Shown here one piece after another: positions 1 to 64,000 of a stretch of 64,000 bases of DNA. Positions within the stretch are counted from its first letter, which is position 1. The number at the start of each line of letters is the position of its first letter. The translations under genes were made by a program, and so were the position numbers. The stretch comes from Streptomyces taklimakanensis. Lineage in GTDB: Bacteria > Actinomycetota > Actinomycetes > Streptomycetales > Streptomycetaceae. The stretch spans positions 2,978,001 to 3,042,000 of the forward strand of contig NZ_WIXO01000001.1 of assembly GCF_009709575.1 (NCBI RefSeq), written 5' to 3'. The notes under the pieces are model-generated. The model did no database searches. It was given only the letters and a program-made list of their open reading frames with translations, and had not been told where the DNA came from.

Positions 1-385
1 CGGCCAGGACGAAGCGGTTGACGGCCGTGACCGAGAGCGCCGCGAGGTAGAACAGCCACAGCGGCACCGATGCCAGCACCAGGAGGGCCGTCACGGTGGC
101 GAGTACGGCCCGCAGCAGGTTGCCGTACAGCAGCACCTGTCGTCGCTTCCAGCGATCGAGCAGTACCCCGGCGAAGGGGCCGAGCAGCGAGTACGGCAGC
201 AGCAGGATCGCCATCGCGGAGGCGATGGCGACGGGAGAGGTCTGCTGCTCGGGTGAGAAGACCACATAGGCGGCGAGCGCGACCTGGAAGACTCCGTCGG
301 CCGACTGGGAGAGCAGCCTCACGGTCAGCAGTCGGCGGAAGCCGGAGAAGCGTAGGAGCACGCGCAGATCACGCACAACAGCCAT
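1..385 (-). CDS. MFS transporter, N-terminal part (cut by window edge)
   Basis: The gene starts with ATG at 385 and runs off the left edge, so only about 128 N-terminal residues are visible. They show a short cytoplasmic N-terminus, hydrophobic segments (one around AIASAMAILLLPYSLLGPFA) and the basic loop LLDRWKRRQVLLYGN. This resembles the conserved loop between helices 2 and 3 of major facilitator superfamily exporters. Substrate cannot be told. It is in the same orientation as the glycosyltransferase gene downstream in coordinates, with the parS site in the gap. Confidence 0.75.
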   Translation of the reverse strand, partial: MAVVRDLRVLLRFSGFRRLLTVRLLSQSADGVFQVALAAYVVFSPEQQTSPVAIASAMAILLLPYSLLGPFAGVLLDRWKRRQVLLYGNLLRAVLATVTALLVLASVPLWLFYLAALSVTAVNRFVLA

Positions 386-452
386 GCGGTCAGCCTCACA
401 CACTCGCCGGCGTCGGGTGCGGGGGGCTCCCGCCCACGGCGAGCAGGTCGAT

Positions 453-466
453 GTTTCACGTGAAAC
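453..466. promoter_or_regulatory. parS: parS centromere site
   Basis: GTTTCACGTGAAAC is a perfect 14-bp palindrome identical to the parS consensus bound by ParB in Streptomyces and other bacteria. In Streptomyces such sites cluster around oriC, which agrees with the dnaB-thiC gene order here. It lies in the gap between the MFS gene start and the glycosyltransferase stop. I saw no second perfect copy in the window. Confidence 0.93.
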
Positions 467-503
467 GCTCCGCGCTCCCGAAGGGAGAGCTCGAGCTCCG
501 GGC

Positions 504-2045
504 TCAGCTCCCGTTGGTTGTGTGGCCTCGCTGCTCCGCCCCGTCCGGAACGTCCCACTGACGCACTGCCTCGAAGGAATCGTTCGGAAGCGTCGGGCGG
601 ATCCGGTGCGGGCGAGCGAAGGAGACGACGTCCGGAGCGCCGTCCAGGACACCTCCCGACGGGTCGTCGGAGCCGTCCAGTCGTACGACGTCGCGCTCCG
701 GCGTGAGGATGTCCCGCACCACCACGGCGCACAGGTACAGCGTGCCCAGGAGGTGGATCACGATGGCCAACTGGTACCCCTCCGTCGGCAGTCCGTGGCG
801 GTCGTCACCGCTGCCGGTGTAGGCGAGGTAGTACCAGATGCCGAGGTAGTACATCACCTCACAGGCCTGCCAGATCAGAAAGTCACGCCAACGGGGCCGG
901 GCCAGGACGGCCAGGGGGATGAGCCACAACACATACTGCGGTGAGTAGACCTTGTTGGTCACCACGAACAGGGCGACGACCAGGAAGGCGAGCTGTGCGA
1001 AGCGTGGCCGCCTCGGAGCCCGCAGTGTCAGAACGCAGAGCGCCGCGCACCCCAGGGCCACCAGCACCATGGCATAGGTGTTGGCGTTCTCCACCGGATC
1101 ACCGGTGCGTTGCGAGACGATCAGCCAGAAGGATCCGAAGTCGACGCCTCGCTCCTGGCTGAAGGCGTAGAACTTGCCCCAGCCCTCCGTCGCCAGTGTC
1201 ATCACCGGCAGATTCACCGCCAGCCAGGAGAGTACGGCGCCCCCCAGCGCGACTCCGAACTCCTTCCAACGGCCGGCGCGTACGCAGAGCACCAGCAGGG
1301 GCCCCAGCAACAGAAACGGATAGAACTTGGCAGCGGTGGCCAGACCGAGCAGCACCCCGAAGGCGAGCGGTCGCTCCCGTGACCACATCACCATCGCCGC
1401 CGCGGTCAGGGACACGGCCAGCAGGTCCCAGTTGATGGTCGCGGTCAGAGCCAGGGAGGGAGCCAGGGCCACCAGCAGGGCGTCCCAGGGACGCCGCCGG
1501 TGGGTGCGGGCGACACACACCACCAGGACGGCCGCGCAGATCATCAGCATTCCGGCGTTGACCATCCAGTAGATCTGCTGTCGCTGCATCATCTCGCCGC
1601 CGTTCGGGGTGAACCAGGAGGCGACCTCCATGAACACCCCGGTCAACACCGGATACTCCAGGTACTCCATCCCTCCGGAGACCTCCGGAGGGATGCGGTC
1701 GAAGTACGGCGTGAGGTCCTCGGCGAAACCGCGCCCGGTGTAGAGGTGCGGGATGTCGGAGTAGCAGGCGTGCACGTACTGGCTGGTCGCACCGCGGAAC
1801 CAGCCGCTCTCGTAGCAGGGCAGCTTCTGCACCATCCCAAGCGCGAACATGCCCATCGCCACCAACAGCACGATCCGCACGGGAGACCACCAGTGCCGCC
1901 CGGTCGACGCGCGACGGCCCACCGGTCCACCGATCAGCTCGCTACCGCGGGCCGCGATCTCGTCCTGTTCGGTGGGCCGTACCGGGTCCTGTGGATCCGG
2001 GGCTTGGGGGTCCGGTGCCTGGGGGGCCTGGCGCACGCTCGTCAT
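504..2045 (-). CDS. GT87-like (DUF2029) polyprenyl-linked mannosyltransferase
   Basis: About 513 aa, taking ATG 2045 (MTSVRQAP) as the start; an in-frame upstream extension is open but low in coding character. The protein has a cytoplasmic Pro-rich N-terminus, a first membrane helix near residue 55, then about ten hydrophobic helices. Typical GT87/DUF2029 traits are a large extracytoplasmic loop after helix 1, a WDLLAVSLTAAAM stretch and the segment ATAAKFYPFLLLGPLL. The family moves mannose from polyprenyl-phosphate-mannose onto envelope glycolipids or glycans in actinobacteria. Acceptor is unknown. Gene order next to a class A PBP matches Streptomyces chromosomes. Confidence 0.78.
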   Translation of the reverse strand: MTSVRQAPQAPDPQAPDPQDPVRPTEQDEIAARGSELIGGPVGRRASTGRHWWSPVRIVLLVAMGMFALGMVQKLPCYESGWFRGATSQYVHACYSDIPHLYTGRGFAEDLTPYFDRIPPEVSGGMEYLEYPVLTGVFMEVASWFTPNGGEMMQRQQIYWMVNAGMLMICAAVLVVCVARTHRRRPWDALLVALAPSLALTATINWDLLAVSLTAAAMVMWSRERPLAFGVLLGLATAAKFYPFLLLGPLLVLCVRAGRWKEFGVALGGAVLSWLAVNLPVMTLATEGWGKFYAFSQERGVDFGSFWLIVSQRTGDPVENANTYAMVLVALGCAALCVLTLRAPRRPRFAQLAFLVVALFVVTNKVYSPQYVLWLIPLAVLARPRWRDFLIWQACEVMYYLGIWYYLAYTGSGDDRHGLPTEGYQLAIVIHLLGTLYLCAVVVRDILTPERDVVRLDGSDDPSGGVLDGAPDVVSFARPHRIRPTLPNDSFEAVRQWDVPDGAEQRGHTTNGS

Positions 2046-2171
2046 GGGCCACATACTGCCGCACCGCCCCGCCGGGTGACGTGTCCGGAGCCGCACAGCC
2101 GACGGGGGCGGCACCGGGACCGGAGTCCGGTGCCGCCCCCTGGGCGATGGGCGACGGAGCGGCGTGTCGGG

Positions 2172-4823
2172 TCAGCCGCCGTTGGGACCCCAGATGGAGT
2201 TGCCGCCGTTGTCGTTGTTGCCGGGACGTCCCGTGTCGTTGCCCTCGGTGGTCGTGCCGCCGTTGTCGTTGCCTTCGGTCTCCGTGCCGCCGTTGTCGTT
2301 GCCTTCGGTCTCCGTGCCGCCGTTGTCGTTGCCTTCGGTCTCCGTGCCCCCGTTGTCGTTGCCGCCGTTGTCGTTGCCACCCGTGTCCTCGCAGAGGAAG
2401 TCCATGGGACGGCAGGATTCCGAGCCGGACGGCGACGGGGGCGTCGGGGTGGGGGTGCTCGGGTCCGGGCTGGGCTCGGCCGTCTCGGTCTCGGACGGAG
2501 ACGGCTCGGGCTCCTCGCTCGCGGACGGGGACGGCGACGGCGCACCGACCTGGTCGATCTTCTTGCCGACCGAACCGGGCTCGGGGAAGTCCTTGGCGGG
2601 CTGACCCTGGAGGGCCGGCTTCATGTAGGCCGTCCACACCTGGGTGGGCAGCTCACCACCGTGGATCGACTCGAAGCCACCGGTGCCGTTCATCGACAGC
2701 AGCTTGCCCTCGTCGGGATCCGTGCGGAACATCGTGACCGCGGTGGACAACTGCGGGGTGTACCCCACCCACCAGGCGGACTTGTTCTCGTCGGTGGTAC
2801 CGGTCTTGCCCGCTGCGGGACGGCCCAGCTCACGGGCCCAGGCGTACCCGGTGCCGTGCGGCTTCTCGATCACGCCGCGCAGGACGTCGGTGATGGTGTC
2901 GGCGATGTCGGAGTCCATCACCGTCTCCTTCTGCGGCTTTTCGAAGCCTTCCTTCTCCTCGCCGTTGTGCAGCACCTTGGTGACCGAGTAGGCGTCGACG
3001 TGGGTTCCGGAGGCGGCGAAGGTCCCGTAGGAGTTGGCCATCTCGATGGCGCCCGGAGTGGAGGTGCCCAGCGCGAAGGACGGGTTGAGGTTGGGGTCGA
3101 AGCTGTCGTCCTCGATGCCCGTGCTCGCCGCCACGTCGCGCACCTTCTTCATGCCCACGTCCATGCCGAGCTGGACGAAGGGGGTGTTGGCGGAGATCTC
3201 CATGGCCTTGCGCAGCGTGATGTAGCCGTGGCTCCGGTCACCGTCGTTGACCTGGTAGAAGGGGTCGCCGTTCTTGTCCAGGTAGTCGGTGCCGTCCTGC
3301 TTCTTGACCTTCAGCTCGTTGTCGCCGTTGTACTTGCTCGCCGGCGAGATGCCCACGCCGTCGCTCTTGTACGTGCCGTACTCCATGGCCGCGGCCATCA
3401 CATACGGCTTCCAGGTCGAACCGACCGGGATGCCCGCGGTGTCCGCGTTGTTGATGAAGTGGCCCTTGTCGAAGCCGGGGCCGCCGTAGAGGGCGACGAT
3501 CTTCCCCGTGCCCGGCTCGACCGAGGCGGCACCGAACTGGACGAACTTGTCCTTCTCGGGACGCTCCTCGGGCTTGATGTGCTTCTTGCTGATCTGCTCG
3601 ACGGCCTTGGCCATCGCGGCGACCTTCTTCTTGTCGAAGGTCGTGTAGATCTGGTAGCCGCCCTGGTCGAACTGCTTCTTGCTGAGGCCGAGCTTCTTCT
3701 TGACCTCTTCCTCGGCGATGGAGGCCAGATAGCCGTTCTGGCCGCTCAGGCCCGCCTGGGGCTTGCGGGGAGCGATCTCGGGGAACGTGTACTTGTCCCG
3801 CTCGCTCTGGCTCATCATCCCCAGCTCGACCTGGCGGTCCATGACCCAGTTCCAGCGTTTCTTGGCGCGCTTGAGGTTCTTCTGGGGAGTGGAGTCCGGC
3901 CCCACGCCGCCGGCCGGGTCGTACAGATCGGCGCCCTTGAGGACCGCGGTCAGCAGGGCGCTCTCGGCCGGGTCGAGGTCCTTGGCGTCCTTCCCGAAGT
4001 AGGCCTGGGCGGCGGCCTGTATGCCGTGCGCACCGCGTCCGTAGTAGCTGGTGTTGAGGTACCCCTGGAGGATGGCATCCTTGTCCATCTTGGTGTTCAC
4101 CTTGATGGAGATGAACAGCTCCTTCACCTTGCGGGTGATGGTCTGCTCCTGGGTCAGGTAGTTGTTCTTGACGAACTGCTGGGTGATGGTCGAGCCGCCC
4201 TGGGTGTCACCACCGGTGGCCATGTTGACGACCGCCCGGCCGATGCCGACCGGGTCGACGCCCTTGTCCTTCCAGAAGGTGGCGTTCTCCGCGGCGACGA
4301 CCGCGTTCTGCATCGAGGCGGGGATCTCGTCGATGCTGACGTTCTGCCGGTTGGTCTCGCCGACCCGGGCCATCACGGTGTTGTCGGACCAGTAGAAGAC
4401 GTTGTTCTGCTGGGTCGCCGCGGCATTGGCCTCGGACGGCACCTCCACCCAGGCCAGCGCCAGGCCCACCATGCCGATCAGCAGGGCGAAGCCCGTCGCG
4501 CACAAGCCGGTGATCAGTTTCCAGGACGGCATCCAGCGCCGCCAGCCGTACTTGTCCGACCGCGGATAGTCGATGAGGCGCTTCCGCCCCGGTGCGGCGG
4601 AACGCGCTCGGCCGCTCGCCGCGGTGGCCCCGGCGGCGCGGCGCCGGCCGCCTCCCGCCGCGGCGCGCCGGGCCTCGGCACGGCCGCCGTGGGGGCGGTC
4701 CATGGGCATGCCGTGGGGGTCGGGGGCGGCGCCGCGCGGCTGTGCGGCACGACGGCCACCGGACGGCGGCGGTGCGGCGCGCCGACCACGGGACTGCGGC
4801 GGCTTACGACGGTGCTCGCTCAT
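2172..4823 (-). CDS. Class A penicillin-binding protein (transglycosylase/transpeptidase)
   Basis: 883 aa from ATG 4823, which has AGGAG about 11 bases upstream. Layout: basic, Arg/Pro-rich cytoplasmic tail (1-100), one membrane helix (about 102-125), GT51 glycosyltransferase domain (about 160-340, with GGSTITQQFVKN), then a transpeptidase domain with SxxK (GSTWKP, about 466), SxN (SANTP) and KTG (AGKTGTT, about 670). It polymerises lipid II and cross-links peptidoglycan outside the membrane. GT motif 1 reads ENATF instead of the usual EDxxF, keeping the catalytic Glu. The C-terminus ends in an acidic Ser/Pro-rich linker and a Gly/Asn/Thr decapeptide repeat. Confidence 0.92.
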   Translation of the reverse strand: MSEHRRKPPQSRGRRAAPPPSGGRRAAQPRGAAPDPHGMPMDRPHGGRAEARRAAAGGGRRRAAGATAASGRARSAAPGRKRLIDYPRSDKYGWRRWMPSWKLITGLCATGFALLIGMVGLALAWVEVPSEANAAATQQNNVFYWSDNTVMARVGETNRQNVSIDEIPASMQNAVVAAENATFWKDKGVDPVGIGRAVVNMATGGDTQGGSTITQQFVKNNYLTQEQTITRKVKELFISIKVNTKMDKDAILQGYLNTSYYGRGAHGIQAAAQAYFGKDAKDLDPAESALLTAVLKGADLYDPAGGVGPDSTPQKNLKRAKKRWNWVMDRQVELGMMSQSERDKYTFPEIAPRKPQAGLSGQNGYLASIAEEEVKKKLGLSKKQFDQGGYQIYTTFDKKKVAAMAKAVEQISKKHIKPEERPEKDKFVQFGAASVEPGTGKIVALYGGPGFDKGHFINNADTAGIPVGSTWKPYVMAAAMEYGTYKSDGVGISPASKYNGDNELKVKKQDGTDYLDKNGDPFYQVNDGDRSHGYITLRKAMEISANTPFVQLGMDVGMKKVRDVAASTGIEDDSFDPNLNPSFALGTSTPGAIEMANSYGTFAASGTHVDAYSVTKVLHNGEEKEGFEKPQKETVMDSDIADTITDVLRGVIEKPHGTGYAWARELGRPAAGKTGTTDENKSAWWVGYTPQLSTAVTMFRTDPDEGKLLSMNGTGGFESIHGGELPTQVWTAYMKPALQGQPAKDFPEPGSVGKKIDQVGAPSPSPSASEEPEPSPSETETAEPSPDPSTPTPTPPSPSGSESCRPMDFLCEDTGGNDNGGNDNGGTETEGNDNGGTETEGNDNGGTETEGNDNGGTTTEGNDTGRPGNNDNGGNSIWGPNGG
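2224..2373. repeat. 30-bp tandem repeats in the PBP C-terminus
   Basis: Three near-identical 30-bp units (2254-2283, 2284-2313, 2314-2343) with degenerate copies on both sides encode the decapeptide GGTETEGNDN at the extracytoplasmic end of the penicillin-binding protein. Unit length is a multiple of three, so copy-number change keeps the frame. It is probably a flexible wall-spanning tail. Confidence 0.85.
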
Positions 4824-5147
4824 TGGAACAGCTACTCCTAGGGCAGGCGCTCGCGCCTGAAGGCGGCAGTGTACTTCCAGTCCCCCGAAGTGCGGTCCGC
4901 CCACGTTCCCAGAACTGACCGCACTGCACCCAGGACGAGGACGCGTTCGTGGCCTCGTCGGTTCCCGGGGACTTTCTGCACAGCGGACAGACTACGCAGC
5001 GCCAAAGGCCGCCAACTGCCGCGTACAAGGAGAAAAGGGATGAGCGGGCCTCGGTGAATTCAGGATGTGAACCCGCTCACTCCGCTTGTGGGCGTCATCC
5101 CCTTGTTCCCTCCGGAGTCACGTTCTATTGTCTGCGCTATCGTTACG

Positions 5148-5230
5148 ATGTATCGACTCGATACATCGCCACGAGACATCGATCGATGCATCGCCGTGAG
5201 ACACCGCCGTGAGACACCGCCGTGGGACAT
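5148..5230. promoter_or_regulatory. Probable PadR operator: dyads plus 13-bp direct repeats
   Basis: Upstream of the PadR gene lie a 9-1-9 inverted repeat (ATGTATCGA, C, TCGATACAT; 5148-5166), a perfect 12-bp palindrome CATCGATCGATG (5177-5188) and tandem 13-mers CGCCGTGAGACAC (5192-5204, 5205-5217, diverged 5218-5230, and a fourth-like copy 5167-5179). PadR proteins bind dyads with ATGT/ACAT ends, as in the first repeat. The 486-bp gap 4824-5309 separates divergent PBP and padR and holds no other gene I can support. Confidence 0.5.
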
Positions 5231-5309
5231 GGCCGCGGGGCGAACCGTGGGCGGGGCGGCGAAGCCACGGGAGATGACGACGGGAAGACGACGGGAAGGG
5301 GTGACGGCG

Positions 5310-5924
5310 ATGGGCAGGCGTTCGGGCATCCTGGAGTTCGCCGTCCTCGGACTGCTCCGTGAGTCGCCCATGCACGGCTATGAGCTGCGCAAACGACTCA
5401 ACACATCGCTGGGCGTCTTCCGGGCGTTCAGCTACGGCTCCCTCTACCCCTGCCTCAAGACGCTGGTGCAGCGGGGATGGTTGATCGAGGAGTCCGGGGG
5501 CGAACCGGACGACTCCCTCACGGCCCCGCTCACCGGCCGACGGGCCAGGATCGTCTACCGGCTCACGGCCGAGGGCAAGGAGCGCTTCGAGGAGCTCCTC
5601 TCCCAGACCGGCCCGGACACCTGGGAGGACGAGCACTTCGGCGTTCGCTTCGCCTTCTTCGGTCAGACCTCACGCGATGTGCGGATGCGTGTGCTGGAGG
5701 GCCGGCGCAGCCGGCTGGAGGAGCGCCTGGCCAGGATGCGGGCCTCCCTGGCTCGTACGCGCGAGCGTCTGGACGACTACACCCTCGAACTGCAGCGACA
5801 CGGCATGGAGTCCGTGGAGCGCGAGGTCCGCTGGCTCAACGAGCTGATCGAGAGCGAGCGGGCGGGGCGTGATCAGCAACGGGGGGAGACCCCGCCCGAT
5901 CCGTCCGATGACACCGCCACGTGA
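5310..5924 (+). CDS. PadR family transcriptional regulator
   Basis: 204 aa from ATG 5310, preceded by a GAAGGGG ribosome site. The N-terminal 90 residues form a PadR winged helix ([20 protein letters not shown], then [17 protein letters not shown]), with a charged insertion and the wing [12 protein letters not shown]. The C-terminal helical part ([20 protein letters not shown]) is the usual dimerisation helix. It lies 71 bp upstream of the inositol-phosphate synthase gene in the same direction, and this pair is conserved in Streptomyces. It may repress itself and ino1 through the dyads at 5148-5188; that regulation is inferred. Confidence 0.88.
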
Positions 5925-5995
5925 GGGTCCGCGCCGCGGGTCCTCGCCGGAAAACACCGTCGGAAACGACCACAGAACACAGGGAGCAACCGCCA

Positions 5996-7078
5996 ATGGG
6001 TTCGGTTCGCGTAGCCATCGTCGGCGTGGGCAACTGCGCCGCCTCGCTGGTGCAGGGCGTCGAGTACTACAAGGACGCCGACCCGAAGAGCCGCGTGCCG
6101 GGTCTGATGCACGTGCAGTTCGGCGACTACCACATCTCGGACATCGAGTTCGTGGCCGCGTTCGACGTGGACGCCAAGAAGGTGGGCCTGGACCTGGCGG
6201 ACGCCATCGGCGCCAGCGAGAACAACACCATCAAGATCTGCGACGTGCCCCGCACCGGTGTGGCCGTCCAGCGCGGTCACACCCTGGACGGCCTGGGCCG
6301 CTACTACCGCGAGACCATCGAGGAGTCCGCCGAGGAGCCGGTCGACATCGTCCGGGTCCTCAAGGAGCGCCAGGTGGACGTCCTGGTCTGCTACCTCCCG
6401 GTGGGTTCCGAGGAGGCCGCCAAGTACTACGCGCAGTGCGCCATCGACGCCAAGGTCGCCTTCGTCAACGCCCTGCCGGTCTTCATCGCCGGCACCAAGG
6501 AGTGGGCGGACAAGTTCGCCGAGGCCGGTGTGCCGATCGTCGGCGACGACATCAAGTCCCAGGTGGGCGCCACCATCACGCACCGCGTGCTGGCCAAGCT
6601 CTTCGAGGACCGCGGCGTCGTCCTCGACCGCACGATGCAGCTCAACGTCGGCGGCAACATGGACTTCAAGAACATGCTGGAGCGCGACCGCCTGGAGTCC
6701 AAGAAGATCTCCAAGACCCAGGCCGTCACCTCCCAGATCCCCGACCGGGACCTGGGCGAGGGCAACGTCCACATCGGTCCGTCCGACTACGTGGCCTGGC
6801 TGGACGACCGCAAGTGGGCCTACGTCCGCCTGGAGGGGCGCGCCTTCGGTGACGTCCCGCTGAACCTGGAGTACAAGCTGGAGGTCTGGGACTCCCCGAA
6901 CTCCGCCGGTGTGATCATCGACGCCCTGCGCGCCGCGAAGATCGCCAAGGACCGCGGCGTCGGCGGTCCGGTGCTCTCGGCCTCCTCGTACTTCATGAAG
7001 TCCCCGCCGGTCCAGCACTTCGACGACCAGGCCCGCGAGAACGTCGAGGCGTTCATCCGCGGCGAGCTCGAGCGCTGA
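5996..7078 (+). CDS. ino1: Inositol-3-phosphate synthase
   Basis: 360 aa from ATG 5996 with AGGGAG nine bases upstream; an in-frame GTG 75 bp earlier lacks support. The N-terminus holds the NAD-binding motif [16 protein letters not shown], and later stretches [25 protein letters not shown] and GPSDYV are typical of actinobacterial myo-inositol-1-phosphate synthases. The enzyme isomerises glucose-6-phosphate to inositol-3-phosphate with NAD+ in the cytoplasm. In actinobacteria the product feeds phosphatidylinositol and mycothiol. Length matches the bacterial form. A strong hairpin follows at 7204. Confidence 0.95.
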
Positions 7079-7203
7079 CGACGCCGGGCCGACCTCGACG
7101 TACCGGCGGCGACGAGCCGACGGCAGGCGGGCGGCGCGCTGACGGGGCCGGTGGGCGGCTCCGTCGGGCCGTGGGCGCCGCACCCCGCCCGGCCGGCGGC
7201 ACA

Positions 7204-7240
7204 CGGTGAGGGCCCGGACATCGTGTCCGGGCCCTCACCG
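7204..7240. terminator. Bidirectional hairpin terminator
   Basis: A perfect 17-bp stem (7204-7220 with 7224-7240) with a 3-base loop lies between the convergent ino1 and alanine-racemase-like genes. There is no T-run, as is usual in Streptomyces. Confidence 0.85.
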
Positions 7241-7317
7241 TTGCCGTCCCGCCGCCCGCCGCCCACCGGCCCCGCCGCCGGGGGACGACGGCCGGTCGGG
7301 CGGCGGGGCCGGACCTC

Positions 7318-8349
7318 TCAGTGCTCGATCAACCGGTCGAACTGCGTCGTCGTGTGCCGCAGGATCGCCACCAGCTCGTCGCCGACCTTGGGCTCCGCCG
7401 CCTCCGCCGGCACGAACAGGATCGACACCTGCATGTGCGGCGGTTCGGCGAACCACCGCTGCTTGCCGTCCCACAGGTACGGGGAGAGGTTGCGGTTGAC
7501 CGTCGCCAACCCGGCCCGCGCCACCCCCTTGGCCCGCGGTGTCACGCCGTGCATCGTCTTGGGTGCCTCCAGGCCCACCCCGTGCGAGGTGCCGCCGGCC
7601 ACCACCACCAGCCAGCCGTCCCCCAGCGCCTTCTGCTGGCGGTAGCCGAACCGGTCGCCCCTGGTCACCCGCGTCACGTCCAGCACCGAGCCCCGGTACT
7701 GGGTCGCCTTGTGGTCCCCCAGCCACAGCCGCGTCCCGATCCGCGCCCGGAAACGGGTCTGGGGGAACTGCTGCCGGAGCAGGGCGAACTCCTCCGGCTT
7801 CAGATGGCTGACGAACATCGTCTCCAGCGGCAGTCGGGCCGCCCGGAGCCGGTCCATCCAGGCGATGACCTCCTCCACCGCGTCCGAGCCGTCGGTGCGG
7901 TCCAGCGGCAGGTGGATCGCGAAGCCCTCCAGCCGCACGTCGTCGATGGCGGCGCGCAGCTTGCCCAGGTCCTCCTCCCGCACTCCGTGCCGCTTCATCG
8001 AGCTCATCACCTCGATGACGACCCGGGCGCCCACCAGCGCGTTCACCCCGTCCACCGACGAGACCGTGCGGATCGCCCGGTCCGGCAGCGGCACCGGTTC
8101 CTCACCGCGGCGGAAGGGGGTGAGCACCAGCAGGTCCCCGCTGAACCAGTCCTTCATGCGGGCGGCCTCGAACGTCGTGCCCACGGCGATGACGTCCGAG
8201 CCGAAGCGTGCCACCTCCTCGGCCAGTCGCTCGTGACCGAATCCGTACCCGTTGCCCTTGCAGACCGGGACCAGGCCCGGGAACTGCTCGAGCACCGTCC
8301 GCTGGTGCGCCCGCCAGCGTTCGGTGTCGACGTAGAGGGAGAGCGCCAT
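7318..8349 (-). CDS. Alanine racemase N-terminal-domain PLP protein
   Basis: 343 aa from ATG 8349. The N-terminus LSLYVDTERWRAH and the motif VPVCKGNGYGFGHERL match the PLP-lysine strand of fold-type III enzymes such as alanine racemase. No typical C-terminal beta-domain of Alr is evident, so a classical racemase role is doubtful. Family members in Streptomyces sit beside femX-like genes, as here: the start lies 81 bp from the stop of femX and both read leftward. A role in cell-wall amino-acid supply is therefore plausible but inferred. Confidence 0.8.
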   Translation of the reverse strand: MALSLYVDTERWRAHQRTVLEQFPGLVPVCKGNGYGFGHERLAEEVARFGSDVIAVGTTFEAARMKDWFSGDLLVLTPFRRGEEPVPLPDRAIRTVSSVDGVNALVGARVVIEVMSSMKRHGVREEDLGKLRAAIDDVRLEGFAIHLPLDRTDGSDAVEEVIAWMDRLRAARLPLETMFVSHLKPEEFALLRQQFPQTRFRARIGTRLWLGDHKATQYRGSVLDVTRVTRGDRFGYRQQKALGDGWLVVVAGGTSHGVGLEAPKTMHGVTPRAKGVARAGLATVNRNLSPYLWDGKQRWFAEPPHMQVSILFVPAEAAEPKVGDELVAILRHTTTQFDRLIEH

Positions 8350-8430
8350 GGCCGTGCGGAACCTTTCTCATCGTCCGGGCGGACCGTACACGGCCCGCCG
8401 GCGTGCTGCGTGGGGGTCGGGGGGCAGGCG

Positions 8431-9549
8431 TCAGCGGCGCGACATGTAGATGTCGAGCGCCTTGTGCAGCAGCTTGTTGAGCGGGAAGTCCCACTCCCCG
8501 AGGTACTCGGCTGCCTGCCCGCCCGTGCCCACCTTGAACTGGATGAGCCCGAAGAGGTGGTCGCCGTCGTCCAGGGAGTCGCTGATGCCCCGCAGGTCGT
8601 ACACGCTCGCCCCCAGCGCGTAGGCGTCCTGGAGCATCCGCCACTGCATCGCGTTGGACGGGCGTACCTCCCGCTTGTGGTTGGCCGAGGCGCCGTAGGA
8701 ATACCACACGTGCCCGCCCACGATCAGCATCGTGGCCGCGGCCACCGCCTCGCCCTCGTGCTTGGCGAAGTACAGCCGCATGCGGTTGGGGTCCTCGTTG
8801 TTCAGCGCCTTCCACATCCGCTGGAAGTAGCCCAGGGGACGCGGCCGGAAGCGGTCGCGCTCGGCGGTGACCTCGTACAGCTCCTGCCAGGCGGGCAGGT
8901 CCTCGTAGCCGCCCTGCACGACCTCGACGCCGGCCTTCTCGGCCTTCTTGATGTTGCGGCGCCACAGCTGGTTGAAGCCCTTGTGGACCTCGTCCAGGGT
9001 GCGGCCCTCCAGCGGCACCTGGAAGACGTAGCGCGGCTGGACGTCGCCGAAGCCGGCGCCGCCGTCCTCGCCCTGCTGCCAGCCCATCCGGCGCAGCCGG
9101 TCGGCCACCTCGAAGGCGCGCGGCTCGATGTGCGTGGCCTCCACGTCCCGCAGCCGCTTGACGTCCGGGTCCTGGATGCCCGCCTTGATCGCGGGGGCGT
9201 CCCAGCGGCGGATCACCACCGGCGGTCCCATCTTCACCGAGAAGGCGCCCTTGGACTTCAGGTGCGCCAGCATCGGACGCAGCCACTCCTCCAGGTTGGG
9301 CGCGTACCAGTTGATCACCGGCCCCTCGGGCAGGTAGGCGAGGTAGCGTTTGACCTTCGGCAGCTGTCGGTAGAGCACCAGGCCCACGCCGACCAGCTCG
9401 CCGCTCGCGTCGAACCAGCCCAGGTTCTCCGAACCCCACTCGGCCTTCACGTCCGCCCATGCCGGGACCTGCATGTGGCTGGCCGATGGGAGGTTACGGA
9501 TATACGCCAGGTGCTGCTCGCGACTGATCGTCCTCAGGGTCAGGCTCAT
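8431..9549 (-). CDS. femX: FemX-type peptidoglycan bridge aminoacyltransferase
   Basis: 372 aa from ATG 9549 with GGAGGAG upstream. Family marks include SHMQVPAWADVKAEWGSENLGW near the start (shown in parts: SHMQVPAW and EWGSENLGW), LAYLPEGPVINWY, and YDLRGISDSLDDGDHLFGL near the C-terminus. FemABX enzymes use aminoacyl-tRNA to add amino acids (Gly in Streptomyces) to the lipid II stem peptide before cross-linking. They have two GNAT-like domains, consistent with this length. It is probably cotranscribed with the downstream racemase-like gene. The symbol follows the Streptomyces coelicolor orthologue and rests on family and synteny. Confidence 0.88.
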   Translation of the reverse strand: MSLTLRTISREQHLAYIRNLPSASHMQVPAWADVKAEWGSENLGWFDASGELVGVGLVLYRQLPKVKRYLAYLPEGPVINWYAPNLEEWLRPMLAHLKSKGAFSVKMGPPVVIRRWDAPAIKAGIQDPDVKRLRDVEATHIEPRAFEVADRLRRMGWQQGEDGGAGFGDVQPRYVFQVPLEGRTLDEVHKGFNQLWRRNIKKAEKAGVEVVQGGYEDLPAWQELYEVTAERDRFRPRPLGYFQRMWKALNNEDPNRMRLYFAKHEGEAVAAATMLIVGGHVWYSYGASANHKREVRPSNAMQWRMLQDAYALGASVYDLRGISDSLDDGDHLFGLIQFKVGTGGQAAEYLGEWDFPLNKLLHKALDIYMSRR

Positions 9550-9675
9550 TACGGGGCGCTCCTCCGGCGTACTTCGCAGGGTCTGGCCGGAAGCCTACTG
9601 TGGTCGGAAGCGCCCCGTACGTGCCAGTGGGGGGACGGCGGCGAGCCGGACGGGGGGACGGCGCGGGGTCGTCGG

Positions 9676-9993
9676 TCAGGTGCCGAACAGCCCCCCGTTC
9701 CACATCCCGAAGAAGAGGCCGAGTGCCGCCGCGCCCATCCCGACGACCAGCACGAAGCGCTCCTCCGTGGTCGCCGAGATCATCTGGCCCCAGCCGCCGG
9801 CCACCACGCCCAGCAGCCCCGCCCAGGACGTGATCAGGCTCAGCCCCGGGAAGAAGGCCGTGACGACCGCGATCAGTGCCAGCACCGCCGTCGCCGCCAC
9901 CAGGCCGTTCACCAGCGGGTGCGCCCGTCCGTCGCTGTTGAGGACGGCCGTGATGCCGTTCCTCTTCCTGCCCCTGTGCACCGCCTGTGCCAT
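9676..9993 (-). CDS. Small membrane protein of unknown function
   Basis: 105 aa from ATG 9993 (MAQAVHRGRKRNG), which has GGGAGG nearby; an upstream in-frame ATG at 10050 lacks a good ribosome site. After a basic N-terminus there are about three hydrophobic segments (LVAATAVLALIAVVTAFF, then AGLLGVVAGGWGQMI and LVVGMGAAALGLFFGMW). It is conserved in Streptomyces next to rpsF in my recollection, but no function is known to me. It is divergent from the rpsF operon. Confidence 0.7.
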   Translation of the reverse strand: MAQAVHRGRKRNGITAVLNSDGRAHPLVNGLVAATAVLALIAVVTAFFPGLSLITSWAGLLGVVAGGWGQMISATTEERFVLVVGMGAAALGLFFGMWNGGLFGT

Positions 9994-10088
9994 CGGGTGC
10001 CTCCCGTTGCTCGTGCGGTCGCCGAAAGGACGCCGGGTGACGCCACTCACATCCGTTGTGTCCAGATTGCGGTGATGAGCGACCGGAT

Positions 10089-10118
10089 TTCAACCCGAGT
10101 GGCGGTGCCGGGTACTCT
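10089..10118 (+). promoter_or_regulatory. Candidate promoter of the rpsF operon
   Basis: TTCAAC (10089-10094) and TACTCT (10113-10118) are separated by 18 bases, a fair match to a HrdB-type promoter, about 190 bp before rpsF. The 307-bp gap 9994-10300 otherwise shows no gene. Confidence 0.45.
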
Positions 10119-10300
10119 GTACCGTCTGCGCGGTGTCGGCCCTTGTCGCGCCTGCTCCGAGGCACGGACCCGAGTCCGTGCCGGGGAGACCCGGGACCGT
10201 CCGGGATTGTCAGTGCCGGCCGATACCGTTGCTCACGCATCACGACCCTCCTGCCACGGAACGACCGTGGCCGCCGAGTCCAGAGGAGGTGGGTTCCGAC

Positions 10301-10591
10301 ATGCGTCACTACGAGGTGATGGTCATCCTCGACCCCGATCTCGAGGAGCGCGCCGTCTCCCCGCTGATCGAGAGCTTCCTTTCCGTCGTCCGTGAGGGCA
10401 ACGGAAAGGTCGAGAAGGTCGACACCTGGGGCCGTCGTCGTCTCTCGTACGAGATCAAGAAGAAGCCCGAGGGCATCTACTCGGTCATCGACCTGCGGGC
10501 CGAGCCCGCGGTCGTCAAGGAGCTCGACCGTCAGATGAACCTGAACGAGTCGGTTCTGCGGACCAAGGTCCTCCGCCCCGAGACGCACTGA
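10301..10591 (+). CDS. rpsF: 30S ribosomal protein S6
   Basis: 96 aa from ATG 10301, preceded by AGAGGAGG. The sequence [17 protein letters not shown] and [18 protein letters not shown] is characteristic of S6, which binds S18 in the platform of the 30S subunit. It is first in the order rpsF-ssb-rpsR-rplI, which is conserved across bacteria and couples translation and replication proteins. Confidence 0.97.
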
Positions 10592-10702
10592 GCCGCCGGC
10601 TCGGTACGGATCGAGCACCGGTGGCACCCCGGTCCTTCCGGAGACCACCACCAGCACCACAGCAGCACTAGCAGCCAGCAGCACCCGCCGAGAGGTTCAC
10701 CC

Positions 10703-11254
10703 ATGGCAGGCGAGACCGTCATCACGGTCGTCGGCAATCTGGTCGACGACCCCGAGCTGCGCTTCACCCCCTCCGGTGCGGCGGTCGCGAAGTTCCGCGT
10801 CGCGTCCACTCCGCGCATCTTCGACCGTCAGACCAACGAGTGGAAGGACGGCGAGAGCCTGTTCCTGACCTGCTCGGTGTGGCGGCAGGCCGCGGAGAAC
10901 GTCGCCGAGTCCCTCACCAGGGGCACCCGCGTCATCGTGCAGGGCCGGCTCAAGCAGCGGTCGTACGAGGACCGCGAGGGCGTCAAGCGCACGGTCTACG
11001 AGCTGGACGTCGACGAGGTCGGCGCCAGCCTGCGCAACGCCACGGCCAAGGTCACCAAGACCACCGGCCGCGGTGGCCAGGGCGGCGGTGGCGGCTGGGG
11101 CGGTGGCCCCGGCGGCGGCCAGCAGGGCGGCGGCGCACCCGCGGGAGACCCGTGGGCGACCGGCGCGCCGGCCGGTGGCCAGGGCGGCGGTGGCGGCTGG
11201 GGCGGTGGCTCCGGCGGTTCCGGCGGTGGCTACTCGGACGAGCCTCCCTTCTGA
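10703..11254 (+). CDS. ssb: Single-stranded DNA-binding protein
   Basis: 183 aa from ATG 10703. Residues 1-110 form the OB fold ([34 protein letters not shown]). The remainder is a Gly-rich disordered linker ending in the acidic tip SDEPPF that recruits partner proteins. The linker is coded by GC-rich near-repeats (GGGGWGGG blocks). It lies between rpsF and rpsR, the usual place of the main replicative SSB. Confidence 0.96.
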
Positions 11255-11322
11255 GGGCCCGCGAGGGTTCCGGGAGGGCTGCGCTCACAGCACAGACTTC
11301 TTGAACCATACGGAGAGAGACA

Positions 11323-11559
11323 ATGGCGAAGCCGCCTGCTCGCAAGCCGAAGAAGAAGGTTTGCGTGTTCTGCAAGGAAAAGATCAAGTACGTCGACTAC
11401 AAGGACACGAACCTGCTGCGGAAGTTCATCTCCGACCGCGGCAAGATCCGTGCCCGCCGGGTCACCGGCAACTGCACCCAGCACCAGCGCGACGTCGCCA
11501 CGGCCGTGAAGAACAGCCGTGAGATGGCGCTGCTGCCCTACACCTCGACCGCTCGATAA
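11323..11559 (+). CDS. rpsR: 30S ribosomal protein S18 (zinc-binding C+ form)
   Basis: 78 aa from ATG 11323. [15 protein letters not shown] and [13 protein letters not shown] are S18 hallmarks. It keeps a CxxC pair plus a later Cys and His (NCTQHQ), so it is the zinc-containing paralogue. Streptomyces commonly also have a Cys-free copy used under zinc shortage, which would be elsewhere. It pairs with S6 in the 30S platform and is 18 bp from rplI. Confidence 0.96.
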
Positions 11560-11577
11560 GGAAAGGATGACCGACGC

Positions 11578-12024
11578 ATGAAGATCATCCTGACCAATGA
11601 GGTCTCCGGTCTCGGCAACGCCGGCGACATCGTCGAGGTGAAGGACGGGTACGCCCGCAACTACCTGCTCCCCCGCGGATTCGCCATCCGCTGGACCAAG
11701 GGCGGGGAGAAGGACGTCGAGCAGATCCGCCGCGCCCGCAAGATCCGCGAGATCGCCACGATCGAGCAGGCCAACGAGATCAAGGGCAAGCTGGAGGGCG
11801 TCACCGTGCGCCTGAAGGTCCGCGCCGGTGACCAGGGTCGCCTGTTCGGCTCCGTCACCCAGGCCGACATCGCCTCCGCGGTGAAGGCCGCGGGGGGCCC
11901 GGACGTCGACAAGCGCCGCATCGAGCTGGGTTCGCCGATCAAGACCCTGGGCTCGCACCAGGTCACGGTGCGCCTGCACCCCGAGGTCGTCGCCAAGGTC
12001 GGCGTCGAGGTCGGCGCCGCCTGA
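11578..12024 (+). CDS. rplI: 50S ribosomal protein L9
   Basis: 148 aa from ATG 11578. The N-terminal L9 signature [20 protein letters not shown] is intact, followed by the long connecting helix ([17 protein letters not shown]) and the C-terminal RNA-binding domain with [11 protein letters not shown]. It is last gene of the rpsF operon and is followed by a hairpin. Confidence 0.97.
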
Positions 12025-12060
12025 GCCAGGGCACGAGCCCACGGCGGACAAGGGCGTACA

Positions 12061-12094
12061 GGGCCGCGGTTCCCGCACACGGGGGCCGCGGCCC
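12061..12094. terminator. Hairpin terminator after rplI
   Basis: A 9-bp stem GGGCCGCGG (12061-12069) pairs with 12086-12094, and the loop adds further CCCG/CGGG pairing. It lies between convergent rplI and the MATE gene and could serve both. Confidence 0.7.
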
Positions 12095-12138
12095 GCGCCG
12101 TTCCCGGGGCCCGGCGCCGCCCGGCGTCCGGCCCCGGA

Positions 12139-13485
12139 TCAGGCGCGCACCGCTCCGGTGACGATCCACCGCCCCGAACGGGCCCGCAGCCACAGGGTGA
12201 TCAACCGGACCACCATCATCAGGCCCGCCACCGCCCACCACAGAGCGGTCAGCCCTCCCCCCACCACGGGGACGGCCAGCGCCGCCGGGGCGAACACCAC
12301 CAGCGTCGCCAGCGACGCCCAGGCCAGGTACGGCCCGTCCCCGGCCCCCATCAACACCCCGTCCAGCACGAACACCACCCCCGCGACCGGTGCGGCCACC
12401 GCCACCACCAGCAGCACGGGCGTCAACCGGTCGTGCACGGTCGCGTCCGAGGTGAACAGCGGCAGCAGGAGCGGACGCGCCGCGACCACCAGCACGCCCA
12501 ACACCACGCCGGACGCCGCTCCCCACTGCACCATCCGCCGACAGGCCGCCCGCGCCCCGGCCGCGTCCTCCGCCCCCAGATAGCGGCCGATGATCGCCTG
12601 TCCGGCGATGGCGATCGCGTCCAGGGCGAAGGCCAGCAGCGACCAGATCGTCAGGGTGATCTGGTGGGCGGCCACCTCCGCGTCCCCCAGCCGCGCCGCG
12701 ACGGCGGTGGCCAGCACCAGCACGGCTCGGAGCGACAGCGTGCGGACCAACAGCGGCACCCCGGCCCGGCCGCTCGCCCGGATCCCGGCGGCGTCCGGCC
12801 GCAGCGAGGCCCCGTGCCGCCGGGCGCCCCGGACCACCACGGCCAGGTAGACGGCCGCCATGCCGCACTGGGCGATCACCGTGCCCCAGGCCGAACCGGC
12901 GATGCCGAGCCCGGCACCGTAGACCAGGACCAGGTTGAGCACGGCGTTGACGGAGAATCCCGCGACGGCGACGTACAGCGGCGTCCGGGTGTCCTGGAGG
13001 CCGCGCAGCACTCCGGTGGCCGCCAGGACGACGAGCATCGCCGGAATGCCCAGCGCGCTGATCCGCAGGTAGGTCACGGCGTACGGTGCCGCGGTGGCGG
13101 AGGTGCCGAACAGGTCGACCAGGGTGGGCGCGGTGGGCAGGACGACGGCCACCACCGCCGCGCCGAGGAGCAGTGCCAGCCAGATGCCGTCCATGCCCTG
13201 GCGGATCGCCGCGGGCAGGTCCCCGGCGCCGACGCGGCGGGCGACGGCGGCGGTGGTGGCGTAGGCGAGGAAGACGAACACGTTCACCCCCGTCGTCAGC
13301 AGGGTGGCCGCGACGCCGAGCCCGGCGAGCTGCGGGGTGCCCAGATGTCCGACGATCGCGCTGTCGGCCATGACGAACAGGGGCTCCGCGACGAGCGCGC
13401 CGAAGGCGGGAAGCGCCAGTGCGACGATCTCGCGGTCGTGGCGGCGCACCGCGGTGCGTCCGGCGGGCTGGGGAGCGTGTGTCAT
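12139..13485 (-). CDS. MATE family efflux transporter (DinF-like)
   Basis: 448 aa from ATG 13485 (MTHAPQPAG). The frame stays open much further upstream, but that part is antisense to dnaB. There are about twelve hydrophobic segments in two halves. EIVALALPAFGALVAEPLF and DSAIVGHLGTPQLAGLGVA are the typical first helices of the DinF branch of MATE transporters, which exchange cationic or lipophilic compounds against Na+ or H+. Position between rplI and dnaB is conserved in Streptomyces. Substrate unknown. Confidence 0.88.
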   Translation of the reverse strand: MTHAPQPAGRTAVRRHDREIVALALPAFGALVAEPLFVMADSAIVGHLGTPQLAGLGVAATLLTTGVNVFVFLAYATTAAVARRVGAGDLPAAIRQGMDGIWLALLLGAAVVAVVLPTAPTLVDLFGTSATAAPYAVTYLRISALGIPAMLVVLAATGVLRGLQDTRTPLYVAVAGFSVNAVLNLVLVYGAGLGIAGSAWGTVIAQCGMAAVYLAVVVRGARRHGASLRPDAAGIRASGRAGVPLLVRTLSLRAVLVLATAVAARLGDAEVAAHQITLTIWSLLAFALDAIAIAGQAIIGRYLGAEDAAGARAACRRMVQWGAASGVVLGVLVVAARPLLLPLFTSDATVHDRLTPVLLVVAVAAPVAGVVFVLDGVLMGAGDGPYLAWASLATLVVFAPAALAVPVVGGGLTALWWAVAGLMMVVRLITLWLRARSGRWIVTGAVRA

Positions 13486-13671
13486 GATCCGATCCAAACA
13501 TCCACAGGTAATGGTCGCAATAGCTATGTGGTTATTACCACTCCTCACGCGGGGTGAGATCCGCTGCGCCGTTTGTCGCGATCTCGGCACACGATGCGAA
13601 GTTTTTCTCCTGCACAGCCGGTGGACGGCGAAATAGCAGGTCAGAGCCGGTCTCGAAAGGGAGGCGACAAG

Positions 13672-13760
13672 TTCTCCACAGGCCCGTCCCCCGCCCCGTG
13701 CACAGGTTTCGCCGAGTTCTCCACAGGATGGGGCCGGTCGTCCACATGCCCTGTGGATAA
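13672..13760. promoter_or_regulatory. Cluster of DnaA boxes upstream of dnaB
   Basis: Within 89 bp are TTCTCCACA (13672-13680), TTCTCCACA (13717-13725), TCGTCCACA (13738-13746) and, on the other strand, a perfect TTATCCACA (13752-13760). These match or differ by one or two bases from the DnaA box (TTATCCACA; Streptomyces prefer TTGTCCACA). The 450-bp divergent gap 13486-13935 between the MATE gene and dnaB contains them, plus an AT-richer patch near 13,510-13,550, and no gene I can support. Confidence 0.6.
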
Positions 13761-13935
13761 CAGGATTGGCTGTGGCTCTCCGCAGCCCTACCGTTGACCG
13801 GCGCCCGCCCGTCGTTCTCCTCCTCTTCACCGCGGCCCCGCCCCGCCGCGGCCGGTGAATCGACGGGCCTTCGCTGTCAGAGCCGTGCCGTAGGAAAGAG
13901 GGGCCCGGCCGTGAACCACGGGAGGAGGTGACGGG

Positions 13936-15471
13936 GTGGCGCAGTCCGAACACGTCGACAGCCCGGCGCCCGGTCACATCGCGGGAGCCCTCGGTTCGGT
14001 GGGAGCCGGCCCGAGCGACCACCTCCCCGTGTCCCGTCAGCGCCGCGGTCCGGAACCGGACGGCGAACGCCACGACCGCGGCCCCGAGCCCTGGGCGGGC
14101 GAGCCCGGGGGCCACGGCGGACACGGCGGCTCCGGCTCCGGGGGAGCCTTCGACCGCGTCCCCCCGCAGGACCTCGAGGCCGAGCAGTCGGTCCTCGGCG
14201 GCATGCTGCTGTCCAAGGACGCCATCGCCGACGTGGTGGAGACCATCCAGGGCCAGGACTTCTACCGTCCGGCCCACGAGACGATCTACCAGGCCATCCT
14301 CGACCTCTACGCCAAGGGCGAGCCCGCCGACCCCATCACGGTCGCCGCCGAACTCACCCGGCGCGGCGAGATCGCCAAGGTCGGCGGCCCCGGCTACCTC
14401 CACTCCCTGGTCCAGACGGTCCCCACCGCGGCCAACGCCCAGTACTACGCGGAGATCGTCCACGAACGCGCCGTCCTGCGCCGCCTGGTCGAGGCGGGCA
14501 CCCGCATCACACAGATGGGTTATGCCGCCGACGGCGACGTCGACGAGATCGTCAACTCCGCCCAGGCCGAGATCTACGCCGTCACCGAGCAGCGCACCTC
14601 CGAGGACTACCTCCCCCTCGCCGAGATCATGGAGGGCGCGCTCGACGAGATCGAGGCGATCGGTTCGCGCAGCGGCCAGATGTCGGGCGTCCCGACGGGC
14701 TTCTCCGACCTGGACTCCCTCACCAACGGCCTCCACCCGGGCCAGATGATCGTCATCGCGGCGAGGCCGGCCATGGGCAAGTCCACCCTGGCCCTGGACT
14801 TCGCCCGCGCCTGCTCGATCAGGCACAACCTGCCCAGCGTGATCTTCTCGCTGGAGATGGGGCGCAACGAGATCGCCATGCGTCTGCTGTCGGCCGAGGC
14901 GCGGGTGGCGCTGCACCACATGCGGTCGGGCAGCATGACGGACGAGGACTGGAACCGGCTGGCGCGCCAGATGCCGGAGGTCACGGAGGCGCCGCTGTAC
15001 ATCGACGACTCGCCGAACCTGACGATGATGGAGATCCGCGCCAAGTGCCGCCGGTTGAAGCAGCGGAACGACCTGCGGCTGGTCGTCATCGACTACCTCC
15101 AACTGATGCAGTCGGGCGGTTCCCGCCGCCCCGAGAGCCGTCAGCAGGAGGTCTCGGAGATGTCCCGGAACCTGAAGCTGCTGGCCAAGGAGCTGGAGGT
15201 GCCGGTGATCGCGCTCTCCCAGCTCAACCGCGGTCCCGAGCAGCGCACGGACAAGAAGCCGATGGTCTCGGACCTCCGTGAGTCGGGTTCGATCGAGCAG
15301 GACGCCGACATGGTCATCCTGCTGCACCGTGAGGACGCCTACGAGAAGGAGTCGCCGCGCGCGGGCGAGGCGGACCTGATCGTGGCCAAGCACCGCAACG
15401 GTCCGACGGCGACCATCACCGTGGCCTTCCAGGGCCACTACTCGCGATTCGTGGACATGGCCCAGACGTGA
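13936..15471 (+). CDS. dnaB: Replicative DNA helicase DnaB
   Basis: 511 aa from GTG 13936, with GGAGGAGG upstream. A non-conserved Gly/Pro-rich N-terminal 70 residues precedes the DnaB N-domain (PPQDLEAEQSVLGGMLLS) and the RecA-like motor with Walker A (ARPAMGKSTLALDF), VVIDYLQLM and SDLRESGSIEQDADMV. It unwinds DNA at the fork as a hexamer. No intein is present. DnaA boxes in the promoter region suggest control by DnaA, which is inference. Confidence 0.97.
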   Translation: MAQSEHVDSPAPGHIAGALGSVGAGPSDHLPVSRQRRGPEPDGERHDRGPEPWAGEPGGHGGHGGSGSGGAFDRVPPQDLEAEQSVLGGMLLSKDAIADVVETIQGQDFYRPAHETIYQAILDLYAKGEPADPITVAAELTRRGEIAKVGGPGYLHSLVQTVPTAANAQYYAEIVHERAVLRRLVEAGTRITQMGYAADGDVDEIVNSAQAEIYAVTEQRTSEDYLPLAEIMEGALDEIEAIGSRSGQMSGVPTGFSDLDSLTNGLHPGQMIVIAARPAMGKSTLALDFARACSIRHNLPSVIFSLEMGRNEIAMRLLSAEARVALHHMRSGSMTDEDWNRLARQMPEVTEAPLYIDDSPNLTMMEIRAKCRRLKQRNDLRLVVIDYLQLMQSGGSRRPESRQQEVSEMSRNLKLLAKELEVPVIALSQLNRGPEQRTDKKPMVSDLRESGSIEQDADMVILLHREDAYEKESPRAGEADLIVAKHRNGPTATITVAFQGHYSRFVDMAQT

Positions 15472-15693
15472 CGGGGCGCGTGTAGGTTCCCAGATCTCGT
15501 GTCCTTCTCCCACCGGCGATGTCCACCGCGTGGCCAATCGGACAGGGGAATGGGATTCATGCCGTGTGAGGGAGTAGTTCCCCCCCTTGTGCACAGGACC
15601 GCCCTGGTCGTCGTCTGAGTGCGGGTTGGGGGCGGGACCTCGGCGTTCGGCGGCCAGTGGGGCTGTCTCGGGAAACGCGGAGTCGGTGGCCCG

Positions 15694-16194
15694 ATGGGTA
15701 CAGCGGTGTCCGCGCCGGTACGGCTGGGCGTCCGGCGCGGGGACGAGGCCGTGGTGGAGGACCTGGAGTGGCCGTCGGTGTCGCTCGGGCCGCTGCGGGA
15801 GGCCCGGCCGTGGCGGGCGTTCCGTTGGCACAAGGAACAGCAGCACCACTGGGGCGCGTACTGGTCGGTGACCATGGGCGACCACGTGATCTGTGAGTCG
15901 CGGCTGGAACTGGGGCGGCTGCTGTTCGCCGACTTCGCTCCAGAGGTGCGGCACATCGTCGCCCAACCGTTCCTACCCGAGGTCGATATCGACGGCAAGG
16001 TCCGCAAGCACATCCCGGACTACCTGCTGCTGACCGATGAGGGCCCGCTGGTGGTGGACGTCAAGCCGCAGCACCGGCTTCACAAGCCGGAGGTCGCCCT
16101 CACGTTCGCATGGACGCGGGAGGCGGTCACTTCGCGCGGGTGGCAGTACGAGGTGTGGAGCGAGCCGATACCGATCGTTCCAGCGGATCGCTGA
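15694..16194 (+). CDS. TnsA-like heteromeric transposase endonuclease
   Basis: About 166 aa taking ATG 15694; an earlier in-frame start at 15619 is possible. The TnsA endonuclease core is visible: CESRLELGRLLFADF (catalytic Glu), KHIPDYLLL (Asp) and VVDVKPQHRL (Asp/Lys), followed by the usual ALTFAWTREA and WQYEVWSEP. TnsA makes the 5' cuts in Tn7-like transposition together with a DDE transposase. Here no transposase or ATPase gene follows, only a broken remnant, so this is probably an orphan left after decay of a Tn7-like element next to dnaB. Confidence 0.75.
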   Translation: MGTAVSAPVRLGVRRGDEAVVEDLEWPSVSLGPLREARPWRAFRWHKEQQHHWGAYWSVTMGDHVICESRLELGRLLFADFAPEVRHIVAQPFLPEVDIDGKVRKHIPDYLLLTDEGPLVVDVKPQHRLHKPEVALTFAWTREAVTSRGWQYEVWSEPIPIVPADR

Positions 16195-16196
16195 CC

Positions 16197-16788
16197 TCCC
16201 CGACTTCTCCCGCCAGATCCCGATCCGCCTTGCTCAGATCTACGGCATCCCCTCACGAGACGGCCCTCAGGACTACAACCGCTACGGGATCATCGACCGT
16301 GACCGGCTGTTCGAGCAGTGCGTCAATCTTCGCCGGACCCTTCCCGAGATCTCGCCCGCGAGAAGGACATGAGCGTCGCCAACACGACCGGATGGGCTCA
16401 CCGTCACGGCGTTCCCCTTCGTTCTCGTGGTGGGGGCAGCCACCACAGTGCGCTCCACGTAGCCGACTCGGCGGCCTGCCATCCCGAGATCTCGCGCAGA
16501 GCCTTCACCGGTCCACATGCCGAGCAGCGGCTGCGGCGTTTCGCTCGATGTCCGGCCCATCCAACCCGCACCGAAGCCGCTCACAACCTGGGCATCCACC
16601 CGTCTGTTCTCATCAACCAGATCCGGATCTTGGAGCAGAATCTCGGACCACCTCTTCTGAAACGAGCCGAGCGCGGCCGCGCCAGGCAGGCCACCGAATT
16701 CGGACAACAGGTGGCCGATGCGGTCGAGGAAATGCCAGGGGATTGGTGGACTGGGCGGCAAGGGCCTGAGGACCGTCGCAGCTCCTGA
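16197..16788 (+). pseudogene. Frameshifted remnant, TniQ/LysR-HTH-like
   Basis: No single frame is convincing, but two adjacent frames carry protein-like pieces. The first (about 16,195-16,370) encodes IPIRLAQIYGIPSRDG and RYGIIDRDRLFEQCVNLRR. The second (about 16,500-16,788) encodes a LysR-like helix-turn-helix: AAHNLGIHPSVLINQIRILE then LGPPLLKRAERGR. Streptomyces TniQ-type proteins of Tn7-like elements often end in such an HTH, to my knowledge. Directly after a TnsA gene, this suggests an internally deleted and frameshifted Tn7-like operon. Which parent genes the pieces came from is inferred. Confidence 0.45.
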
Positions 16789-16840
16789 GGCCGTCGAATA
16801 ATCCCGTGCCGTGTCACCGGTTGACGTGCAGACTCGCCCC

Positions 16841-17458
16841 ATGGCGGACATGAGGGCGTTCCAGGATGCGGTCACCGGCTGGGCGACGGGCGGTCCCGAC
16901 GGGCCGGCGCGCGATCTGGCGGAAAGCCTGGGGGCACGGACCGCTGTGCTCCTGGAAGGGCTGAGCGATCTCGCGGCCGTCGAGGCGCTGGCCGCCCGGC
17001 GGGGCCGGGACCTGGCCGCCGAGGGAGTGTGTGTCGTGCCGATGGGCGGGGCGATGAGCGTCGGCCGCTATGCCGGGCTCCTCGGGCCGCCCGGCCTCGG
17101 TCTGCGCCTGACAGGACTGTGCGATGAGGGCGAAAAGGGCTTCTACGAGCGCGGCCTGACACGGGCGCAGGCACCGCTCCAGGACATCCACGTATGTACC
17201 GCAGACCTGGAGGACGAACTCATCCGCGCGCTCGGCACGGCAGAAGTCGAGGAGATCCTCCACGCTGAAGGCGACTTTCGTGCCTGGCGGTCCTTCCAGC
17301 GTCAGCCCGCACAGCAGGGCCGGCCCCGGCATCAGCAGGTGCGGCGCTTCCTCGGCACGAAGAAGGGCCGCAAGATCCGATACGGCCGTCTCCTTGTCGA
17401 GGCCCTCACACCGGCCCGGACACCGCCCCCGCTCGACGGACTGCTCGCGAGCCTGTGA
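16841..17458 (+). CDS. TOPRIM (OLD-family-like) protein
   Basis: About 205 aa from ATG 16841; ATG 16850 and an upstream GTG at 16811 are alternatives, and no strong ribosome site is seen. LLEGLSDLAAVEALAARRG carries the TOPRIM Glu, PMGGAMSVGRYAGLL the middle glycine strand, and LCDEGEKGFYERGL the acidic (DxE) metal-binding motif. This is the TOPRIM nuclease half of OLD proteins without the ATPase half. Such stand-alone proteins are common in Streptomyces; the activity is not established. It lies in the decayed patch after dnaB but looks intact. Confidence 0.72.
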   Translation: MADMRAFQDAVTGWATGGPDGPARDLAESLGARTAVLLEGLSDLAAVEALAARRGRDLAAEGVCVVPMGGAMSVGRYAGLLGPPGLGLRLTGLCDEGEKGFYERGLTRAQAPLQDIHVCTADLEDELIRALGTAEVEEILHAEGDFRAWRSFQRQPAQQGRPRHQQVRRFLGTKKGRKIRYGRLLVEALTPARTPPPLDGLLASL

Positions 17459-17588
17459 GGCGGTGGACGGACTGCCGTTTCGAGCGTGCTCGACAGCGCA
17501 CGAGCGCGGGGCGTCGATCAGTTGACCGGGTGGCAACGGCTGGGCAGGCTCCAGCACGACCCGCCTGCCCCTACCGGGAGACCCACGG

Positions 17589-17972
17589 ATGACTTCTCAC
17601 CTGTACGCGCTCTGCTTCGATGCGCACGACCCGCTCCGTCTCGCGCGCTTCTGGGCGGACTTTCTCTGCTGGGAGACAGCCGAGGACTCCTCCGACGGCA
17701 CCACACTGCTTCCCCGCGATGACACCGGGTTCCGGCTCCGCTTCCTCCCGACCTAGGAGCGGAAGACAGGCCAGAACCACATGCACTTCGATCTGACGAG
17801 CACGTCCCTCGGCGACCAGAAGCAGGTGGTGGAGAGGGCGCTCCGACTCGGTGCCCGGCACATCGACATCGGTCAACGCCCGGAGGAGGGGCATGTGGTG
17901 CTCGTCGATCCCGACGGTCACGAGTTCTGTGTGATGACCCCCGATAGGCCTCGGAGTGGGGTGGGTGCATGA
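17589..17972 (+). pseudogene. VOC family protein broken by an amber codon
   Basis: The frame starts at ATG 17589 (MTSHLYALCFDAHDPLRLAR), but TAG at 17754-17756 interrupts it at codon 56. The same frame then continues as a clear VOC/glyoxalase-like sequence (MHFDLTSTSLGDQKQVVERA, HIDIGQRPEEGHVVL, DPDGHEFCVM) to 17972. The codon before ERKTGQN is where family members in my recollection carry Gln or Arg, so a CAG-to-TAG change is likely. The C-terminus is also short compared with related two-part VOC proteins of about 230 aa. Restart at ATG 17781 could make a 63-aa piece. Confidence 0.82.
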
Positions 17973-18073
17973 AGACAGGACCTCCGACACAGCGCGAGGG
18001 TCGTTGACACCACTTGGCGGGACGCCATCAGGAAATGGACACAACGACGGGACGAGACCCTGTGGACACCTGA

Positions 18074-18253
18074 GGGGACGGAGGCGGGAGCCGATGGTCA
18101 GAGCGACGTCAGTGGACAAGCCGACGCGGAACCTACAGCGACGCGGTGGAGCGGCCCGCGGGACGGGCGCGCCGCCGCTGGGAGGAGTACCTGGTGCTGC
18201 GCGGCCGCGTCGAGGAGCACCTCGGTCCGCTGCCGTCGGCACCGGGCCCGTGA
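18074..18253 (+). pseudogene. 3' remnant of an unidentified gene
   Basis: The gap 17973-18295 has no intact gene. From 18,122 to the stop at 18,251-18,253 one frame has strong G/C third positions and reads TYSDAVERPAGRARRRW, then EEYLVLRGRVEEHLG. The frame is closed by a stop at 18,071 with no start codon of good quality, so this looks like the end of a gene that lost its 5' part. The parent family is not recognised. Confidence 0.35.
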
Positions 18254-18295
18254 GGAACCCGCCCGGCGGGGCGCGGACGGTGGGAGGCTGAAGAG

Positions 18296-19033
18296 GTGTA
18301 CGAGGAGTGGCGCTCCCGACGGGTGACCGGCGCGGTGGTGTGGCGCCGGGAGGCGCTCCCGGACGCCCGTCGGGCCGGGGGACCGGTCCGGGTGCTGCCG
18401 GACGGCTGCATGGACGTGATCTGGACGGACGGCGGGCTGCTGGTGGCCGGCCCCGACACTCGGGCGCACCTCGTCGAGGACCGTGCCCCGGGGCCCGTTG
18501 GGTCCGGGAGGCGCTCCCGCGGCGCCGAGCACGTGGGCCTGCGCTTCGCCCCGGGCACCGGACCGCGCGTCCTGGGCCTGCCGGCCTGCGAGCTGCGGGA
18601 CGCGCGGGTGCCGCTGGCCGCCCTCTGGCCGGAGCGGAGGGTGCGGGAGCTGACCGAGCGGGTGGCGCAGGCGTCGGACAAGGCGGCGGTGCTGGAGGAG
18701 ATGGCCGTCGGGCGGCTGCGCGAGGCGCCGGACGACCCGCTGGTGCGGGCGGTGGCGATCGGGCTGCGGGACGGCGGGAGCGTCGCCGGGGTGGCGCGCG
18801 GGGTGGGGCTGAGCGAGCGGCAGCTCCACCGCCGCTCGCTGGCGGCCTTCGGGTACGGGCCGAAGACGTTGGCGCGGGTGCTCCGGCTGGTGCGGGCGCT
18901 GAGCTTGGCCCGCGGAGGCGCGCCGCCGGCGTCGGTGGCGGTGGCGGCCGGGTACGCGGACCAGGCCCATCTGTCGCGCGAGGTGAGGGCGTTGGCCGGG
19001 ATTCAGCTCTCGGTGCTGCTGTCGGGAGCCTGA
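18296..19033 (+). CDS. AraC family transcriptional regulator
   Basis: 245 aa from GTG 18296, with GGGAGG just upstream. The N-terminal half (VRVLPDGCMDVIWTDGGLLV, VGLRFAPGTGPRVLGLPA) is the small-ligand domain seen in a large actinobacterial AraC subgroup. The C-terminal part has two helix-turn-helices (SVAGVARGVGLSERQLHRRS and VAVAAGYADQAHLSREVRAL). Its 3' end overlaps the convergent VOC gene by 31 bp, and in such pairs the regulator often controls the neighbour; that is inference. Confidence 0.88.
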   Translation: MYEEWRSRRVTGAVVWRREALPDARRAGGPVRVLPDGCMDVIWTDGGLLVAGPDTRAHLVEDRAPGPVGSGRRSRGAEHVGLRFAPGTGPRVLGLPACELRDARVPLAALWPERRVRELTERVAQASDKAAVLEEMAVGRLREAPDDPLVRAVAIGLRDGGSVAGVARGVGLSERQLHRRSLAAFGYGPKTLARVLRLVRALSLARGGAPPASVAVAAGYADQAHLSREVRALAGIQLSVLLSGA

Positions 19034-19431
19034 TCCCCGCCCGGCAGGGGGGCGAAGAGGGAGATCCCGTTGCCGTCCGGATCGAGGACGATGGCGTACC
19101 GCTGTCCCCAGAAGGCGTCCCAGGGTTCCTTGTGTCCGGTGTACCCGGCCCGCGTCAGCTCCCCGTACTGCCGGTCGACGTCGGCCGGGTCGTCGCAGCG
19201 GAAGGCCAGGCCCATGCGGTCGCCGCCCCGTGGCGGGGTCCAGTCGGGGTCGAAGGAGCGGACGGTCTCGATGGTGTCCCAGGCGATGCGCAGCCCGCCC
19301 GGCAGCGCCGCCTCCACGTGGGGCAGTCCGTCGGCGTCGGCGGGGATGTCGAGCCCGAGGCGGCGGTAGAACGCGAGCGAGGCGGCCATGTCGGTCACGG
19401 TCAGGCCGATGAGGTCGAAGCGAGGTGCCAT
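19003..19431 (-). CDS. VOC (glyoxalase-like) protein
   Basis: 142 aa from ATG 19431. It has the babbab VOC pattern: FDLIGLTVTDMAASLAFYRR at the N-terminus, a central MGLAFRCDDPADVDRQY and WGQRYAIVLDPDGNGISLFA at the end with a metal-ligand-like His/Glu region not fully conserved. Members are metal-dependent lyases, dioxygenases or antibiotic-binding proteins; this one cannot be assigned. It converges with, and overlaps by 31 bp, the AraC regulator. Confidence 0.83.
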   Translation of the reverse strand: MAPRFDLIGLTVTDMAASLAFYRRLGLDIPADADGLPHVEAALPGGLRIAWDTIETVRSFDPDWTPPRGGDRMGLAFRCDDPADVDRQYGELTRAGYTGHKEPWDAFWGQRYAIVLDPDGNGISLFAPLPGGDQAPDSSTES

Positions 19432-19575
19432 GTGGGCACGCTATGCGGCGGGTGGCCCGGTGGTCTTGAAGGAATCGGACGTCCTCGGGTCCGTTCTGGG
19501 GCGTGGTGTCCGACGGCGGGCTCGGAATCCGCCTCACCACCGCCGCACGGCACCGGGCCGGCCTAGGCTGCGATC

Positions 19576-20028
19576 ATGAGCGATCTCGACATACGGCCCG
19601 CGGCGGCCGGCGATCTGGGCGCCATCGTGGACATGCTCGCCGACGACCCGCTGGGCGCGCGGCGCGAGTCGCCCGGTGACCTCGCCCCCTACCGCGCGGC
19701 CTTCGAGGAGATCGCCGCCGACCCCCGGCAGCACCTGGTGGTCGCCGTCCGCGGCGGCCGGGTCGTCGGCACGCTCCAGCTCACCGTCGTTCCCGGGCTG
19801 TCGCGGCGCGGTGCGAGCCGTTCGCTCGTCGAGGCCGTGCGCGTCCACTCCGACGAACGCGGCGGCGGTCTGGGCACCCGGTTGATCGAGTGGGCGATCG
19901 AGGAGTCGCGCCGGCAGGGCTGTGCCCTGGTCCAGCTCACCTCCGACGCCACCCGCGCGGACGCCCACCGGTTCTACGAGCGGCTGGGCTTCGTCGCCTC
20001 GCACGTGGGTTTCAAGCTGGTGTTCTGA
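19576..20028 (+). CDS. GNAT family N-acetyltransferase
   Basis: 150 aa from ATG 19576. IRPAAAGDLGAIVDMLADD is the usual start, VVGTLQLTVVPGLSRRGASR the central strand, and VHSDERGGGLGTRLIEWAIE holds the acetyl-CoA pyrophosphate loop (RGGGLG). HRFYERLGF is the C-terminal motif. It transfers acetyl from acetyl-CoA to an unknown amine. Confidence 0.88.
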   Translation: MSDLDIRPAAAGDLGAIVDMLADDPLGARRESPGDLAPYRAAFEEIAADPRQHLVVAVRGGRVVGTLQLTVVPGLSRRGASRSLVEAVRVHSDERGGGLGTRLIEWAIEESRRQGCALVQLTSDATRADAHRFYERLGFVASHVGFKLVF

Positions 20029-20509
20029 GGACCGGCGCCACGGGCCGGCCGCCTCTCGCGGAGGTCCGCCTGGCCCGTTCGGGGTCCTCGACGGACTCCG
20101 AACGGCTCGCGGTGTTGCTCGCCGAAGGCCCGGACGAGGTGGTTCACCATGGGGACGACCGTCCGGCCGGTGGCGCGGCCCGCGCTCCCCGCCCCGAGTG
20201 GGCGATGCGTTCGCCGGGGCCGTCGGGTCGATGGCCGCGCGGGCGCGGGCCGGGTTGTCCACAGGGTGTGGACGAGTGTTTTGTTCGCGGCCCGACAGGC
20301 AGGTGCGCGCCCGAGGTGCGACGGCGTGGACGACCGTCCACCACCGCCGTCTCCTCCTCCGCCGCCGACCGGGCGGCACCCGATGGCCCCTCACCGGGGG
20401 GAGCAACGCAGAAGATGCAGGGAAAAAGGGTGAATGGCGTGAAACCGCACGAAAATCTCCCCTGTGGAAAACGGTGGCGACTGTCGGTGGGGGTGTGGAG
20501 AGTGGTCGC
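20029..20509. other. Intergenic region with DnaA-box-like sites
   Basis: No gene is convincing in these 481 bp. It contains TTGTCCACA (20255-20263), a perfect Streptomyces-preferred DnaA box, with the inverted TCGTCCACA 3 bp away (20267-20275), and TTTTCCACA on the minus strand at 20463-20471. The boxes are consistent with DnaA titration or regulatory sites. Confidence 0.5.
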
Positions 20510-21949
20510 ATGATCACTTCCAACGGAGAATCCGACTCGCGCGAGGACGCCGGGTTGCTGCCCGAGACCCGGCGCGCGCTCGGCCACGGGCTGGCCGTCG
20601 CACAGGCCGAGGGACGGGTGCCGTCGGCCGTCGCGGCCGTGGTGCGCGACGGACGGACGGTGTGGACGGGGAAGCGCGGCGGCGCGGTCGCGGCCGGCGG
20701 TGAGGAGCCGGAGGGAGGGGAGCCGACCCCCCACACCCAGTACCGGATCGGTTCGCTCACCAAGACGTTCGTCGCCGTGCAGGTGATGCGGCTGCGCGAC
20801 GCGGGGCTGCTCGATCTGGCCGACCCGCTCGGCAGGTATCTGGAGGTGCCCGCCGAGGCCGGGGAGGAGCCGGCCTCGGCGACGATCGCCCAACTGCTGT
20901 CCCACTCCGGCGGGCTGGCCGCCGAACCGCGCGGCCCCTGGTGGGAGCGGACGCCCGGTGAACTGCGTTCCGAGCCGGCGGACCTGTTCGGCGAGCGTCC
21001 CGTGCGGCACCCCGCCGGGCGGCGGCACCACTACTCCAACCTCGGCTACGCGCTGCTGGGCGCCCTCGTGGAGCGACTGCGCGGCGCACCCTGGAGCGAC
21101 GTACTGCGCGAGGAGGTGCTCCGACCGCTGGGCATGGACCGCACGACGCCGCTGCCCGAGGAACCGTACGCCCGTGGCTGGGCGGTGCACCCGTGGGCGG
21201 ACGCGGTGCTGCCCGAACCGCTCTGCGACACCGGACGGATGGCACCCGCCGGACAGCTGTGGTCCACGGCCGCGGACCTGTGCCGCTTCGCGGCGTTCCT
21301 GACCGCCGGTGACGACCGGGTGCTCGGCGCGGAGAGCCTCGCGGAGATGCGCACTCCGGCGGTGGCCCCGGAGGCCTCCGGTTGGGACCAGTCGTACGGG
21401 CTGGGCATGCAACTGGTGCGTTCCGGCGGGAGGTTGCTGGCCGGGCACACCGGCTCCATGCCGGGGTTCCTCGCCGCCGTGTGGACCGCGCCGGAGGAGC
21501 GCCTGGCGAGCGTGGTCCTGGCCAACGCCACCGCGGGGCTGCCGGTGGGAGGTCTGGCCGCCGAACTGTTGGACACCGTGGCCGAGCGCGAGCCGTCCCT
21601 CCCACCGCCCTGGCGTCCCCGCTCGGCGGCCGATCCGGAGCTGTTGGCGCTGACCGGGCCCTGGTACTGGGGGCCGTCCGGGTTCGCGCTGCGGCTGCGC
21701 GAGGGGCGGGCGCTGGAGCTGGTGCCGCTCGGCGGCAGGGGACGGGCCTCCCGCTTCCGCCCGGAGGCGGACGGCACCTGGACGGGGCTGGACGGCTACT
21801 ACGCGGGGGAGACGCTGCGCGTGGCGCGCGACGCGGACGGCGGGGTGAGCCATCTGGACCTGGGGACGTTCGTCTTCACCCGGCACCCGTACGATCCGCA
21901 GGCGCCGGTGCCGGGCGGGGTGGACCCCGAGGGGTGGCGCGCGGACTGA
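20510..21949 (+). CDS. Serine hydrolase of the beta-lactamase/class C family
   Basis: 479 aa from ATG 20510 (MITSNGESDSRED). The beta-lactamase fold motifs are visible: SxxK in IGSLTKTFVAVQVM (about residue 82), YxN in HHYSNLGYALLGA, and HTGSMPGF in place of KTG. After about residue 370 a beta-rich C-terminal domain follows (TGPWYWGPSGFALRL, LDGYYAGETLRVA). Family members are D-aminopeptidases, esterases or carboxypeptidases. No signal peptide is evident, so it is probably cytoplasmic. Confidence 0.87.
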   Translation: MITSNGESDSREDAGLLPETRRALGHGLAVAQAEGRVPSAVAAVVRDGRTVWTGKRGGAVAAGGEEPEGGEPTPHTQYRIGSLTKTFVAVQVMRLRDAGLLDLADPLGRYLEVPAEAGEEPASATIAQLLSHSGGLAAEPRGPWWERTPGELRSEPADLFGERPVRHPAGRRHHYSNLGYALLGALVERLRGAPWSDVLREEVLRPLGMDRTTPLPEEPYARGWAVHPWADAVLPEPLCDTGRMAPAGQLWSTAADLCRFAAFLTAGDDRVLGAESLAEMRTPAVAPEASGWDQSYGLGMQLVRSGGRLLAGHTGSMPGFLAAVWTAPEERLASVVLANATAGLPVGGLAAELLDTVAEREPSLPPPWRPRSAADPELLALTGPWYWGPSGFALRLREGRALELVPLGGRGRASRFRPEADGTWTGLDGYYAGETLRVARDADGGVSHLDLGTFVFTRHPYDPQAPVPGGVDPEGWRAD

Positions 21950-22580
21950 CACCCGGAGGCGGGGGTCCGCGAGAGCGGCTGCCGGGCCGCCGGGACGTGT
22001 CGAGGGCGCGGGTGCGGAGCCGGCCCGACGCGTCCGGAGTGGGGCCCTCCGCCGTTTCGGCGGTCGCGTTCGGTCGAATACCGGCGGCCGGGAAAGGGGC
22101 GGGGTCCGTCATGGAAAAGTACGGACACATCGCTCTCGCCGGTCTTCCGCCGACCGCCCGGAGGGAGTGAAGATCCCGTACGGGAGGTGTGCCCGACCCG
22201 CGACGGGGCATCCGGTGGGACGGGTCGCCGGAGGACGGGGCCGCACCGCCCCGCGCCTCCACCGGGCGGTGAATCCCCAGCTCCGAGCGGGGGGTTCCCG
22301 GCCCGGTCGCGGAGCCGTGCGCGGGCGGTCCGGGGTGGGCGGAGGAGGAGCGGGTCGCCCCGGAACCCCGGCGCGGCGCGGGCGGTCGAATTACCGGAAC
22401 CGCTATGGGTGCTTGTGTATCGGCGGGTCGCCGGTATGGTCGAGTCCACATCACCGCACATGCCTGCTCAAGCAAATCCGCGGCCGATGACACGGGGAGA
22501 TCCGAACGGGTGGTTTCCGCCTTCGGGGCGCCTTTGGAAGTTGCCGGACCTATCGGAAGATGTTCGAGGCGAGACTGACC
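21950..22580. other. Intergenic region, promoter of the globin-reductase gene
   Basis: About 630 bp without a supported gene. A candidate promoter is TTGTGT (22413-22418) and TATGGT (22435-22440) with 16-bp spacing. A 19-codon open frame at 22111-22170 has no family support. Confidence 0.4.
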
Positions 22581-23969
22581 ATGGCCACTACGTCCGCAGA
22601 CAACGGGCTTCCACGGGAGACGGCCGGCGGCCCGCCCTCGGCGGGCCGCGACGGTGGTGACGGAGGCGGGGAGTGGAGCTGGTTCGCCCCGGGTGAGGGA
22701 GAGAGGAGCGCGGCGCGGTCGTCCCGTCCCGACCCCGACCCCGGATCCGGTCCGACCCCCGCTCCCGCCCCCGTGACGGGCCGCCGCCCGGAGTCCGGGT
22801 CCGAGCCGGACTTCCCCGCCAACCCCGGTTACGGCAAGCTCGACCCGTCCCACGACGTGGCGCTGATCCGCCGCACCCTGGACGAGATCGAGCCGATATC
22901 CCAGGCCGTCACCTCGTACTTCTACGCCCTGCTCTTCGTGCGGCACCCGGAGCTGCGCGCCCTGTTCCCCGCCGCCATGGACGCCCAGCGCGACCGGCTC
23001 TTCCGGGCACTGCTCACCGCTGCCCGGCTCATCGACGACAGCCGCGTGCTGGTGGAGTACCTCTCCCACCTCGGTCGCGGGCACCGCAAGTACGGCACCC
23101 GGCCCGAGCACTACCCCGCCGTCGGCGAGTGCCTGATCGACGCGCTCACCCGCTACGCCGTGAACAGTTGGGACGAGCAGACCGAGGCCGCCTGGGTGCG
23201 GGCCTACACGGCCATCTCCCAGGTCATGATCGACGCCGCTGCCGAGGACGAGCGGCACGCGCCCGCCTGGTGGCACGCCGAGGTGGTCTCGCACGAGATG
23301 CGGACCTCCGACATCGCCGTCATCACCGTCCGGCCCGACCATCCCTATCCCTTCCGGGCCGGGCAGTACGCCAGTGTCGAGACGCCCTGGTGGCCGAAGG
23401 TGTGGCGGAACTACTCCCTGGCGTGCGCCCCGCGCCCCGACGGCCTGTTGGTCTTCCACGTCAAGGCCGTGCCCGCGGGCTGGGTCTCCACCGCGCTCGT
23501 CCACCGCGCCCGTCCCGGCGACGTCCTGCGGCTCGGCTCCCCGGCCGGGACGATGACGGTGAACCACTCCTCCGACAACGGGCTGCTCTGTCTGGGCGGC
23601 AGCACCGGCATCGCGCCGATCAAGGCACTGGTCGAGGACGTCGTCGGGCACGGCCGGGCCCGACCGGTCGAGGTGTTCTACGGCGCCCGCAGCGACCAGG
23701 ACCTGTACGACCTGGAGTCCCTGCGCGAGCTGGAACTGCGGCACCGCTGGCTGACGGTGCGCCCGGTGGTCGAGGGACCTGCGGACGGCCTCGTCGGCCG
23801 GCTCCCGGACGCCGTGCGGCAGTGCGGCCCGTGGCACTCCTACGACGGCTATCTGTCCGGGCCGCCCGGGATGATCCGCAGCGGTGTGGAAGCGCTGGTG
23901 GGCTCCGGCATCCCCGCCCACCGCATACGGCACGACTCCCTCGACGGCCAGGCCGCCGCGAGGGGCTGA
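22581..23969 (+). CDS. Flavohaemoglobin-like protein (globin plus FAD/NAD reductase)
   Basis: About 462 aa from ATG 22581; ATG 22560 is an alternative start with a poorly placed ribosome site. After a disordered Pro-rich N-terminus of about 80 residues comes a globin domain (ISQAVTSYFYALLFVRHPEL, then GRGHRKYGTRPEHY with the likely proximal His), an FAD-binding barrel (FRAGQYASVETPWW, WRNYSLACAPR, the RxYS motif) and an NAD(P) domain (CLGGSTGIAPIKALVEDV). Such proteins turn nitric oxide into nitrate or reduce O2. It is followed 12 bp later by a flavin-binding PPOX gene, probably in one operon. Confidence 0.88.
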   Translation: MATTSADNGLPRETAGGPPSAGRDGGDGGGEWSWFAPGEGERSAARSSRPDPDPGSGPTPAPAPVTGRRPESGSEPDFPANPGYGKLDPSHDVALIRRTLDEIEPISQAVTSYFYALLFVRHPELRALFPAAMDAQRDRLFRALLTAARLIDDSRVLVEYLSHLGRGHRKYGTRPEHYPAVGECLIDALTRYAVNSWDEQTEAAWVRAYTAISQVMIDAAAEDERHAPAWWHAEVVSHEMRTSDIAVITVRPDHPYPFRAGQYASVETPWWPKVWRNYSLACAPRPDGLLVFHVKAVPAGWVSTALVHRARPGDVLRLGSPAGTMTVNHSSDNGLLCLGGSTGIAPIKALVEDVVGHGRARPVEVFYGARSDQDLYDLESLRELELRHRWLTVRPVVEGPADGLVGRLPDAVRQCGPWHSYDGYLSGPPGMIRSGVEALVGSGIPAHRIRHDSLDGQAAARG

Positions 23970-23981
23970 GGTGGCACACGA

Positions 23982-25127
23982 GTGAGACGGAACGTGAACC
24001 ACGGCGTGAACCACGACGTGGACGCCAGGGAAAACGCCAGGGAAGACGTCAGGGAAGCGACCGACGCGACCATGATGCTCGGAACGGTCCGCGGGGAAGG
24101 CGAGGGACGACGTCCCGCGCGGTCGGCGGCAGCGGACGACGGGCGGAGCGGGACGTCGGCGGAGGACGCCGTCGGGACGGGCGACACCTCCACGCACCGG
24201 CGGCCCGGCAGCGACGGCGAACACGAGGTGCAGCGGAGGCTGGGCACCACCGCGCGCGCCGACCGCTTCTACGACGACCAGATGCTCGACCACCTCAACG
24301 AGCGGATGCGGGAGTTCGTCGGGCAACAGGAGATGTTCTTCCTGGCCACCTCCGACCGGCACGGCGAGTGCGACAACTCCTTCCGGGCCGGCCCGCCGGG
24401 CTTCCTGCACGTGGTGGACGAGCGGACCCTGGTCTACCCCGAGTACCGGGGCAACGGCGTGCACGCCAGCCTGGGCAACATCGAGGAGAACCCGCATCTG
24501 GGCATCCTGCTGATCGACTTCTTCCGTTCCCGGGTCGGTCTGCACATCAACGGCCGTGCGGAGGTCGTGGAGGACGCCGAGATACGCCGGGCCGTGCCCG
24601 ACCTGCCCGTGGACTCCGTGCCCGGTCGCCGGGCGCTGGTGTGGGTGCGGGTGACGGTGGAGGAGGCGTACATCCACTGCGCCAAGCACATCCCACACCT
24701 CCAGAAGGCGCCCAAGGGAACGCCGCGCGACTGGGGCACGGACGACCACCGGCGCAAGGGCGGCGACTTCTTCGGGGTGGCGGAGGGCGCCCGTGGGCGC
24801 GCCGCCGACCACCGGCCGAACCATGAGCCCACGGCACCGGACGACCGGCCGGCGCCGGTGCCCGCCGCGGGGCCGCCCACCCCGCAGCCGCCCGCCCCGC
24901 AGCAGTCCACCCAGCAGCCGCCCGCCCCGCGGACGCCGGATCCGGAACCCGCCTCCTCGGAACCGGTGCCCCCCGCCCCGGGCGGGGAGCTCGTTCCGGC
25001 CGGAGCCGGCCTGCCCGACGCCGACGACCCGACGGCCTGGCAGGCGCTCGCCGAGCGCATCCTGGCCAGGGCCCTCAGCCGTGGCGAGGAGACCGAACAG
25101 GCCCGGTACACCGACTGGTTCGGCTGA
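23982..25127 (+). CDS. Pyridoxamine 5'-phosphate oxidase family (FMN-binding) protein
   Basis: 381 aa from GTG 23982. Residues about 1-85 are low-complexity; they contain three 12-bp tandem units (24024-24059) encoding AREN/ARED/VREA. The PPOX split barrel follows: FVGQQEMFFLATSDRHGECD, PGFLHVVDERTLVYPEYRGN, LGNIEENPHLGILLIDFF and VEEAYIHCAKHIPHLQK. The C-terminal 120 residues are Pro-rich. The core is like general-stress FMN reductase proteins. Twelve bp after the globin-reductase gene, it may act with it in redox stress; that is inferred. The true start may lie further inside. Confidence 0.82.
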   Translation: MRRNVNHGVNHDVDARENAREDVREATDATMMLGTVRGEGEGRRPARSAAADDGRSGTSAEDAVGTGDTSTHRRPGSDGEHEVQRRLGTTARADRFYDDQMLDHLNERMREFVGQQEMFFLATSDRHGECDNSFRAGPPGFLHVVDERTLVYPEYRGNGVHASLGNIEENPHLGILLIDFFRSRVGLHINGRAEVVEDAEIRRAVPDLPVDSVPGRRALVWVRVTVEEAYIHCAKHIPHLQKAPKGTPRDWGTDDHRRKGGDFFGVAEGARGRAADHRPNHEPTAPDDRPAPVPAAGPPTPQPPAPQQSTQQPPAPRTPDPEPASSEPVPPAPGGELVPAGAGLPDADDPTAWQALAERILARALSRGEETEQARYTDWFG

Positions 25128-25254
25128 GCGGGCCGGTTCCCCGGCACCCCCGACGCCCGGCCCCCCCCGACGCCCGGCCCCCCGACGCCCGGCGGCCCTG
25201 ACGGTCGCCGGGCCGACGCCGTCGGGGCACCACCGTCGGGGCACCACCGGCGGG

Positions 25255-25764
25255 TTACCCCAGATCCGGTGCCAGCAGGGCCAGCACGCCCTCGATGTTG
25301 GTGGTCAGGAAGTCCCGCAGCCTGGGCGGCACCACGTTCACGGAGGCGATGCCCGCCCGCGTGAAGGGGACGCGGACGACCTCGTACTCGCCGCGCGGTT
25401 CGTCCACCTCGGGGCCGTGGCGGCGCGAGAGGTCCATCGAGACCAGCCGGCAGACGAAGAAGTGCTGCACCTTCACGCCCGGTCCGAAGCCCGGATCGGC
25501 GGCCTCCGGATCCTCTGCGGGATCGTGGCCGACGGTGTCGACGAAGGCCGGGACCACATCGGTGACCTTCGCCCCCAACTCCTCGTCCACCTCCCGGTGG
25601 AGGGCGTCGACGACGGTCGCGTCCTCCGGCTCGACACCACCGCCCGGAGTGATCCAGTACGGATCGCGGCCGGGCTTGGTGCGCTTGATCAGGACCAGTT
25701 CGTCGTCGTCGAGCAGGATGGCCCGGGCGGTGCGTTTGACCACGGGGCGCGCGTCGGCGGTCAT
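25255..25764 (-). CDS. NUDIX hydrolase
   Basis: 169 aa from ATG 25764 (MTADARPVVKRTARA). The Nudix box is GGGVEPEDATVVDALHREVD followed by EELGAKV, with the REVDEE metal-binding core. IKRTKPGRDPYWITPGGG precedes it. These enzymes hydrolyse nucleoside diphosphates linked to another group; substrate unknown. The upstream gap from 25128 is filled with GC-rich short repeats (CCGACGCCCGGCC and GTCGGGGCACCACC copies) and may hold a terminator. Confidence 0.85.
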   Translation of the reverse strand: MTADARPVVKRTARAILLDDDELVLIKRTKPGRDPYWITPGGGVEPEDATVVDALHREVDEELGAKVTDVVPAFVDTVGHDPAEDPEAADPGFGPGVKVQHFFVCRLVSMDLSRRHGPEVDEPRGEYEVVRVPFTRAGIASVNVVPPRLRDFLTTNIEGVLALLAPDLG

Positions 25765-25840
25765 GGGGAAGATCTGGCCCGGCGCCGGGTCGGCGAAACC
25801 TCCACCGCGGCGCGGGACCGCGGAGCACCGACGCTCCCCG

Positions 25841-26740
25841 TCACCAGTCGGCGGCCGCCCGCAACAGCCACTCGTGCGCCCGCGCGATGTGCGGCTGCGC
25901 CAGCGAACCGGGGCGTACCGCGAGGAAGTAGGTGCGCAACGGGGGCACGAGCGGGTCGAACAGGGCGACGACCCGGCCACGGTCCAGCGCCTCCCGGCAC
26001 ACGTAGCGCGGCAGCACCGCCATCCCCGCCCCCGCCGCGACGCACTCCAGCACCGCCCTCAGGTCGGGCACGACGATCACGCCGGAGCGACGCGGGGGCG
26101 GTTCCTCGAAGACCGTGGACCAGTAGCGGGTCAGCAGCGGAAGACCCTCGTGGACGCAGACCACCGGCACGCCCTCCAACGCGGCCGGCCCCCTGGCCCG
26201 TACCGCGTCCGGTCCGCCGGTCCGGTCGGCCCAGTGTTCCGCGGCGACCAGCACCTTCTCCTCGTCGCACAGGGGAGTGGCGGTCAGCAGCGGGCCGCGC
26301 GGCCGGGAGGGGAGGATCGCCAGGTCGTGCCGGCCGTCCGCCAACCCCTGCAGGCTCTCCTCCGAGGAGCAGAACGCGGCGCGGATCGCGAGTCCCTGGC
26401 GAACCAGCGGTACGAGGGCCGGCATGGCCCGTAAGGAGGTGAACTCCGGCGGGCCGGTGAGGTGGAGGGCGCGGGTGGGGGCGGCGGGGTCCAGGTCGCC
26501 GCGGGCGATCTCCTGGAGGGCGTCCAGGTGCGGGGCCACCTTGTGGGCCAGTTCGTCACCGACGCCGGTGGGGGTGACGCCGCGGGCGCCGCGCAGGAAC
26601 AGCGGACGCCCCACCTGCCGCTCCAGCGAGCGGATCTGGCCGGTGACGGCGGGTTGGGAGAGCCCGAGCAGCGCGGCGGCACGGGTGAACGAACCGGCCC
26701 GGTGCACGGCGAGGAAGGTGCGCAGCAGGGCCAGATCCAT
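25841..26740 (-). CDS. LysR family transcriptional regulator
   Basis: 299 aa from ATG 26740. The N-terminal winged helix is classical (DLALLRTFLAVHRAGSFTRA, GLSQPAVTGQIRSLERQVGR, PLFLRGARGVTPT), followed by the periplasmic-binding-like effector domain. It reads toward the NUDIX gene 76 bp away. Upstream, 26741-26905 contains AT-richer sequence that may be its promoter; no divergent target gene is adjacent, since the next gene ends there. Confidence 0.9.
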   Translation of the reverse strand: MDLALLRTFLAVHRAGSFTRAAALLGLSQPAVTGQIRSLERQVGRPLFLRGARGVTPTGVGDELAHKVAPHLDALQEIARGDLDPAAPTRALHLTGPPEFTSLRAMPALVPLVRQGLAIRAAFCSSEESLQGLADGRHDLAILPSRPRGPLLTATPLCDEEKVLVAAEHWADRTGGPDAVRARGPAALEGVPVVCVHEGLPLLTRYWSTVFEEPPPRRSGVIVVPDLRAVLECVAAGAGMAVLPRYVCREALDRGRVVALFDPLVPPLRTYFLAVRPGSLAQPHIARAHEWLLRAAADW

Positions 26741-26905
26741 GTCTCGGCTCCCTCCCGTCGGCGTCGACCGCCCCTTCCGCAGTGCTTCCCGCGGATACGG
26801 GACGTGATGAACGATAAGCGGGGTGATGGGTGGGTGTCGATATGGTGATTGGACAATGACACTCGGTCAACTAGCCTTGACCTTGCGCATTCCACGCGCG
26901 TCGCA

Positions 26906-26946
26906 CGGGCGGCTTGAGACACGAGGGGGGAGTCTCAAGCCGCCCG
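26906..26946. terminator. Hairpin terminator after the cystathionine lyase gene
   Basis: A perfect 15-bp stem (26906-26920 with 26932-26946) and an 11-base purine-rich loop lies 69 bp beyond the stop of the leftward cystathionine lyase gene. Confidence 0.85.
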
Positions 26947-27015
26947 CGTTTCCCGCTCGACGAGGGGCGGTACGGGCCGGCGAGGCGCCACACGGACGGC
27001 GCGGACGGACGGTGT

Positions 27016-28257
27016 TCAGCCGTTCCGCGCCCCGGGTCGGTCGCGCCCGCCGGTGGCGTCCAAGGCGGCGTCCAAGGCGGTGTCCAGAGCGGCGTGCAGG
27101 TCGGCCACGAGATCGGCCGCGTCCTCCACGCCCACCGACAACCGCACGAAGCCCTCCGGCACGTCGTCCCCGCCCCAGCGGCCCCGCCGCTCGGCGGTCG
27201 AGCGCACCCCGCCGAAGCTGGTCGCGTCGCCCACCAGACGCAGCGCGGCCAGGAACCGCTCGGCGAACTCCTTGTCGGGCAGGGTGAAGGACACCACGCA
27301 GCCGAAGCGCCGCATCTGCCGCGCCGCCGTCCCGTGCGCCGGGTCGTCCGGCAGCCCCGGGTGTCGGACGTCGCTCACCTCGCCGCGTCCGCGCAGCGCC
27401 TCGGCGACGGCGATGGCGTTGGCGGCCTGTCGGGCGGTGCGCAACTCCAACGTGGCCAACGACCGGTGGGCGAGCCAGGACTCCAGCGGTCCGGGAATCG
27501 CCCCGACGGTCTTGCGCCACGACCGCACCGGCGCCGCCAGTTCCTCGCTCCGGCACGTCACGTACCCCAACAGCACGTCGCCGTGGCCGGTCAGCGCCTT
27601 GGTGCCGCTGGCCACCGAGTAGTCCGCCCCCAGCTCCAGGGGGCGCTGCCCCAGCGGAGTGGCCAGGGTGTTGTCCACGGCGACCAGCGCACCGCGCTCG
27701 TGGGCCGCGTCGGCCAGACGCCGGATGTCGCACACGTCCAGTCCGGGGTTGGAGGGCGTCTCCAGCCACAGCAGCGACGCGCCGTCCAGCGCGTCCAACT
27801 GCGCGTCCCCGCCGGTGGGAGCCGTGCGGACCTCCACTCCCCAGCCCTCCAGACGCTCGCGCGTCGGGACCAGCAGGTTGTAGCCGTCCGACGGCAGGAC
27901 GACCACGTCACCGGGCTTCGCCCGGGACAGCAACACCGCGGAGATCGCCGCCATGCCGGAGGCGAAGACGGTGGTGCGCGCCGTCTCGTCGCCGGGTGCC
28001 TCCAACTCGCTGATGGCGCGCTCCAGAGCCGTCCAGGTGGGGTTGTTGTCGCGGCCGTAGGTGTAGGGGGCGTGCGCCGGATCGCCGGGCAGGTGGTAGT
28101 GCGCGGCCAGGACGGGGCCGGGCATCGGCGGCGCGTACGGCTCCTCCGCCGGCAGTCCGGCCCGCACCACCCGGGTGCCGTCGCCGTCCCGCGCGCCCCG
28201 CGCGACCTCCGTGCGCTGTGTGCTCCGCGCGTCCTGCGCGTTCCTCGCGTCCGTCAT
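27016..28257 (-). CDS. Cystathionine gamma-lyase-like PLP enzyme
   Basis: 413 aa from ATG 28257. It is a Cys/Met-metabolism PLP enzyme: PYTYGRDNNPTWTALERAIS, FASGMAAISAVLL, WLETPSNPGLDVCDI, VAVDNTLATPLGQRPLELGA and the PLP lysine in SGTKALTGHGDVLLGYV. The family splits cystathionine into cysteine, ammonia and oxobutyrate (reverse transsulfuration), but synthase and lyase forms are not separable from sequence alone. The first 25 residues are low-complexity and the true start may be slightly later. Confidence 0.87.
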   Translation of the reverse strand: MTDARNAQDARSTQRTEVARGARDGDGTRVVRAGLPAEEPYAPPMPGPVLAAHYHLPGDPAHAPYTYGRDNNPTWTALERAISELEAPGDETARTTVFASGMAAISAVLLSRAKPGDVVVLPSDGYNLLVPTRERLEGWGVEVRTAPTGGDAQLDALDGASLLWLETPSNPGLDVCDIRRLADAAHERGALVAVDNTLATPLGQRPLELGADYSVASGTKALTGHGDVLLGYVTCRSEELAAPVRSWRKTVGAIPGPLESWLAHRSLATLELRTARQAANAIAVAEALRGRGEVSDVRHPGLPDDPAHGTAARQMRRFGCVVSFTLPDKEFAERFLAALRLVGDATSFGGVRSTAERRGRWGGDDVPEGFVRLSVGVEDAADLVADLHAALDTALDAALDATGGRDRPGARNG

Positions 28258-28323
28258 GCGCCGCTCTCCTCCCGGCTCCCCCCGTCGTCGTACGGCCCCG
28301 AGCGTACGTGGTGCTCCACCGGC

Positions 28324-29367
28324 TCAGCCCAGCGCGGCCCGCGCCGCCGTACCGCAGCGGGTCCCGTAGCCGGGCCCGAAGAGCACGGCGTGCACCAGCA
28401 GGTGCTGGAGCTGGTGGAGCGGAAGCCGGGAGCGGCGACCGGGCACCGGACGAACCTCCTCGTAGGCGGAGAGCAGCCGCTCCAGGTGCGGGCAGCCGAA
28501 CAGCTCCAACACCGCCAGGTCCGTCTCGGGGTGGCCGCCCTGGGCCGACGGGTCGATCAGACGGGCCCGGCCGTCGGCCGCCCAGAGCACGTTGCCCGAC
28601 CACAGGTCGCCGTGGACGACGGCGGGCGGTTGCGGTGGCCCGGACAGGCCCGTGCCGTCCGCCGGGTCCGCGGACAGCTCCTCGCACAACCGCTCCACGT
28701 CGCGGGCGTCCCGACCGCCGATCCCACCGGCGTCCACGGCCCGCCGCAGCAGGGGCAGCAGGCGGTGGCGGGCGTGGAAGGCGGGCCAGCCCTCCTCCCG
28801 CGAAGGCGCCCGCCGATCCGGTGGGGCTTTGGGCGAGGACGGGGCGGGCGGCGAGGGCAGGGGCACCGAGCCCAGGAAGACGGGAGGGCCGGAAGGACGG
28901 CCGGGAAAACGACCGGGAAAACGGTCGGGAAAACGGTTGGAAAGGGCACCTCCCCAGGCCGGGGCCCGCACCGTGTGCATGGCGGCCAGCTCCCGGCCGA
29001 GCCGTTCGGCCTGCGCGGCGCTCGGCGGGCCCGGCTCGACCCACTCCAGCACCAACACGTCCTCCTCGGCGGCGAGCACGGTGGGCACGGCCGGCGCCCC
29101 GGTGGCGGCCAACAGCTCCAGACCGGCGGCTTCGGCGGCGAAGAAGCCCTCGGGGGCGTCGGGGAGGGCCTTGGCGAAGACGGCCCGGCCACCGGGCAGG
29201 ACGATCCGGTACGCGTCGCAGATGTCACCGCCGCTCACCGGACGCACGTCGACGGGTCGGGCGCCGGGCCCGTTCCCGTGTCCCATCAGGGCCGCGACCC
29301 GGGCGGCCACCCGGTCCGCCGCGCCGGACGCCCCGGCGGCACCCCGTACGGATCCGCCGTCCGTCAC
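28324..29367 (-). CDS. Fructosamine-3-kinase family protein
   Basis: 347 aa from GTG 29367, which overlaps the ptpA stop (GTGA), so the two are likely translationally coupled. The kinase-like fold has GGDICDAYRIVLPGGRAVFAK near the start, the catalytic loop VVHGDLWSGNVLW and the metal-binding LIDPSAQGGHPETDLA. Members phosphorylate fructosamines formed by protein glycation, triggering deglycation. A 12-bp triple tandem repeat (28902-28937) encodes RFPDRFPGRFPG in a variable linker. Confidence 0.87.
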   Translation of the reverse strand: MTDGGSVRGAAGASGAADRVAARVAALMGHGNGPGARPVDVRPVSGGDICDAYRIVLPGGRAVFAKALPDAPEGFFAAEAAGLELLAATGAPAVPTVLAAEEDVLVLEWVEPGPPSAAQAERLGRELAAMHTVRAPAWGGALSNRFPDRFPGRFPGRPSGPPVFLGSVPLPSPPAPSSPKAPPDRRAPSREEGWPAFHARHRLLPLLRRAVDAGGIGGRDARDVERLCEELSADPADGTGLSGPPQPPAVVHGDLWSGNVLWAADGRARLIDPSAQGGHPETDLAVLELFGCPHLERLLSAYEEVRPVPGRRSRLPLHQLQHLLVHAVLFGPGYGTRCGTAARAALG

Positions 29368-29930
29368 CGCGACACCGTCCCGTCCAGTGCCGCCCGTACC
29401 TCCTCCAACAGTCCCGACACGGCCTCCTCGACCAGGCCCAGGCACTCCTCGAAGCCCTCCGGGCCGCCGTAGTACGGGTCGGGGACGTCCAGGTCGCAGC
29501 CCTCGCCGCCCGCGTCGGGGGCGTACGACCGCAGCAGACGCACCTTCGCCGCGTGCTCCGGCCCGGGGGCCATCGCCCGCAGCCTCCGCAGGTGCCCCCC
29601 GTCCAGGGCGACCACCAGGTCCAGCCGCTCGAACCACTCGCGCCGGAACTGCCGGGCGACGTGCTCCTGCGCGTACCCGGCCGCCGCCAGCACCGCGACG
29701 GTGCGGGGATCGGCGCCGTCCCCCGCGTGCCAGCCGTCGGTTCCCGCGCTGTCGACCTCCACCGCGTCCGCCAGCCCGGCCTCCTCGACCCGGGCGCGGA
29801 AGACGACCTCCGCCATGGGGGAGCGACAGATGTTGCCGGTGCAGACGAAGCAGACGCGGTACGGCGGGCGGGTGCCCGGGGCACCGGGGGCGTCGGGGGA
29901 CTCCGGGGTGTCGGACGTGGAAGTGCGCAT
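29364..29930 (-). CDS. ptpA: Low-molecular-weight protein tyrosine phosphatase
   Basis: 188 aa from ATG 29930. The catalytic P-loop is VCFVCTGNICRSPMAE (Cys-x5-Arg-Ser) and the general-acid loop is VPDPYYGGPEGFEE. Streptomyces PtpA dephosphorylates tyrosine and influences secondary metabolism in S. coelicolor. The symbol rests on family and synteny with the dnaB-thiC region. It has a Pro-rich 25-residue N-terminal extension compared with typical 160-aa forms. It is coupled to the downstream fructosamine-kinase gene. Confidence 0.9.
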   Translation of the reverse strand: MRTSTSDTPESPDAPGAPGTRPPYRVCFVCTGNICRSPMAEVVFRARVEEAGLADAVEVDSAGTDGWHAGDGADPRTVAVLAAAGYAQEHVARQFRREWFERLDLVVALDGGHLRRLRAMAPGPEHAAKVRLLRSYAPDAGGEGCDLDVPDPYYGGPEGFEECLGLVEEAVSGLLEEVRAALDGTVSR

Positions 29931-30018
29931 GTCCCCATCATCACGGAGCCGCCCCGGGGCTCGGAACGGACCGTCCCGAGCCCCGGACCCGCGCCACCGT
30001 TTCGCTCGCGTTCGCCGG

Positions 30019-30396
30019 TCAGTCGCCGTCGGGCAGCAGCATGTTCACCGCCCACGACACGATGGAGATGACCAGGCCGCCGAGCACCGCCGTCCAGAAG
30101 CCGTCCACGTGGAAGGCCAGGTCGGCCAGTCCGGCCAACCAGGAGGTGAGCAGCAGCATCAGCGCGTTCACCACGAGGGCGAACAGGCCGAGCGTGAGGA
30201 TCATCACCGGGAAGGAGAGCAGTTTCGCGATCGGCTTGACCACGAGGTTGACGAGACCGAAGATCAGCGCGACGAGAACCAGCGTGAGGGTCTTCTCGCC
30301 GGTGTCACCGCCGGCGAGCGTGATGTCGTCCAACAGCCACACGGCCACGGCCAGGGCCACCGCGTTGGCGATCGTCTTGACGAGGAAGTTCACCAT
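30019..30396 (-). CDS. Four-helix membrane protein (phage holin family, PF04020-like)
   Basis: 125 aa from ATG 30396. It has four hydrophobic helices: FLVKTIANAVALAVAVWLL, LVLVALIFGLVNLVVKPI, VMILTLGLFALVVNALMLLL and AVLGGLVISIVSWAVNMLL. The loop motif NLVVKPIAKLLSFPVMILTL is typical of the widespread family annotated as phage holin family or DUF360-type membrane proteins. Despite the name it is a chromosomal housekeeping-type gene of unknown role. It is divergent from the cupin gene with 71 bp between. Confidence 0.82.
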   Translation of the reverse strand: MVNFLVKTIANAVALAVAVWLLDDITLAGGDTGEKTLTLVLVALIFGLVNLVVKPIAKLLSFPVMILTLGLFALVVNALMLLLTSWLAGLADLAFHVDGFWTAVLGGLVISIVSWAVNMLLPDGD

Positions 30397-30467
30397 GCCC
30401 GGGATCGTTTCAGAAACGGGTCCGACCGCATACCGTCGAGGGGTCCGGAAACCATGAAGGTGTCGCG

Positions 30468-30785
30468 ATGAAGGCGTTCCGACTGGAGGAGCTGGAGGCC
30501 GAGAGGCTCGCCAACGACGGCGCGTACCTGCAGTTCCTGCGCGAACGCAACATGTCCGTCGGCCTGTACGCCCTCGACAGCGGGCAGCTCGACCCGCAGC
30601 AGCCGCACGGCCAGGACGAGGTGTACTTCGTCGCCAGCGGGCGGGCGCTGATCACCGTGGGCGACGAGACCACGCAGGTGGCGCGCGGCAGTGTCGTCTA
30701 CGTCCCGGCCGGGGTGCCGCACAGGTTCCACCACATCACCGAGGACCTTCGGGTGCTGGTGGTCTTCTCTCCCCCGGAAGGGTGA
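30468..30785 (+). CDS. Cupin domain protein
   Basis: 105 aa from ATG 30468. The cupin barrel has motif 1 QPHGQDEVYFVASGRALITV and motif 2 VYVPAGVPHRFHHI, which keep His/Glu/His metal ligands. Single-domain cupins of this size act as small isomerases, dioxygenases or sensors; the substrate is unknown. Confidence 0.87.
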   Translation: MKAFRLEELEAERLANDGAYLQFLRERNMSVGLYALDSGQLDPQQPHGQDEVYFVASGRALITVGDETTQVARGSVVYVPAGVPHRFHHITEDLRVLVVFSPPEG

Positions 30786-30942
30786 CGACGGCCTCGGGGG
30801 TTCCGTAGGGGGCGGTTCAGGGAAGGACCGGGGCCGGGGCACCTCCCGGCACGGCGTCTCCCCGCCTAGCATCGGATGCGCAAGGATCGTGGAACGCCCC
30901 GACGAGGGCTCGCCACACCGGTACGAGGAAGCGGGTACGGGC

Positions 30943-31146
30943 ATGGATCTCAAGAGGACCTTCGCGGCGCTGCCGTGGTGGGTGAAGTGGGTCGCGATCC
31001 CGCTCGTCGCGCTCTTCGTCTTCGGCGGCCTGATCGCCAACATCGTCGGCTTCATCGTGGGCCTGCTGTTCAAGGTGCTGCTGTTCGTCGCGCTGGTCGG
31101 CGGCCTGGTGTACGTGGTGCGGAAGTTCATCTCGTCGGGCACCTGA
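30943..31146 (+). CDS. Small membrane protein (DUF5326-like)
   Basis: 67 aa from ATG 30943 (MDLKRTFAALPWWVKW). It has two hydrophobic stretches: VAIPLVALFVFGGLIANIVG and FIVGLLFKVLLFVALVGGLV. It resembles a conserved Streptomyces family of unknown function. A ribosome site is weak (GAGGAAGCGGG upstream). Confidence 0.75.
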   Translation: MDLKRTFAALPWWVKWVAIPLVALFVFGGLIANIVGFIVGLLFKVLLFVALVGGLVYVVRKFISSGT

Positions 31147-31255
31147 CGCACGGAAGCCACGGACCGGCCCGACCCACGAGGACGCCCGCCGCACCCCGCG
31201 CCGTACGCGCGGACGTACGGCGGGCACCGCACGTCGGCACCGCATCACCGTCACG

Positions 31256-32857
31256 TCACCGCCGGGCCCGCCGCCGACCCCGCGAGCCCGAACCGGAGCG
31301 GCCCCGACGGACCCGACCGCCGGCCCCCTCGCCGCCACCGGCCGAACCGGCGCCACGGTCGGACGCGCCACCGCCGGACGCGCCGCGGTCGGCGATCGCC
31401 ACCAGCGCCGCCAGCGCCGTCGTCACCGGCACCGAGGCCACCAGACCGATCGAACCGACCAGCGTCCGCACGATCTCCTCGGCCACCAGCTCGCTGCCGG
31501 CCACCTGCGCCATCCCGTCCTCGGCCACCGAGAACAGCAGCAACAGCGGCAGCGCGGCTCCCGCGTACGCCAGCACCAGCGTGTTGACCACCGACGCGAT
31601 GTGGTCGCGCCCGATGCGCATCGCCGCGCCGTACAGCTTCCGCCAGCTCGCCCCCGGATCGGCCTGCCGCAGCTCCCACACCGCCGAGGTCTGCGTCACC
31701 GTCACGTCGTCCAGCACGCCCAGCGAGCCGATCAGCACCCCGGCCAGCAGCAGACCCTGGATCTCGATGTCCGGGTAGAGGGTGTGCACCAGACCGGTCT
31801 GGTCGTCGGTGTTGCCCGTCAGCGCCGCCCAGGCGATGAACACCGAGCCCAGCAGCCCGATCAGCAACAGCGACACCAGTGTGCCCAGGACCGCCACCGA
31901 GGTGCGGGCGTTGACGCCGTGGCACAGGTACAGCGTCGCCAGCATGATCGTGCTGCCCCCGACCACCGCGACCAGCAGCGGATCGGAGCCCTGCAGGATC
32001 GCGGGCAGGATGAACAGCGTCAGCACCCCGAAGCTCACCACCAGCCCCACCAGTGCCAGCACCCCGCGCAGCCGTCCGACGACCACCACAGCCAGCGCGA
32101 ACAGGGCACCCAGCGCCACCATCGGCACGCCGCGCCGCACGTCCACCACGCTGTACTGCAGCTCGCGCGGGGCCTGCGGCGCGTACGCCACCACCACCCC
32201 CTGACCCGCCGACAGGCGCCGGGTGGCGTCCGGAGTGACGATCTCGGGGAAGGTGTGGCCCGCGTCCTCGCCCTCGGTGACCTCGACGGTCGCCCGCAGA
32301 CAGCTGCCACCGCCCTCCTCTCCCCCGGCGCCGTCCGTGCCACCCGCACCGGCGGCGCCCGACGCGCCCTCCGAACCGCCCGACTCCGAGCCGAGCGACG
32401 GCCCGCCGGCGGCACCCACCTCCGCGCAGTCCACCTCCTCGACGGCGGTGACCCGCGCGTCGAACGTCCGGCGGTCGAAGCCGACGCCGCTGTTCCCCTC
32501 GCCGTCCGGCGTCCCACCCGGCCACAGCGCCACCAGGCCGGTCAGCACCACCACGGCGAACGGCACCAGGACCGCCGCTATGACCCGGCGCAGCCGTGCC
32601 GACACGGGGGCGGGAGGGCCGTGGTGGTGCCCGTGACCGTGCCCCGAGCCGTGTCCCGAGCCGTGCCCCGGGCCATGGCCGTGTTCGGAGCCGTGTTCAC
32701 GCGGCGGCCGGGGCACCGAGCCGTGGACGGACGGCGCCGGCGGCGTCGAGGGAGCCCGGGAAGGAGTCCGGGAAGGCGGCTGAAGAGGGGGCTGGGGAGG
32801 GGGCTGGGGAGGGGAGGAGTCCACGGCCCGATCATCGCAGGGGCCGGCGAGGGGCAC
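31256..32857 (-). CDS. YibE/F family membrane protein
   Basis: 533 aa if GTG 32857 is used; GTG 32824 (VDSSPPQPP) is equally possible, and neither has a clear ribosome site. The N-terminus is Pro-rich and then Gly/His-rich (potential metal-binding), with one membrane helix. An extracytoplasmic domain follows (TFPEIVTPDATRRLSAGQGV), then about seven helices (LYLCHGVNARTSVAVLGTLV, LAGVLIGSLGVLDDVTVTQT) typical of YibE/YibF. Function is unknown; transport is suspected. Position next to thiC is conserved in Streptomyces. Confidence 0.85.
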   Translation of the reverse strand: MPLAGPCDDRAVDSSPPQPPPQPPLQPPSRTPSRAPSTPPAPSVHGSVPRPPREHGSEHGHGPGHGSGHGSGHGHGHHHGPPAPVSARLRRVIAAVLVPFAVVVLTGLVALWPGGTPDGEGNSGVGFDRRTFDARVTAVEEVDCAEVGAAGGPSLGSESGGSEGASGAAGAGGTDGAGGEEGGGSCLRATVEVTEGEDAGHTFPEIVTPDATRRLSAGQGVVVAYAPQAPRELQYSVVDVRRGVPMVALGALFALAVVVVGRLRGVLALVGLVVSFGVLTLFILPAILQGSDPLLVAVVGGSTIMLATLYLCHGVNARTSVAVLGTLVSLLLIGLLGSVFIAWAALTGNTDDQTGLVHTLYPDIEIQGLLLAGVLIGSLGVLDDVTVTQTSAVWELRQADPGASWRKLYGAAMRIGRDHIASVVNTLVLAYAGAALPLLLLFSVAEDGMAQVAGSELVAEEIVRTLVGSIGLVASVPVTTALAALVAIADRGASGGGASDRGAGSAGGGEGAGGRVRRGRSGSGSRGRRRARR

Positions 32858-32906
32858 CCTGGCGCATGGCCGGTGTCAGCCGTTAGCGTAGGGGCGCTTC
32901 GCACAC

Positions 32907-34825
<1,919 letters not shown>

Positions 34826-34844
34826 TCCCTTCCTGTCCGCGACT

Positions 34845-34876
34845 GTGAGCGGCCTCGGTGCCCCGGGGCCGCTCAC
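34845..34876 (+). terminator. Element-supplied terminator of thiC
   Basis: A 10-bp stem (GTGAGCGGCC, 34845-34854, with 34867-34876) and 12-base loop lies 20 bp after the thiC stop. It is inside the element, so it replaces the native terminator now at 57591-57625. Confidence 0.82.
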
Positions 34877-35027
34877 CCATGTGACGACGCGCGGGGAACG
34901 GCCGTCACCGCTTGGTCTCGTCGTGGTTCCTTCTCCCTGGGTACGGTCGGGCTGATGTCCGCTGCGTGCCGTCGTCTGCCTCGGCGGCGCGCGGCTGAGG
35001 GTCACGACCTTGGGGAGTTGGTTCGGC

Positions 35028-35948
35028 ATGCCGTCCGACGCTGCGCGGGAGACGGAAGAGGGGTTCACCTCGGAGGGGGCCGCCCGGGTGATGGCTGCGG
35101 CCTGCCGGTCGGCCGGGCTCGACAGCGGCGGCGCGCGGTTGATCCGCCTCGGTGAGAACGCCCTCTTCCGGCTGGCGGCGCACCCGGTGATCGTGCGCAT
35201 CGCCCGGTCGACCGACTACCTGCCCTCGGTGCGCAGAGAGGTGGCGGTCTCGCGCTGGCTGGCCGAGGAGGGCTTCCCGGCCGCGCGGACCGTGGACGAC
35301 CTCGAACAGCCGGTGGTCGTCGCCGGCCGCCCGGTGACCTTCTGGCACCTGGTCGAGGAGGGCGACCGGAAACCCACCTACGGGGAGCTGGGCGGCCTGC
35401 TGCGGGACCTGCACGCGATGCGGCTCCCCGCGGGCCTGGAGCTGCCTGCCTACGACGCCTTCGGCCGTACCGACCTGCGGGTCGAGAAGGCGACGGGGAT
35501 ACCGGAGGACGACCGGGAGTTCCTGCGCAAGCGGGGCCGCGAGCTCCGCGACCGGCTGGCGGAGCTGCACTTCGACTCCCCCCGGGGACCGGTCCACGGT
35601 GATGCTCACGTGCAGAACCTCATGGTGGACTCCGGCGGCCGGGCGCTCCTGATCGACTTCGAGGGGTTCAGCCACGACCATCCGGAGTGGGACCTGATGG
35701 TCACCGCCACCGAGCACCACAGCCTGGGGTGGCAGACGGCGGAGCAGTACGCGGCGTTCGTCGGTGCGTACGGCCGGGACCTGCGGGACTGGGAGGGCTT
35801 CCCGGTCCTGCGCGGCATCCAGGAGTTCCACATGACGACCTGGCTCATGCAGAACATCGCCGAGGGGCCCGCGGTGGCCGAGGAGTACGCGCGGCGCATC
35901 GCGTCCCTGCGGGACGACGACGCGCCCCGGAACTGGCAGCCGGGCTGA
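35028..35948 (+). CDS. Aminoglycoside phosphotransferase (APH)-fold family protein
   Basis: 306 aa from ATG 35028, with GGGGAG upstream; TTG 35010 is in frame but less likely. The kinase fold shows LIRLGENALFRLAAHPVIVR (nucleotide loop and Lys-like strand), the Brenner-type catalytic loop PVHGDAHVQNLMV and ALLIDFEGFSHDHPEWDLM. Such proteins in Streptomyces often sit next to XRE regulators and act on unknown small molecules; resistance is not implied. It is the first gene after the left end of the element and converges with the XRE gene. Confidence 0.82.
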   Translation: MPSDAARETEEGFTSEGAARVMAAACRSAGLDSGGARLIRLGENALFRLAAHPVIVRIARSTDYLPSVRREVAVSRWLAEEGFPAARTVDDLEQPVVVAGRPVTFWHLVEEGDRKPTYGELGGLLRDLHAMRLPAGLELPAYDAFGRTDLRVEKATGIPEDDREFLRKRGRELRDRLAELHFDSPRGPVHGDAHVQNLMVDSGGRALLIDFEGFSHDHPEWDLMVTATEHHSLGWQTAEQYAAFVGAYGRDLRDWEGFPVLRGIQEFHMTTWLMQNIAEGPAVAEEYARRIASLRDDDAPRNWQPG

Positions 35949-35971
35949 CCGGCCGCCCGCCCTTGGTCGGC

Positions 35972-37342
35972 CTACTCCTCGTCCAGCTCGGCCAGGGCGT
36001 CGCGCACCTGCTCGTTGAAGCGCTGGACGGCGGGGTTCTGGGCGTGTGCGGACACCTCGCGCTGGAAGTCGGTGACGTACCGCACGAAGCGGGCCGACTG
36101 GAGCGCGTCCCCGTTCTCGACGGCCAGCGTCGCCGTGCCGAGTGCTGCTTCCAGTTCGCCGTTGAGCAGCTGGCTCTGCGCGAGCACCATCCGGCAGAAC
36201 CCGAGTGTGCGGGCGTATCTGGGGTCGGTGATGGCGACGGCGCGTTCGGCGAAGCGCACGGCCTCGGCGCCCTGGCCCAGGTCGCGGAAGCAGTGGCAGA
36301 ACTCCCCGTACAGCTCGGCCTCGTCCATGTAGGACAGCCAGTCGGGGTCGTCGGCGGTGTCGGCGCGCTCGAAGTACCGTTCGGCCTCGTTCATGGCGCG
36401 GGCCGCCGCCGTGCGGTCCTGCGCGGTGGACAGGGCGCGGGCCTCGTGGGCGGCGAACAGGGCCATGGCGCGCGGTGTGGCCCGTCCCCGGCCGCCTTCG
36501 AGCGATGCGCGGGCGAGCTGGACGGCGCGGGGTGCCTGGCCGAGGTAGTTGGCCTGGTGGCTCATGTTGGTGAGGATGCGGGCGCCCATCATCCGGTCGT
36601 CGATGACCTGGGTGAGCCGCAGGGTGGCGATCATGTAGCGGTTGGCCAGGGTGTGGTTGCCGGTGTCGTACGCGGTCCACGCGAGAAGCTGCGCGATCTC
36701 GGTCGCGGCCTCGAAGAGGGCCTTGCCCACACGCTCGCTGTAGCTGGCTTTGAGCAGCGGCAGGACGTCCTCGCGGAAGTAGTGGCGCAACGCCTTGTGG
36801 CCGTGCCCGCCCCCGAACTTGAAGTCGAGGTGCATGAACATCTCCGCGGCCGTCCGCATGGCGGCCACGTCCCGCATGCCGACACGGCGGACGCCGGGGG
36901 TGTCGGTGGCGAGTCCGTCCGAGCGGGAGACCAGCCACGACAGGACGGCCGAGTTGACGTCGCCCTCGGGTAACAGGTCCGCGCCACTCCGGCCGTCCTC
37001 GGGGCGGAGCCGGGTGAGGGTGTCCAGGTGGCCGAGGGCTTCGGGCAGCGAGCGTGCGTAGGCGGCGCCGCCGGCGGACACGGCCGGTGCCGTCCCGGGG
37101 AATCCGAGATCCGACGGCGTGATCCTCCGCCCCAGCTTCTGACTCAGCGCTTCCGCCAGGAACACGGCCGTCTGCGGCTGGATGCCGCCCCCGTCCAGCC
37201 AGCGCTGAACGGAAACGTGAGTGGTCCCGAGGTGCACGCCCCGCCGCGCGGCGATGTCCTTCACGCGCCTGGCGAGTCCCTTGTTCGAGGCTCCGGCCTC
37301 GGCCATGACGGCGGCCAGCCGGTGATTCGGTTCCCTGTGCAT
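35972..37342 (-). CDS. XRE-type regulator with TPR-like repeats
   Basis: 456 aa from ATG 37342. An N-terminal DNA-binding helix-turn-helix (AVMAEAGASNKGLARRVKDI, THVSVQRWLDGGGIQPQTAV) is followed by an all-helical region of about 350 residues with TPR-like pairs (LLAWTAYDTGNHTLANRYMI, ARILTNMSHQANYLGQAPRA). This is a large Streptomyces-specific regulator family, possibly controlled by peptide or protein partners. It is divergent from the HATPase gene, with inverted repeats in between. Confidence 0.83.
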   Translation of the reverse strand: MHREPNHRLAAVMAEAGASNKGLARRVKDIAARRGVHLGTTHVSVQRWLDGGGIQPQTAVFLAEALSQKLGRRITPSDLGFPGTAPAVSAGGAAYARSLPEALGHLDTLTRLRPEDGRSGADLLPEGDVNSAVLSWLVSRSDGLATDTPGVRRVGMRDVAAMRTAAEMFMHLDFKFGGGHGHKALRHYFREDVLPLLKASYSERVGKALFEAATEIAQLLAWTAYDTGNHTLANRYMIATLRLTQVIDDRMMGARILTNMSHQANYLGQAPRAVQLARASLEGGRGRATPRAMALFAAHEARALSTAQDRTAAARAMNEAERYFERADTADDPDWLSYMDEAELYGEFCHCFRDLGQGAEAVRFAERAVAITDPRYARTLGFCRMVLAQSQLLNGELEAALGTATLAVENGDALQSARFVRYVTDFQREVSAHAQNPAVQRFNEQVRDALAELDEE

Positions 37343-37406
37343 GCTCCCTGCCCTCCCGAGAAGGCGTCAGACGCTCATCGTTGCACGGGAAATCCCCCGC
37401 TGGTCA

Positions 37407-37447
37407 GGGGGTTCACTGATGAACCCCCCGCCCCTGCGTGAACCCCC
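37407..37447. promoter_or_regulatory. Candidate operator of the XRE regulator
   Basis: An inverted repeat of 9-base arms (GGGGGTTCA at 37407-37415, TGAACCCCC at 37420-37428) has a 4-base spacer, and the half-site TGAACCCCC recurs at 37439-37447. It lies in the 218-bp divergent gap between the XRE and HATPase genes. Confidence 0.5.
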
Positions 37448-37560
37448 GGGTGTGCACACGGACCCTTCGGCGATCACTCCCACCTGCGTGAAAACCGTCT
37501 TTGACTGTTCTCTCACGACGGCGGGGCGCCGCTTCCGCCGATGGCTCGAAGGGGCACGCC

Positions 37561-38106
37561 ATGGAGACGCGCACAGCAGTACATGAGCCGTTCCTGCGGA
37601 CTGCGGGCCGCACCCCCCTGGAGCCCGCGTCGCTCTCGGCGGCCGAACGCTTCCGCGCGGTCGTGCTCGACGCGAACTCTCCGGACACCGCGCGCATCGC
37701 CCGCCGTACGGCGGCGGAAGTGCTCCGGGACTGGGGGCTGTGCCACCTGGTGGACAACGTGACGCTGTGCGTCTCGGAACTGGTGGGCAACGCCGTGCAC
37801 CACGCGATCCCGGACGGCTGGCAGGACGGGCTCGGTGGGGAAAGGCATCTCTCCGTCGCCTTCCGGGCCTGGCCGAAGTGGCTGTTCGTGGAGGTGTGCG
37901 ACCAGGACTCCACACCGCCGATGCTGCCGGTCGGGGACCTCCTCACCCCGCTGTCCTCCGCCGCCTCACCCGAGATGACGCTGCCGGACAACGGGCGCGG
38001 ACTGCTCATCGTCCAGAACCTCTCCGACGCGACCTGGTGGGCGCCTCGGGACACCGGCGGCAAGAGCGTCTTCTGCCGCTTCGACCTGAACGGCGGGGCC
38101 GGCTGA
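37561..38106 (+). CDS. RsbW-like ATP-binding (HATPase) protein
   Basis: 181 aa from ATG 37561; the earlier in-frame start at 37501 is less likely. Bergerat-fold ATPase motifs: VTLCVSELVGNAVHHAIPDG (N box) and LPDNGRGLLIVQNLSDATW (G boxes). These proteins are anti-sigma-factor-like Ser/Thr kinases very common in Streptomyces beside XRE regulators. The stop overlaps an ATG of a possible small reading frame. It is divergent from the XRE gene and heads a run of small genes. Confidence 0.83.
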   Translation: METRTAVHEPFLRTAGRTPLEPASLSAAERFRAVVLDANSPDTARIARRTAAEVLRDWGLCHLVDNVTLCVSELVGNAVHHAIPDGWQDGLGGERHLSVAFRAWPKWLFVEVCDQDSTPPMLPVGDLLTPLSSAASPEMTLPDNGRGLLIVQNLSDATWWAPRDTGGKSVFCRFDLNGGAG

Positions 38107-38315
38107 TGACCCGCTCCCACAGACTCCGCAGGCGCCGCAGGCAGCCGGGCCCCGATGCGTGCTCACGGGTCCGGGCGGCGTCCTCGGGGACCGCGCCGGA
38201 GACCGACCGGCCTTGCTCCGGGGCGGTGGGCGGCTTCCCGCCGGACGGGTTCCCCACTCGTCCCCGGGGAGCCGCCCGACACGGCACACAACAACACGGA
38301 TCAGAAGGGATACGG

Positions 38316-38516
38316 ATGCTGGCAGCGCTAGTACGCCGGGGCGACCTGGTCAAGACACGACAAGGGCGGTGGCAGGAGGTCAAGGCCGTACGCAGGCAGC
38401 CGCACGGCTCCGGCGGCCCGACCGTGACCCTCATCTTCACGAGCGGTCCGGCCCTGCGGCTCCGCGCGGGCGAGAACGTGCCGGCGTGGCGGGCTTGTCA
38501 GGGGACGCACCGATGA
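38316..38516 (+). CDS. Small hypothetical protein
   Basis: 66 aa from ATG 38316, with AGAAGGGA upstream. The frame is open back to 38106, but that stretch is less protein-like. Sequence LAALVRRGDLVKTRQGRWQE and VTLIFTSGPALRLRAGENVP suggests a small beta-rich protein. It overlaps the next gene by 4 bp (ATGA). Similar small genes accompany XRE/HATPase pairs in Streptomyces; function unknown. Confidence 0.65.
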   Translation: MLAALVRRGDLVKTRQGRWQEVKAVRRQPHGSGGPTVTLIFTSGPALRLRAGENVPAWRACQGTHR

Positions 38517-38755
38517 GCGTCCGGTCACGGATGCAGTTCGTGCACTGGTCGCTGAGCATCGACCCGGACGACGGCACCCCGGCCTACGAAGCGGCGTGCA
38601 CGACGTGCGACGCCACCTCGGGACCGTCCGCCGACAAGAGGACCCCTGAGCTGTGGTGCCTGCGCCACGCGGGCCGCACCGGCCACACCGGCTTCCGGGC
38701 CACCATCACCACCCTCTTCCGCGCCGCACCGCTGGAGGGCCCCCGGCCCCCCTGA
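38513..38755 (+). CDS. Small Cys/His-containing hypothetical protein
   Basis: 80 aa from ATG 38513, coupled to the previous gene by ATGA. It contains ACTTCDAT and WCLRHAGRTGHTGF, a CxxC plus Cys-x2-His pattern that could bind zinc. It is a recurrent companion of XRE-type regulatory clusters in Streptomyces in my recollection. No function known. Confidence 0.65.
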   Translation: MSVRSRMQFVHWSLSIDPDDGTPAYEAACTTCDATSGPSADKRTPELWCLRHAGRTGHTGFRATITTLFRAAPLEGPRPP

Positions 38756-38788
38756 GCCGGAGCGGAACCGCACCACCACAGACGACAA

Positions 38789-38830
38789 CCGGGCCACCCC
38801 CTCAACCCTGGCAGGCCAGGGGTGGCCCGG
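38789..38830 (+). terminator. Hairpin terminator
   Basis: A 12-bp stem (38789-38800 with 38819-38830) lies 34 bp after the 80-aa gene and closes the HATPase gene run. Confidence 0.75.
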
Positions 38831-38947
38831 CGGAGATCCCGGAGGACCCCGGTGCCGATGGTACCGGGGCACTTCGGCGTGCCCTTCACCAACTCGGTCT
38901 CAGAGCAGCGCAGTTCAGGCGACTACTTGGGAGAGGAGCACGAGCCG

Positions 38948-39208
38948 ATGCACGACCCGGGGGAGACGGGCTTCACGAGCGACGGGCTCGACCTTGACGC
39001 GACGCTGTGGGTCCGCGGCGTCGACTACCTGTCGGGCTGGCGGGAAGCGACGGACGCCGCGCGGGCCCTGGCTGATGCACTCGAAACTGCGGGCGTGAAA
39101 GCGGCAGACATACAGCTCCGAGCGGACACCGACCCGGACGGCTCCGGAGTCGTCACCCTGAAGTGTTCTCCCGAGGTAGCCCGGAGGGTAGCCGGGCTGG
39201 TGGGGTAG
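38948..39208 (+). CDS. Small hypothetical protein
   Basis: 86 aa from ATG 38948, with GGGAGAGGAG upstream. The C-terminal half reads like an alpha/beta domain (WREATDAARALADALETAGV, IQLRADTDPDGSGVVTLKCS). Family not recognised. Beyond it, 39209-39572 (364 bp) has no supported gene but contains one copy of an imperfect repeat. Confidence 0.6.
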   Translation: MHDPGETGFTSDGLDLDATLWVRGVDYLSGWREATDAARALADALETAGVKAADIQLRADTDPDGSGVVTLKCSPEVARRVAGLVG

Positions 39209-39357
39209 CGGGGCACGCTGCTGGCTATGAGCTTGGGAATCACCGCGCGATCAACCCTGCATCGCGTCCCTGACCTGCGCGGGAACTCCCACGAACCCCA
39301 CCGCGCGGCACGCCGAAGTAACCGTTGCTGACCGCCTCTCTCCGTCCGTTCTGGCAC

Positions 39358-40194
39358 GCATCTGGCACGGCTGCCCTTCGTCCCGAACTACTGGCTGAGG
39401 GGGCATTGAAGGTCAGTGGGCTGGTCGGAAGGTTGCTGATGGCCGTTGGTGGTCGGCTGAGGTCAGGGAGGTTGCTGTACTTCGCTGCTGTACCGCTCGT
39501 GGCAGCACCGGACCGGCATTCAGCCGATACGATGCGCAGGCTAGGCATCGTTCATGCGATGTGGGAGGGGCAGTGAGGATCAAAGATCCGAAGTACCCGG
39601 CAGCGGTCGAAGCGGCCGTAGAGATCCTGCGGAAGCGGGCCCGGCAGGGACAGACCATCACGTATGGAGATCTTAGCGCCGAGCTGGCAGCACAGGGCTT
39701 CGACTCCATCCCGCCTCACCGTGGGATCATGACCTACCTGCTCAGGGATGTCTGCCTCTACAGCAACGAGGACGGACGAGCACCGATGCTCTCGGCAATC
39801 GTGGTGAACAAGGCCAGCCGGGAGCCATCCGACCAGTTCTCCAGCCTTGCCCGAAGCCTTCCCTTCTCTCGGTCGGTCAACTGGAGCTGGCGAGACGAGC
39901 AGCAGAAGGTGTTCGCTCAGTACCGCGAAGAGTGACACGCCGCCCCGCGACACCCGCTTTAGGAGAGCGGTAGGGCCACGCCCGGCGTGACCTGCGGTCT
40001 CACGTCCTGGCCCTGTTCCCACCACTAACCGCTGTTGACCGTGGCTTACCTCTGCATCTGGCACGGCTGTGGCACGTCTGCACTTCGTGCCGAACAACCT
40101 CGGTCACTGAGGTCTCCTCGCCCGATCAGCTAGCCACCTAGAGCCGCTGACGGCCGGCCGCGGTCGCGCTGGTCGCTGTGCTCCGCTGCTGTAC
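39358..40194. repeat. Imperfect direct repeats flanking the small gene before the defence operon
   Basis: Copy A at 39358-39493 and copy B at 40054-40194 both begin with GCATCTGGCACGGCTG and end with GCTGCTGTAC, with patchy similarity between (CTTCG, CCGAAC, CTGAGG, GCTGA.GGCCG). They are about 700 bp apart, on either side of the 120-aa gene. They may be duplicated promoter regions or remnants of a cassette boundary. The gap 39936-40488 has no other feature I can support. Confidence 0.5.
39573..39935 (+). CDS. Small protein, possibly alkyltransferase-like (ATL/MGMT-type) winged-helix fold
   Basis: 120 aa from GTG 39573 with GGGAGGGG upstream. The pattern QGQTITYGDLSAELAAQGFD, then HRGIMTYLLRDVCLY and LSAIVVNKASREP resembles small proteins with a TYGxLA ... 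L(S/T)xIVVNK pattern, akin to the DNA-binding domain of O6-alkylguanine transferase-like proteins. No alkyl-acceptor PCHR Cys is present. It lies 550 bp upstream of the ATPase gene, within lower-GC DNA, and may be an accessory of the defence operon. Family assignment is tentative. Confidence 0.6.
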   Translation: MRIKDPKYPAAVEAAVEILRKRARQGQTITYGDLSAELAAQGFDSIPPHRGIMTYLLRDVCLYSNEDGRAPMLSAIVVNKASREPSDQFSSLARSLPFSRSVNWSWRDEQQKVFAQYREE

Positions 40195-40488
40195 AACACT
40201 CTGCAAGCACCAGGAAATAGCCCTGGTCGCCGGACGGCGGTTTCGGCTAACACATGACACTTCAGACAACCGCAACGGCAGGATGGGAGCACGTCCTGTG
40301 GCCATCATCTGCGTCAGCATGGTTACCAATGAGGGTGAGCTGTACATGTCCTACCTTCGGTGGAACCAGCCCGATAAGTCCAGGCTCAGAGCACGCTCAA
40401 CTCACTGGCAGTTGTCAGCATGAGCGACCTCCTCGTCGGACGGTGGTCGACGGATACTGTGTACGCAACTGCGGGAAGGGGAGGCAAA

Positions 40489-43488
40489 ATGGAAAATTTG
40501 TTCGGGATGGTCGAGCCACGCGACGACGTGTTGGCTGGTGAGCTCACGGAGTCGCGCTTTGCTGCGTCCCTGGAGGAGGTCATCGCTGGCACGGCTCCGG
40601 AGGCGTATAGCGACACCGAACACTTCTTCGCCGCAACCTATCCCTCGGCTGGTCTGAAGTCGCTCCTCAATGAGGCGCTTGGGCGCATCGGCGGCGGCAA
40701 GCCAGACGGCGCCAGTGTGATCCGACTGGAGACAAACCTTGGCGGCGGCAAGACCCACAATCTCATCGCCCTCTTTCACGCTGCCCGCGGGCAACTCGAT
40801 GCAGCGCGTGCGGCAGAGTTCATGGATGCCTCGTTGCTGCCAAGCGAGCCCGTCGAGCAGGTCGGCGCATTCGTTGGCACCAGCACCGGAGCACAGAGCT
40901 TCCCCGAGATCGCGGGCATCACGCCCCGCACCGCCTGGGGGTACCTGGCCCTCCAGGTCGGCGGAACGGCTGGGTACGAGTTTGTGCGGGCGGACGACGA
41001 GGCCCTAACGGCGCCTGGCTCGGATGCGATCAAGCGGCTGCTCGGCGATCGCCCGTCGCTTCTCCTCATCGATGAGATCGCCCGCTACTACCAGGTTGCC
41101 AAGGGCGTTCGCGTCGGCGAGAGCACACTCGCTCAGCAGACGACGGCGTTTCTGATGGCCTTGATGGAAGCCGTTGACGGCCTCCCTCGCGCAGTCCTCG
41201 TGATCACCACCACCGGCGTGACTGACGCATTCGGCGAGGCGACCAGTGACATCCTGGAGGCCGTAAACGAGGCTCGCTCCCTCATGGCTCGCAAGGAGCT
41301 CGTGCTGCGGCCGAGCGAGGAAGCCGACCTCCCCAAAATCCTCACGCGTCGTCTTTTCAAGCAGCGCGACAATGGCAGTGCTGCGGCGGAGGTTGCTCAG
41401 GCGTACGCAGAAGCGGCGGATACCGCCTACGCGAGCGGACTCGATCTGCCCGAGGGCATGGTCGGCACAGGCTGGGCGACGGAGATCGCTCGCACGTACC
41501 CCTTCCACCCGACGCTCATCAGGATTCTGGACAAGCGCCTGTCCACGATCCCGAACTTCCAGCGCACCCGAGGTGCGCTGCGGCTGCTCGCTCGTGTTGT
41601 CCGCCGACTGTGGGCACAGCAGCCTGAGCGCACCTACCTGATCCACCCCCACCACATTGATCTCAGCGAGCGGGTAATCGCCGAGGACCTCTCCAGCCGT
41701 CTTGAGCGCCCGCAATTCGAGCCGGTGATCCGCGCGGACATCGCCTCGCAGGCAAGGGCGGAGCCCTCGCATGCAGAGCGTGTCGATGAACGGATGGGAT
41801 CCTTCTACGCTCGCCGTTTGGCAACGTCGGTCTATCTGTACTCGCTCACCCGTGACGTCCCCGGCGTGCAACCGGCTGAGCTCTTCGGTGCTGCCCTGGT
41901 TCCGGGCGACGACCCGAACCTCTTGCAGAAGGCCCTCGACGGCCTTGAGGCAGCTTGCTGGTACCTGCACGCCGATGTACGCGGCTACCGGTTCTCGACC
42001 GAAGCATCCCTGGTGAAACTGATTCAGGAGGCCGAGAGCGAAATAAGCGTGACCAACGCGCGGAAGAAGGCCACCAAAATCCTCACCACCCAGTTCCGCG
42101 ACAGCACCCTCAAGGTGCGCCGACACTGGGAGGACGCTAAGGTTCCGGACAATGCTGCAGACGCCTGGCTCGTCGTCATGCACTGGGACGACTTCGGCGA
42201 CCCCCGCGGGGTGGATCCGCATGGCCCCACCCCGGCGAAGATTCAGGAACTGTGGGAACGGACCCCGGCTGGTGGTCTCCGCCAATACAAGAACCGCCTC
42301 GTCTTCCTCGCGCCTTCGCTGGGGACTCATGAGGCGATGGTCCGGGCCGTGAAGAAACACCTGGCGCTCGAAGAACTTTCCACGAGCTCAGACACCCTCA
42401 ACGCCCTTACGCCCGAGAAGCGCTCCGAGCTCAAGGACAGGGCCAAAGAGTCAGCACTCCTGGCTAGAGTCGCTGTCTGTAACCACGTCAACGTGTTGTA
42501 TGTACCCACCGCGCATGGGCTGGAAGCTGTCCAACTCGATCAGGTCACCAGCTCTTCGGTGTTTCCGAACCAGGCCGACGCGATCTTGGGGCGTCTCGCC
42601 GCTATGGAGAAAACACTCCGTGCTGGCGACAGGCCGCTGGATCCGGCTTATGTGAAGAACAAGCTGGGCGACCTGCTGAATCGGCCGCAGCCGACTGAGG
42701 AGCTGGAGCAGGCGTTTGCCCGGCGCTCCGATCTCAAGATGGTCTTCGACCGGATGCAGTTGGTCGCCCTGGTCAGTGCTGGCGTCCGCAACGGTGTGTG
42801 GGAGTACCAGGACCCGGATCGCGGAGACGACGGCTGGGCAACCAAGGATCGGCCGGGTGCAAGCTTCCGGATTGCAGCCGATGTATTCCTGCATCCGCCT
42901 GGTTCCGCCCCCGCCCCGGCTGAGCAGGTTTGCCCGCTCTGCGACACGGTTCACCCTGGGCGCGGGTGTCCGGATATTTTCGAAAAGGAAGACGGCGCTC
43001 AATCGCCTCTTCCTTCGGCTAAACCCACAACATTCACAGGTAGCGGTGCGGCTGGCAGCGCATTTGCCCAAGCGCGGAGCGCAGCGGCTGATAAGCAGCG
43101 TGAGAGTCTGTGTGAGCTGACGATCGGTATTGATCATCTCGGTGCAGGGGGCAGTACGGAACTGCTGCGCCTCCACTCGGTCGTGCCAGCAACAACGCTG
43201 GGCGCTGAATTGGTCTATGACGTGAAAGTTGTCGTCACCCTCGGGACTAATCACTCGCACGCAGCCAAGATCGAGTTCGTGGGTACCCCAGCTGACTACG
43301 CACCACTACGCGAGGCCATCAAGCAGTTGCTCGGGCCCCATGAGTCTGTAGTCAAGGCGTCGGTGACTGCTGCCTTCGCAGACCCGTTGCCGCTGTCCGG
43401 CGATGTTGTGGAACGGTTCGCTCAGGCGGCGCGAGACACCGGCCCAACGAAATGCACCATCACAATGCGTACCGAGGGCGACGGATGA
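40489..43488 (+). CDS. DUF499-type AAA ATPase of a defence operon
   Basis: 999 aa from ATG 40489 with GGGGAGG upstream; ATG 40420 is in frame but its extra 23 residues look unlike coding. Walker A is LETNLGGGKTHNLIALFHAA (about 80-95), Walker B LLLIDEIARYY (about 190-200), and GALRLLARVVRRLW is typical of DUF499 proteins. A CPLCDTVHPGRGC motif (Cys815, Cys818, His822, Cys827) could bind zinc. DUF499 ATPases are found with DUF1156 methylases and helicases in phage-defence loci. It overlaps the next gene by 4 bp. Confidence 0.85.
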   Translation: MENLFGMVEPRDDVLAGELTESRFAASLEEVIAGTAPEAYSDTEHFFAATYPSAGLKSLLNEALGRIGGGKPDGASVIRLETNLGGGKTHNLIALFHAARGQLDAARAAEFMDASLLPSEPVEQVGAFVGTSTGAQSFPEIAGITPRTAWGYLALQVGGTAGYEFVRADDEALTAPGSDAIKRLLGDRPSLLLIDEIARYYQVAKGVRVGESTLAQQTTAFLMALMEAVDGLPRAVLVITTTGVTDAFGEATSDILEAVNEARSLMARKELVLRPSEEADLPKILTRRLFKQRDNGSAAAEVAQAYAEAADTAYASGLDLPEGMVGTGWATEIARTYPFHPTLIRILDKRLSTIPNFQRTRGALRLLARVVRRLWAQQPERTYLIHPHHIDLSERVIAEDLSSRLERPQFEPVIRADIASQARAEPSHAERVDERMGSFYARRLATSVYLYSLTRDVPGVQPAELFGAALVPGDDPNLLQKALDGLEAACWYLHADVRGYRFSTEASLVKLIQEAESEISVTNARKKATKILTTQFRDSTLKVRRHWEDAKVPDNAADAWLVVMHWDDFGDPRGVDPHGPTPAKIQELWERTPAGGLRQYKNRLVFLAPSLGTHEAMVRAVKKHLALEELSTSSDTLNALTPEKRSELKDRAKESALLARVAVCNHVNVLYVPTAHGLEAVQLDQVTSSSVFPNQADAILGRLAAMEKTLRAGDRPLDPAYVKNKLGDLLNRPQPTEELEQAFARRSDLKMVFDRMQLVALVSAGVRNGVWEYQDPDRGDDGWATKDRPGASFRIAADVFLHPPGSAPAPAEQVCPLCDTVHPGRGCPDIFEKEDGAQSPLPSAKPTTFTGSGAAGSAFAQARSAAADKQRESLCELTIGIDHLGAGGSTELLRLHSVVPATTLGAELVYDVKVVVTLGTNHSHAAKIEFVGTPADYAPLREAIKQLLGPHESVVKASVTAAFADPLPLSGDVVERFAQAARDTGPTKCTITMRTEGDG

Positions 43489-43898
43489 GCCGAGCCGAGC
43501 AGTACACCGTTCTGATCACCCGTGATGAGGATGGGCGGATCGTCGCCGTCGACGTCGCTGCGGACGACCTCGACGGCGGCCACCGCAAGATCCATGTCAA
43601 TGGTGGGCGCGCCGCACACATCGCTGCCCCTCTGCAGGACGTCCTGCGCTCCGCCGGCCTACGCGGCCGAGACTGGGCCTCGTGTAAACCGATTGCGCTT
43701 GACCCCATGCTTGGGGCGCATGCAGAGCTCCTGCTACGTGCCGTGAAGCCGCTCCGTCGCACAGACCGGATCATCGACATCGCCGAGGGCGTGGCAGGGA
43801 TGAGCCGAGAAGAGGCCGCTTACTGGCACGCCCAAGTACAGCATCGCCATGGGCTCAAGGCGCTGCGCATCCTCCTTGACGGCGGCAAGCGTCGGTGA
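43485..43898 (+). CDS. Hypothetical small protein of the defence operon
   Basis: 137 aa from ATG 43485, coupled to the ATPase stop (ATGA). QYTVLITRDEDGRIVAVDVA suggests an N-terminal beta hairpin, and GMSREEAAYWHAQVQHRHGL with KALRILLDGGKR a helical C-terminus. I do not recognise the family with certainty; the same position in related operons is often filled by a small DUF protein. It may be a structural or specificity partner of the ATPase or methylase. Confidence 0.7.
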   Translation: MSRAEQYTVLITRDEDGRIVAVDVAADDLDGGHRKIHVNGGRAAHIAAPLQDVLRSAGLRGRDWASCKPIALDPMLGAHAELLLRAVKPLRRTDRIIDIAEGVAGMSREEAAYWHAQVQHRHGLKALRILLDGGKRR

Positions 43899-44094
43899 TC
43901 TCGCTCCCGCAACAGAGGATTGACGGCAGGGTGCTCGACGCATCGTTGCTGGCTGTTGCCGTTATGGGCGGGGCGGTAGATGCGCACAGGCGGGATGCCC
44001 AGCCAGTGTCACTGCGAGGTAGCATCCTGGCTCTTCGAACGTCTCAGGCAGGCCTCTGCTGGAAGAGGTCCATGACACATCTGGAAGACACGAT

Positions 44095-44119
44095 ACCCAG
44101 CAGCCGGGGGTTGCTGGGT
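44095..44119 (+). promoter_or_regulatory. Hairpin just before the methylase ribosome site
   Basis: An 8-bp stem (ACCCAGCA, 44095-44102, with 44112-44119) and 9-base loop end 5 bases before GGAGGAGG and 20 bp before the GTG start of the methylase. It could be a terminator or attenuator inside the operon; the 241-bp gap 43899-44139 has no supported gene. Confidence 0.45.
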
Positions 44120-44139
44120 GGTGCAGGAGGAGGCCGGCA

Positions 44140-47088
44140 GTGAGCCGCAGTTTGATCGAGCAGTGGTTGCCTGCCGCGACAATTGGCGCTGAGAGCCTAC
44201 GGGAGCGGGGAAGCGCCAAGGCATACCCGCCGATTAACTTTCTTCACGTTTGGTGGGCGAGGCGGCCTCTTATCGCCAGCCGTGCCGCTGTGCTAGGGTC
44301 TGCGCTTCCTGCCTGGCCGTCTCCAAATGAGGCCGAGCGTGACGTGGACGCAGCACGGATCCTGGATGGCCTGCGCAAGGAATTCCCAGAAGGCGAAGAT
44401 GAATACCATGCGTGGTTCGTAAAGATTCTAGGAATTCTCGGAGACCCTGTTGCTGGCCGGAAGGCCATCAAGGAAGCACTGGCAAGGGGTGTCAGGACAG
44501 ATGGAAATGCGTACGGCTACGATCGTGCGTTCACTGTTAACCCTGACCAGGAAACCATTGATCGCATCCATCGACTCGCCTCCCTCCGCGCTGGCGAAGA
44601 ATCCACTGAGAGCCGGTCTGCAGTACTCGATCTGTTCTCTGGGGGCGGCTCGATTCCTTTTGAGGCGGCCCGCTATGGATTTAATTCAGTAGCAAATGAA
44701 CTGAATCCAGTAGCCTCTGCAATTCTCCAAGGGACTGTGGTCCTTCCAGGTAATCTAGGGCCTTCCTTTTCTCAGATTATTGCCGAGTGGGGAGAGAAGT
44801 GGTCTGAGCGCATTCGGAAGCGCCTGGAAAAATTCTTCCCCACCAAGAACCCTGATGAGCGTCTGGCTTACATCTGGGCACACACGGTGCTGTGCCCAAC
44901 CACGGGGCGGTCGACACCGTTGGCACCCGACTTCTGGCTAGTGAGATCAACTCCCGGAAAAAGTGTTGCAGTTGCCCTTGAAGTCGAGCCTGGATCCGAC
45001 ACCTATCAGCTCCGCATCGTTGAGGGGCCCGAGGCCAAACTGTGGGGTACCCGATCTACCTATAAGGGTGGTACCGCAACCAGCATCTGGACTGGCGAAA
45101 CCATCTCTGGTGATTATATTCGCCAGGCATCCCAATCTGGCAAAATGGGCCAGATGCTTCTCGCCGTAGCCGTAACTCGAGCTGGAAAAAACGGTCGAAA
45201 GTTTCGCACGCCTAACACCAGTGACCTAGCCGCAGTTTCCGCTGCAGAGAAGGAACTTGCTGCACGGATGCCAGGCTGGGAAATTTCCGACCTTATTCCC
45301 GCAGAGGCGATCGACAGCGTATCCAATTACGATCGCGGGCATCGAATGTACGGAATTAATAAATGGTCTGATTTCTTCTCGACTCGCCAACTTCTCGCTA
45401 ATGTGACAGCGCTTGAGGAGTTGCGGACCATTGTAAGCGAGGCCCGCGAGAAGATCGGCAGTGAGAAGGCAAAGGCTCTTGCTCTATATCTCGCCTTTGC
45501 CCTTGACAAAATGGTCGACTACAACAGTAGGCAATGTAGTTGGGATTCCTCTCGGTCCAAAATTAGGAGCACTTTCGACAAGCATAACTTCAACTTCAAG
45601 TGGTCGTTCGCGGAATTTGACGGCGCGCATGCTCTGGCGCCATGGGCAGTCAACAATGCGGTCGTGAATCACAAGAAGATCTCCGCGCTCATGTCTCAAC
45701 GGGAATCCCTCTTCTCGGATGCCCGGAAATCGACGGCGCGAGTAATCCGGGGATCGGCCACCGATCTCCCGCTTGAGGATTCATCGATGGACGCTATCGT
45801 CACAGATCCTCCATATTATGACAATGTCATGTATGCGGAAATCTCTGACTTCTTCTATGTTTGGCTCAAGCGGGCCCTGCGTGATACCTGGCCTCAATTT
45901 GTCGACCTGGTGTTGACCGATAAGGCTTCGGAAGCCGTTGCGAATCCCGCAATCTTCAAGGATGTCGCTACTGCGACACGGAAGAAGGGGCGTAGTGCTA
46001 AAACAGGGAAGACCGCTGTAGAGCTAGCCGATGGTCGATACGAAGAGTTGCTGCGTCAATCGTTCAAGGAATCGCACCGTGTGCTAAAGGAACGGGGAGC
46101 CTTGACGGTAATGTTCACGCACAAGCGGATTGATGCTTGGGACACTCTGGGAGCAGCTCTACTCGATGCAGGATTTTCCATCAATGCATCCTGGCCGGTG
46201 CACACCGAAAGCGAGCACTCCACGCATCAAGCAAAGAAGAATGCGGCACAGTCAACAATCTTCCTGGCCTGCCGTAAGCGAATGAATAGCGAACCGGCAT
46301 ATTGGGCAGATATTCGACATGAGGTCGAGCGTGCTGCAGAAGAGGCGGCGACTCGATTCGCTGCCGAAGGAATGACTGGCGTGGACCTCACAATTGCCAC
46401 TTATGGGCCTGTGCTGTCTGTGCTATCAGAGCGCTGGCCTGTCTACACCGGAAAACTGGATGACGAGGGAAACCCTGAAGTGCTGCGACCTGATGCGGCG
46501 CTTGATCTGGCGCGAGAGAAGGTCGCCTCGCTGAAGAAGCGACAGTTGCTCGGCGGTCGGGACATCGACTTCGACCGAGTCACTGATTGGTACCTGCTTG
46601 CATGGAACGACTTCGCTGCCGCAGAATTCCCGTACGACGAAGCTCGTAAGTTGTCGATCGCGACGCACCTAGACCTCGATGATCTCGCCAAGCGGCGCAA
46701 GGTAGTCAGACAATCGAGCGGCAGTGTCACCCTGCTGACGCCGACGCAGCGAGCTACGGCGGGTGGCCTTGACCCGGACGCTGGGGAGTATGACAGCTGG
46801 ATCGATCGGCTGCACGCTCTGATGCTGATCTACGACTCGGAGGGGCTCGGGGCAGCCAAAGCCTGGCTGAACCGCACTCGCCTGGCTGACGACCCCACGT
46901 TCACTGCAGTTTTCCGTGCAGCGTTGCATGCGATTCCCCGAGTGAAGGATAAGGGTGATTTTGCACGGCCTGAAGCACGAATTCTCGACAGCTTGCGCAC
47001 CGCTCTTTTCGATCACGTAGAGGCGCCAGCTGATGAGAGCGACCTCGCTGCCCTGGACGACCAGCAGGATGTGCTCTTCGATGTCTGA
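44140..47088 (+). CDS. DUF1156-type adenine-specific DNA methyltransferase
   Basis: 982 aa from GTG 44140, preceded by GGAGGAGG. N-terminus LIEQWLPAATIGAESLRERG and FLHVWWARRPLIASRAA is the DUF1156 signature. The SAM site is LDLFSGGGSIPFEA (from 164), and the catalytic motif TDPPYYDN is at about 555-562, followed by YAEISDFFYVWLKRALRD. The DPPY motif means N6-adenine (or N4-cytosine) methylation. Only one Cys remains of the usual zinc-ribbon. Third-position G/C is clearly lower than in host genes. Its 3' end overlaps the helicase gene by 8 bp. Confidence 0.87.
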   Translation: MSRSLIEQWLPAATIGAESLRERGSAKAYPPINFLHVWWARRPLIASRAAVLGSALPAWPSPNEAERDVDAARILDGLRKEFPEGEDEYHAWFVKILGILGDPVAGRKAIKEALARGVRTDGNAYGYDRAFTVNPDQETIDRIHRLASLRAGEESTESRSAVLDLFSGGGSIPFEAARYGFNSVANELNPVASAILQGTVVLPGNLGPSFSQIIAEWGEKWSERIRKRLEKFFPTKNPDERLAYIWAHTVLCPTTGRSTPLAPDFWLVRSTPGKSVAVALEVEPGSDTYQLRIVEGPEAKLWGTRSTYKGGTATSIWTGETISGDYIRQASQSGKMGQMLLAVAVTRAGKNGRKFRTPNTSDLAAVSAAEKELAARMPGWEISDLIPAEAIDSVSNYDRGHRMYGINKWSDFFSTRQLLANVTALEELRTIVSEAREKIGSEKAKALALYLAFALDKMVDYNSRQCSWDSSRSKIRSTFDKHNFNFKWSFAEFDGAHALAPWAVNNAVVNHKKISALMSQRESLFSDARKSTARVIRGSATDLPLEDSSMDAIVTDPPYYDNVMYAEISDFFYVWLKRALRDTWPQFVDLVLTDKASEAVANPAIFKDVATATRKKGRSAKTGKTAVELADGRYEELLRQSFKESHRVLKERGALTVMFTHKRIDAWDTLGAALLDAGFSINASWPVHTESEHSTHQAKKNAAQSTIFLACRKRMNSEPAYWADIRHEVERAAEEAATRFAAEGMTGVDLTIATYGPVLSVLSERWPVYTGKLDDEGNPEVLRPDAALDLAREKVASLKKRQLLGGRDIDFDRVTDWYLLAWNDFAAAEFPYDEARKLSIATHLDLDDLAKRRKVVRQSSGSVTLLTPTQRATAGGLDPDAGEYDSWIDRLHALMLIYDSEGLGAAKAWLNRTRLADDPTFTAVFRAALHAIPRVKDKGDFARPEARILDSLRTALFDHVEAPADESDLAALDDQQDVLFDV

Positions 47089-50000
47089 GGCGAACTCGGC
47101 GGCGCGGCCTGGGCTGAAGGGCTTGGACCTGAAGCTTGGCTACGACTCGAGCGACCGTATCCTGGAGACGTTCTACGTGCCCGCCCTGTCCCGGGCAGTG
47201 CGGTATGACCGGTCGGTTGGTTATTTTCGGTCATCGTCGCTGAGCGTTGCAGCGCGGGGACTGTCGCGGTTCGTCAACGGTGGCGGGCGTGTGCGGCTGC
47301 TCTGCGGTGCGGAAGTAAGTCCTGGGGACCGAGAGGCTCTCCTTGGCGAGACTGCCATCGGGCCAGCGTTCGCCAAAAAGCTCGCAGACGCGCTGGTCAC
47401 CGAGTCGGAAGTAGACCGCCGACGTCTGGAGGTACTGGCCTGGCTGGCTAGGGAAGGGCGCCTCGAAGTACGGATTGCCATCCCGATCGATCGCGACGGA
47501 ATGCCGAGGATCGGCAGCGACATGGACCCCTATTTTCACGAGAAGATCGGAGTTCTGTGGGATAGCATCGGGGACGGGGTCGCCTTCCAGGGGTCCGTCA
47601 ACGAGTCCGCGCAGGCGTGGACCCGCAACTTCGAGTCGTTCTCGGTCTATCCGTCCTGGACGGAGGCTGCCACGTACTTCAGCCATTGGAAGCTGAAGTT
47701 CGAAGAACGCTGGGCTGGCCGGATGGTCGGTTTCAAGGTGTACCCGCTGCCCGATGCGGCGGCGGAACGCCTGCTCAGCATGGCGCCGGACGTCCTTCCG
47801 GGAGAACGAGACCCGGAGGAACCGGAGCCAATGGGCGACGATGCCGTTGTCGCCCGATACCTGCAAGTGGCTCCCGCCCTCGTAGGTGCTGAGGCGCTGC
47901 CGGTCGCCACCACAGGCATCACGCTCTTCCCTCACCAGCAGCAGGTGGTCGAACGGCTCGCTGGACTCTACCCGCGGTCGTGGCTTCTGGCGGACGAGGT
48001 CGGGCTCGGTAAGACGATTTCCGCTGGCATGTCGTTGCGTCGCCTCTTGCTGTCGAAGCGTGTCCGTCGTGCTCTGATCCTCGCGCCTGCCAACGTCTGC
48101 CGTCAGTGGCAAGATGAGCTTTTTGAGAAGTTCGGCCTATGGGTTCCTCGGCTCGACGGGGGAAAAATCTACGGTGTTCATCCAAAAGACGTACGAGTAA
48201 TCCCCTCAGGCCAAAGCCCTTGGGAGTCCGCCGATGTCTTGATCGCCTCCAGCCATCTGGCGCGCCGGCCAACCGAACAGAAGCGACTCCTTGCGAACGG
48301 GCCGTATGATTTGGTGATTGTTGACGAGGCGCACCACGCACGTCGCACTCACATCGATGAGAATGAATACCGCCCGGGACGGTTGCTGGAACTGCTCGAC
48401 CGCATCACTCAGCAGGGCGCGGCGAAGGCGTTGTGGCTGCTGACCGCTACACCGATGCAGGTTGCTCCTATCGAGCTACGCGATCTGCTCGTGCACGTGG
48501 GATTGCAAGGTCCCCTGGCCGACCCCCGAGCATTTGAAAAGTACTTCCGCGAAGTTGGCAAAGGGGACGGTCCAAAGGATCCTAAGACGGCCTGGTCCTG
48601 GTTGGACCAGACACTGCGGGACACACCCCGCCTGCCGCGAACTGCTGCCGAAGATGCATTCTTGCGGCAGACCAGGGAACGGCTGGGACCAGTTGTTGCT
48701 GCGCGGATTGAGAAGTTCGGCACCGGCGACCTGAGCGGTGAGGAGATCGTCAGGGAGCTGGCACCGGAAGGGCGCGCAGCTCTGCGAGGGTGGCTCTCCC
48801 TGCTCAGTCCTGTCGGACAGTTTGTCACCAGGCACAGCCGCGAAACGCTGAAGATGTATCGGGATCGCGGCCTGCTCACAGAGAATCTCGCGGACCGGGA
48901 TACCAAGCCGATCGTCATTCCATTCAGGGATGAGGAGCAGGAGCTCTACGATGAGCTTGACGACCTCATTGACCGCCTCATGGCAGCGCACGGCAGCAGG
49001 CGCGGCGCTGGCTTCGTGCTGACGGTCTACCGTCGGCGTCTCACCTCCTCGTGGGCTGCGATCCAGTCCACTCTCACGAAGAGGCTTAACCGCGAGAAAC
49101 TCGCGCTGGATGACGACCAGGCTGTGGAGGACCTGGAAGAAGCATGGAACGATGCGGGCCTGGAGACTGGCGATGGGCACCGGGTCAACGACGTTCAGGC
49201 GCTGCCGCTGACGCCTGCGGAAATAGACGATATCCGTGGCTACATTGACCGAATGCAGCACGTTCCGGACTCGAAGTTCGATCGGCTGCGTTCCGACCTC
49301 AACGCGGCGCGAGGGCGTGGTCATTCGACCATCGTCTTCACCCAGTACACCGACACACTTACGTACCTCCGCAACAAACTCGTTGGCGCCTATCGCTCCC
49401 AGCTTGCGACCTTCACCGGTGAGGGTGGTCAGGTCTTCCGGGAGGCCGAAGGATGGGTCGACATCTCCAAGCGCGACCTCGTTGACGCCGTACGGTCTGG
49501 GAGGGTGACGGTGCTCCTGGCCAACGACGCGGCCAGTGAAGGTCTCAACTTGCAGGCGTGCAGCTACCTCATCAACTACGACATGCCCTGGAACCCCATG
49601 CGTGTCGAGCAGCGCATCGGGCGAGTGGACCGCTTGGGCCAGGCTCGTAATGTCGTGCACATCCGGAGTTACTTCATACCGAACACGGTCGAGCAGGATG
49701 TTTACGCCGCACTTGCCGGGCGAATCGACGACTTCAGGCAGTTGCTAGGGAAGCTCCAGCCGATCCTAGGTGCGACAGAGCATGCCTTTCAAACCATCTT
49801 TAGGGCACCCAAAAGCGAGCGGGCAACAGTGCAGCAAGAGGCGATCAATGCGCTGGTCAACCAGATCGACCAATTGCGTCAAGAGGGTGTCGATTTCGGC
49901 GCGGAAGATCCGATGCCTTTGCCCATTCATGCGCCTTCGCCGGTCACGCTGGAAGATCTTAGAGAGGTTCTCGTCGAGCGGTTCGCTGCGGTGCTCGATA

Positions 50001-50680
50001 AGGAAGGACGTCCTGTGACATTCGATCCTTCCCGCGCATCGCGCGACGGTGAGAGCTGGACTGCGTTGGCAACCTATGGCCACCCGGCTCTAGCCGAAGC
50101 TCTTGCCCGCCGAGCTGGCCCGAATGTCCCTGATGATAGCGCCCTTGTCATCACTGGTGATGGGGCATGGCCCACTGTTGCGGTACGAGCTGACCGTACT
50201 CCCCCCGTGCCTGTCCAAGGGCTAAGGGACGTGGACTCGCTTGGTGCGGCAGCCGCCCGTGGCCAGGCCGAGGAGGAAGCCAACAACATCAGGATTCATG
50301 CGGCGCGTAAGCAGCGTAACTATGAGGACGCGCTTGCTACCACCAGGAGACAGCAGGTTCTGTCCGGTATCCATATGAAGTTCGTTGAGCTCGTTCACGA
50401 GGCTCTCGCTAGCGGATGCGCAGCTGCCCGTTACGACGGTGGCGTCAAGGTTGATCCGATCACCGTATGGCACAAACTCAATGGAGAGACGACTATCTGG
50501 GGATATGCGGACGCGACTCGTAAGAAACTAGGTATTCCGTTGGCTCAGCTCATCCCGGCTCGACTTAGTACTCAAGTAGAGCCGATTAGTCCAGACGAAT
50601 GGGATGAACGCCGACGTGCTCTAGGGCTTCAGCTGCGGGAGTTGATGGTTTCACTGCGGGCAGCTATGTTTAAGGGATAA
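47081..50680 (+). CDS. PLD-domain SNF2-family helicase of the defence operon
   Basis: 1199 aa from ATG 47081, overlapping the methylase. The first 250 residues are a phospholipase-D-like domain (VPALSRAVRYDRSVGYFRSS, GGRVRLLCGAEVS, HEK at 153-155, FQGSVNESAQAW). The SNF2 motor follows: LADEVGLGKTISAG (Walker A Lys311), VDEAHHAR (Asp415), LTATPMQ, then NDAASEGLNLQACSYLINYD and QRIGRVDRLGQ (about 844). The C-terminus is helical. It could translocate on and cut or remodel unmodified invader DNA. A single HxK motif means nuclease action would need a dimer. Confidence 0.88.
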   Translation: MSEANSAARPGLKGLDLKLGYDSSDRILETFYVPALSRAVRYDRSVGYFRSSSLSVAARGLSRFVNGGGRVRLLCGAEVSPGDREALLGETAIGPAFAKKLADALVTESEVDRRRLEVLAWLAREGRLEVRIAIPIDRDGMPRIGSDMDPYFHEKIGVLWDSIGDGVAFQGSVNESAQAWTRNFESFSVYPSWTEAATYFSHWKLKFEERWAGRMVGFKVYPLPDAAAERLLSMAPDVLPGERDPEEPEPMGDDAVVARYLQVAPALVGAEALPVATTGITLFPHQQQVVERLAGLYPRSWLLADEVGLGKTISAGMSLRRLLLSKRVRRALILAPANVCRQWQDELFEKFGLWVPRLDGGKIYGVHPKDVRVIPSGQSPWESADVLIASSHLARRPTEQKRLLANGPYDLVIVDEAHHARRTHIDENEYRPGRLLELLDRITQQGAAKALWLLTATPMQVAPIELRDLLVHVGLQGPLADPRAFEKYFREVGKGDGPKDPKTAWSWLDQTLRDTPRLPRTAAEDAFLRQTRERLGPVVAARIEKFGTGDLSGEEIVRELAPEGRAALRGWLSLLSPVGQFVTRHSRETLKMYRDRGLLTENLADRDTKPIVIPFRDEEQELYDELDDLIDRLMAAHGSRRGAGFVLTVYRRRLTSSWAAIQSTLTKRLNREKLALDDDQAVEDLEEAWNDAGLETGDGHRVNDVQALPLTPAEIDDIRGYIDRMQHVPDSKFDRLRSDLNAARGRGHSTIVFTQYTDTLTYLRNKLVGAYRSQLATFTGEGGQVFREAEGWVDISKRDLVDAVRSGRVTVLLANDAASEGLNLQACSYLINYDMPWNPMRVEQRIGRVDRLGQARNVVHIRSYFIPNTVEQDVYAALAGRIDDFRQLLGKLQPILGATEHAFQTIFRAPKSERATVQQEAINALVNQIDQLRQEGVDFGAEDPMPLPIHAPSPVTLEDLREVLVERFAAVLDKEGRPVTFDPSRASRDGESWTALATYGHPALAEALARRAGPNVPDDSALVITGDGAWPTVAVRADRTPPVPVQGLRDVDSLGAAAARGQAEEEANNIRIHAARKQRNYEDALATTRRQQVLSGIHMKFVELVHEALASGCAAARYDGGVKVDPITVWHKLNGETTIWGYADATRKKLGIPLAQLIPARLSTQVEPISPDEWDERRRALGLQLRELMVSLRAAMFKG

Positions 50681-51133
50681 TCTTACTTAAGGGTCGTAAA
50701 ACGAGCACGGTGCTAGAGAGCCAGCTGATCGGAGTTTTCTGGCGTCGGCCGACACGTAGATGGTTGAGCGGGCGGCGGAGCGGGTTTGGGCGGTGTCCTG
50801 CCCGGGCTGGGGTCGAGCGTGGCCAGGGGGCCGTACGCTGGTTGGCAACTCGGGCAGGCTGTGGACCTGCCCGCAATGTGTCCGAGTGGCCCCCTGGGCT
50901 TGCTCGACGCGGGTCCCGGACCGGGCAGGTGCGTAAAGCCGTCGGAGCCGACCCCCAGCCACGAGGGCGCCTAGTCAGCAACCATCGGCTTGCTGCTGGC
51001 GCGCGACCGGCGGACGCCGGGGCGGAGCGGGGCGGAGACAGGAGCGCAGGCCCGGCGGGGAGCCGGGCCGCGCGCGGCGAGCGGCAGCGAGCCGCACTTG
51101 AGTAAGTGAAGACGGGTTTCGACAGGTGGCGGG
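50681..51133. other. Structured non-coding region; candidate replication or transfer origin
   Basis: No gene is supported. A 10-bp outer stem (50823-50832 with 50888-50897) encloses an 8-bp inner stem (50851-50858 with 50866-50873), giving a branched structure. The place, between the cargo and the backbone of a Rep-carrying AICE, would suit a single-strand origin or the clt transfer locus. This role is a guess from structure and position. Confidence 0.4.
51049..51069 (-). terminator. Hairpin after the GntR gene
   Basis: An 8-bp stem (GGCCCGGC, 51049-51056, with 51062-51069) and 5-base loop lies 65 bp beyond the stop of the leftward GntR gene. Confidence 0.6.
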
Positions 51134-51907
51134 TCAGCCGGTGGGCTGGGCCTGGTGGGGGCTGTCGGCGGTGATGCGGTAGGCGAGTTGGGCGCGGTCG
51201 CCGCTGGTGGTGAGCTCTTCGAGGATCAGCGGGCGGTCGTCGCGGCCCAGGGTGGTGCGGGTGGTGTGGATGACCGGGGTGGCGTCGGGGAGCTGGAGCG
51301 TGGTGCGCTCGTCGGGCAGCGGCATGCGGGCGCGGGTGGTCTCGGTCCAGGACAGGGTGTGTCCGGCCTCGGTGAGCAGGGCGTAGATTCGCGCGGGCTC
51401 GGTGTCGGGGTGCTCGGCCAGTGCGGTGCCCTCGGCGGTGGCGAACGGGATCAGGGTCCGGTGCAGGGCGCGGGTGCCGGTGGCCGGGTCGGTCAGGAGT
51501 CGGTCGACGCCGAAGAGGGCTTCGCCTTCGTCCAAGGCGAGGAGCGGGCCGGTGGTGGCCGTGGTCTTGGTGCGGTAGACGCTGGGCTCCTCGGCGGTCT
51601 TCCATGCGTCGTGGCCGGTGGTGAAGTGGCCTGCGGTGTCTCGGGTGACGGTGCGGTCGATGGTGAGGACCGGGGTGGGGGCGCCGCGGACGAAGCTGCC
51701 CTTGCCGTGGATGACGTCGATGAGTCCTTCGCTGCGCAGGGCGGCGATCGCATTGCGCACCGTGGGACGGGAGACCTGGTAGCGGGCGATGAGCTGGGCC
51801 TCTGAGGGCAGCGGTGCGCCCGGCGCGAACTCCCCGGATGCGATGGCGTCGCGGATGGCGGCGGCCACCTGCTTGTAGAGCGCTCCGGGGCGCTGGATCT
51901 CTCCCAT
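51134..51907 (-). CDS. GntR/HutC family repressor, KorSA-like
   Basis: 257 aa from ATG 51907 (MGEIQRPGALYKQ). The winged helix is clear (VAAAIRDAIASGEFAPGAPL, PSEAQLIARYQVSRPTVRNA, LIDVIHGKGSFVRG), followed by a UTRA ligand domain (DRLLTDPATGTRALHRTLIP). In pSAM2 and related AICEs the KorSA repressor of this family controls transfer and replication genes. Here it is divergent from the transfer operon, with a pair of repeated operators between them. The frame runs on upstream but without a good start. Confidence 0.87.
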   Translation of the reverse strand: MGEIQRPGALYKQVAAAIRDAIASGEFAPGAPLPSEAQLIARYQVSRPTVRNAIAALRSEGLIDVIHGKGSFVRGAPTPVLTIDRTVTRDTAGHFTTGHDAWKTAEEPSVYRTKTTATTGPLLALDEGEALFGVDRLLTDPATGTRALHRTLIPFATAEGTALAEHPDTEPARIYALLTEAGHTLSWTETTRARMPLPDERTTLQLPDATPVIHTTRTTLGRDDRPLILEELTTSGDRAQLAYRITADSPHQAQPTG

Positions 51908-51955
51908 AGGTGCCTCGCTGTCAGGTGAGGAGCGGCGCCGCTCGCTCGGCGCGAT

Positions 51956-52029
51956 GTCACTCGTCAGCATAAGTGGTTGCGCTTGGCCGTCAAGGCATGC
52001 ATAGTCGTCACTCGTCAGCACGAGTGACG
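51956..52029. promoter_or_regulatory. Paired operators between korSA-like gene and transfer operon
   Basis: The 14-mer GTCACTCGTCAGCA occurs at 51956-51969 and 52007-52020. The second copy belongs to an inverted repeat with 10-base arms (CGTCACTCGT at 52006-52015 and its complement at 52020-52029, spacer CAGC). The first has a degenerate right arm. Copies are 51 bp apart in the divergent gap, as expected for an autoregulating GntR repressor. Confidence 0.7.
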
Positions 52030-52073
52030 TCAGTGTAGTACTGGTGTCCGATCGGCCAAGGAGGCCACCACTG

Positions 52074-52415
52074 ATGCAGTCCATTCCCGTGGACACATCC
52101 CGGCTCGGCGTACTGCGGTGCGCCGTCGCGCCGGAACCGAAGATCGCGGACTTTGAGAAGCAGGAGGTCAAGAAGGACCGAGAGGGCAACACGATCTACA
52201 CCGTGGGCGTCATGGTCCGCCAGGAAGGGCGGCGGGTGTCGGTGATCGAGGTCGCAGTCACCGGAGAACCCAGGGGCGTCACCGAGGGGGCCGAGGTCCG
52301 CATCACCGGCCTGGAGGCGTTCGCCTGGTCCATGGGCGACCGACACGGCATCAGCTTCCGCGCGGCTGCCGTCACCCCGGTCACCCCGCCGTCCGGCAAG
52401 GGCGGTGGCGTCTGA
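52074..52415 (+). CDS. AICE-associated hypothetical protein upstream of the Tra pump
   Basis: 113 aa from ATG 52074, with AAGGAGG upstream. It looks like an OB- or beta-rich small protein (YTVGVMVRQEGRRVSVIEVA, GVTEGAEVRITGLEAFAWSM). A similar protein (often annotated only as hypothetical or SCO3933-like) precedes the FtsK-like transfer gene in many Streptomyces AICEs. The stop overlaps the next start (TGATG), so expression is coupled. Function unknown. Confidence 0.72.
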   Translation: MQSIPVDTSRLGVLRCAVAPEPKIADFEKQEVKKDREGNTIYTVGVMVRQEGRRVSVIEVAVTGEPRGVTEGAEVRITGLEAFAWSMGDRHGISFRAAAVTPVTPPSGKGGGV

Positions 52416-53719
52416 TGGCAGACCTGATCCCGGTCGTCTTAGCGCTGGTGGCGGTGGTCTGGCTGCTGGGTGGCGGCGAGTGGCTTCGCCGGCGGCGGCC
52501 GGATTGGCACTGGTACCTGACCGGCTACCCGCGCACCGCCGCGCGGGTGGTACTGACCTGGCGGAAGGTCGCACAGCTCAACGACCTGTCCGTCTCCTAC
52601 CGGCCGCCTCGGCGCGTGCTCGGCGCAGTGGTGGTCAAGGGCACGGCACTGCGCTCGACGCCTCCGCGGATCTCCTTCCCGTGCGCTCTGCCGAACGGCC
52701 TGTCGCTGCTGGTGCGGCTCCGCCCTGGGCAGACTCCGGCCCCGTTCGTGGAAGCGGCCGAAGCGCTGGCGCATGCCTGGGGCGTGCACAGTGCGCGGGT
52801 CACCTCCCCTCGGCGGGGCGTCGTGCTCATCACGGCGACGGCACACGATCCGCTCGATGATCCGCGCATGCCGGACGACACCGATCCGTCGTCGCTGCTG
52901 TCGGCGGTGGTCGGTGTGCTGGAGACCGGCCATGCGTGGGTGATGGACTTCCGGCGCGTACCGCACTGGCTGATCGTCGGGGCCACGCAGTCGGGCAAGT
53001 CCACGCTCCTGGCCCGGCTCGTCGCACAACTCGCGCCGCAGCCGGTCGCCCTGGTCGGTATCGACTGCAAGGGCGGCATGGAGCTGGGGTTGTTCGGGGA
53101 CCGACTGTCGGTGCTGACCACCTGTCGCCGTGAGGCGGTGGCCGTGCTGAGCGCGCTCGTCACCGACATGCAGGAGCGTATGCACCTGTGCCGCCGGGCC
53201 GGTGCCCGGTCCATCTGGGACCTGCCGGAGAAGTCGCGGCCGGTGCCCGTGGTGGTGATCGTCGACGAACTGGCGGAGCTGTATCTGACCAGCGGGTCGA
53301 AGGAGGACCGGGCGGAGGCCGAACAGTGTTCCAGTTACCTGCTGCGGCTGGCCCAGCTCGGCGCGGCCCTGGGGGTGCACCTGGTGGTCGCCGGACAGCG
53401 GGTCGGCTCCGACCTGGGGCCGGGCGTGACCGCGCTGCGGGCCCAGCTCACCGGACGCATCTGCCATCGGGTCAACGATCCCGGCACGGCGGAGATGACC
53501 CTGGGCGATCTCCACAAAGACGCCGTGATCGTCGCGCAGACCATCGGCACTGGACAGAAGGGTGTCGCGGTCACCACCGATGACACCGACGGCTGGGTGA
53601 GGGGCCGCTCGCACCTGACCACTCCGGACGAGGCGCGGCGCATCGCCGCGGAGCACGCGGGCATCGCTCCGCGCCTGCCCATCCTGACCGCCGCTCTGGA
53701 CGGGTGCGAGCAGGGATGA
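52415..53719 (+). CDS. FtsK/SpoIIIE-type DNA translocase (TraB/TraSA-like transfer protein)
   Basis: 434 aa from ATG 52415. It begins with one membrane helix (IPVVLALVAVVWLLGGGEWL). The motor has Walker A VGATQSGKSTLLARLV (Lys195), VALVGIDCKGGMELGLF and Walker B VVVIVDELAELYL. In Streptomyces conjugation a single such hexameric pump moves double-stranded DNA between hyphae. Codon 9 is TTA (52439-52441), the rare bldA-read leucine codon, so translation may be limited to developing cultures. It overlaps the next gene by ATGA. Confidence 0.9.
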   Translation: MADLIPVVLALVAVVWLLGGGEWLRRRRPDWHWYLTGYPRTAARVVLTWRKVAQLNDLSVSYRPPRRVLGAVVVKGTALRSTPPRISFPCALPNGLSLLVRLRPGQTPAPFVEAAEALAHAWGVHSARVTSPRRGVVLITATAHDPLDDPRMPDDTDPSSLLSAVVGVLETGHAWVMDFRRVPHWLIVGATQSGKSTLLARLVAQLAPQPVALVGIDCKGGMELGLFGDRLSVLTTCRREAVAVLSALVTDMQERMHLCRRAGARSIWDLPEKSRPVPVVVIVDELAELYLTSGSKEDRAEAEQCSSYLLRLAQLGAALGVHLVVAGQRVGSDLGPGVTALRAQLTGRICHRVNDPGTAEMTLGDLHKDAVIVAQTIGTGQKGVAVTTDDTDGWVRGRSHLTTPDEARRIAAEHAGIAPRLPILTAALDGCEQG

Positions 53720-53907
53720 CCGGCTCCCCCATCCCGCTGGTGGTGGTCCTCGGACTCGTCACCGTGCTCTTGGTCCGCTCCCGCGACATGCGGGCCTGGG
53801 AAGCGGCCGTAGTCGGCCTGTTCGGCTTCTACCTGGCCCTCACCCCAGTCCGGGACACCGTCCTGGCCGTCGTGGACTGGCTGTCCGGCGGCTTCCTCCA
53901 CACCTGA
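53716..53907 (+). CDS. Small membrane protein, spread/transfer-related
   Basis: 63 aa from ATG 53716, coupled to the transfer gene (ATGA). It has two hydrophobic stretches (IPLVVVLGLVTVLLV, AVVGLFGFYLALTPV). Small membrane proteins at this place in AICEs and plasmids are Spd-type proteins that help spread plasmid DNA within the mycelium; the assignment is by position. Confidence 0.65.
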   Translation: MTGSPIPLVVVLGLVTVLLVRSRDMRAWEAAVVGLFGFYLALTPVRDTVLAVVDWLSGGFLHT

Positions 53908-53932
53908 GACGACAAGGAAGAGAGAGCCGCTG

Positions 53933-54046
53933 ATGCCGATGCGCCGCGTGCGCTGCCCCATCTGCAAGGGCGAAGGCTCCCGGAAGACCTGGACCGGCCG
54001 CCGCCACCGCTGCCGCGTCTGCCGGGGCGCCGGAACCATCCGCTGA
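53933..54046 (+). CDS. Mini zinc-ribbon protein
   Basis: 37 aa from ATG 53933 (ATG 53939 possible), with GGAAGAGAGAG upstream. It has two CxxC pairs (RCPICKGEG and RCRVCRGAG) separated by 16 residues of basic sequence, a complete zinc-ribbon. Such very short proteins recur in Streptomyces AICEs between Spd and Rep genes. Function unknown, perhaps DNA or RNA binding. Confidence 0.65.
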   Translation: MPMRRVRCPICKGEGSRKTWTGRRHRCRVCRGAGTIR

Positions 54047-54086
54047 CCCGCCCACCATCACACCGATCCGTCAAGGAGTGATCGCC

Positions 54087-54173
54087 ATGGACGCAAGCCA
54101 CCCAGCCTCATCCATCCGAGCCGCTGCGGCGGCCCACCCCGGGAGGTCCCCACCATCACCGCCGAGTCCATGA
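54087..54173 (+). CDS. 28-codon leader reading frame coupled to rep
   Basis: ATG 54087 follows AAGGAGTG at good spacing and encodes MDASHPASSIRAAAAAHPGR then a Pro/Ser tail. Its stop TGA (54171-54173) overlaps the Rep start (ATGA). The rep start itself has no close ribosome site, so translation of this leader probably delivers ribosomes to rep. Confidence 0.55.
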   Translation: MDASHPASSIRAAAAAHPGRSPPSPPSP

Positions 54174-55612
54174 CCTCGGCTGACAGGCGCGCCGTGCTCG
54201 ACCGCGCGGCGCGCCTGCGCCATCTCTCCGGCGCCGAACGCGACATCATCCGCCTCGCCTCCGACCCGCTGTTCCCGCGCTGGCTGGAGCAGATCACCGC
54301 CACCGGCGGCTGCACACACCCCGTACACCTGGCGGGCTCCACCACCACCTACGACGCGCTCACCGGTGAAGTCCTGCACCACTACGACACCACGAACGAG
54401 CCGGGCGAGCGGCTGTCGGTCCGCTGCCGCAACCGCCGCTCCACCGTCTGCGCCCCCTGCTCCCGCCTCCACGCCGGGGACACCTTCCACCTGGTGCGCG
54501 CCGGACTGGTCGGCGGCAAGAACGTCCCCGACGACGTACGGGACCGGCCGCGGCTGTTCCTGACCCTGACCGCCCCCGGCTTCGGCCCGGTCCACCGCGC
54601 GACCGACGGCTCACCGTGCCGCCCCCGGCGGGCTGCCGACGAGTGTGAGCACGGGCGCCCGGCCGGCTGCCCGGCCGTGCACGACGCGTCCGATCCGCTC
54701 GTTGGCCAACCGATCTGCCCCGGCTGCTACGACTACTGCGGCCACGTGCTGTGGCACGCCTACACCGGGCGGCTGTGGAAGGCGTTCACCGACAACCTCT
54801 ACAACCACCTGGCCGCCCGTACCGGGCGCACCCGGACCGGGCTGCGCCGGGCGGTGCGCCTGTCCTACGCCAAGGTGGCCGAGTACCAGAAGCGCGCGGC
54901 CGTCCACGTCCATGCCGTGCTGCGCCTCGACGGCGCGGGCGGCCCGGCCATCGCGCCTCCGGCCTGGCTCGACGCCGACACCCTCACCCGTGCCGTGCAC
55001 ACCGCTGCGGCGGCCATCCGCCTGCCCACGGTCCACAGTGCCGCGCTCGGTGAGTACGTCCTGCGCTGGGGCACTCAGCTCGACGTCCGGCCGCTACGCG
55101 CCTTCGACGGCCCCGAAGGGCTGACCGACGACGCGGTCGCCGCATATGTGGCCAAGTACGTCACCAAGGGCGCCGCCGACACCGCCGCCGGCCTCGACCA
55201 CCGACTGACCGGCCCCGACGACCTGCACACCGCCCCGGTCTCCGCGCACATACGCACCCTCATGGCGACCTGCTGGCGCCTGGGCGGCCTGCCCGAACTG
55301 GAACCGCTGCGGCTGCGGGCCTGGGCCCACACCCTCGGCTACCGGGGCCACATCCTCACCAAATCCCGCGCCTACTCCACCACCTACGCGGCCCTGCGCG
55401 CCGAACGCGCCGAGTACGAACGGACCGCACAGGGCTCGGAGCTGTCCCCCGGCCCGGACACGGTCACCGATGCCCACTGGTGCTACGTCGGCTCCGGTCA
55501 CTCCCCCGGGGCCGCCCTCATCGCCGCGGGCATCGCAGAAGACCTGGCCCGGAACCGCGAGATCGCCCGTGCCGAGTTGGCAGCGGGCGACCTGGACGGT
55601 GGTGCGGGATGA
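54170..55612 (+). CDS. Replication initiator, RepSA-like rolling-circle type
   Basis: 480 aa from ATG 54170. The Rep fold shows RLFLTLTAPGFGPVHRATDG (motif 1), and an HUH-like motif AVHVHAVLRLDG (His246, His248), then YVAKYVTKGAADT with candidate catalytic Tyr. Cys pairs (RCRNRRSTVCAPCSRLH, CPGCYDYCGH) suggest zinc binding. RepSA-like proteins nick the AICE double-strand origin for replication of the excised form. The stop overlaps the next gene by ATGA. Confidence 0.87.
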   Translation: MTSADRRAVLDRAARLRHLSGAERDIIRLASDPLFPRWLEQITATGGCTHPVHLAGSTTTYDALTGEVLHHYDTTNEPGERLSVRCRNRRSTVCAPCSRLHAGDTFHLVRAGLVGGKNVPDDVRDRPRLFLTLTAPGFGPVHRATDGSPCRPRRAADECEHGRPAGCPAVHDASDPLVGQPICPGCYDYCGHVLWHAYTGRLWKAFTDNLYNHLAARTGRTRTGLRRAVRLSYAKVAEYQKRAAVHVHAVLRLDGAGGPAIAPPAWLDADTLTRAVHTAAAAIRLPTVHSAALGEYVLRWGTQLDVRPLRAFDGPEGLTDDAVAAYVAKYVTKGAADTAAGLDHRLTGPDDLHTAPVSAHIRTLMATCWRLGGLPELEPLRLRAWAHTLGYRGHILTKSRAYSTTYAALRAERAEYERTAQGSELSPGPDTVTDAHWCYVGSGHSPGAALIAAGIAEDLARNREIARAELAAGDLDGGAG

Positions 55613-55803
55613 GTCGTGGTTCCGACCGGAGAGCTGGCGAGGATTGGAGCGGGGGAGAGCGGGAGCCGACCGAGGAGGAGAAGGCGCGTGCGTGGATAGA
55701 ACACCACGTCCGCGAATCGCCCCCGTTCTCCGACGCTCAGTTGAAGCGCATGGGGGAGATCCTGGGTGTCATCCTCACTCGGAAGACCTCCACACCGGCC
55801 TGA
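55609..55803 (+). CDS. Small protein between rep and integrase
   Basis: 64 aa from ATG 55609, coupled to the rep stop. It is charged and helical (EPTEEEKARAWIEHHVRESP, QLKRMGEILGVIL). The last 29 bp overlap the convergent integrase gene. The place between rep and int is where an excisionase often lies in AICEs; with a serine integrase it could instead be a recombination directionality factor. Both are inferences. Confidence 0.65.
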   Translation: MSRGSDRRAGEDWSGGEREPTEEEKARAWIEHHVRESPPFSDAQLKRMGEILGVILTRKTSTPA

Positions 55804-57343
55804 GCAAGGTCACGTCGAAAGCCTTCTGCCCCTTGCCGCCGGGGACGGCGATGACGGCGTGAAGCGCGCTCTTGATCAGCTCGCGCTTCTGGGAGAGCGT
55901 CCGCGTCTCCCAGGATGCGGCGATGTCCTCCTCGGCGGACTCGGCTGCGGCCTTCTTCGCCAGGTACTCGGCCTGCTCGGCGCGCAGCCGCTTGATGCGC
56001 TCCTCGATGGCCGGGAGGTTGCGGAAGAAGGTCTCGTCATCGATTGCCTCATCCCCTTCCCCCTCCTGCCATCGGCGCTCCAGCTCCTTGCGGCTCCGGA
56101 TGGCGCGCTCAAGCTGGTCTTCCTTGCCCCATTCAGGGAGGTCCCTGGCCTTGCTGGCGGCCTGCTGCTCCAACTTCGCGATGACCAGGGCCTCGACGTA
56201 CTTGTCGGTCTTGTCACCGCGCTTGTACGTCCTGTTGCAACCGCCGTCCACGGTCTTCTTGCACATGTAGGCGTGCCGGTACTTCAACCAGTCGTTGGCC
56301 TTGATGCCGATCATCTTGTTGTTGCAGACCGTGCCGTCCTCCAGGACGTTGCCGCACCGCAGAATCCCGGTGAACAGGTACTTGTGAACGAGTCCGCCGC
56401 GCGGCAGCCCGGTGCCCTGCCCGCGCTCCCTGATAGTCGCCGTGACGGCGAACCACTCCTTGGGAGTGATGATCGGCTCCCACTCGCCGATGACGGGCTG
56501 ATCGTCACCGTCCCTGACCAACTCGCCCTTGATCTGGCGGTAGCCGCACAGCCGGGGGTTCAGGAGCACCTGCTTGACGGTCTGGTACTGGAAGGGGTTG
56601 CCGCGACTGGTGATGAAACCGGCTTCCTTCCACCGCCTGGTGATCTCCGAGATGGAGGCTCCGGCGACCACGTCCTTCACGGCCTGGCGGATCGCCTCGG
56701 CCTCGTCGAGGCGGAGCGAGACCTTGTCGTCGTCCCAGCCGAACGGGCGCCATGCGGCGACGGACTGGCCGCGGATCGCCCGGTTGCGGTGGCTGTTGCG
56801 CGCACGGCGCTGCTTCTTCCTGGTCTCCGCGAGCGACATCGCGACGCCGACCAGCCCCTTGATCTCGAACCCCTCGGCGTAGAGGTCCTGGAGACCGTTG
56901 GAGTCGTGATAGACGCGTCCCTCGTGGGCGGTGAACGCCTTGAGGTAGCGCTCCCAGTCGCCGGGGCGCCGGTACAGGCGGTCGTCGTTGACGGCCATCA
57001 CGCCGTGGATGGGGTAGCCCTCGGGCGTCTGCCCGGCGGCGAGATCCTTGACCAACTGCTCGAAGTCGTCGCGGACGATCCGCTCGTCGCTGGCGCTCTT
57101 GTCGTTGTCCGTGTAACGGCGGACGACCAGCCAACCGAACTGCCGCGCGTTGTCGGTCATCTCGCGGTGCTGGTCCTCGATGCCGTGCGCGTCCTTCATC
57201 CGGCCGTCGAACGAGATGCGCGCGTAGCAGACCACGCACTTGAGGTCCGGGTTCGCCGCGAGCATGGCGCGGACCTCGTCGACGGACGGCAGGCCCTCGG
57301 GGGCCCCTCGTAACTTGCTGATGATCTCTTCGCGTGACGACAC
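55775..57343 (-). CDS. int: Large serine recombinase (integrase)
   Basis: 522 aa using GTG 57343, which has AAGGGGG upstream; ATG 57412 would add 23 residues and lies 7 bp from the att core. Domains: N-terminal resolvase (VVCYARISFDGRMKDAHGIE with catalytic Ser, MAVNDDRLYRRPGDWERYLK), recombinase domain (FGWDDDKVSLRLDEAEAIRQ, QTVKQVLLNPRLCGYRQIKG), zinc-ribbon (LRCGNV, VCNNK, MCKK, GGCNR) and a C-terminal coiled coil. It cuts attP and attB with Ser-linked ends. It faces into the element from attR. Confidence 0.93.
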   Translation of the reverse strand: MSSREEIISKLRGAPEGLPSVDEVRAMLAANPDLKCVVCYARISFDGRMKDAHGIEDQHREMTDNARQFGWLVVRRYTDNDKSASDERIVRDDFEQLVKDLAAGQTPEGYPIHGVMAVNDDRLYRRPGDWERYLKAFTAHEGRVYHDSNGLQDLYAEGFEIKGLVGVAMSLAETRKKQRRARNSHRNRAIRGQSVAAWRPFGWDDDKVSLRLDEAEAIRQAVKDVVAGASISEITRRWKEAGFITSRGNPFQYQTVKQVLLNPRLCGYRQIKGELVRDGDDQPVIGEWEPIITPKEWFAVTATIRERGQGTGLPRGGLVHKYLFTGILRCGNVLEDGTVCNNKMIGIKANDWLKYRHAYMCKKTVDGGCNRTYKRGDKTDKYVEALVIAKLEQQAASKARDLPEWGKEDQLERAIRSRKELERRWQEGEGDEAIDDETFFRNLPAIEERIKRLRAEQAEYLAKKAAAESAEEDIAASWETRTLSQKRELIKSALHAVIAVPGGKGQKAFDVTLLRPVWRSSE

Positions 57344-57418
57344 GCGTGCCCCCTTGTCTGCGGTGACCTGCGGTGATGCATCCACCGTAGACCGTGTGGG
57401 GGCTCTGCTCATGTTCTT

Positions 57419-57430
57419 TTCGATGAAGAT
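57419..57430. other. attR: attR core of the integrative element
   Basis: TTCGATGAAGAT, identical to attL, followed at once by host thiC codons (CTCCCAGGACATCCG). It is 76 bp from the integrase start. Confidence 0.85.
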
Positions 57431-57563
57431 CTCCCAGGACATCCGTCGGGAGCACGGCGGCGACCTCGCCGCCGACGGGCTCGACCCGGAGGAGGGCATG
57501 CGGCGGAAGTCCGAGGAGTTCGCCGCGGCGGGCAACCGCGTCTACCTGCCCATCGCGGACTGA
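57420..57563 (+). pseudogene. thiC: Displaced native 3' end of thiC
   Basis: From 57420 the frame encodes SMKISQDIRREHGGDLAADG, then LDPEEGMRRKSEEFAAAGNR and VYLPIAD, the normal ThiC tail (47 residues), with host-like G/C third positions. It has no promoter or start of its own. Linked to 34671 it restores an uninterrupted chromosomal thiC. Its presence proves insertion in thiC rather than beside it. Confidence 0.93.
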
Positions 57564-57590
57564 ACGCCCGCCCGCTCCGATCGACGCTCG

Positions 57591-57625
57591 CGGTGCCCGC
57601 GATCGGTACTCCGTCGCGGGCACCG
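57591..57625. terminator. Native thiC terminator, now after the displaced tail
   Basis: A perfect 12-bp stem (57591-57602 with 57614-57625) and 11-base loop lies 28 bp after the native thiC stop and faces the convergent TPR gene. Confidence 0.82.
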
Positions 57626-57687
57626 CCGTCCGGGAGGAGGGGCCCGTCCGGCGCCGCTCGCGCTCCCGCGCCGTGCCGGGTGCCCTA

Positions 57688-58206
57688 CTACGCCCGCCCG
57701 GCCTCCCCGACCTCGTCGGTGAGGCCGCGGGCGTAGGCGGTCAGGGAGCGGCCGTAGCGGGGCAGGTGGGGCGCGAGGGCGGCGAGGGAGAGGGCGACGG
57801 CCTCCCGCTCCCGCCCGGCGTCGACCAGGGCCAGGGCCAGGAACGCGGCGACGGCGTCGTCCAATTCGTCCGATCCGGCGCTCCGTTCGGCGGTGAGCAG
57901 GGCGACGCTCTCCTGGACCCGGCCGAGATTGCGCAGGGTGCTGGCGAGTTGGATCGTCGCCTGGCGTCGCCGCCCCTCGGGCAGCCCGGCGTCCAGTGCC
58001 CGGCGGTAGAGCGGCGCGGCCTCCTCCTCGTGCCCCAGGGAGTCGTGGGCGGACGCCATCTCGTACAGGGCCACGGGGTCGTCCGGCGGCAGTTCGGCGA
58101 CCAACTCGTCCATGCGGGCGAGGAAGTCGGCGGGCTCGTGGTCGTCGAAGGCGGACCACAGCTCGTCGATCCGCCGCTCCCACTCCGCTTCCGTGGATGT
58201 CGTCAT
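57688..58206 (-). CDS. Tetratricopeptide repeat protein
   Basis: 172 aa from ATG 58206 (MTTSTEAEWERRIDELW), with GGGGAG upstream. Helical pairs match TPR units (PVALYEMASAHDSLGHEEEA, APLYRRALDAGL, TLRNLGRVQESVALL). It is likely a small TPR adaptor; no enzymatic domain. The same architecture is frequent in actinobacteria. Confidence 0.82.
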   Translation of the reverse strand: MTTSTEAEWERRIDELWSAFDDHEPADFLARMDELVAELPPDDPVALYEMASAHDSLGHEEEAAPLYRRALDAGLPEGRRRQATIQLASTLRNLGRVQESVALLTAERSAGSDELDDAVAAFLALALVDAGREREAVALSLAALAPHLPRYGRSLTAYARGLTDEVGEAGRA

Positions 58207-58273
58207 CTCCCCAGCATTCCAGCGTCCCGGCGCCGCCCGGTCCCGGTCGGTGAGTCGTGGGAGGGGTGCCGGC

Positions 58274-58816
58274 ATGATGCACGGCATGGTCCGCGACATG
58301 CCCGTCACCCGTGTCGTCTCCGTGGACGACGTCGAAGCGTTGACCGATCGTGTGCGGGAGAACCGCGCGTTCCTCGCGCCGTGGGAACCGGTGCGCGACG
58401 AGGCCTACTTCACCGTGGAGGGGCAGCGCGCCGTGCTGGAGGCACAACTCGACGCGTACGCGCGCGGGAGCATGGTGCCGCTGGTGATCGTCGACGAGGA
58501 CGACCGTCCCATCGGCCGGGTCAACCTCAACAACGTCGTCCGCGGTGCGTTCCAGTCGGCTGACCTCGGTTACTGGGTGAGCGAGTCGCACACCGGCCGC
58601 GGTATCGCCTCGGCGGCGGTGGCGGAGGCCGTCGAGGTGGCCTTCGGGAGACTCGGTCTGCACCGGCTCCAGGCGGGGACGCTCCTGCACAACACCGCCT
58701 CACAGCGGGTGCTCGCCCGCAACGGGTTCAGACCGTTCGCGGTGGCCCCCTCCTACCTCAGGATCGCGGGACAGTGGCAGGACCACGTCCTCTACCACCT
58801 GCTCGCACCGAGCTGA
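58274..58816 (+). CDS. GNAT acetyltransferase, RimJ/RimL-like
   Basis: 180 aa from ATG 58274, with GGAGGGG nine bases upstream; Met codons at 58286 and 58298 are alternatives. Family signs are RENRAFLAPWEPVRDEAYFT, RPIGRVNLNNVVRGAFQSAD, the CoA loop SHTGRGIASAAVAEAVEVAF and LLHNTASQRVLARNGF. RimJ-type enzymes acetylate N-terminal Ser or Ala of ribosomal proteins; the substrate here is not proven. It is divergent from the TPR gene. Confidence 0.88.
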   Translation: MMHGMVRDMPVTRVVSVDDVEALTDRVRENRAFLAPWEPVRDEAYFTVEGQRAVLEAQLDAYARGSMVPLVIVDEDDRPIGRVNLNNVVRGAFQSADLGYWVSESHTGRGIASAAVAEAVEVAFGRLGLHRLQAGTLLHNTASQRVLARNGFRPFAVAPSYLRIAGQWQDHVLYHLLAPS

Positions 58817-58911
58817 CCGCGGGAGCGGGTCCGGCATCGCCGAGCGAGGGCGCCGACGTGCCCGTCCGTACGGACGCGGGCGGCCACAGGGCCGGAAGGG
58901 GCCGGGAGAGA

Positions 58912-58936
58912 CCGGGGAGGGGACCGGTCCTCCCGG
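58912..58936. terminator. Possible hairpin terminator between convergent genes
   Basis: CCGGGGAGGGGACC and GGTCCTCCCGG form an imperfect stem with one bulge between the convergent acetyltransferase and lipoprotein genes. A 14-bp palindrome (CGTCCGTACGGACG, 58863-58876) lies nearby. Confidence 0.45.
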
Positions 58937-58952
58937 CATCGGTGCGGGCGGG

Positions 58953-59888
58953 TCAGCCGTCCGAGGAGGCCCGGGCGCCGTCGTTCCGCCCGCTCTGGCC
59001 GGCGAGCTTGTCGGTGACGTCGGCGGTCTTGTCGGCGGGCGGCGCGGAGACGTCCACCTCGGTGCCGAAGTCGCCGAACTCCATCACGGTACGGACCGTG
59101 GCGTCCTGCGGCTGCTCCTGGGCCTTGCCGGAGTCCTGCGGGCTCCGCGAGGACTGCGATCCGGTGGAGGCGTTGTCGAGGGAGATCTCGAACTGCTGTC
59201 GGCGGATGCGGTTCTGCTCGTCGAGCCAGAGGTCCATCGGCAGGGACTCCCCGAGCTGCTGCCGGAGCCGCTCGCCCCGGGCGTCGTCCTCGCCGGCCAG
59301 TTCCTCGACGTCGACGGTCACGCGGTAGTGGGTGGTGTTGACGCCGTCGATCTTCTCCGTGCCCAGGCGCTTGGCGTCGTCGTCGGAGAGGGCCTTGGTG
59401 TAGTCGACGGCCCGGGCCGGGTTCTCGAGCCGGACACCGCCCACGGTGCCGTTCCGGGCGGCGACCTCACGCAGGTCCACCTTGATCCACGGCTTGTCGG
59501 CGGAGAGCTTCTCGCGCAGGGCGGCGGGCAGCTTCTGATAGAGGGTCTGGTCGACGATGCGCTGCTCGACGCGCTCTCCGCCCATCTCGATCGTCATGTC
59601 GCTGGTGCCGTCGGACAGGTCGATGGTGCCGTTGCCGGTGGCGGTCTGCTGCCGGCCGCCGACGGTGGCGTCCACCTTCATCGTCATCGCGGCGGTCTCG
59701 GCGGCGACGGTCTTCTCGTGGGCCGTCCGTACCACCTCGGCGGCGTCGTTCCGCTCCTCGGCGCCGGTTCCGGCGGCCTTCTCGCCGGTCCCGTCCTCCT
59801 CGCTCCCGCATCCGGCCAGTGCCGTGCCGGCCAGCAGTCCGGCGGCCAGTACCGCACCCGTCCTGGTCCGACGTGAAACGCGCGCCAT
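58953..59888 (-). CDS. Lipoprotein of the LppX/LprG-like group
   Basis: 311 aa from ATG 59888. A signal peptide ends in the lipobox LAGTALAGC, so Cys27 should be lipid-anchored outside the membrane. The mature part has repeated beta strands (AMTMKVDATVGGRQQTATGN, DMTIEMGGERVEQRIVDQTL, THYRVTVDVEELAGEDDA), matching actinobacterial LppX_LprAFG-like or YcnI-like lipid-binding folds. Its role is unknown; transport of lipids is typical for relatives. Confidence 0.8.
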   Translation of the reverse strand: MARVSRRTRTGAVLAAGLLAGTALAGCGSEEDGTGEKAAGTGAEERNDAAEVVRTAHEKTVAAETAAMTMKVDATVGGRQQTATGNGTIDLSDGTSDMTIEMGGERVEQRIVDQTLYQKLPAALREKLSADKPWIKVDLREVAARNGTVGGVRLENPARAVDYTKALSDDDAKRLGTEKIDGVNTTHYRVTVDVEELAGEDDARGERLRQQLGESLPMDLWLDEQNRIRRQQFEISLDNASTGSQSSRSPQDSGKAQEQPQDATVRTVMEFGDFGTEVDVSAPPADKTADVTDKLAGQSGRNDGARASSDG

Positions 59889-60026
59889 GCGTGGTTCTCC
59901 CTCGGTGTCGCGAAGTCGTACTCGTCCGTCGCTCCACGCGTTTCCGGTCGCATCCTGGTCAACCGATGAAAAATGGACAGTTCCGTCAAGGGGGGCACGG
60001 CCGGGGTCGGTCGGGGCGGGGGAGGT

Positions 60027-60887
60027 TCAGGCGGTGAACTCCTCGCCGTTCGCCGGGACTCCGACGCCGCGCCAGGTGAAGGGGACACCGCGTGCCGTGT
60101 ACGGGTCGGCGGCGTCCATCAGTTGGAAGTGCAGGTGCGGTTCGGTGGAGTTGCCGCTGTTGCCGACCCGGGCGATCACCTGGCCGGTGCGCACCCGCTC
60201 GCCTTCGCGGACCTCCGCCGAGCCGCGCCCGAGGTGGGCGTAGAGGGCGTAGGTGCCGTTGCCGAGGTCGAGGACCAGGTGGTTGCCGACGATGGCGCCG
60301 ACTCCGGCCGTGTCGCGGAGGGAGGCTTCGAGGAAGAAGAACGGCAGGGCGGGGAAGGAGTTGCGGCTGAGGTGGTCGCGGCGGCCGTCCCGCACCCGTA
60401 CGACCGTGGCGTCGGCGACGGCGAGCACCGGCTCCCCGAAGGCGGGGAAGGCACCGTTGCGGCGGGCGGGCGGCCACCAGCCGAAGGCCGGACGGACCCG
60501 CTCCCCCTCCCCCGACTCCCGGAGGACGTCGATGGCGTACGCCTGTCCGTAGGCCCGGACACCGTGGCTGGGCACCTTGTCCGCCGGGCTGTTGAGGGCG
60601 CTCCAGCGGCCGGTGACCGGGGGCGCGACCTCCACGGGGCCGGGCTCGGTCCCGCCGCCGTTCCGGGTGACGAGCCACCGCAGCGGCTCCGTGGACAGCG
60701 CGACCGCGGCGGCGACGAGCAGCACCGGGCCGGGGACGCCGGGGCCCAGGTCGAGGACGTCGGAGACGACATCGGTCAGGACGAGCACCACGGTCAGCCC
60801 GTACAGCCAGGGCCGCAGCCACCGGACGGCGGCGACCGCGACGACGCGGGCCGTACCGGTGGTGCCGGGCCTGCGGGACTCGGGCAT
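60027..60887 (-). CDS. Membrane-anchored M23 family metallopeptidase
   Basis: 286 aa from ATG 60887, with AGGAG upstream. Two N-terminal hydrophobic helices (LYGLTVVLVLTDVVSDVL, GPVLLVAAAVALS) precede the LytM/M23 domain: YAIDVLRESGEG, GNHLVLDLGNGTYALYAHLG and the zinc site EPHLHFQLMD. M23 enzymes cut peptidoglycan cross-bridges. The typical first His of the Hx3D motif appears to be replaced by QAYAIDV, so the activity is uncertain. Confidence 0.82.
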   Translation of the reverse strand: MPESRRPGTTGTARVVAVAAVRWLRPWLYGLTVVLVLTDVVSDVLDLGPGVPGPVLLVAAAVALSTEPLRWLVTRNGGGTEPGPVEVAPPVTGRWSALNSPADKVPSHGVRAYGQAYAIDVLRESGEGERVRPAFGWWPPARRNGAFPAFGEPVLAVADATVVRVRDGRRDHLSRNSFPALPFFFLEASLRDTAGVGAIVGNHLVLDLGNGTYALYAHLGRGSAEVREGERVRTGQVIARVGNSGNSTEPHLHFQLMDAADPYTARGVPFTWRGVGVPANGEEFTA

Positions 60888-61000
60888 CGGGCGTTCTCCT
60901 TCCCCGGGAGGAGTCGTTCGGGTCTCTCCCCCGGTGGCGTGGCCGAGGCGTTCGGCGCGGGTGCGTCGGTGAGGGCGGCGCGGCGGTGTCCGGCGGGCGG

Positions 61001-61849
61001 TCACCCCTCGTGGGGACGGCCCCCCACCGTGTCGGGCGCGTCGGGCGCGTCGGGCGTGTCGGGCGTGGCCGTCCTCGCGGCCCCGGCGACCAGCGCCTCC
61101 AACCGGTCCCCGTGGGCTCCGCGCCAGTAGACGTGCCCGCAGTCGCGGCAGCGGGCGAAGTCGTCGTACGTGCGACGGGTGCCGGGACGGAGCAGGTGCT
61201 CCACCTCCTCCTTGGCCACGGGGTCGAGCAGCCCGTTGCACGCCGTGCACCTCGTCCACGGCGTCAGGGGCGGTGCGAAGCGCTCCAGCACGTCGGCGAG
61301 TTGGTCGTCCGGCCGTGAGCCCCGCACGTAGGCGCCCATCCACAGCCGGCGCCGCATCAGCAGCCCGCGGTCCTGGGTGAGCAGGACGCGCCGCTCGGCG
61401 TTGGCCTGTTCCACCAGGGAGGGGTCGTCCATGTCGTTGTGGTACGCGGTGTCCACGCCCGCCACCAGGCGCAGCCGCCGGGCCAGGGTGCCCAGGTGGA
61501 CGTCGAGCAGGAAGCGGGGTGGGCCGCCCGGGACCGGCTGCGGCCTGGACACCGGCTCGACGCGCACCGTCCCGCCGGCCCGCGGCCGGTGCTCCGGCTC
61601 CACCCGCCCCCCGGTGCCGCCCGCCGCGCCGTCCACCTCCGGGACCAGCGCGCCCACCTCGGTCAGCGGGATGCCCGCGGACTGCACGACGTGGCCGAGG
61701 GAGGACGTGCCGTCGTACGGCACGGGGAGGAGTTCGGTGTCGCGGTGGCGCGAGGGGAGGAAGATCCGCAGCTCGGGGGAGACGCGCAGGAGCAGCTCGC
61801 GCGGTGTCGGGGAGCCGCTCGGGGCCTGGTGGTGTGGTCGGTCCGTCAC
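61001..61849 (-). CDS. Mut7-C RNase-like protein with ubiquitin-like N-domain
   Basis: 282 aa from GTG 61849 (VTDRPHHQAPS), with GGGGAGG upstream. N-terminal Mut7-C ubiquitin-like domain (ELRIFLPSRHRDTELL) is followed by a PIN-like Mut7-C domain (FLLDVHLGTLARRLRLVAGV, DTAYHNDMDDPSLVEQANAE, RVLLTQDRGLLMRR) and a zinc-ribbon (RCTACNGLL, RCRDCGHVYW). It is likely a small RNA-processing nuclease. Asp residues expected of PIN enzymes are kept. Confidence 0.85.
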   Translation of the reverse strand: MTDRPHHQAPSGSPTPRELLLRVSPELRIFLPSRHRDTELLPVPYDGTSSLGHVVQSAGIPLTEVGALVPEVDGAAGGTGGRVEPEHRPRAGGTVRVEPVSRPQPVPGGPPRFLLDVHLGTLARRLRLVAGVDTAYHNDMDDPSLVEQANAERRVLLTQDRGLLMRRRLWMGAYVRGSRPDDQLADVLERFAPPLTPWTRCTACNGLLDPVAKEEVEHLLRPGTRRTYDDFARCRDCGHVYWRGAHGDRLEALVAGAARTATPDTPDAPDAPDTVGGRPHEG

Positions 61850-61996
61850 CCTCCCCAGGGTGCCGGCCGGGCCTCGCCGTTCCCACCGGTTTTGGCCGGT
61901 CGGCGGTCTCCCTCGGGCCGTGCGCCCTCGGTGTTCCACGGGTCCGGGAAGGGCGCGGACGACGGAGCTGGGACCCCCGCCGGGGCCCGACCGTCC

Positions 61997-63157
61997 TCAG
62001 GAGAGCGGGAGGGGGGCGACCAGCAGCTTCCCGGCCATGGTCACTCCGCCGTCCATCGCCACCGCGAGCGAGTCGGCGTAGACGTGCGGCCCGTGGACAG
62101 CCGGCGCGCCGTCCCCGCCGTCCTCGGAGCCGACCTCGCCCAACAAGTACGGGATCGGGCTGTGGCCGTGGACGATCCGCCGCCCGCCGTAGGTGTCCAG
62201 CAGTTCGCGCGCGGCCATCGCCCCGCCCTCGTCGCGGAAGGCGAAGCGCTTGGTGAACTTGCGGAACAGGTCCCAGGTCTCGTCGGCGTCGTGGTGGGTG
62301 AGGGCCTCGGTGACGGCGTCGTTGACGTCGGGGATGCTGCTGCCGTACTCCAGGTACGCGGTGGTGTCGGAGTGCACCAGCAGGTGGTCGTCGGCCAGGG
62401 CCATGGCGTCCAGCCGGGACATCCACTGGACGTGGTGGTCCTGGAGCCGTTCCATGTCGGAGTGTTGGCCGCCGTTGAGCAGCCAGGCCGCCTGGAAGGA
62501 CGCGGTGCCCGCGCCGGAGTTGACGGGGGTGTCGCCGAACCGCTTGGCGCCGATCAACAGCAGTTCGTGGTTGCCCATCAGGGCCTTGCAGTAGCCGCCG
62601 GCGGCCGCGGCCTCGGCGGAGAGCTGCATCACCAGGTCGATGACGCCGATGCCGTCGGGGCCGCGGTCGGTGAAGTCGCCCAGGAACCACAGCCGGGTGT
62701 TGCCCCCGGTCCAGTGGTCCTCGGCGTCGATGAGGCCCTGGTCCGACAGGGCGGCCCGCAGCTCGTCGAGGTAGCCGTGGACGTCGCCGACGACGTACAG
62801 CGGGCCCTGCTCCTCGGGTGGTCCGGGCACCGGGGAGGGGGAGTCGACCAGGGTGGGAGTGGGGGATGCCCCGGCCCCGATGACGGGCAGGTCACGCTGG
62901 GTGGGGGTGTAGCCGTCCGGGTGCGGCTCGACGCCCGGGTGCCCGGGGGCGCCCGGTACGGCGGCCGCGCCGCCGTGCGGTGCGGGACCGGGGGGCATGG
63001 GGGGAGGGGGAGGGGGAGGGCCGGGGTGGGCGTGCGCCGCACCGGCCGGGCCCGCGCCGACGGGGCCGGTGATCGTCGGACCCGTGCCCGTGGTGCCCGC
63101 ACCGACGGCGCCCGCGCCGTGCCACACGTCGGATTCCCGACCGGCCCCCTGAGTCAT
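61997..63157 (-). CDS. Metallophosphoesterase
   Basis: 386 aa from ATG 63157, with GGAGGGG upstream; a second ATG at 63172 is 15 bp earlier. The N-terminal 120 residues are Pro/Gly-rich. The calcineurin-like core then shows all metal motifs: YVVGDVHGYLDELRAAL, WFLGDFTDRGPDGIGV, ALMGNHELLLIGAKR and RIVHGHSPIPY. Related actinobacterial proteins act on bis-nucleotides or phosphoproteins; specificity unknown. Confidence 0.87.
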   Translation of the reverse strand: MTQGAGRESDVWHGAGAVGAGTTGTGPTITGPVGAGPAGAAHAHPGPPPPPPPMPPGPAPHGGAAAVPGAPGHPGVEPHPDGYTPTQRDLPVIGAGASPTPTLVDSPSPVPGPPEEQGPLYVVGDVHGYLDELRAALSDQGLIDAEDHWTGGNTRLWFLGDFTDRGPDGIGVIDLVMQLSAEAAAAGGYCKALMGNHELLLIGAKRFGDTPVNSGAGTASFQAAWLLNGGQHSDMERLQDHHVQWMSRLDAMALADDHLLVHSDTTAYLEYGSSIPDVNDAVTEALTHHDADETWDLFRKFTKRFAFRDEGGAMAARELLDTYGGRRIVHGHSPIPYLLGEVGSEDGGDGAPAVHGPHVYADSLAVAMDGGVTMAGKLLVAPLPLS

Positions 63158-63392
63158 CGACCCCTCCAGCATCGCGCGCGCCTCACCTGCCGAACCCTCT
63201 CTCCGTCTCCCTCGGGGCGTCCCGTGGCGAGAGCCGGTCCCGGTGTCGTGCGCCCATCATAGGAACGCAGGTCGCGCCTTGTGACGCACCCGGGGGAGGA
63301 CGATTCGGGCGGCTGTCGGACGGGAGTCGGACCGGGAGTGTCTCCCGCTCGGGTTTCCTCCGAGTTGCTCCCGAAATTACCGGGTCGTAACC

Positions 63393-64000
63393 TCAGTCGC
63401 GCCGCTCGGGCGAGCGCGGAGCGCTCACCGTCGTCCGCGGGCGGCGGCGCTGTGACGAGGTGCGGACGATCAGGTCGGTGGGCATGATCCGGTGCACCGG
63501 GCGGCTGCTTCCGGTGCCCTCGATGGCGTCGATCAGCAGTTGCACGACGGTGGTGCCGATGCGTCCGGGCTTGAGGGACAGGGTGGTGATGGGCGGCTCG
63601 GTGGTGGCGTAGACGGCGGACTCGCTGCAGCACACCAGCAGCAGGTCGTCGGGGACGCGCAGACCGTAGCGGCGGGCGGCGGCGAGCAGGTCGGTGCCGT
63701 TGGGGTCGAACAGTCCGTAGACGGCGTCGGGCCGATCGGGACGGGCCAGCAGTCTGTCGGCGGCGACGGCGCCCGCGCAGGGGTCGTGGGCGGGGTAGGC
63801 CTCGTAGACCGGGTCCTGGCCGGCACGCTCGCACCACTGGAGGTAGGCGCTGGTGGACAGCCGGGTGTAGGTGTCGGTGCTGGTGCCGGTGAGCAGGCCG
63901 ATGCGGCGGGCACCGGCGGCGGCCAGGTGGTCGAGCAGGCCGGTGACGGCGGCCTCGTGGTCGTTGTCGACCCAGGCGGTGACGGGGAGTTCTCCGCAGG
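63393..64000 (-). CDS. LacI family transcriptional regulator, C-terminal part (cut by window edge)
   Basis: The gene enters from the right edge and ends at 63393. The 201 visible residues are the periplasmic-binding-like ligand domain: VTAWVDNDHEAAVTGLLDHL, ARRIGLLTGTSTDTYTRLST, DAVYGLFDPNGTDLLAAARR, and PPITTLSLKPGRIGTTVVQL. The DNA-binding helix-turn-helix lies outside the window. Effector unknown. The gap 63158-63392 shows no gene. Confidence 0.87.
   Translation of the reverse strand, partial: CGELPVTAWVDNDHEAAVTGLLDHLAAAGARRIGLLTGTSTDTYTRLSTSAYLQWCERAGQDPVYEAYPAHDPCAGAVAADRLLARPDRPDAVYGLFDPNGTDLLAAARRYGLRVPDDLLLVCCSESAVYATTEPPITTLSLKPGRIGTTVVQLLIDAIEGTGSSRPVHRIMPTDLIVRTSSQRRRPRTTVSAPRSPERRD

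Follow-up and report, generated by a model that had tools for sequence, protein, structure and literature searches.

The closest described counterparts of the locus analysed here, by gene order and by possession of an HKD-helicase, are the HKD-helicase Type-2 BREX-related (BR) or RL systems. We take Type-2 BR, together with the DUF499/DUF3780/DUF1156/phospholipase D set labelled "anti-phage-associated" by NCBI, to be the RL system of Gao et al. 2020; a literature search for the name of the RL system gave unrelated words among the matches listed. As described, the DUF499 protein of these systems carries a C-terminal RRM and sometimes FnIII domains. According to PMC12839542, 98% of 1120 Type-2 BR taxa have DUF3780 as a standalone protein, and occasional fusions to ASCH/PUA or RAMA reader domains are also described; loci with DUF7680, the family found here, were possibly counted under DUF3780 in that survey. 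The Hma/Type-1 BR systems are described, in PMC8565338 and PMC12839542, as sets of three genes without an HKD domain and without a small protein, Type-1 BR having an N-terminal TUDOR domain and mostly a C-terminal PD-(D/E)XK nuclease.

A four-gene operon with DUF7680

The operon lies in a window of 64,000 nucleotides (the whole stretch of DNA that was analysed) from Streptomyces taklimakanensis and comprises the following features.

40489..43488, + strand: DUF499 AAA+ ATPase, 999 aa (PF04465, E 1e-39; HmaC, E 2e-88)
43485..43898, + strand: DUF7680 protein, 137 aa (PF24728, E 1.8e-31)
43899..44139, + strand: 241-bp gap with a doubtful 82-aa ORF and a hairpin
44140..47088, + strand: DUF1156 DNA methylase of the N6-adenine/N4-cytosine type, 982 aa (PF06634, E 2e-14; HmaB, E 4e-81)
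47081..50680, + strand: HKD/PLD nuclease-SNF2 helicase fusion, 1199 aa (NF042964, E 2e-102; PLD_Helicase, E 4e-70; Helicase_C, E 2e-16; SNF2-rel_dom, E 5e-16)

All four reading frames are open at these positions and their catalytic motifs are intact. An earlier note on this DNA had described four overlapping or closely spaced genes, and this is borne out: the ATG of the DUF7680 gene (43485) overlaps the DUF499 stop (ATGA), the 241-bp gap follows, and the end of the methylase gene shares 8 bp with the helicase gene, which starts at ATG 47081. The ATPase, whose best start is ATG 40489 with GGGGAGG just upstream (an alternative in-frame ATG is found at 40420), contains Walker A (GGGKT, residues 85-89) and Walker B (D195) motifs. 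The methylase starts with GTG at 44140, with GGAGGAGG upstream, and harbors a SAM motif (GGG, 168-170) and DPPY (556-559). In the helicase, HKD residues H153/K155 and GSxN (171-174) are followed by GLGKT (308-312), DEAH (415-418) and QRIGR (844-848); the NF042964 match covers residues 41-912 of a longer helicase frame, and Pfam PLDc_2 reached E 0.0012, under its cut-off. Among aligned relatives, Walker A is invariant in 67/67 DUF7680-type and 11/11 DUF3780-type proteins, and for the DUF7680 type DPPY is kept in 72/72 methylases and the HKD H and K in 66/66 helicases. No sigma-70-like promoter was detected in 39900-44200, a result that says little in this host. The hairpin in the gap (~44094-44120; -25.3 kcal/mol, z -2.6) immediately precedes the ribosome-binding site of the methylase gene. 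The 82-aa ORF (43895-44143; GC3 0.67), a stretch present once in the genome, was not called a gene; the spacing between the two domains is 105-108 bp in the closest relatives L008-L010 versus 356 in the window.

With Type-2 BR/RL the locus shares the DUF499 ATPase, the DUF1156 methylase with DPPY, the SNF2 helicase with N-terminal HKD, and a single small protein encoded between these ATPase and methylase genes, in the same gene order and on the same strand. It differs in that the small protein is DUF7680, unmatched by DUF3780 models, and in that the other three proteins score far under the NCBIfam equivalog cut-offs (235/1200, 231/1000 and 344/1100 bits). PF12635 (DUF3780) matched neither the 137-aa protein nor anything else in the genome, and the PADLOC models for DUF3780, which match 19/19 DUF3780 proteins, match 0/56 DUF7680 proteins. 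The 137-aa partner, which the earlier note could not match, does have a family, DUF7680, conserved at the same place in many phyla. The proposed PADLOC and HMM check, in which PADLOC covered the four operon proteins and a 120-aa upstream protein, assigned DUF499, DUF7680, DUF1156 methylase and HKD-SNF2 families, with HmaC and HmaB as the best PADLOC families of ATPase and methylase.

Distribution and phylogeny of the relatives

DUF7680 occupies the place of DUF3780, and the two occur together in 0/142 loci. The 76 DUF7680 loci span at least 11 bacterial phyla plus one haloarchaeal plasmid, and other DUF7680 copies were found on plasmids. All 62 loci from the methylase searches that combine DUF499, methylase, PLD and SNF2 contain DUF7680, in a sample that was gathered via the methylase kin of the window, favours such loci and holds lineages that are not independent. 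The same searches yielded 34 loci with DUF499 and methylase, lacking both PLD and the small protein, and five with DUF7680 in which no PLD was detected, all of which end within ~1.1 kb of the methylase. Two further loci (L047 and L089) have methylase and PLD, with no DUF499 or small protein found in ~9 kb upstream. Seven viral loci show the order DUF499-methylase-SNF2 with weak DUF499 matches, again lacking PLD and the small protein. Among ten plasmid DUF3780 loci, nine have the order DUF499-small protein-methylase-HKD/SNF2 (two with extra genes between the parts, one with a split helicase) and the tenth is interrupted by insertion sequences; NCBI labels parts of most loci of matching order as anti-phage. 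The four-gene order recurs across phyla and is therefore not due to chance.

In trees of both DUF499 and the helicase, a branch with 100% SH-aLRT separates off the DUF3780 rows. Six DUF7680-type rows of the DUF499 tree do not join its main group. In the helicase tree, the two families separate in a single change if L034, L055, L078 and L089, which have PLD and no small protein, are ignored.

A putative remote homologue of DUF3780

The predicted fold of DUF7680 is b-b-b-a-(a)-b-a-a-a-a (model pLDDT 94.4). A profile comparison with DUF3780 scored 35.5; among the controls, 60 column shuffles reached at most 17.7, the reversed control at most 18.1 and 20 unrelated windows at most 18.3. The hhalign probability of 67-70% is borderline alone, and hmmsearch gave no cross-match between the families at E up to 10. 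Both models share the order of strands and helices, in register of the profile alignment. From profiles and models, DUF7680 is thus probably a remote DUF3780 homologue; the conserved cores read REEAAYWLG...ALRxLL (DUF7680) and PEERWWL...GWRKALRxAL (DUF3780).

Fold searches found no match at E <= 0.001 for the DUF7680 model, in PDB or BFVD, and none in BFVD for the DUF3780 model. VIA-align on PDB gave weak rows for both, with a best Z of 4.0 for DUF7680 (7pze_B; Pur-alpha chains at Z 2.4 and 2.1) and of 3.8 for DUF3780 (Pur-alpha 3nm7_B, 61 aligned, rmsd 3.5). The weak Pur-alpha rows of these models hint at single-strand DNA binding, as a lead and not as evidence. Viral contigs queried with DUF7680 alone gave no match, PHROGs matched neither the 137-aa frame nor a 124-aa frame, and no paper in the literature searched names DUF7680. 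Pfam RecJ_C was matched weakly by 15/56 DUF7680 proteins (best E 0.019), an observation left unused here.

Cargo of a pSAM2-like integrative element

The operon is cargo of a pSAM2-like integrative element (AICE) that spans 34789-57547.

34789..34809, no strand: 21-bp direct repeat, left copy (attL-like), within the last codons of thiC (33017-34825)
39573..39935, + strand: 120-aa gene (start GTG) bordering the cargo slot, GC3 0.78
51134..52192, - strand: GntR-family regulator of the element, longest frame (PF00392, E 4e-21)
52415..53719, + strand: FtsK/SpoIIIE transfer protein, TraB-like (PF01580, E 8e-28)
54170..55612, + strand: RepSA, pSAM2-type replication initiator (PF20199, E 2e-152)
55775..57535, - strand: serine recombinase, longest frame (PF07508, E 6e-18; PF13408)
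57527..57547, no strand: 21-bp repeat, right copy (attR-like), in the displaced thiC 3' tail

RepSA, an FtsK-like transfer protein, a GntR regulator (whose true start presumably lies inside the longest frame), a recombinase and a flanking direct repeat in the duplicated 3' end of thiC are all present, which agrees with the earlier note that the operon rides on a mobile element. Its claim of a lower G/C than the host also holds: GC3 is 0.58-0.74 in the four operon genes, whereas two host genes, thiC and the phosphatase gene at 61997, have 0.94-0.95; the FtsK, RepSA and recombinase genes of the element lie at 0.88-0.92 and GntR, in frame, at 0.87. An empty integration site was sought via the right flank in 41 genomes; in the stretches examined from three of them, one of 20 window genes matched, namely the flank gene used as query.

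The 120-aa gene had been counted with the set. It is present in 13/121 genomes of the genus, our own included, and two copies, 86-87% identical, adjoin different cargo in related elements, which rules it out as a system component. As a gene that borders the cargo slot and recurs in two related elements whose cargo differs, it does not speak for a new subtype; that suggestion stands in the modest sense that DUF7680 replaces DUF3780.

Interpretation and alternatives

The locus quite likely encodes a DNA defence system that resembles restriction-modification and belongs to the HKD-helicase (Type-2 BR/RL) kind, with DUF7680 in place of DUF3780. As we infer its working, the DUF1156 methylase would mark a motif in the DNA of both the resident chromosome and the element, and the DUF499 ATPase with bound DUF7680, a putative small DNA-contacting adaptor or reader, would form a scanning complex. 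Unmarked incoming DNA may then license the HKD-SNF2 protein for translocation and cutting, so that unmodified DNA would be restricted. A bolder version, which we regard as rather improbable, holds that DUF7680 and DUF3780 form one superfamily of modification readers or licensing subunits dedicated to HKD-helicase DUF499 systems; DUF7680 would be the older and broader family, and solo DUF3780 proteins of phages would act as decoys against these systems.

The nearest competitor, somewhat doubtful yet to be taken seriously, is an ordinary Type-2 BR/RL system with a diverged small gene, the DUF7680/DUF3780 split being a Pfam artefact with function unchanged. Gene order, helicase architecture, predicted strand/helix order and profile similarity all fit this reading; the lack of a detectable HMM cross-match, the separation of the DUF3780 rows in both gene trees (100% SH-aLRT) and the greater diversity of DUF7680 lineages in this sample argue against it. 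As for other known systems, the earlier note had matched the locus to Hma and DISARM-related loci. A DUF499/DUF1156-related defence-type operon is indeed present, with helicase matches to DrmD (E 4e-67) and HmaA (E 8e-57) and with HmaB and HmaC as noted above. Yet no separate DrmA or DrmB gene occurs among the four (the DrmA model matches the helicase protein alone, E 1e-43, among the best 25 of its 50 PADLOC families), a DUF499 ATPase is present, which sets the locus apart from DISARM, and the N-terminal HKD nuclease and DUF7680 set it apart from Hma/Type-1 BR. The gene order also differs from SNF2-methylase-DUF499, the arrangement of 19 among the 26 loci that lack HKD and have a detected SNF2 gene. 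With parts missing or extra, membership of DISARM or strict Hma was rejected and is highly unlikely. BREX Type 3/Type-3 BR offers counterparts of ATPase, methylase and helicase, but no PglZ is found at the locus, the sole match in the genome being at C1:4938156, ~1.9 Mb off.

Conceivably, the operon mainly serves the persistence of the element in the population, shutting out competing plasmids and integrative elements instead of phages. Its position as cargo of a pSAM2-like element and the plasmid-borne DUF7680 copies are in line with this unlikely alternative, which would nevertheless work like the preferred reading whether the targets are phages or plasmids. Equally hard to favour is DUF7680 as an immunity- or antitoxin-like regulator that restrains the nuclease or ATPase, and not a DNA reader. 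The protein is small, and the ATGA overlap with the ATPase gene suggests coupled translation, but the fusions of DUF3780 to ASCH/PUA or RAMA domains (PMC12839542) fit a DNA-facing role.

Implications

The recent definition of Type-2 BR, in PMC12839542, rests on DUF3780 (98% of taxa), and the loci examined here suggest DUF7680 as a second family, divergent in sequence, that fills its place in many phyla. As the tested PADLOC and NCBIfam models miss DUF7680, a large branch of a known anti-phage system appears to be overlooked by current search tools. The 120-aa gene, in turn, points to a cargo slot of pSAM2-like elements where other genes are swapped. If DUF7680 and DUF3780 are homologous, their conserved cores offer targets for mutation, and the defining subunit of these systems would be broader, and possibly older, than described.

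Anatomy of the operon

The four genes lie where the earlier note had placed them, with the same overlaps and 241-bp gap:

40489-43488, DUF499 ATPase (PF04465)
43485-43898, 137-aa DUF7680 protein (PF24728, E 1.8e-31)
44140-47088, DUF1156 methylase (PF06634)
47081-50680, HKD/PLD-SNF2 helicase

Hence, the 137-aa partner, which had not been matched to the described sets, does belong to a Pfam family. The catalytic residues are intact, and the same residues are invariant among the aligned DUF7680-type relatives, namely the Walker A motif of DUF499 (67/67), DPPY of the methylase (72/72), as well as H and K of the helicase HKD motif (66/66) and D and E of its DEAH motif (59/59). A G/C content below that of the host, also seen from the sequence earlier, is evident at third codon positions: GC3 is 0.74, 0.74, 0.58 and 0.69 in operon order versus 0.94-0.95 in two host genes, and 0.88-0.92 in the FtsK, RepSA and recombinase genes of the surrounding element.

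Directly 5' of the methylase ribosome-binding site lies a hairpin (44094-44120). The stretch 44085-44145 has a folding energy of -25.3 kcal/mol (z -2.6; equal stability in 1 of 200 shuffles), and the hairpin-bearing gap is absent in the three closest relatives. The hairpin may control translation of the methylase.

DUF7680 in the place of DUF3780

Relatives were gathered with a methylase alignment (A2), taking the best 80 of 539 from genome contigs and 41 loci from viral contigs, together with six plasmid loci hand-chosen among 205 methylase-matching plasmid records and ten among 20 with a DUF3780 match. Scanning with profiles built in this analysis gave at least one match in 142 loci; all counts are of loci, near copies among them, rather than of independent lineages.

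Across these 142 loci (genome part: best 80 of 539), DUF7680 occurs in 76 and DUF3780 in 12, and the two never co-occur; DUF7680 was likewise not found in 28 further viral loci with DUF3780. Every methylase-search locus combining DUF499, methylase, PLD and SNF2 carries DUF7680 (62/62), comprising 51 genome contigs (from the best 80 of 539), 6 plasmids and 5 viral contigs; the window, L004 and L005, which came from outside this search, are left out. In the same sample of the best 80 of 539 plus plasmids and viruses, 34 loci hold DUF499 and methylase without PLD or either small protein. Nineteen of them show the order SNF2-methylase-DUF499 and are taken as putatively Hma/Type-1-like, and eight have no visible SNF2. 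The other seven, all viral (L118, L119, L122, L123, L124, L126, L127), are ordered DUF499-methylase-SNF2, with mostly weak DUF499 matches and no small protein found. In five methylase-search loci DUF7680 is present and PLD absent, and each of these stretches breaks off no more than about 1.1 kb from the methylase. The other 26 partial loci (genome part again from the best 80 of 539) divide into 6 with DUF7680 and 20 without a small protein, six of which have PLD and also lack DUF499. In four of these six (L034, L055, L074, L078) the stretch starts at or near the methylase, and in L047 and L089 neither DUF499 nor a small protein was found in about 9 kb upstream.

The 76 DUF7680 loci span at least 11 bacterial phyla and one haloarchaeal plasmid (genome part: best 80 of 539). 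Among whole genomes of the phylum, DUF7680 is present in 3/296 and DUF3780 in 1/296, and DUF7680 in 3/199 of the genus, the window's own genome being included in both DUF7680 counts.

In 9 of the 10 plasmid DUF3780 loci the order is DUF499-DUF3780-DUF1156-PLD/SNF2, one of the nine having a split helicase and two having extra genes between the parts; the tenth is disrupted by insertion sequences. DUF7680 thus occupies the place of DUF3780.

Relationship of the two small proteins

All 56 representative DUF7680 proteins match PF24728 and none matches PF12635 or the anti-phage NCBIfam models. PADLOC's two DUF3780 models match 19/19 DUF3780 and 0/56 DUF7680 proteins, and hmmsearch gave no cross-match between the families at E up to 10. 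Profile-profile comparison, in turn, aligned them over 92 columns, collinearly across the C-terminal two thirds, with scores of 35.6 and 35.5 (probability 67 and 70%); same-query controls reached at most 17.7 (60 column-shuffled targets), 18.1 (reversed target) and 18.3 (20 unrelated real windows).

Predicted secondary-structure elements (E, strand; H, helix)
DUF7680 (pLDDT 94.4): E6-13 E19-27 E33-39 H40-56 H61-65 E70-72 H74-87 H93-104 H108-118 H123-136
DUF3780 (pLDDT 89.2): E20-25 E32-38 E56-63 H64-84 E95-100 H101-114 H119-130 H134-148 H157-167, plus a low-confidence final helix

In these models the element order is identical except for one short extra helix and the end helix, and is in register with the profile alignment. 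The predicted order fits the four-stranded sheet with five helices described for DUF3780 in PMC12839542. Taken together, profiles and predicted structures make it very probable that DUF7680 and DUF3780 are homologous.

Quick, unrooted trees of the partner proteins were also built. The DUF499 tree has 112 rows (68 DUF7680-type, 11 DUF3780-type, 33 without PLD). A branch with SH-aLRT 100 sets its DUF3780 rows apart from all others; they group with 62/68 DUF7680 rows (support 97), adjoining a nine-row DUF7680 lineage with a support of 87 that is not decisive. The other six DUF7680 rows (L049, L050, L051, L061, L091, L093) lie outside, with long branches close by and an unsure placement; this small group may be a further subtype or an artefact of long branches. 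In the helicase tree, thinned to 66 of 91 rows, 15 DUF3780 rows form one side of a branch (support 100), and a single change parts DUF7680 from DUF3780 if four unlabelled rows are ignored. Both trees show DUF3780 as a compact single branch alongside a more diverse DUF7680.

In 8 of the 28 viral DUF3780 loci (L172:898-1401; L158, L164, L167, L169, L171, L173, L174), no DUF499 or DUF1156 gene was seen in the fetched stretch, which covers at most 9 kb per side and far less in some; a ninth, L175, is only a contig-end fragment. By eye, the neighbours in L172 resemble phage recombination genes. Such solo proteins are possible decoys or counter-defence proteins.

Extra genes between DUF7680 and methylase

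Among the 73 DUF7680 loci in which both genes lie on the + strand (genome part: best 80 of 539), 26 have a DUF7680-to-methylase domain distance above 600 bp. Ten hand-picked inserted proteins all matched Pfam.

Pfam matches of inserted proteins
L046, gap 7114-8804: DarT and Macro
L014 (gap 6669-8885), L056, L073: AAA_21/OLD-like ATPases
L020, L071 (copy between methylase and helicase): Schlafen-AlbA_2
L031, gap 4773-8889: HSP70
L036: kinase with ORC-CDC6-like part
L037: TPR with AAA

The gap is a recurrent insertion point for extra genes, and the 241-bp gap of the window lies at the same position. These genes fit the auxiliary effectors mentioned in PMC12839542.

The integrative element and its cargo slot

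That the operon rides on a mobile element is confirmed by its neighbours, i.e. RepSA (E 2e-152), FtsK/SpoIIIE, a recombinase and a GntR regulator, which indicate a pSAM2-like integrative element, and by a flanking 21-bp direct repeat:

34789-34809, left copy, within the last codons of thiC
57527-57547, right copy, within a second, diverged thiC tail

The gene is presumably thiC, judged by its sequence. No third copy occurs in the window at up to 3 mismatches, and 60 shuffles of the right-hand region shared words of at most 17 with the left-hand region. Hence, the element extends over about 34.8-57.5 kb, seated in the thiC 3' end.

A related element in genome G390 matches the window's order for its APH, TPR, 120-aa, GntR, FtsK and Rep genes, but what lies between its 120-aa and GntR genes is different; similarity at the DNA level ends at 39965 and resumes at 50770, both just beyond the operon. 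This element is bounded by a 45-bp repeat resembling, by eye, the 3' end of a tRNA; the two kindred elements thus have unlike attachment sites.

The 120-aa gene (39573-39935, + strand) had been listed with the set as a separate upstream gene. Matches to it occur in 13 of 121 genomes of the genus, one of them being that of the window. The two closest copies (86-87% identical; G390 and G362) adjoin different cargo, by eye TIR-like and DUF4062-like in one and DUF262-like in the other, and five more distant copies have no match nearby to other window genes (20 compared). The gene is therefore a neighbour of the cargo slot and not a system subunit. In the slot of a related element (L206:6311-13281), the operon is absent and a TIR-like and a 789-aa DUF4062-like protein are seen by eye, possibly other defence cargo.

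Relation to known systems and proposed working

DUF7680 is not mentioned in the literature searched. DUF3780 is mentioned in one paper thereof, PMC12839542, which defines Type-1, -2 and -3 BREX-related systems and places DUF3780 in 98% of Type-2. ARMADA, described in PMC12458937, is another kind of system.

The RL system of Gao et al. has reportedly been tested against phage. The DPPY of the window methylase is a motif of amino-methylases. HmaB of Hma is called a predicted m5C enzyme in PMC8565338, the paper that named Hma.

The evidence from the window is anatomical, and we propose its working by analogy with BREX-related systems. The methylase would mark self DNA, DUF499 together with DUF7680 would scan DNA, and the HKD-SNF2 protein would destroy unmarked DNA. 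Because their genes share an ATGA overlap, a DUF499-DUF7680 complex would be the prime candidate complex.
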